From a virus, in the IMG/VR virus record IMGVR_UViG_3300030380_000495, positions 1,944 to 24,158 of that record: a stretch of DNA of 22,215 nucleotides. One strand, written 5' to 3'. This document shows positions 1 to 22,215 of this stretch, one piece after another. A program made the translations under genes and the position numbers. Under the pieces are notes generated by a model. It was not told the origin of the DNA, did not search any database, and worked only from the letters and a program-made list of their open reading frames with translations. Numbering within the stretch: position 1 is the first letter of the stretch; every line of letters starts with the position of its first letter.

Positions 1-99
1 GATACATTCCCAACGCTTACAGACAACGGAAGCGGTGGTAACAATGGAACAATGACAAATATGACAAGCGGAAATATAGTAACAGACGTACCTACATAA
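1..99 (+). CDS. C-terminal end of a LamG-type appendage protein (partial)
   Basis: Only the last 32 codons and the TAA stop are in the window; the reading frame is open from base 1. The visible tail, starting DTFPTLTDNGSGGNNG and ending in TDVPT, is almost the same as the C-terminus of the next gene (754-846). This gene is therefore very likely a paralogue of that LamG-domain protein. It ends 9 bases before the next start codon, which fits a tandem gene duplication within one operon. A role as tail fibre or receptor-binding protein is inferred from the paralogue and from the virion-gene context; nothing of its own lectin domain can be seen. Nucleotide identity to the paralogue is low at synonymous positions, so this is not a recent copy or an assembly duplicate. 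Confidence 0.75.
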   Translation, partial: DTFPTLTDNGSGGNNGTMTNMTSGNIVTDVPT

Positions 100-108
100 A
101 CTAAACAT

Positions 109-846
109 ATGTCAAACTACTACCGATCCATATTAAACGTTCAAGGCTCGTCTTTTTCTAATACCAAGAGCATATTGCTTGACGGTGTAGATGACTATGT
201 ACAAGTAGCAGACGCTGATAATTTATCTTTTGGAGATGGTACTACAGATTCACCTTTTAGTATTTCTGCTTGGATTAAAATTGGTCAAACAACTACACAA
301 GGAATTGTTTCTAAATACGGCACAAATAATGTAAAAAGAGAATATTTGTTTCAAATTACTGCAAGTAAAATAAAACTTACGCTTATATCTTTAGGTGGCG
401 CAACTAATTTTGCAACAGGAAATACTGCCTTATCTTTAAATACTTGGCATCACGTTGCTGTTACATATGACGGTAGCGGAGGTTCTACTGCATACAATGG
501 AATTACGCTATATGTCAACGGTGTTGCTGAGACTCCAACAACAGGAGGTGGCTCTTATACCGCAATGACTAATACTGTAACAGATGTTGAATTAGGTAGG
601 TACGCAACTAGAGAACTGAACGGAGCAATGGATGAGGTAGCGATATTTTCTTCAGAACTTTCTGCAAGTGATATAACAAGCATATACAATGGTGGTGAAC
701 CTAATGACATAAGCAGTCTTTCTCCTCTTAGTTGGTGGAGATGCGGCGACGGAGATACCGCGCCGACTCTAACCGATAACGGTAGTGGAGGCAATAACGG
801 AACAATGACAAACTTTAGTACATTCTCAACTGATGTACCAACATAA
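109..846 (+). CDS. LamG / concanavalin A-like domain protein, probable tail appendage
   Basis: A 245-aa protein that is nearly all one LamG (laminin G, concanavalin A-like) beta-sandwich, roughly residues 21-195. Hallmarks seen are LDGVDDYV near residue 23, FSISAWI near 50, WHHVAVTYDG from W113, LYVNG, and GAMDEVAIFSSELS from G172 followed by ITSIYNGG. Such domains bind carbohydrates, and in phages they are common on fibres or decoration proteins that touch host surface glycans. The last 30 residues after WWRCGDG form a separate Gly/Asn/Thr-rich tail shared with the gene upstream. There is no signal peptide or membrane segment. The start at 109 follows an A-rich leader without Shine-Dalgarno sequence, as elsewhere in this window. 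The fold assignment is secure; receptor binding is inferred, and a capsid decoration role is an alternative. Confidence 0.85.
   Translation: MSNYYRSILNVQGSSFSNTKSILLDGVDDYVQVADADNLSFGDGTTDSPFSISAWIKIGQTTTQGIVSKYGTNNVKREYLFQITASKIKLTLISLGGATNFATGNTALSLNTWHHVAVTYDGSGGSTAYNGITLYVNGVAETPTTGGGSYTAMTNTVTDVELGRYATRELNGAMDEVAIFSSELSASDITSIYNGGEPNDISSLSPLSWWRCGDGDTAPTLTDNGSGGNNGTMTNFSTFSTDVPT
754..846 (+). repeat. Shared C-terminal module of the two tandem LamG genes (second copy; first copy at 1-99)
   Basis: The peptide encoded here (DTAPTLTDNGSGGNNGTMTN, ending TDVPT) matches the one at 1-99. Over the first 20 codons 19 residues are identical, yet 13 of those 19 use a different synonymous codon. 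It is a diverged protein repeat under selection, not a DNA-level direct repeat. The copies differ by a two-residue length change and by sequence in the stretch just before TDVPT. Confidence 0.85.
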
Positions 847-859
847 AAACGAATAAAAA

Positions 860-1120
860 ATGAGTAAAAGAATAGCAGAAACATACGCAACAATTAACAT
901 AACAGATTTAGGATTGATTGACTTTTCACAAATAGGAGAGACATCCGAAAACACAATACGAAAATCCTTAGATGATTCACAGTTTGTAATTAAGTGGGAT
1001 TCAGAACCAAGATTCATAACTGACGGAACAGTTACGCCCTTAGAGGTAATGACACACGAGCAGGCCCTAATTCTTATGGCTACCCCGGAGTGGAGTGAGC
1101 CTATACCTGTGGAAGAGTAA
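860..1120 (+). CDS. Small hypothetical phage protein (86 aa)
   Basis: An 86-aa, acidic, soluble protein with no cysteine and no membrane segment. It begins MSKRIAETYATINITDLGLI and ends in an acidic PEWSEPIPVEE tail. The start at 860 is preceded by an A-run (gaataaaaa) and lies 13 bases after the LamG gene, so the two are probably co-transcribed. Similar short proteins with a conserved 'DFSQIGETSENTIRKSLDD' segment are, from memory, common in marine Bacteroidota phage genomes next to tail-fibre genes, but I know of no assigned function. A structural minor component or an appendage chaperone are both possible. Its stop codon lies inside the arms of a weak terminator-like hairpin, so it is probably the last gene of its transcription unit. 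Confidence 0.7.
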   Translation: MSKRIAETYATINITDLGLIDFSQIGETSENTIRKSLDDSQFVIKWDSEPRFITDGTVTPLEVMTHEQALILMATPEWSEPIPVEE

Positions 1121-1136
1121 GCCCTCTTTTTTTTTT
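1113..1136 (+). terminator. Candidate weak intrinsic terminator after the 86-aa gene
   Basis: AAGAG (1113-1117) can pair with CTCTT (1124-1128) around a 6-base loop, with two extra G-T wobble pairs possible outside. An unbroken run of ten T follows at 1127-1136. The stem is short and AT-rich, so strength is doubtful. The position directly after a stop codon (1118-1120) and before a promoter-like element supports the call. Confidence 0.45.
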
Positions 1137-1137
1137 G

Positions 1138-1147
1138 TTTATCTTTG
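1138..1147 (+). promoter_or_regulatory. Bacteroidota-type -7 promoter element (TTTATCTTTG)
   Basis: TATCTTTG at 1140-1147 is a full match to the Bacteroidota -7 consensus TAnnTTTG. It lies 17 bases before the ATG at 1165, at the largest intergenic gap in the window (44 bases). No convincing -33 TTG was found at the usual spacing; a T-tract lies immediately upstream instead. The 10-mer differs by one base from the element at 8251-8260. It would drive the connector and tail genes. Confidence 0.5.
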
Positions 1148-1161
1148 TGTAAAGAATACAC
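1147..1161 (+). other. Short inverted repeat in the 5' leader of the 243-aa gene
   Basis: GTGTA (1147-1151) and TACAC (1157-1161) are reverse complements around AAGAA. The repeat ends 3 bases before the ATG at 1165. It could form a small hairpin at the ribosome entry site or be a dyad for a regulator; a chance match of this length is also plausible. Confidence 0.3.
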
Positions 1162-1164
1162 GAG

Positions 1165-1896
1165 ATGATTAACTCAGTACGCAATACAGTTCTATCCATA
1201 CTGAATAAAAATAATTACGGATATATTTCTCCTTCAGATTTTAACTTGTTTGCAAAGCAAGCTCAGTTAGATATATTTGAGAACTACTTCTTTGATTACA
1301 ACTATCAGATAAATAAAGAGAACGCTAGACAGTCTGGCACAGGTTACGCTGATCTAAAGCAGAATGATGAGGAGGTTATAGATTCTTTCTCAGTAACATC
1401 AAACCTAACAGTTGTAGCAGCAACAAATACATTTACATTACCTTCTGATTGGTATCTATTAAATAGTATTTTTTACGATGCTCAAGCAACACCTGCTGTT
1501 CCATTAAGGCAGATGGAGAGAGTATCTCAAAAGAAGATTAGATTGCTTTTGAATTCAAATATTACTTCTCCAAACACTTTGTATCCAGCTTATACTATGG
1601 AGGGAAATATATTGACAGCATATCCAGTAACAATAAATACTCAAGATGATGTGGTGTGTCAATATATTAGATACCCTAAAGATCCTAAGTGGACATATGT
1701 CGATGTGCCTACCGCAACTGGAGAGCCATTGTTTGATTCTACAGCGGCAGACTATCAAGACTTTGAGATTCCTATTTCGGATGAGCCTACTCTAGTGGTT
1801 AGAATATTAGAGTACGCTGGGTTATCTATAAGAGAGAGTGATGTTGTACAAGTAGCATCAAGTATGGACAATAGAGAAACTGCTTCAGAAAAATAA
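1165..1896 (+). CDS. Putative head-tail connector / ring protein (243 aa)
   Basis: A 243-aa soluble protein. Its N-terminus (INSVRNTVLSILNKNNYGYISPSDFNLFAKQAQLDIFENYF, residues 2-42) is a helical pattern that I associate with the connector or tail-tubular proteins of crAss-like and related Bacteroidota podoviruses. The middle, residues 70-170, is rich in beta-forming segments (ATNTFTLPSDWYLLNSIFYD). It is followed after 5 bases by another connector-like gene and then by the long tail-stabilisation gene, the usual order for portal-vertex ring proteins. Function is inferred from position and recalled family pattern; no catalytic motif is visible. It is the first gene after a promoter-like element, and its ATG follows a short leader containing a small inverted repeat. 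It contains one cysteine. Confidence 0.6.
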   Translation: MINSVRNTVLSILNKNNYGYISPSDFNLFAKQAQLDIFENYFFDYNYQINKENARQSGTGYADLKQNDEEVIDSFSVTSNLTVVAATNTFTLPSDWYLLNSIFYDAQATPAVPLRQMERVSQKKIRLLLNSNITSPNTLYPAYTMEGNILTAYPVTINTQDDVVCQYIRYPKDPKWTYVDVPTATGEPLFDSTAADYQDFEIPISDEPTLVVRILEYAGLSIRESDVVQVASSMDNRETASEK

Positions 1897-1901
1897 TAAT
1901 T

Positions 1902-2825
1902 ATGGCTTATATATCAGCATATCAATATTACGAAAATGGTGGAGCTGCACCGGAGAATGCCAACTGGGGTTCATATCAATACATATCTTTACAAGACATT
2001 GTGAACAACTTCTTGCTGATGTATGATGGTAATCATTCTTTAGTTAATAACGAGGAGAGGTATAAGATATTGTTCCATGCAAAGAGAGCAGTTCAAGAAT
2101 TAAACTACGATGCGTTTAAGGAGATTAAAATTTTAGAGTTGGACGTATGCGATAGTCTACGTTTTGTTCTTCCTCCTGACTACGTCAATTGGGTTCGAGT
2201 GTCTATGTACAAGGATAATGTGTTGATGCCTCTTACTGAAAACATTCAGACCAACTATAGCGATGCATATCTTCAAGATAATAATTGTAGGATTTTATTT
2301 GATCAGGATGGAAATGTTTTGAAACCAGAGTACTCAAACTTAGATATTGAGAGAATCACAAGTCAGCAGAAGAGTATATACTTAAATGAGAACAGTCCCT
2401 TTGATCAGATGCTAGGATACTGTTGTGATGACTATTGGTATTTCGATTATGCTATTGGAGCAAGGTATGGTCTCAACACAGAAACAGCAAACATTAACCC
2501 TACGTTTAAAATTGACAATAAAGGTGGTGTCATAAACTTTAGTTCTGGTATGGCAGGTGAACTGTGCATATTGGAGTATGTCAGCGATGGCTTATACAAT
2601 GGAGATGATTCTCAGATTACAGTAAACAAGTTGTTTGAGAGTTATGTGTATGCTTACATAAAGTATGAGATACTTACAAATAAGTTAGGTGTTCAAGAGT
2701 ATGTGGTAGCACGAGCAAAGAAAGAAAAGACTGCGCTTCTTAGAAACGCTAAGATTAGAATCAGCAACATTCACCCAGGTAGACTATTGATGAACCTGCG
2801 TGGACAAAGCAAGTGGATAAAATAA
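1902..2825 (+). CDS. Putative connector / tail ring protein (307 aa)
   Basis: A 307-aa protein without signal peptide or membrane segment. Features seen are an N-terminal aromatic stretch (YISAYQYYENGGA), then a helical segment with NNEERYKILFHAKRAVQELNYD near residues 48-70, then LRFVLPPDYVNWVRVSMY near 86-103. The C-terminal helix is rich in basic residues (VARAKKEKTALLRNAKIRISN). The pattern 'LPPDYVNW.RV' between a helical N-terminus and a helical C-terminus recalls the gp4/gp11-like connector and tail tubular proteins of podoviruses, but I assign it mainly by its place between a connector-like gene and the muzzle-type gene. The stop is separated from the next ATG by one base, so translation of the two is probably coupled. 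It has five cysteines, including an adjacent pair. Confidence 0.6.
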   Translation: MAYISAYQYYENGGAAPENANWGSYQYISLQDIVNNFLLMYDGNHSLVNNEERYKILFHAKRAVQELNYDAFKEIKILELDVCDSLRFVLPPDYVNWVRVSMYKDNVLMPLTENIQTNYSDAYLQDNNCRILFDQDGNVLKPEYSNLDIERITSQQKSIYLNENSPFDQMLGYCCDDYWYFDYAIGARYGLNTETANINPTFKIDNKGGVINFSSGMAGELCILEYVSDGLYNGDDSQITVNKLFESYVYAYIKYEILTNKLGVQEYVVARAKKEKTALLRNAKIRISNIHPGRLLMNLRGQSKWIK

Positions 2826-2826
2826 A

Positions 2827-5800
2827 ATGAAAATAGAAAGAAGTTTTGTTAGGGGTCGCATGAATAAAAGTGTTGACGAAAGACTCTTGCCTCAAGGCGA
2901 GTATGTTGACGCAATGAACATCCGACTAGGGTCTACAGAAGAAAGTGAGATAGGTGCAATAGAAAATGCTAGAGGTAATGAGCTTATCGCTGAGGTAAAG
3001 TATAGTGGTCAGGCTCTATCTTCTCAAGCAGTGTGCCTAGGGTCTCTTGAAGATTCTGAGAACGAAACAATCTATTGGTGCGTACACGATCCAAACAACA
3101 CACCAAGTGCAACCAACAAGGTGGATTTAATTGTCTCTTATGACGCTTTAAATGATGTGTTGATATATCATGTGATATCTACCGATGATGGTGGTGGTGT
3201 AAACACAGCCTTAAACTTTAGTAAAACATATCGGGTAAATGCAATGACATTTATTGATGGTCTATTATTTTTTACAGACAACAATAATCAACCGATGCGT
3301 ATAAATGTAGATAGAGTTTACAATGAGCCTTCGGTAAATGATTTGCTTGTTATTGTACAGCCTCCATCTGAGTCTCCAACTGTTTCTTTGCAAACTATTC
3401 CTGGACAAGAAAATTATATGGACACTAGATTCATATCGTTTGCATACAGATACAAGTATCGAGATGGTGAGTACTCTGCATTGTCTCAGTTCTCTGAGAT
3501 AGCATTTGACCCTAAACCATTTTCTTTAAGCGTTGACACTTATCAAAATGAAGGAATGGTCAATGAGTTTAACTCTGCCGCTGTGGGCATAAATACTGGT
3601 GATGAGAATGTTACTGAGATTGATGTGGTTTTTAAACTATCAAATCAATCAGTAATTAATGTCATAGAGAAGTTTAATAAAGAATCTCAAGGGTGGCAAG
3701 ATAATCAGACATATACTATAAATTTTAACAATCGTAAAATATACACCACTCTAGGTACAAATGAAATCCTTAGAGTATTTGACAATGTGCCACGAAAAGC
3801 ACAGGCTCAAACTATAATGGGCAATAGACTAATGTATGGTAACTATGTCGATGGTTACGACTTAATTGATTCTAATGGTAATGATTGTTTGTTGTTATAC
3901 AATACAGAATTAGTTAGTGAAGATTTAGTGCCAATAGAACTAGGAGTTTCATTTGATCCATTTGATTTTACAATAGACCCTGCTGTAACTAGAACAGTTG
4001 CTGAAGGTGAAATAGATATTGATTGTAGTACTATTGCTTCAAATTTAGTAGAGGGAGCAAGTCTTGATTTTACAATTAGAATATCTCATGATAGTTTTTC
4101 TGGAGCAGGTGCGCCTAGCACAACACAAGATCCTTTTACAATTACATTTTCTGTAGTGTTAGATCAGCCATATGCAAATATAACTAACTTGGTTGCTAGT
4201 ACTGTATTTACCGAAGCTCTTGAAGGTGTTACAATACCAACTGATTTAACTCAATGTGGCACTACTAGCCAAGGCTTCTCTACTACCGATCAATTTAACT
4301 GTACTATACAATCTCCTTTAGACCCGTCAATAACCTGGAACAAAGACATGAGTAGTCCTAATACGACAGTTGGTGTACCAATTAGTGCTTCTGTTGTAAG
4401 TACCACTACCATTAGACTTACATTGATTGCGATGAGGTTTGTAGACTCTGCAAATCCAGGCGTATATTTGTATGAGTATTTTAAGGCTTCAGGTGCTGGT
4501 GCAACTTTTAATATTTCTGCTAATAGAAGAAGTCTTCATAGCGATAGAGATTATGAGGTAGGCATTGTTTATATGGATGAATTTAATCGTTCAACTACAG
4601 CGTTAGTAAGTACAGAGAATACTGTTTTTGTTCCTCCTGGTCAGTCTACAAGTAAGAATAAAATAAAGGTTACTATTCCTCCCAACCAAAAGCCACCATC
4701 ATGGGCAACGAGATATAAGTTTGTAGTAAAGCCATCTAGTATTGACTATGAAGTTATATATAGTGATTTGTTTTTTATAGACCCTGCTGACAACGCTACA
4801 TATGTAAAGTTAGAGGGAGATAATCAAACTAAAGCTGCTAAGGGAGATAGGCTTAGAGTTAAGAGAGATACCGATGGTGCATTGAGTGAGCGTATAGAGA
4901 CTGTAATTTTAGAGTTAGACTCTCAGCCTGCTGATTTTATTAGCGATAATACTGATCCTGATGGAGATGCTATTTCAGAGCCTGGTGGATTGTATATGAA
5001 AATCAAACCTAATGGGTTTAACACTCAGTATGACCCTAATAGTTTTTTTGGAGGCGAATCAGTAGTTAATAGTTCGGACGTTCCTAACAATGTAGGAGTC
5101 CCAGCTTCGGACAGACCTAACTATATGCCTGTTGTAAATTATTTATGTTCAATACCTAATCCTAATTTTGATTCTGTTGCTGGGCCATCATTGACAAACC
5201 TTCCCTTTTTACCTTGGACTATTCCGTCTAATAGTAGGGTTGTATTTAATATAAAGTTTAGAAGAAATAGAAGGGGTAATGCTTGTGACCAATATATTTA
5301 TAGGTTTCAGAAAGAATTTACTGCTTCCGAAGACTATTCAAGTTTACAGGCTTTTATAATAGGTCAGAATATAGATTTTAACACTGGAGAAAATGATCCT
5401 AATAATGGAGAAGGCCCTAATCAAAATGTTTTTGACCCTAATATTGTTCAGTTACCTTTTAATATATCTACATCTCCAGGTATGCCTATAGGCCCAGCCG
5501 CTACCCCAGCTGCTCCTGCTCCTATAGTAGGAACAAATCAATATGGTTTTGTGGGTAGTACTACTGATTGGACAGGCAGTGGTGGAAGTTCTACTGCGGA
5601 TTATTATGCTGGCAAACAATTTTTTCAAATAAGAAGTGGAATGCAGCCTTGCGATAGTGCAACAGTATTTAACCAGCCTAGACAATCGATAGTTAAAGCG
5701 TCCATTAGAGTATTTACCTCTGAGAACTTGTTGATATTTGAAACAACTCCCGTTGAGAGTGATGCAAATATATATTATGAGGGTAGTGATAGCTATGCAA

Positions 5801-7377
5801 TTACTAATGGTAATCATATGTCTGGAGGCTCTGCTGGTGATGTAAATCAAGTTATTAGTTCTGACCCTGCTCTTGCGGTTTCAGGAGTGGTAAACTTGTC
5901 CTTCTTTAATTGTTTCTCATTTGGCAATGGAGCTGAGAGTTATAAGATTAGAGATGGCTTGGCTACACCATCATTTAGATTGGGTGAGCGTACCACCGCA
6001 GTATCAGAGCAAGACTTTAAGGAAGCGCATAGATTTGCTGACATCACTTATAGTGGTATATACAATGAAGACACTAATGTTAACAGGCTAAATGAGTTCA
6101 ACCTAGGGACGGCTAATTTTAAAGAGTTAGAGAAGAGCTTTGGGCCTATACGAGTGCTTAATGCTAGGCAGAATGATATACTTACATTGCAAGAAGACAA
6201 GATATCATATGTGCTATCAAGTAAGACTTTACTCTCTAGTCCTTCTGGAGGAGGTAATGTTGCAGCAGTACCACAAGTTCTAGGCAATCAGGTGTCAAGA
6301 ATTGAGAAGTATGGTATTAGTAACAACCCGGAGAGTTTTGTGTCTTGGGGATTTGATAAGTTCTTTACTGATACTAAACGAGGGGCAGTGCTTCAGTTAA
6401 AAGGAAGCGGGCAACAAGAGCAACTTAATGTTATATCAGACACAGGAATGGGTTCATGGTTTAGGGATTATTTTATCCTTACTCCCAACACTCAAAAGTT
6501 AGGTGGATACGATCCATATATGAATGAGTATGTATTGTCTGGAAACTTAACTGCACTACCTGTAGATTTAGTAAAAGTCCCTTGTGGTTTAACGTATGAC
6601 GTTAGAGGCACTACAGAGCCTACCACTACATGGGAAGTATTGTTAGGAGAGGCAACAGGGGTGTCTACTGTAAATTGGACATCATCCTTACGAAGCCCTA
6701 CCGCAACACTTACTTTTAATGTTACTTATAATGGTGTGGTATACACATCAGGAGCAATAAATTCTAGTACCTCTGGAAGTTTTACATTTGATAAAAACAT
6801 TGGTGGTGTAAACACCGCACAAGTAGAAGTGTTGTTAAGTGAAAATGTAGCAGACTTTAGTGTCAACGTAGGATGCCCAGTTACCACAACGCTAAACATT
6901 ACTAAGGTTTGTTTAAATAGTAATGATAATGGTGGTAAATACATTCACAACGAATACTATTGGACTCAAGGAGACTATGATAGTCCAACGAGTAGCGACT
7001 TGGTTTTATTACAAGCGCAGGATAATAGTCCGATAAACTTTGCAATATCTGAATACGATACAATAAGTGGCCCTTCAGGTAGGGGAACTCTTCCTCCAAT
7101 ACCTTCAGTAGGTAATCCTGTTACAATTAGGATTCAATCTAGTCAAATAGGTTTTGATGACTTAGTGTTTGATCCTACTAAATATACATTAAGGTATCAT
7201 TTGGATTCTACACCATACCCTAATACTCCTAATGATATGGCTAACTTATTGGCAGCTTCAACAAATGGAACACCTTTGGTTAATCCTACAACAGGAGTCT
7301 ATTACTTTGATATTCCTTATCAACAGACCGGAACTTTCAAGCCTTACTTATATCTTATTTACGAATACATAACCTAA
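2827..7377 (+). CDS. Tail stabilisation / muzzle-type protein (1516 aa)
   Basis: A 1516-aa, beta-rich protein. The N-terminus FVRGRMNKSVDERLLPQGEY (residues 7-26) followed by DAMNIRLG is a signature I recognise from the 'stabilization protein' of crAss-like and marine Bacteroidota podoviruses, related in role to P22 gp10 and to the tail muzzle. Further typical blocks are RFISFAYRYKYRDGEYSALS at 202-221, DYEVGIVYMDEFNRST near 575-590, GISNNPESFVSWGFDKFF at about 1163-1180 followed by KRGAVLQLKG, and YDPYMNEYVLS near 1229. The first part and the GISNNPES part look like beta-propeller blades. Between them, roughly 380-550 and 930-1050, lie Thr/Ser-rich segments that may be inserted Ig-like domains. 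The protein would form the distal tail or its seal. It has 13 cysteines. The ATG follows the preceding stop after one base. The family call is good; exact placement in the tail is inference. Confidence 0.75.
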   Translation: MKIERSFVRGRMNKSVDERLLPQGEYVDAMNIRLGSTEESEIGAIENARGNELIAEVKYSGQALSSQAVCLGSLEDSENETIYWCVHDPNNTPSATNKVDLIVSYDALNDVLIYHVISTDDGGGVNTALNFSKTYRVNAMTFIDGLLFFTDNNNQPMRINVDRVYNEPSVNDLLVIVQPPSESPTVSLQTIPGQENYMDTRFISFAYRYKYRDGEYSALSQFSEIAFDPKPFSLSVDTYQNEGMVNEFNSAAVGINTGDENVTEIDVVFKLSNQSVINVIEKFNKESQGWQDNQTYTINFNNRKIYTTLGTNEILRVFDNVPRKAQAQTIMGNRLMYGNYVDGYDLIDSNGNDCLLLYNTELVSEDLVPIELGVSFDPFDFTIDPAVTRTVAEGEIDIDCSTIASNLVEGASLDFTIRISHDSFSGAGAPSTTQDPFTITFSVVLDQPYANITNLVASTVFTEALEGVTIPTDLTQCGTTSQGFSTTDQFNCTIQSPLDPSITWNKDMSSPNTTVGVPISASVVSTTTIRLTLIAMRFVDSANPGVYLYEYFKASGAGATFNISANRRSLHSDRDYEVGIVYMDEFNRSTTALVSTENTVFVPPGQSTSKNKIKVTIPPNQKPPSWATRYKFVVKPSSIDYEVIYSDLFFIDPADNATYVKLEGDNQTKAAKGDRLRVKRDTDGALSERIETVILELDSQPADFISDNTDPDGDAISEPGGLYMKIKPNGFNTQYDPNSFFGGESVVNSSDVPNNVGVPASDRPNYMPVVNYLCSIPNPNFDSVAGPSLTNLPFLPWTIPSNSRVVFNIKFRRNRRGNACDQYIYRFQKEFTASEDYSSLQAFIIGQNIDFNTGENDPNNGEGPNQNVFDPNIVQLPFNISTSPGMPIGPAATPAAPAPIVGTNQYGFVGSTTDWTGSGGSSTADYYAGKQFFQIRSGMQPCDSATVFNQPRQSIVKASIRVFTSENLLIFETTPVESDANIYYEGSDSYAITNGNHMSGGSAGDVNQVISSDPALAVSGVVNLSFFNCFSFGNGAESYKIRDGLATPSFRLGERTTAVSEQDFKEAHRFADITYSGIYNEDTNVNRLNEFNLGTANFKELEKSFGPIRVLNARQNDILTLQEDKISYVLSSKTLLSSPSGGGNVAAVPQVLGNQVSRIEKYGISNNPESFVSWGFDKFFTDTKRGAVLQLKGSGQQEQLNVISDTGMGSWFRDYFILTPNTQKLGGYDPYMNEYVLSGNLTALPVDLVKVPCGLTYDVRGTTEPTTTWEVLLGEATGVSTVNWTSSLRSPTATLTFNVTYNGVVYTSGAINSSTSGSFTFDKNIGGVNTAQVEVLLSENVADFSVNVGCPVTTTLNITKVCLNSNDNGGKYIHNEYYWTQGDYDSPTSSDLVLLQAQDNSPINFAISEYDTISGPSGRGTLPPIPSVGNPVTIRIQSSQIGFDDLVFDPTKYTLRYHLDSTPYPNTPNDMANLLAASTNGTPLVNPTTGVYYFDIPYQQTGTFKPYLYLIYEYIT

Positions 7378-7381
7378 AGAT

Positions 7382-8245
7382 ATGGCAATACCAGTTATAC
7401 CCCCAAGCACCGACCCTAGTCTTCAGGCGTACACTCTAACTTATAGTGAGAATGTTAAAGGATTTCCTTCGTTTTATTCTTACATACCTGAGCAGATACA
7501 GGGTATGAATCAATACCTATACACTTTTAGTAATGGTAGTCTATATAGACACAACTCTAAGACCACAAATAGATGTACGTTCTATGGCACGTTTACACCT
7601 TGTAGTGTGCAAAGTATTATAAATGTTGAGCCTACTGTAGTTAAGTTGTTTAAGACCATTGAGTTGGAGTCTGATGATAGTTGGTCATTTGCTGGGCAAA
7701 CAGATTTGGAGAGTGGTAATATTGAGGGTACAAGTGACGATCCTCACATCACACCTCCACCCTCATACGCAGGTGAGAATTACTTTGAACTAAAAGAGGG
7801 TAGTTACTTTTCATACATCAGAGGTATCAATTCAGTACCTGTGCTAAATGCTGAACTAGCACTTAGGTCAGCCCAAGGTATTGGAGCAATAACATCTGTA
7901 GATACATCAACACCATCAGCCATTGTTATTACATATGCTGCGAATGTCTTAGACTCTATCATAAGCATTGGAGACTTGTTTTATTTTGTTCAGTCTAACG
8001 CCACTGTCTTGGGGGGAAAGATTACAGCAGTCAACTTTACCAACAATACAATCACAGTAGACTCTACGATTACAGGTGGTAGTTCTGCAATGGTGGCAAC
8101 AAACTATTCATTTTACATTAAGAACGCTGTCGCTGAGTCTCATGGACTTCGTGGCTACTACCTAGAGTTTTTGGTAGAGAACGTAAGCATTTCAAAAGTA
8201 GAGCTGTTTACTCTGTCATCAGATGTCATGAAAAGTTTTCCATAA
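7382..8245 (+). CDS. Tail-associated structural protein, companion of the muzzle-type protein (287 aa)
   Basis: A 287-aa protein. After a Pro/Ser-rich start it has YSENVKGFPSFYSYIPEQ (residues 21-38), then QYLYTFSNGSLYRH and later NRCTFYG, followed by VVKLFKTIELES. From memory, the 'Y.E.VKG..SF.S..P E...YTF.NG.LY.H' block is a widespread phage tail module, often at the C-terminal end of stabilisation proteins. Here it is a separate gene 4 bases downstream of the 1516-aa gene, which suggests a split of what is elsewhere one polypeptide. The C-terminal half (about 150-287) is beta-rich, with repeated short hydrophobic strands. It has two cysteines and no membrane segment. The likely role is assembly with the muzzle protein at the tail tip. 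Confidence 0.6.
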   Translation: MAIPVIPPSTDPSLQAYTLTYSENVKGFPSFYSYIPEQIQGMNQYLYTFSNGSLYRHNSKTTNRCTFYGTFTPCSVQSIINVEPTVVKLFKTIELESDDSWSFAGQTDLESGNIEGTSDDPHITPPPSYAGENYFELKEGSYFSYIRGINSVPVLNAELALRSAQGIGAITSVDTSTPSAIVITYAANVLDSIISIGDLFYFVQSNATVLGGKITAVNFTNNTITVDSTITGGSSAMVATNYSFYIKNAVAESHGLRGYYLEFLVENVSISKVELFTLSSDVMKSFP

Positions 8246-8250
8246 TTTTT

Positions 8251-8260
8251 TTTAACTTTG
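8251..8260 (+). promoter_or_regulatory. Bacteroidota-type -7 promoter element (TTTAACTTTG) giving a nearly leaderless mRNA
   Basis: TAACTTTG at 8253-8260 fits the TAnnTTTG consensus exactly and follows a run of eight T (8246-8253). The next ATG is at 8266, five bases downstream, so a start at the usual distance would fall at or within a few bases of the initiation codon. A -33 TTG is not obvious. It would separately drive the GNAT-like gene and the ejection-protein genes. Confidence 0.55.
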
Positions 8261-8265
8261 CATTA

Positions 8266-8676
8266 ATGCAATTCACTATTCGACCCCTTGAATATAAAGA
8301 CTATGACGAGCTTTTATTAAAGTGGTGGAAAGATTGGCGAGTTGTTGCACCGAGTAGAGACTTCTTGCCTAGCAATGGTTTAGGAGGATACATAGTATAC
8401 GATGGAGACGTTCCTGTATGCGCTGGATTTATTTATAACACAGATTCAAATGTTGCTTGGTGTGAATTTATTGTATCAAACTTCGACTATAAAGATAAGG
8501 ATCGTAAGAAAGAATGCTTAAATCTTTTAGGTTCTAAGGTGTCAATGGTAGCAAAGGATGCGGGTAAGAGTTATCTGATGACAATGCTAAAAAGTAAATT
8601 ATTGATGGATGTTTGTGCAGATCAAGGATATATGAAAATGAGTGGAGGGTATACTCAAATGACAAAAATTTTATAA
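8266..8676 (+). CDS. GNAT-like (N-acetyltransferase fold) protein, degenerate acyl-CoA site
   Basis: A 136-aa protein with the strand/helix order of a GNAT fold: IRPLEYKDYDELLLKWW (residues 5-21), GYIVYDGDVPVCAGFIYNT (41-59) as the paired central strands, AWCEFIVSN (64-72), a helix at 79-99, then YLMTML and a C-terminal MSGGYTQMTKIL. Segments such as FLPSNGLGG followed by VPVCAGF are typical of small phage acetyltransferase-like proteins. The classic acyl-CoA loop motif (Q/R-x-x-G-x-G/A) is not evident where expected, after the fourth strand; KDKDRKKECLNLLGSK stands there. Catalysis is therefore uncertain, and a structural or binding role is possible. It has four cysteines in 136 residues, in contrast to the cysteine-free genes that follow one base later. 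Its target is unknown. Confidence 0.65.
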   Translation: MQFTIRPLEYKDYDELLLKWWKDWRVVAPSRDFLPSNGLGGYIVYDGDVPVCAGFIYNTDSNVAWCEFIVSNFDYKDKDRKKECLNLLGSKVSMVAKDAGKSYLMTMLKSKLLMDVCADQGYMKMSGGYTQMTKIL

Positions 8677-8677
8677 T

Positions 8678-9556
8678 ATGGGAGCAGCAGCAGTAGCACA
8701 ATTAGTACCATTGGTAGCAACTACAGGGATGAGTTTTTACCAAATGGCTCAAGCAAAAGAATCACAAAGAAAAGGACGTAAAAAGTTTAATGAAGGAGTT
8801 CAAAAGACTAGAGACCTTCTTGAGCAGAATGTAATGGAAGAGCTTAATGTTAATGATGAGGCTACTAGATTAAAGGGTCAGCAAAATCTTGCAGCACTTC
8901 AGCAATTAACTGACGTAACTGCCGGAGCAGGACAACGTGCGGTGCTAGGTGCAACACCTGGACTGATGACAGCCGCTGATGCCGCGAATGAAGCAGAGCG
9001 AGCAAATCTACAGCAAAGACTTGAGGCTAGACAAAAAGCGATTTTAAGTCAAGATGAGGTTAATCGCCAAGGTAAGATGGATTTAGAATTAGATCTCGCA
9101 GCTGTGGCAAAAGAACAGCAATTGGCTTCTGAAGCACAAAAGAATGAGATGATGGGGCAAGTGGTTAAAGGCGCAGGAGAAATAGCCACTAAAGGAATAG
9201 AGGCTTCTGCTTTGTATCGACAAGATGGCAATGCTCGTAGGGCAGGTAAATTTGTTGACTCATTAGGAAAGGATCAGTTAGGTGGTCTATCTAGAAGTCA
9301 AGCAATTGATGCTGTGATGGAGCAAAACTATGATCGAGGAGTTATAAATAATGCTAGGCGCGCAGGCTTTGTTCCTGATGAAGGTTTATTTCAAAATTAT
9401 AGAAGCAACCTATTTGGAGCAGATAAGGAATTATTAAAAACTAGAGGCATTTTAAGCAACGATGCTAGAAATGATATACTTGGTAATGTACAAGGACAAT
9501 ATACATCTATGGATCAAGCAAATAATTACTTCCCTAGTTGGTTAACTAAATCATAA
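8678..9556 (+). CDS. Putative internal virion (ejection) protein, gp14-like position (292 aa)
   Basis: A 292-aa Ala/Gln/Glu-rich helical protein with no cysteine. Residues 2-24 (GAAAVAQLVPLVATTGMSFY and following) form a hydrophobic helix that could insert in a membrane. Residues about 35-165 are long amphipathic helices likely to make coiled coils, with a small Gly/Ala hinge (TAGAGQRAVLGATPGLM) near 80-97. A second helical part runs to the C-terminus. Small size, hydrophobic N-terminus, coiled coil and first place before two larger helical proteins match T7 gp14 and its relatives, which form the outer-membrane part of the ejection conduit. Sequence similarity to T7 gp14 itself is not claimed. 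The ATG is one base after the preceding stop. Confidence 0.6.
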   Translation: MGAAAVAQLVPLVATTGMSFYQMAQAKESQRKGRKKFNEGVQKTRDLLEQNVMEELNVNDEATRLKGQQNLAALQQLTDVTAGAGQRAVLGATPGLMTAADAANEAERANLQQRLEARQKAILSQDEVNRQGKMDLELDLAAVAKEQQLASEAQKNEMMGQVVKGAGEIATKGIEASALYRQDGNARRAGKFVDSLGKDQLGGLSRSQAIDAVMEQNYDRGVINNARRAGFVPDEGLFQNYRSNLFGADKELLKTRGILSNDARNDILGNVQGQYTSMDQANNYFPSWLTKS

Positions 9557-9565
9557 CAAAACATA

Positions 9566-11368
9566 ATGGCAGATTTTTTTAAGTACGTTGGCAAGGCTGA
9601 TAGAGGAATACAGGATTGGTCTAAGATAGGTAAAGACATTAGCGATGGCCTTAAAGAGGTTACTGACAAGAGACAGGCTGAACGTGCTAGAATTGACAAG
9701 CTAACTTCTGATGCAATCAATGAGGTTAATAATGTTCAGTTGGGTCAGAACAAAACCTTCAATCAATTTTTACTTAATGGATCGGGACAAACAAAAGAGT
9801 TCTTGTTGATGCAAGAGAAACTTTTGAAGCAGGGTGTGCTAAAGCCACAAGACTATCTAAACTCTAGACAAATTATTTCTGATGACTGGGCAAATCTAAG
9901 CGAGGCTGCTAAGTCTTTTAATCAGGACTATGCTGAGTCTATGAAAAGACTTCAAGATGGTGAGGCTGCAATGCAAGAGATGTATCAGAATGAGAAGTAT
10001 GATGCGTTTATGAACATTCAAGACAAGGATATATTTGTAAACCCTGTAGATGGTAGAATATATTTAACAACCACCGATGGTGATGGTAACATTGAAAGAG
10101 ACCCATCATCTATGTTGAATGTAAATGCAATCAACGCTAGGCGTAAGGACAAGATAAATAAGTTCAACGTACAAGCAGAAGTGCAAAAGGCAACAGGCGC
10201 ATTAGGAGAGGTTGTAAAGGCTTTAAATGCCGATGGTGTCATTACTCGTACCGACAAGAGATTAAATGAGATGATGCTCATCGGTGGGGTTGAGACAACA
10301 TTTGATGATGCCAAGAATGACATTATTAATTCATTGATGACATCTCCTCGTAACAATGCTAGTATCCTTACCGATGATATTGGAGGCTACACATTTACAG
10401 AGGTAGAGTCTGAGGCTGGAGGCAAGGTGATATACCTAAAGGAGAATGGTATGGGTCTTCTAGAACCACAACTTACTGAGGAGCAGTTGGGTGTGGTAAG
10501 AAACAATCTTGACATGGAGATTGAGAAGCAGTTAGGATTCAAAGAGACGAGTTCGTACCAGATAGACAAAAATATAAAACTACAAAGAGAGAGATTATAT
10601 AAGCCTGACCCAGGTAAAGTAGATGTAAAAAATCTTACTACGATGTGGAGAGACCTTGGTACAACAAGCGACCCTGCTAAAAAGAAAAACTTAGCTGAAT
10701 CTGTTATCATGGCGGCTAACCAAGGTAAGAAAAAGGGAGATGATATGGTAATGAGAATGATATTCAATGATGACAATAGTATTACATTTATCAACTCAAA
10801 TTCATCTAAAAACTTTACTACTTCTCCTATTAGTGATGACGCTGTTTCATGGATGAATTTAGGAACAGAAATATTTGGAGCATTAGGTGATAAAGACATG
10901 AAAGAATTGCTAGGGGGTACAACTACAATAAACACAAACTTCAAAGGCATTGAAGCAGGAAGAGAAGGTTTTGCTGAGTATACCGAAACACCAACGGAGG
11001 CATATGTAAGAAATGTTATAGAACAAAACCCTACCGACATCGTTAAAGATGAAGAAACAACAGCTGATAATGTAAATGCACTATTGGCGGCTATGGGTAT
11101 ATCATCAAAATACAGAGCTGATTGGTTTTATGATGCAAAGGATTATGTTGAAATATTAAATAATGACGATGAGGTGGTGGCTAAAATAAACTTAAAAAAT
11201 AAAAATGCTTATAAATCATTCCTCAACACCATAGCAGAATTAGGCGCAAAAGAATTAAGCGAAACAGAGTTATTTAGTCAGACTAAATCTTACAGAAAGA
11301 AGAAGTCTAAAAAGAAAACATCAGCTCCTAAAAAGGAAGTTGAAAAAGGACGAGCAGCTAGCTTTTAA
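9566..11368 (+). CDS. Putative internal virion (ejection) protein, gp15-like position (600 aa)
   Basis: A 600-aa, largely helical and hydrophilic protein with no cysteine. It opens with MADFFKYVGKADRGIQDW, followed by a helical region to about residue 160. Around residues 150-175 is a short beta-turn segment (DIFVNPVDGRIYLTTTDGDG), and the remainder is mixed helical. The extreme C-terminus is strongly basic (SYRKKKSKKKTSAPKKEVEK, near 571-590) and may touch DNA or the capsid interior. No enzyme motif is visible. Its place between the 292-aa and 3587-aa genes and its cysteine-free composition suggest the middle, periplasmic component of an ejection apparatus, as T7 gp15 is. I do not recognise a named family. 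It is probably in one operon with both neighbours, with gaps of 9 and 10 bases. Confidence 0.55.
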   Translation: MADFFKYVGKADRGIQDWSKIGKDISDGLKEVTDKRQAERARIDKLTSDAINEVNNVQLGQNKTFNQFLLNGSGQTKEFLLMQEKLLKQGVLKPQDYLNSRQIISDDWANLSEAAKSFNQDYAESMKRLQDGEAAMQEMYQNEKYDAFMNIQDKDIFVNPVDGRIYLTTTDGDGNIERDPSSMLNVNAINARRKDKINKFNVQAEVQKATGALGEVVKALNADGVITRTDKRLNEMMLIGGVETTFDDAKNDIINSLMTSPRNNASILTDDIGGYTFTEVESEAGGKVIYLKENGMGLLEPQLTEEQLGVVRNNLDMEIEKQLGFKETSSYQIDKNIKLQRERLYKPDPGKVDVKNLTTMWRDLGTTSDPAKKKNLAESVIMAANQGKKKGDDMVMRMIFNDDNSITFINSNSSKNFTTSPISDDAVSWMNLGTEIFGALGDKDMKELLGGTTTINTNFKGIEAGREGFAEYTETPTEAYVRNVIEQNPTDIVKDEETTADNVNALLAAMGISSKYRADWFYDAKDYVEILNNDDEVVAKINLKNKNAYKSFLNTIAELGAKELSETELFSQTKSYRKKKSKKKTSAPKKEVEKGRAASF

Positions 11369-11378
11369 AAGTTAAATA

Positions 11379-14300
11379 ATGAACGAAGAAGCAATTAAAG
11401 TAGCATACGAATTATTTGTAGCGGATGGGTATACTAAAAGTATAGACGAGTTTAAAACACTAATGCTAAATAATGAAGATGGTAGGCAAGTAGCATTTGA
11501 TTTATTCACAGCCGATGGTTATACCAAAGGTATAGATGAATTTGGTGTACTTATGGGAGCATCTCCTGTAAAAAAAAAAGAAGATACGGTATCCGTATTG
11601 GAGGATGGTTCTTCGGGCTTACAAGAGCCTAGTGTTCAGGTTGAGGAAGAGCAGATTGACTTTGACCCTACTGCAGGAGTAACAGCACTAAAAGAAGCAG
11701 GGTTACAACTACCCACACCACCACCACGAGATTTTACACAGCCTTTCTTAGGCCCGGTTGGGATGGACGATCCTATGTCCGTTGAAGAGCAACAGGAGCT
11801 TTTTGAAGGATACGTTTCTCCATCTAAAGTAGTCAAGTCTGAGGAGACACTTCAAAAAGAGGCGCAAAGATTAAGGCGTGAGGCTGGCAAACTAACAGGA
11901 GTAAACCTTGCCAACATTAGAAAAGAACAAGGTGAAGAAGCAGCAGCAGCTGCTATTGCAGAACGAGAGTCTTTGATGAATAGGGCTGACAAATTACTAG
12001 AAGGTAAAGATGAAAAGTTTGAGCAAGAAAAAGAAAAGCGAAACTTAGAATATCAAACACAAAAAGAAAAGTCAGATAAAGATAGAAAGATTGGTTATGT
12101 TTTAAAAAACCTAGATGATGCTCAAGCAGCAGCAGTATTTCAAAACCTTGCATCTACAAGAGGAGAAATTGCAGATGATGAGCTACAACAGTTGGTAGAT
12201 TTAGTTGATAAAAAAACAATAGAGAAGTATGGTCAAGAGGAGTATGACCTTGTTCAAAAGATTGGAGGTAATGTATTAGCTGAAGATTTATTTTATGGAG
12301 GCAACATAAGCACTTCGCCATCAGTTGTTGATGAGTTAGTTGTTGAAGGCGATGAAATCGCTACAGTATCAAACTTAAACAATGAGTTTGATGGAACACC
12401 ATTTACTTTTTCCAAATCAATATTGGGATCAGACGCAGTTGAGGTTAGCGTACTTGATATTTCAGGAGTACCTATTAATAGTAAGATTGTACGGTTAGAT
12501 GATGGGGCTAAAGCTAGTCAACAGTTAAGAGACTTTATGGCAAAGTCCAATCTCTCAAAAGGCAACAAAGAATTTTTGGAAGGTAAGATTAATGGCAAAG
12601 ACATCAGTAATCTTCCAATGGACAAGAAACAATTAATCAACTATAAGTATATGCTAGAGAACAAAGATAAGTTCTCAGCAGGCAAGGGTGCAGGATTTAG
12701 TATGGATGCAAATGCTATCATGCGTTTTGTAAATGAGAACCCTGACTTCTTTCCACCTGAAGAATTGCAAAGCATAAAGTTGCAGCTTGATGAAGCATTG
12801 GCAAACCAATACAAAGAGGATGAGCAACTTGAAGGTTCATTCCTTGGTTCATTAGGAGAATCCTTTTTAAAGGGAGCAACGCAGACATCTAAGTTTACTA
12901 CCAACCTTGGTATTGATATAGGAGGGGCTTTGATGCCTAGTATGTTTATGCCTTCAAATTCATTTAGTGCTATAAACTTTGACGAGAATGGTAATCGATT
13001 ATCGGATAGTGAGGTTATAGATAGAGTAAAGAAAGAAGGCAAGAGAGAGATGATAGCAGCAATGGATAACGCTGTTGAATCATCCTTTACTGGTACTACC
13101 CAGGCGTGGATGAATAGTGATGAGAGAAATGATTTAGCAAAAGCATTAAACTTTGTGTTTGAAAGTCTTGGAGTTGTGGCTTCAGTAGGGGCTAATAGAT
13201 TAGCACTCGCACCCAAAGCCGCTAAAACACTAAGTGGTCTAGCATTCTTTGCATATGCTGCCAATGGTATCGAAGATGAAATGGCAGGTACTGAGTACGA
13301 TGGATTGTCTGAGTGGAAAAAGAAACTTATATCATTCCCATATGGCGTAATGATTGGTCAGTTAGAAAAACTAGGATGGGAGGCATCAACAGGTGCGTTT
13401 GGAAATAAAGTGTTCGACAAGATATCTAGGGGAATAATTAGTAAGACGATGAAGAGCGTCCCTAAAAATGCATCTCCAGAAGTTATTAAAACAGCAATAG
13501 AAAATAATACAAAGGCAGCAATAGCAGATGGTACAATTAAAATTATTAGTGGTGCTTTAAGTGAAGGATTGGTTGAGGGTACGCAAGAACTTGGCGATGT
13601 TACTTTAAAGAATATAGTCAATGGCATAATGGAGAAGGATTACTTTGCTAACGCTCCTGATTTAAGCACTAAGAAAGGGTGGTTAGAAACCATTAAACAA
13701 ATGAAAGAGTCTGGCTACTATGGCTTACTAGCGGGTGGTAGTTCGGCAGGTGGTGGTGGTATCATTCAAGGAACTAAAAAGCGACTACAAAGAGATGCTG
13801 ACATCCGAGAGTACAATGAACAAAAGCAGGCCCATACCGATAAGACTCTTAGAGAGAAATTAATTTTTAATATTAATACAAGGCAACAGGCTGGGGAAAT
13901 AACTGCCGAACAAGCAGAGGCTCAAAAGGAGCAGGTTGCTGAGGATGCTGCTACCTTCGAACAGATACCTGATGAGGGGCTATCTAATAAAAATAAGATA
14001 GAATCATTTGTTTTAATTACTGAAAGAAACAATCTAGAGAAAGAGATTGCCGGGAAGAATGAAGAGCTTGTTACGAAACAAAGGGATCGTATACGAGATA
14101 TTAATGCACAACTAACAATAATAGGAACACAAGATGCCACTACAGAGCAAGAAGCAAGCGACTTGGATGAGGATCAACAAGCCCCAGATGTACAAGAAAT
14201 GGAGGAAGGAACACCCCAACCAGAACCTGAGCAAGTTACCGCTGAAGAAGTTGAGGTCAAAGAAGAATTAAAACCTACCGAGGAGCAACGTGAGAAGCTA

Positions 14301-17300
14301 GCGAAGAAGGCAGTACGAGAGTTGAAGAGAGAGAATCGTAAGACTAGACGAAGAGGATTTAAGGGTGACAAAATTAAGGGTACTCGTAAGAAGTATGAGC
14401 CTACTCAAGAAGAGATTGACGCTAGAGTTGATGAGTTATTTCAAGCACAGCAACAAGAAGACCAAGAGGTATTAGACCTTGAGGCTGCGATTGAGGGTGA
14501 GGTCAAAGAGGGTAGAGCATTACCTAGCGAGACTACTGCTGTTGAAGAAGTAACAGGAGCAGTACCTGAAGATGTTGCAGTTGAGGAAGAGGTGACTACT
14601 GAGGAAGCACCATTAGTTAATCCAAAGGTTGTTATATCCGGGACTCCTGATGGGTATCAAACATTATCATCAAATAATACTACTGAAGCCGAGAGTGAAT
14701 CTATTAAAGACGCAAGAGGTGATAAAACATTTGAAGAAGATGGCTTTAGAATAACTAAGAGAGAAGATGGAAGCTCAGAGGTATCATATAGGTCAAAAGT
14801 AAAAGTAAAAGATAGAGTTGGTAGACCTGGATTTGCTATGGCTACAGTTATTGTGCCTGAAGGTAGCCCTGTAAATAAACAACAGATACAAGAGGCTTTT
14901 GACAACAAGCTGTCAGAAATAATAGAGGGCAACAGAGCAAAAAAATTAGGTGGCAGACTAAGTGATTTAACAGCTAAGCAGAACCAACAGCTTGCAGATG
15001 CTGTAGTAGAAGCGGTATCTACAAAAACAACCTCTGATGCTACACAGATGATAACGCCTGTGCCTACAAAAACAGAAACAAAGAAAGCACCCACCAAGGC
15101 AAAGGTTGATGGTGTAGTTATGAGCGATAAGAAGCGAAGCAAAAAGGAGCAGGCTCTTGTCGATAGAGCCAAGCGAGCTGCCAAGGCATTGAAAAAGTTT
15201 GGTAAGGGAGGTGTAACCGTAGAGTTGCATGATGACACCGATAGCTTTAAGAAAGCTACAGGGCAAGATGGTCGTGGTGCATACGACAAGACTAGCAACA
15301 CAATTCATATCAACTTATCCAAGGCTAACAATACCACCATTGCACACGAGGCGTTTCACGCTGTGCTACTACAGAGAGTAAAGGATGGTAATACCGCCAA
15401 AGTAACCAAGACAATGTTCGATGCTGTGCGTAAGGCAGGTAAGGGAGATACTAGGGTTATGGAGTACACCACTACTAAAGAGGTAGATGGGAAGACTGAG
15501 ACTGTGACTGAGACCGCTACAGTTGAAGAGTACCTAGAAGACTTTGCTAGCAACTATGAGGAGAATGTTCAAGACGAAGAGAAGCTCGCTGAGTTGACAG
15601 GTCTACTTGCCTCAAGCTATGTTAACCTTGCACCTGCACCCAAGTCAAAGGTACGTCAATGGGTAGACAAGGTGATGACTCCTATAGCAAAAGGGCTAGG
15701 CATAAAGGTCGATCAGTTTACCAAGACTGACCAAGGTGTTGTTGATTTGTTGAATGCAATCTCAGCCAAGGTAACAATAGGTGAAGAGATTCAAGAGGGA
15801 GATGTTAAGGTGCTTGAAGAGATAGAGACTAAACCTGAGACCAAAAAAGGTAAGGCAAAGAAAATAAATTGGACTAAAAAGCAATCTAAGCCACAGGGGG
15901 AGTCAACTCAAAAAACAAAAGAGGTTCAAGCAAAGATAAGAGACTTGGTTAAAAGGTATGAGGGTGGTGAGATTACCATTGAGGAATACAATAAGCAAGC
16001 CGATGATATCATTCCTGTTAGAATGAAGGAAGTGTTTGTCGATCCCGTAACACAAGAGGAGCTGATGGTTGGTTTGAAATCTAAAAACACTCAAACAAAT
16101 TCTCCTATAAAAGAAGGTGCGGATGTAAGTCTTAGAATAGACATACCATTTATGAAGCGTACAGGAAAGGCTTCGGTTACAATACACGAAAGAAAAAGTC
16201 CAAAAGATATAACAGGTCGTGTCCTTTCTTATAGAGGCTCTGCTGTTATAAAGGATGTAGAATTCTTGGTTAATCCAAAGCAATCACTTGCATTTGCTAC
16301 TGATGATAAAGTACACAAGAGTAGTAACTTAGGACGAATGGGTGGTAAGTTAGTTGACATTGGTAAGACTATCGAGGAGCAGAACGAGGCGGCTAAGAAG
16401 TTATCTCAACAAGCAATTGACGAAGGGTGGACACAGGTTGGTATTAACCCTGCAAAACATTCATACTTCTATGACCGATCCACCGGGAAACCTTTGAAGA
16501 GTGCTGACAGAGTTGTTCAGGTAGGAGACCTCATCTATGCAGAGAATGCTAAGACCACTACAATATATGACGATATGTTTATTGTCAAGGGGAAGACCGA
16601 CAAGAAGGGAGGCCCACTACGTTTCCAGAAGGAAGGGGTGAGTGTTAGTGAGAACGAAATAATATTTGATAAAGTACCACCCAAAAAAGTATTGTCATCT
16701 ATACTTAAATCACTACAAGGAAAGCGTAGGTCTGACAACATACAGTTTGATGATAATGTTGTGGATATATTTTCTGATTACGTCAAAGGTAACGAGGTAA
16801 ATATAAATGCAGAAAACTATCCTATTGAAATACAAGACGCTTTAGAGGGTGATGATATGACATATGGCGAGATAGCCAATATGTTAAGAGTCGCAGGTTT
16901 ATATGACACAAATGCAGCAGCCTTGAAGGGAATTAGTGAGATAGGTAAAGTCGCTGGTGTAGATATAATGCGTCAAGTTCAAGAGGCACAGACAGAACCT
17001 AGCATGAGGTTTCAGGCAGATTTTTCAGACATTGTTTCAGGTATGACATTTGTCTACGACAAAAATGGTGAAAGATTTAATAAGTTAGAACGTGATGGAT
17101 TTATTACAAGAGATAAAAAGATAGAAGACTACGAAGGTCAAATTATATTTTTACATCAACCAGATGCAGCATTCTCAGGGATGATATATAAAGATGGTGA
17201 GCTTCTTGTGGAAGGAAGTGGTGGTATGTATTACCCAATAAAATTTCATGAGGATGGTTTCTTTTGGGCTAGTACAGAAGGAACTGCTAAGTCTATGGCT

Positions 17301-20300
17301 AATAGTTTAAACGAGGCAATGGAAGCTAATGGTGGGAAGTTGTTAATGGGATTAACTACTGCACCACAAGATAAGTTATTGTCTAGCACCACAATGTCTA
17401 ATGCTGTCATGGATTTATTTTTAAGCAAAGCATTTGATAAAAACTTTAAGCTCACAGAGAATCAAATTAAAGTAGCACTTAGAAAAGCAGCTAATGATTT
17501 AAAGGTTACTAAAAAAACAAATAAAAAAACTGGAAAAACAGTAACTACTCGAACAGGTTTAGATTTAAAGATTCCCGCTAGTGCAACTCTTGCGGATATT
17601 AAATCTAAAATAGAGGAAGCTCTTGGTTTCAATAACAGTACCTTTAAAGACAGAAAAAACTTTGCTACTGAATTGATAGGAAGTATGTCTGAAGTTATTA
17701 ACCGTAATCCAAAATCTGTTAAGGAATTTGGAAGTTTATTCTCAGAAGGAATTCAAAATAAATATTTTAAAGGTGTAACTAAGACAGGTAAGCTAAAGAT
17801 ATCAAAAGCTAATATGGTTCAAGCATTATCTGAAATGTTTACCGAGCCTATGCTAAAAGAAGATGTAGCTAGAGATAAGGGTGGACAGTTATACGCTATA
17901 CTTGAAGTTGATTCAAAGGTAAAACCTGTTGCGTCTAAAAAACATGGTTCATATCCATTTGCTTTAGAAACAGTAGAAGATGGAGCAAAGGTTAAAATAA
18001 ATATTTTAAAAGACAGACAAAATTGGTTTGACGTATTTGAAGATCCTGAGACTGATGATATTGTTGAGAAGGATAGACTTAAAGAAGTATTCCCTACATC
18101 AGGAGCAAGTACCTCCGGATTAAAAGTTAATACATCAAAAGTTTCTAAAGACTTATCAGAGACTGCGATGCGAGAGCAGAAGAGTCTCATGCAGATAGGT
18201 AGGTATTACAATGCCAACAACCAAGGGTTCTTCCCGTCACAAGTAAATTCATATCAACTCAAGCAAGACCTAGAACAGATAGGGTTTGGTTTGAAGCGTG
18301 CAAAGAATGGAGCGTACTACGCCACAAGGAATGGGCGTAAAGTAAATCCATTCCCACCTGAGCCAAGTAGATATAGATTCCAAAGGGATGACATTGGTAT
18401 CGTAGAAGAAAAAAGTTTTACAAGTAAGAACACCGTAGCAGATATCATCATTGCTGCTAGACGAGAAGGTTTCAAAGATAAAGCCATTCGATTCTATATA
18501 CTAAAGAGACGATCAGATATCAAGGAGGAGAATGGTAAGCCTTTGCGAGCGAAGACTGTAGATGATATGCTTCGAGTACCTGCAAATATATTGGAGAATG
18601 TTCCGGATAGTTTCAAGGAGATTGAAGGTGGAGCAGCAGCAGGTCTAAGGTTGTATCAAAAGGTTGAGCAACTTAGAGATAAACTTCTTGCCGCCAACGC
18701 TAGAATAAAATCTCCTAAGCTATCTGACGCTGGTATCAAACAAAAAATAAAGGAGAAGAGAGAGGAGTTAAAAAAGAAAAAACTTTCAGACGAGCAACTC
18801 GCCAAAGAGTTAGATGCTTTCACTAAAAGAGAATACAAGAACAACAAGGCTCGTAAAGAAATGAAGACCGAGAGTGAAATCATGGATGAGGTTATTGAGT
18901 TCTTAGAGAAACAACCTGAGTACATCGAAGCTGGTGACAAGGGTAAGAAGACACCATCTCTACTTCAGTCTAAGATGCAAGCAGAACTCCAAGCAACGAT
19001 TGCTTTCCGACCATCTAGAGAGGTAGCTCAGAATCTTTCTAAGTTAAAGAATAGAGCAAGAGCAATGGATAAGGCAGGTAGAGACCTTCAAGAAATAAAG
19101 CGTCAGCTTAGAGCAACACTTCGTAAGTCACTACCAAAGGCTGAGTACTCCAAGCCAGAAGTAATGAGACTTTTAGGTGAGATTGCAAAAGTAGATGCAA
19201 GTAATTTACAAGACGTAATTGGAGAGATAGAAAGTCTTATTGTTAAAAAGAATGTACAAATACTAGAGGGTCAGATAGACAAGCTATTAGGTACTAAGGT
19301 TGCTAAGAGTGAGGCTGGAAGACGTAAGGGTAAGTTTGGATATGATGAAGCGGCTAGACTAGAAGCCATCAATAACAATATCGTTAAGAATAAAAAGGTT
19401 GATGGTAAGTTAGTTAAGTATACTGCTGAAGAAATCATGGATAAAAATGAAAGACTTCGTAGAGAGCTTAATGAAATTATGCGTCAACCTGAATTAAGTT
19501 TGGAAAATATAAACAAGCTAACCGATCTTCAGATAGCAATCAATATCAACAGTGCCAATCTGATGAAGGCACAGTTAGGAACAAAGGAAAGAATCAGTCC
19601 TAATATTATTGCACCATTGGTAACAGCGCAAGAGTCACTGCAAGAATTAATTGAAGAGGGTCGCTCTAAATTTAAAGTAGAACTTCAAGAGGCGCATCAA
19701 AAATACCAAGAGCAATTTACTATGCTTTGGGAAGAGATTACAGGAGAGAAGATAGATATGTCTGACCCTGATGTAAGAGATAAAATAAATGCTAGATTAA
19801 AAGAATCTTCTAGGATAAGTAAGGCTGAGAAAGCCAAAAATAGATCGAAGTTTAGAAATGTTCTTACGAATATGTACGACTCTATAGTAAGAGGATTTAA
19901 TAAGGCAGAAGATTTATCTGGTTTAATGAACAAGATATCTATTATGCCAGGGGAGTTAGCAGGTGGTCGTATTCAAGAGATGATTACTGATAGGGTAGAT
20001 GAATCTACTAGAGTATACAAAGGTAGAATGATGATACAAGAAGATGTCATCGAAAATAAGATGAAAGAAATATTTGGAAGAAAGTGGAGAAAGAGAGCTG
20101 TACAGTTAAACGACACTAAAACAAATGGCATAACTCTAGAGACAAAAGATGAAGTTCAAACAATTTCTCAAAACCAATTGGCGTACTTATACAATCAGTA
20201 CAAAGACCCTGCTAATGCAGGTTCATTCAAAGCAATGTTCGGAGAAAACTATGAGCAAGAAATGAGTAAGCTCATATCACAGTTAGATCCTCAATTAAAA

Positions 20301-22142
20301 AAGTGGGCCGACTGGCAGGTTGATGAATTCTTTCCATCAGTTTATGAATACTACAATGATGCATACAAAAAGATATATCGAACTGATATGCCATGGAATC
20401 AATTCTATGCAGGTAGAATATATAGAGAAGGATTTGAACAAGAGCCATTAGATATGTTGGCAAACTCTTCAATATTCCAAACCTCTGTGGGTGCAGCTTC
20501 AACATTAGAAAGAAAAGTAAATAATTTGCCTATCCAAGCAATGAATATCAACAACGCTTTGACAAGTTATATTCAGGACATGGAATACTTTGCCGCCCAT
20601 GCTGAAACAGTAAGGGACATTGATAAAATGTTTACTAATAAGGATGTTAGAAAATACTTAAAAAACATTTATGGTGATGACATCAATAACCTAATTGATT
20701 CTATGATCAAAAAGGTGTCGGCTAAAGGACAGCAAAAGTTTAAGATGGCTAGCTTCATAAATAAAAGTATGAATGCATTTATAATATCTAAACTTGCATT
20801 TAATCCGGTGGTATTTATAAAACAGCTTACATCTATACCAACATATGCAAATGACATTGGTTATGCAAATTGGATTAAGTATTCTAAGCTAGGTAGTACA
20901 TTGTCTCAAAGACGTAGTGCAATAATGGAGGACTACAATGAGGTTATAAAAAACTCTGTGTACTTACAAGACAGAGCCAAAGGTTTAAATATTAGAAATG
21001 CTATTGCTCATTACGAGGATCATTCAAATTCTATTATAGATAAAAGTTTTGGAGCTGAAGCTCAGAGGATAGCAATGATGCTTACCAAGAGTGGTGATAA
21101 GGCAGCGATTATGTTGGGAGGTCTTCCAAACTACAGATACTACAAAGCTCAATACAAAAAGCAAAATCCAAAGGCTACTGAGCAAGAGGTTATTGATTAT
21201 GCTATTAGAAAGTTTGAGCGTGACACCAAGAAGACACAGCAGTCTAGTGACATACAAGACCGAGACTATTATCAGACTGATGATCCATTGATGAGATCAT
21301 TCAATATGTTCATGACTACACCTAAGCAATACTTGAGGAAAGAAATTGATGCCTTTAGAAACTTAGGTAGAAAAATTAGAGCAATGGATAGTAAGGCAGG
21401 CAAAGGAACAATAGGTCAAAATCTAAGACAGCTAGCAATGTATCATGTAATGATGCCTGCATTGTTTCAATGGGCAGCTTTAGGATTCCCGGTAGATATG
21501 GATGATGAGGATAAAGCAGACATGGCGGGAGCAATGTTGTTAGGAAACTTAAATGCATTGTTTATAGTAGGAGATTTATTTACTATGACTAAAGATGTTC
21601 TATTAGAAAAGCCTTGGGGGGGAACGCCAGAAACTTTATCTATAATACAATGGGCATCATCTGTTTTACGAAAGTGGTCAAAGTGGCAACAAAAAATAGA
21701 TGCTAAAAAACCAGACCCTACTAAGATTGATGATGCTAGATATGATTTCTATGGTACTATTTTAGAAGGAGTAGGTATACCAGCCAGACAAGGGATGAGG
21801 TACTATGACAACTATACCAAATTGTTTACCGAAAAAATGGATACGCCTGAAAAAATAAGAAGGATTCTAAACTATTCTGATTACACTATAGAAGGTAAGA
21901 AGGATGACAAGAAGAAGAAGAAAGACTCAGATGGTAAGAGAACTAAAGCAGAACAGAGGAAGTTTGAAAGTGAGTTAAAGAAGTACAATCCAGATGCTTA
22001 TAGAAGTATGGGGTATGAAGAGAGAGATAGGTTAGAAGAACAACTGAAGATGAGTCAAGACCCGTCTTTTGAAATGGAAAAGAAAAGACAAAAGGAAGAA
22101 CTCGATCGTCTTAATAGAGAAATATATCAATCATATAATTAG
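11379..22142 (+). CDS. Giant cysteine-free polyvalent / internal virion protein with metallopeptidase module (3587 aa)
   Basis: A single open frame of 3587 codons, about 48% of the window. Visible order: two 30-residue-period repeats (8-59); a charged helical region; a hydrophobic Gly/Ala region (about 485-805, most hydrophobic near 588-631 and 777-798); an acidic Glu/Gln-rich linker with a basic patch (about 920-1085); a zinc-peptidase module with HEAFH at 1323-1327 and probable third ligand E1405; a module ending in GWTQVGINP and HSYFYD (1683-1699); RFQ motifs at 1748, 1877 and 2333; a module with GGMYYPIKFHEDG near 1948; long coiled-coil-like helices (about 2335-2850); and a C-terminal domain with FNPVVFIKQLTS near 3140, LTKSGDKAAIMLGG near 3234 and hydrophobic helices near 3350-3400. 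The architecture is that of large polyvalent phage proteins that enter the host with DNA, in the T7 gp16 position. It contains no cysteine and no recognisable RNA polymerase motif. The gene ends with TAG, then TGA in frame two codons later. Confidence 0.75.
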   Translation: MNEEAIKVAYELFVADGYTKSIDEFKTLMLNNEDGRQVAFDLFTADGYTKGIDEFGVLMGASPVKKKEDTVSVLEDGSSGLQEPSVQVEEEQIDFDPTAGVTALKEAGLQLPTPPPRDFTQPFLGPVGMDDPMSVEEQQELFEGYVSPSKVVKSEETLQKEAQRLRREAGKLTGVNLANIRKEQGEEAAAAAIAERESLMNRADKLLEGKDEKFEQEKEKRNLEYQTQKEKSDKDRKIGYVLKNLDDAQAAAVFQNLASTRGEIADDELQQLVDLVDKKTIEKYGQEEYDLVQKIGGNVLAEDLFYGGNISTSPSVVDELVVEGDEIATVSNLNNEFDGTPFTFSKSILGSDAVEVSVLDISGVPINSKIVRLDDGAKASQQLRDFMAKSNLSKGNKEFLEGKINGKDISNLPMDKKQLINYKYMLENKDKFSAGKGAGFSMDANAIMRFVNENPDFFPPEELQSIKLQLDEALANQYKEDEQLEGSFLGSLGESFLKGATQTSKFTTNLGIDIGGALMPSMFMPSNSFSAINFDENGNRLSDSEVIDRVKKEGKREMIAAMDNAVESSFTGTTQAWMNSDERNDLAKALNFVFESLGVVASVGANRLALAPKAAKTLSGLAFFAYAANGIEDEMAGTEYDGLSEWKKKLISFPYGVMIGQLEKLGWEASTGAFGNKVFDKISRGIISKTMKSVPKNASPEVIKTAIENNTKAAIADGTIKIISGALSEGLVEGTQELGDVTLKNIVNGIMEKDYFANAPDLSTKKGWLETIKQMKESGYYGLLAGGSSAGGGGIIQGTKKRLQRDADIREYNEQKQAHTDKTLREKLIFNINTRQQAGEITAEQAEAQKEQVAEDAATFEQIPDEGLSNKNKIESFVLITERNNLEKEIAGKNEELVTKQRDRIRDINAQLTIIGTQDATTEQEASDLDEDQQAPDVQEMEEGTPQPEPEQVTAEEVEVKEELKPTEEQREKLAKKAVRELKRENRKTRRRGFKGDKIKGTRKKYEPTQEEIDARVDELFQAQQQEDQEVLDLEAAIEGEVKEGRALPSETTAVEEVTGAVPEDVAVEEEVTTEEAPLVNPKVVISGTPDGYQTLSSNNTTEAESESIKDARGDKTFEEDGFRITKREDGSSEVSYRSKVKVKDRVGRPGFAMATVIVPEGSPVNKQQIQEAFDNKLSEIIEGNRAKKLGGRLSDLTAKQNQQLADAVVEAVSTKTTSDATQMITPVPTKTETKKAPTKAKVDGVVMSDKKRSKKEQALVDRAKRAAKALKKFGKGGVTVELHDDTDSFKKATGQDGRGAYDKTSNTIHINLSKANNTTIAHEAFHAVLLQRVKDGNTAKVTKTMFDAVRKAGKGDTRVMEYTTTKEVDGKTETVTETATVEEYLEDFASNYEENVQDEEKLAELTGLLASSYVNLAPAPKSKVRQWVDKVMTPIAKGLGIKVDQFTKTDQGVVDLLNAISAKVTIGEEIQEGDVKVLEEIETKPETKKGKAKKINWTKKQSKPQGESTQKTKEVQAKIRDLVKRYEGGEITIEEYNKQADDIIPVRMKEVFVDPVTQEELMVGLKSKNTQTNSPIKEGADVSLRIDIPFMKRTGKASVTIHERKSPKDITGRVLSYRGSAVIKDVEFLVNPKQSLAFATDDKVHKSSNLGRMGGKLVDIGKTIEEQNEAAKKLSQQAIDEGWTQVGINPAKHSYFYDRSTGKPLKSADRVVQVGDLIYAENAKTTTIYDDMFIVKGKTDKKGGPLRFQKEGVSVSENEIIFDKVPPKKVLSSILKSLQGKRRSDNIQFDDNVVDIFSDYVKGNEVNINAENYPIEIQDALEGDDMTYGEIANMLRVAGLYDTNAAALKGISEIGKVAGVDIMRQVQEAQTEPSMRFQADFSDIVSGMTFVYDKNGERFNKLERDGFITRDKKIEDYEGQIIFLHQPDAAFSGMIYKDGELLVEGSGGMYYPIKFHEDGFFWASTEGTAKSMANSLNEAMEANGGKLLMGLTTAPQDKLLSSTTMSNAVMDLFLSKAFDKNFKLTENQIKVALRKAANDLKVTKKTNKKTGKTVTTRTGLDLKIPASATLADIKSKIEEALGFNNSTFKDRKNFATELIGSMSEVINRNPKSVKEFGSLFSEGIQNKYFKGVTKTGKLKISKANMVQALSEMFTEPMLKEDVARDKGGQLYAILEVDSKVKPVASKKHGSYPFALETVEDGAKVKINILKDRQNWFDVFEDPETDDIVEKDRLKEVFPTSGASTSGLKVNTSKVSKDLSETAMREQKSLMQIGRYYNANNQGFFPSQVNSYQLKQDLEQIGFGLKRAKNGAYYATRNGRKVNPFPPEPSRYRFQRDDIGIVEEKSFTSKNTVADIIIAARREGFKDKAIRFYILKRRSDIKEENGKPLRAKTVDDMLRVPANILENVPDSFKEIEGGAAAGLRLYQKVEQLRDKLLAANARIKSPKLSDAGIKQKIKEKREELKKKKLSDEQLAKELDAFTKREYKNNKARKEMKTESEIMDEVIEFLEKQPEYIEAGDKGKKTPSLLQSKMQAELQATIAFRPSREVAQNLSKLKNRARAMDKAGRDLQEIKRQLRATLRKSLPKAEYSKPEVMRLLGEIAKVDASNLQDVIGEIESLIVKKNVQILEGQIDKLLGTKVAKSEAGRRKGKFGYDEAARLEAINNNIVKNKKVDGKLVKYTAEEIMDKNERLRRELNEIMRQPELSLENINKLTDLQIAININSANLMKAQLGTKERISPNIIAPLVTAQESLQELIEEGRSKFKVELQEAHQKYQEQFTMLWEEITGEKIDMSDPDVRDKINARLKESSRISKAEKAKNRSKFRNVLTNMYDSIVRGFNKAEDLSGLMNKISIMPGELAGGRIQEMITDRVDESTRVYKGRMMIQEDVIENKMKEIFGRKWRKRAVQLNDTKTNGITLETKDEVQTISQNQLAYLYNQYKDPANAGSFKAMFGENYEQEMSKLISQLDPQLKKWADWQVDEFFPSVYEYYNDAYKKIYRTDMPWNQFYAGRIYREGFEQEPLDMLANSSIFQTSVGAASTLERKVNNLPIQAMNINNALTSYIQDMEYFAAHAETVRDIDKMFTNKDVRKYLKNIYGDDINNLIDSMIKKVSAKGQQKFKMASFINKSMNAFIISKLAFNPVVFIKQLTSIPTYANDIGYANWIKYSKLGSTLSQRRSAIMEDYNEVIKNSVYLQDRAKGLNIRNAIAHYEDHSNSIIDKSFGAEAQRIAMMLTKSGDKAAIMLGGLPNYRYYKAQYKKQNPKATEQEVIDYAIRKFERDTKKTQQSSDIQDRDYYQTDDPLMRSFNMFMTTPKQYLRKEIDAFRNLGRKIRAMDSKAGKGTIGQNLRQLAMYHVMMPALFQWAALGFPVDMDDEDKADMAGAMLLGNLNALFIVGDLFTMTKDVLLEKPWGGTPETLSIIQWASSVLRKWSKWQQKIDAKKPDPTKIDDARYDFYGTILEGVGIPARQGMRYYDNYTKLFTEKMDTPEKIRRILNYSDYTIEGKKDDKKKKKDSDGKRTKAEQRKFESELKKYNPDAYRSMGYEERDRLEEQLKMSQDPSFEMEKKRQKEELDRLNREIYQSYN
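11400..11555 (+). repeat. Two N-terminal peptide repeats of the giant protein (period 30 residues)
   Basis: Residues 8-29 and 38-59 share VA-aromatic-x-LF-x-ADGYTK-x-IDEF-x-x-LM. The conserved core is identical in both, while many codons differ (gcggat versus gccgat). The unit is a short helix-turn-helix-like hairpin, followed by a flexible Pro/Glu-rich stretch. From memory, similar repeats occur at the start of other large marine phage virion proteins, which would fit a packaging or docking tag; this function is inference. Confidence 0.8.
15180..15700 (+). other. Zinc metallopeptidase module within the giant protein
   Basis: Residues about 1268-1440. A beta strand (GGVTVELHDD) and a strand ending NTIHINLSKA precede the active-site helix TTIAHEAFHAVLL with HEAFH at 1323-1327. 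Downstream, NVQDEEKLAELTGLLA contains E1405, the likely third zinc ligand of a gluzincin-type site. The closing helix VRQWVDKVMTPIAKGLGIK is typical of this module in large polyvalent phage proteins, as I recall them. An active enzyme is likely from the intact motif; the substrate (peptidoglycan peptide, host protein or the phage's own polypeptide) is not shown by the sequence. Confidence 0.75.
20740..21900 (+). other. C-terminal helical, partly hydrophobic domain of the giant protein
   Basis: Residues about 3120-3508. Recognisable blocks in order are ISKLAFNPVVFIKQLTSIPT, AQRIAMMLTKSGDKAAIMLGG, NYRYYKAQYKK, RKFERDTKKTQQSS, FNMFMTTPKQYLRKEIDAFR, then two hydrophobic helices (YHVMMPALFQWAALGFPV and GAMLLGNLNALFIVGDLF), after which the chain becomes highly charged. 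This order of blocks recurs, from memory, at the C-terminus of large polyvalent-type proteins of many phages. The hydrophobic helices could insert in the host inner membrane during ejection. Confidence 0.6.
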
Positions 22143-22215
22143 AACAAGTGAGTTAGTCTTGCGACTTGCCCATGGAGTTTGCTGTGAAGGAAGCCTTCGC
22201 AAGCCTGTGGGGCGT
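22143..22215. other. GC-rich tail of the window with inverted repeats; no gene can be assigned
   Basis: This stretch is 39 of 73 G+C, clearly above the rest of the window. CTTGCGA (22158-22164) is the reverse complement of TCGCAAG (22197-22203). GAAGG (22186-22190) can pair with CCTTC (22194-22198) around three bases. GCCCA (22168-22172) can pair with TGGGGC (22208-22213) if one G bulges, which would cross the first stem. AAGCCT occurs twice, at 22191 and 22201. The stretch could be a structured RNA, a terminator region, or the edge of another gene. It is cut by the window end. Confidence 0.35.

What the first reader, a model, noticed from the sequence alone, without database searches (positions are those of the whole stretch)
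1138..8260. Two near-identical promoter 10-mers behind T-tracts, at the two largest gaps
TTTATCTTTG (1138-1147) and TTTAACTTTG (8251-8260) differ at one base. Both match the Bacteroidota -7 consensus TAnnTTTG, both follow runs of 8-10 T, and they lie in the 44-base and 20-base gaps, the largest in the window. They divide the genes into appendage, tail and ejection units. A clear -33 TTG is missing at both, so the T-tract may replace it or a phage factor may assist.
Basis: partly seen in the sequence, partly recalled or inferred. Interest (0 to 1): 0.55.

Follow-up and report, generated by a model that had tools for sequence, protein, structure and literature searches.

The report
Phage promoters fused to transcription stops
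Two short DNA signals in a virus of Bacteroidota-type bacteria are very probably late-gene promoters: relatives keep them at the same two gene boundaries, one welded onto a transcription stop signal and the other so close to its gene that the message would have almost no leader.

Summary
Both sites recur at the same boundaries in distant relatives. Site 1 (1140-1147): 67 of 67 distinct regions upstream of the adaptor gene carry a box; in 63 a hairpin plus T-run lies just before it and its stem covaries, so the T-tract is mainly the U-tract of a terminator fused to the promoter. In this window the hairpin is weak (-4.9 kcal/mol). Site 2 (8253-8260): 94 of 103 distinct regions after the muzzle gene carry a box, 3-8 nt before the next ATG in 90 of 94, predicting a leaderless or nearly leaderless mRNA. 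The missing -33 is ordinary for Flavobacterium (PMC6847099); an AT-rich patch at -20 to -16 is present instead. No sigma-70 region 4 or Rpb1-type polymerase domain was found in the six records, which may be incomplete. Transcription itself is untested.

The parts
109..846 (+). LamG / concanavalin-like appendage protein gene, upstream unit
   Evidence: PF13385, E 2e-24
860..1120 (+). 86-aa ORF, last gene before site 1
   Evidence: ORF; no Pfam or PHROG match
1111..1130 (+). weak terminator-like hairpin GGAAGAG(TAAGCC)CTCTTTT; the loop contains the stop codon of the 86-aa ORF
   Evidence: MFE -4.9 kcal/mol, against -13.9 to -20.8 in seven chosen relatives and -2.6 (5' arm lost) in the near-twin L005
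1127..1136 (+). T10 tract: terminator U-tract and AT-rich -18 promoter region; ends 3 nt before the box
1140..1147 (+). -7 box TATCTTTG, site 1
   Evidence: a TAnnTTTG box in 67 of 67 distinct upstream regions
1152..1153 (+). predicted transcription start, leader 12-13 nt
   Evidence: 4-5 nt after the box, as in F. johnsoniae (PMC6847099); not measured
1165..1896 (+). SU10-adaptor / ring-like virion gene, first gene of the unit read from site 1
   Evidence: phrog_14543 E 7e-44; PF24175 26.4 bits, just below its cut-off of 27
1902..2825 (+). virion structural gene
   Evidence: phrog_13977
2827..7377 (+). large virion structural gene
   Evidence: phrog_14478, E 4e-227
7382..8245 (+). muzzle-like gene, last gene before site 2
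   Evidence: PF25729 crAss_MUZ_C
8246..8252 (+). T-run immediately upstream of the site-2 box
8253..8260 (+). -7 box TAACTTTG, site 2
   Evidence: a box after the muzzle stop in 94 of 103 distinct regions
8265..8266 (+). predicted transcription start, 0-1 nt before the ATG (leaderless)
   Evidence: box-to-ATG 5 nt; spacing rule from PMC6847099; not measured
8266..8676 (+). GNAT-fold protein gene, first gene after site 2
   Evidence: AlphaFold2 model pLDDT 91.3 and Foldseek matches to GNAT acetyltransferases; no sequence match in Pfam or PDB
8678..9556 (+). downstream gene of the site-2 unit
   Evidence: ORF; no PHROG match
9566..11368 (+). downstream gene of the site-2 unit
   Evidence: phrog_35506
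11379..22142 (+). giant 3587-aa ORF, perhaps an internal or ejected virion protein (inferred from place only); no RNA polymerase DxDGD motif

Best explanation
The two 10-mers are the -7 elements of late promoters read by the host's primary RNA polymerase (the sigma-ABfr / RpoD type of Bacteroidota), each starting a new late transcription unit. Site 1 is a fused terminator-promoter: the hairpin and T-tract end the upstream message, and the same T-tract supplies the AT-rich -18 region of the promoter whose TATCTTTG begins 3 nt later, so the adaptor-to-muzzle genes are transcribed independently of the upstream head and appendage genes. In the window's own lineage the hairpin is eroded, probably by the appendage genes now upstream, while T-tract and box remain. 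Site 2 lies in the 20-nt gap after the muzzle gene and sits so close to the next ATG that the RNA should start 0-1 nt before it here (0-4 nt in most relatives), giving a leaderless or nearly leaderless message for the GNAT-like gene and the genes behind it. Shown by sequence: enrichment, positional conservation, covarying hairpin, narrow spacings. Inferred: which polymerase, the start points, the termination and the late timing.
For: Enrichment: TAnnTTTG 42 found against 5.6 expected and TA[AT]CTTTG 25 against 0.83 in non-coding DNA within 60 nt upstream of starts in six records; in 160 gaps, 40 and 24 observed against at most 12 and 2 in 500 shuffles, and 12 and 2 on the opposite strand. Site 1: a box in 67 of 67 distinct regions, a hairpin in 63 of 67 (shuffle control: mean 7.6, largest 13, of 81 rows), 47 distinct arm pairs, T-tract ending 3 nt before the box in 45 of 63; a 6-bp core fully paired in 60 of 66, 23 distinct 3' cores, 1.4 expected, several pair types at 5 of 6 positions; also in MW202828, Cellulophaga phi40:1 and Flavobacterium elemoE. 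Site 2: 94 of 103 distinct regions, found with a coding pattern that does not contain the box; the box stays in six contigs where a different protein of 172-174 aa follows. Among 55 rows with 7-nt spacing six box positions are fixed by the pattern used, but the free positions -10 and -9 are also 95% T and 100% C. AT content at -20..-16 is 95% in 62 phage sites, 84% in 252 sites of bacterial genomes, 66-72% at -70..-40. Leader rule and weak -33: PMC6847099 section 14.
Against: No RNA data were available for this phage. In the window itself the hairpin is weak, and L005, L065, phi19:3 and Gundel have none by the rule used. Site-2 exceptions: L216, L225 (TATCTTTA) and L244, L253, L282 (TAAATTTATG) lack the box, four more regions had no called start, G009 has its box 39 nt from the called start, and phi40:1 has an imperfect copy. 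Phage boxes differ from boxes in bacterial genomes at -4 (T in 46 of 62 against 63 of 252) and at -9 (C in 39 of 62 against 66 of 252), which a purely host-type promoter would not need. The six records are related to one another, so the enrichment P values overstate independence.
Confidence: 0.8

Rival explanations
1. The boxes are late promoters that need a phage-encoded activator or sigma-like factor, in the manner of T4 late promoters, which have only a -10-like element (T4 recalled).
For: No -33 TTG excess at phage sites (6 of 62, background about 7 of 62) while sites in bacterial genomes show a weak excess (51 of 252, background about 27); phage-specific T at -4 and C at -9. Two proteins with weak DnaA-C-like helix-turn-helix matches in the near-twin G023 could be regulators.
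Against: Sigma70_r4 (PF04545) matches 0 of 6 related records, while the control rang in 14 of 14 genomes, over the cut-off in 13; the records may be incomplete. The -7 box matches the F. johnsoniae consensus TAHHTTTG, and those promoters also lack a clear -33 (PMC6847099). The phage/bacterial difference at -33 is only P about 0.065.
Confidence: 0.14
2. A phage-encoded RNA polymerase, such as the virion polymerase of crAss-like phages, reads these sites.
For: The muzzle-like gene (PF25729) points to a crAss-like virion plan, and crAss-like phages are known to carry a virion polymerase (recalled).
Against: No DxDGD motif in the window's giant ORF, nor in the ORFs of 900 aa or more that were looked at (up to four each) in G002, G009, G013, G021 and G019; two isolated matches in G023 are not shared. 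PF00623 matches 0 of 6 records, control 14 of 14. The box equals the host-type consensus.
Confidence: 0.03
3. The boxes act in RNA rather than DNA, as translation-coupling or processing signals at gene junctions.
For: Site 2 lies exactly 7 nt from the ATG in 57 of 94 regions, which a ribosome-facing signal could explain.
Against: The same box lies 13-17 nt from the ATG at site 1 in 64 of 67 regions and 15-32 nt at many other sites; at site 1 it follows a terminator-like hairpin, where a new start is needed; the AT-rich patch at -18 fits a promoter.
Confidence: 0.03

Closest known systems
Bacteroidota primary-sigma (sigma-ABfr / RpoD) promoter, -7 TAHHTTTG with variable -33, as mapped in Flavobacterium johnsoniae (PMC6847099) and Bacteroides thetaiotaomicron (PMC7366714)
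   Same: -7 box, AT-rich patch near -18, position just upstream of gene starts, little or no -33 as in F. johnsoniae
   Different: phage sites prefer TATCTTTGT (C-9, T-4); predicted leader at site 2 is 0-1 nt here and 0-4 nt in most relatives, against a mean of 33 nt in F. johnsoniae; B. thetaiotaomicron does show a -33 box
Intrinsic (Rho-independent) terminator
   Same: in relatives a 7-14 bp stem, short loop and 6-11 T
   Different: the T-tract ends 2-8 nt before a promoter box in a conserved arrangement, so stop and start share DNA; in this window the stem is only marginal
Leaderless mRNA start
   Same: predicted start at or within a few nt of the ATG
   Different: inferred from box-to-ATG spacing only; Baez et al. 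conclude that leaderless translation cannot explain the lack of Shine-Dalgarno sequences in F. johnsoniae (PMC6847099)
T4-type late promoter (recalled)
   Same: a -7/-10 type element without an upstream hexamer, for late genes
   Different: matches the host-type consensus; no phage sigma factor found in six records

Membership tests
Bacteroidota sigma-ABfr promoter | -7 element TAHHTTTG | tested here: met
   TATCTTTG and TAACTTTG; enriched and conserved
Bacteroidota sigma-ABfr promoter | -33 element TTTG/TTG | tested here: not met
   absent at both window sites; TTG at -36..-32 in 6 of 62 phage sites, about background. Reported as much less evident in F. johnsoniae but present in B. thetaiotaomicron, so it does not define the class in Flavobacterium
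Bacteroidota sigma-ABfr promoter | AT-rich motif near -18 | tested here: met
   95% AT at -20..-16 in 62 phage sites, 93.5% in the 40 without a T5 tract, against 66% at -70..-40
Bacteroidota sigma-ABfr promoter | RNA start 4-5 nt after the box, made by host holoenzyme | not testable with these tools
   needs 5'-end mapping or in vitro transcription
Intrinsic terminator | GC-rich hairpin directly followed by a T-run, at the homologous place in relatives | tested here: met
   63 of 67 distinct regions; fully paired core in 60 of 66
Intrinsic terminator | the same in this window | tested here: inconclusive
   T10 tract with a 5-7 bp hairpin of -4.9 kcal/mol; the simple terminator scan of 1-12000 did not list it
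Leaderless mRNA | start codon at or within a few nt of the RNA 5' end | tested here: inconclusive
   box-to-ATG 3-8 nt in 90 of 94 relatives, 5 nt in the window; start not mapped
T4-type late promoter | phage-encoded sigma-like factor | tested here: inconclusive
   PF04545 matches 0 of 6 related records, control rang in 14 of 14; records may be incomplete and a divergent factor would be missed

The most novel reading that the evidence does not exclude
The fused element recycles polymerase: an RNA polymerase that releases its transcript at the T-tract stays on the DNA and is caught by the -7 box 3 nt downstream, so that upstream transcription feeds initiation of the adaptor unit and sets the ratio of virion proteins. 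The phage-preferred T-4 and C-9 and the leaderless site 2 would then be parts of one late expression programme tuned to hosts that lack Shine-Dalgarno sequences. Post-termination reinitiation by sliding polymerase has been described for E. coli polymerase (recalled); a dedicated, conserved element for it would be new as far as I know.
Probability: 0.1. Interest if true: 0.75.

Novelty: new variant of a known kind. Interest (0 to 1): 0.5.

Why it matters
It gives a concrete predicted late-promoter map for a large group of aquatic phages related to Callevirus, Elemovirus and Pachyviridae; the listings of my ten literature searches showed no mapped late promoter for them. It offers two sharply testable predictions: a shared terminator/promoter at the boundary before the adaptor gene, and a leaderless late transcript after the muzzle gene. 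The second would be a natural test of leaderless translation in bacteria that lack Shine-Dalgarno sequences. The consensus can also help to predict operons in uncultured relatives and to correct start codons.

Tried and rejected
Chance: rejected by enrichment and positional conservation. E. coli-type sigma-70 promoters and generic terminators: the simple scan of 1-12000 gave 57 against a mean of 41.3 (sd 7.1) and 5 against 5.7, and listed neither site. Third exact copy at 18473-18482 (-): in a coding region 99% identical over 200 nt in the near-twin, so its survival there says nothing; treated as chance. Phage polymerase: no DxDGD in the window's giant ORF, PF00623 in 0 of 6 records. The PF00940 search was uninformative because its controls did not ring. 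For G023, 20 early-region proteins were scanned against Pfam and 10 late-region ones against PHROGs, not all 56 called ORFs. Single-protein searches with the GNAT-like gene and the muzzle gene found only 3 and 5 relatives, so I used a DNA pattern for the muzzle C-terminus. Of 80 adaptor loci, 74 had enough upstream DNA and were used; six annotated records were added, chosen by me out of 87 that matched. With the window this made 81 rows, 67 distinct. At site 2, of 120 stretches 6 were dropped (5 too short, 1 out of frame) and 11 were duplicates. Of the four regions without a called start, three (L256, L265, L303) show TATCTTTG by eye but are not counted. A MAFFT alignment of 37 hairpins did not keep the arms in register, so pairing was counted from the T-run in a script. 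I first suspected a frameshift in the gene before the window; it is a run of N. Bacterial control set: 80 rpoD loci, mostly Flavobacteriia by title, with some Bacteroidales and one record titled Rokubacteria, none dropped. Literature: searches, seen as listings with abstract beginnings, showed no mapped late promoter for these phages; subscription papers are mostly not held. Papers opened: PMC6847099 (passages; section 14), PMC7366714 (passages), PMC12118408 (passages; nothing on phage promoters in them). From recall only: infection transcriptomes of phi38:1 and the virion polymerase of phi14:2 have been published; I saw neither paper here.
Full report
The window is positions 1944-24158 of a 24,158-base viral record. 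Its genes encode a LamG-type appendage protein (109-846), an 86-aa protein, an SU10-adaptor-like ring protein (1165-1896), two further virion proteins, a crAss-type muzzle protein (7382-8245), a small protein (8266-8676), two more genes and a giant 3587-aa ORF. The 87 matching records in the phage collection are from Flavobacterium (68), Cellulophaga (15), Tenacibaculum (2) and Maribacter (1) phages and one metagenomic circle, MW202828; those opened are classed as Callevirus (phi40:1), Elemovirus (elemoE, elemoF) and Pachyviridae (phi19:3, Gundel). The host is therefore very probably a Bacteroidota bacterium, most likely one of the Flavobacteriia; this is an inference.

TTTATCTTTG is at 1138-1147 and TTTAACTTTG at 8251-8260, in the 44-nt and 20-nt gaps, the two largest between the main ORFs. 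A third exact copy lies antisense in the giant ORF. Inside the window alone the 10-mer is not statistically striking with one mismatch allowed (13 against a mean of 8.1); TAnnTTTG is (40 against 24.3).

In non-coding DNA within 60 nt upstream of gene starts, TAnnTTTG occurs at 5.25 per kb against 0.70 in coding DNA (42 observed, 5.6 expected). TA[AT]CTTTG occurs at 3.12 per kb against about 0.10 (25 observed, 0.83 expected), and TTTA[AT]CTTTG 3 times against 0.08. In 160 such gaps 40, 24 and 3 were observed; 500 shuffles of each gap gave at most 12, 2 and 2, the opposite strand of the gaps 12, 2 and 0, and the reversed sequence 6, 0 and 0. The records are related and ORFs were called by a simple rule, so the P values overstate independence, but the direction is clear.

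Site 1 was followed through 74 of 80 relatives of the adaptor gene that had upstream DNA, plus the window and six annotated records. Of 67 distinct upstream regions, 67 carry TAnnTTTG (50 TATCTTTG, 16 TATATTTG, 1 TAACTTTG), 13-17 nt before the ATG in 64 of 67. In 63 of 67 a hairpin and T-run stand just before it, the window's weak one included, with the T-run ending exactly 3 nt before the box in 45 of 63. The stems covary: in 60 of 66 rows a 6-bp core next to the T-run pairs fully, with 23 distinct 3' cores and 1.4 expected by shuffling, and five of the six pair positions show several pair types. The same element stands before the adaptor gene in MW202828 (51% protein identity), Flavobacterium elemoE (40%) and Cellulophaga phi40:1 (36%). 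So in this family the T-tract is the U-tract of an intrinsic-terminator-like hairpin fused to the promoter.

In the window's own lineage this terminator is decaying. The window has only GGAAGAG(TAAGCC)CTCTTTT, -4.9 kcal/mol, against -13.9 to -20.8 in seven chosen relatives, and the near-twins L005 and G023 have lost the 5' arm (-2.6 for L005) while T-tract and box remain. The upstream neighbours there are LamG-type appendage genes, which probably moved in; this is inferred. L065, Gundel and phi19:3 have a box but no hairpin by the rule used, and in phi19:3 the preceding genes run on the other strand.

Site 2. In all six long records a TAnnTTTG box follows the muzzle stop, in G009 39 nt before the called start. 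After dropping 5 short and 1 out-of-frame stretch and 11 duplicates, 94 of 103 distinct regions have TAnnTTTG between the muzzle stop and the next ATG; in 13 the stop codon TAA is itself part of the box. Box-to-ATG distance is 3-8 nt in 90 of 94 and exactly 7 in 57. Exceptions: L216 and L225 have TATCTTTA, L244, L253 and L282 have TAAATTTATG, and four had no called start, three of which show TATCTTTG by eye. Phi40:1 has an imperfect copy. In six contigs the next gene codes for a different protein of 172-174 aa, judged from its N-terminus, yet the box stays. Among 55 regions with the 7-nt spacing, the two free positions inside the box are 95% T and 100% C, whereas the positions from -3 to +2 carry little information. 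The start codon is well supported because conserved residues follow it closely. The protein is predicted to have a GNAT fold (pLDDT 91.3; best Foldseek matches are acetyltransferases, E 6e-7), and its MW202828 homologue is annotated as an acetyltransferase subunit, although Pfam and PDB sequence searches gave nothing.

Mechanism. In F. [quoted passage not shown] B. thetaiotaomicron does show a -33 box (PMC7366714, passages read). By this rule site 1 starts at 1152-1153 with a leader of 12-13 nt, and site 2 starts at 8265-8266, that is 0-1 nt before the ATG. For a spacing of 7 nt the leader would be 2-3 nt. The missing -33 is thus ordinary. In 62 phage sites AT content at -20..-16 is 95% (93.5% in the 40 sites without a T5 tract), against 84% in 252 sites from 1.44 Mb of bacterial DNA around rpoD (80 loci, mostly Flavobacteriia by title) and 66-72% at -70..-40. 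The terminator's T-tract coincides with this -18 patch, which is what allows stop and start to be fused. Fused elements also occur in the bacterial set, less often (6 of 252 sites against 11 of 62 phage sites).

What remains open. Phage boxes differ from bacterial-genome boxes at -4 (T in 46 of 62 against 63 of 252) and -9 (C in 39 of 62 against 66 of 252), and lack the weak -33 excess of those sites (6 of 62 against 51 of 252, P about 0.065). The bacterial set surely includes false positives, so this may simply be the difference between strong and average promoters; a phage factor cannot be excluded. Sigma70_r4 and Rpb1 domain 2 match 0 of 6 related records, which may be incomplete, and the window's giant ORF lacks DxDGD. 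Transcription, termination and timing were not observed.

The T-tract and -33 reasoning should be replaced by 'terminator fused to an AT-rich -18 promoter' at site 1 and 'leaderless start' at site 2. I rate it a new variant of a known kind.

Noticed in passing
L004:931-938 (G000:C1:931-938, upstream of the window): Another TATCTTTG, 16 nt before an ATG, in front of an appendage-region gene; the matching site in G023 is at 12785.
   Followed up: partly
G023 gap 8827-8886 (L088): Strong terminator-like hairpin plus T8 followed by TAACTTTA, one base off the consensus; in MW202828 what looks like the corresponding gap has an intact TATCTTTG.
   Followed up: partly
L111:13408 (elemoE, QMP85336.1): The annotated start ATGCTTTATCTT contains the promoter box; the related elemoF (L113) suggests the true start is the ATGGATATA just after the box.
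   Followed up: partly
window 8259-8270: Perfect 12-bp palindrome TGCATTAATGCA across the end of the box and the start codon; also in the near-twin G023; not seen in the other rows.
   Followed up: no
window 8266-8676: GNAT-fold protein right after the muzzle gene in most of the relatives listed, replaced by a different 172-174-aa protein in six.
   Followed up: partly
L089:18480-18860 and L090:8189-8488 (both - strand, G023): Two proteins with weak DnaA C-terminal helix-turn-helix matches, below Pfam's cut-off; candidate regulators.
   Followed up: no
G002 (59105 bases): 77-base identical ends, so probably a complete circular or terminally redundant genome.
   Followed up: no
just upstream of window position 1 (L004): A run of N interrupts the LamG-type gene that reads into the window; an apparent frameshift there is an assembly gap.
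   Followed up: yes
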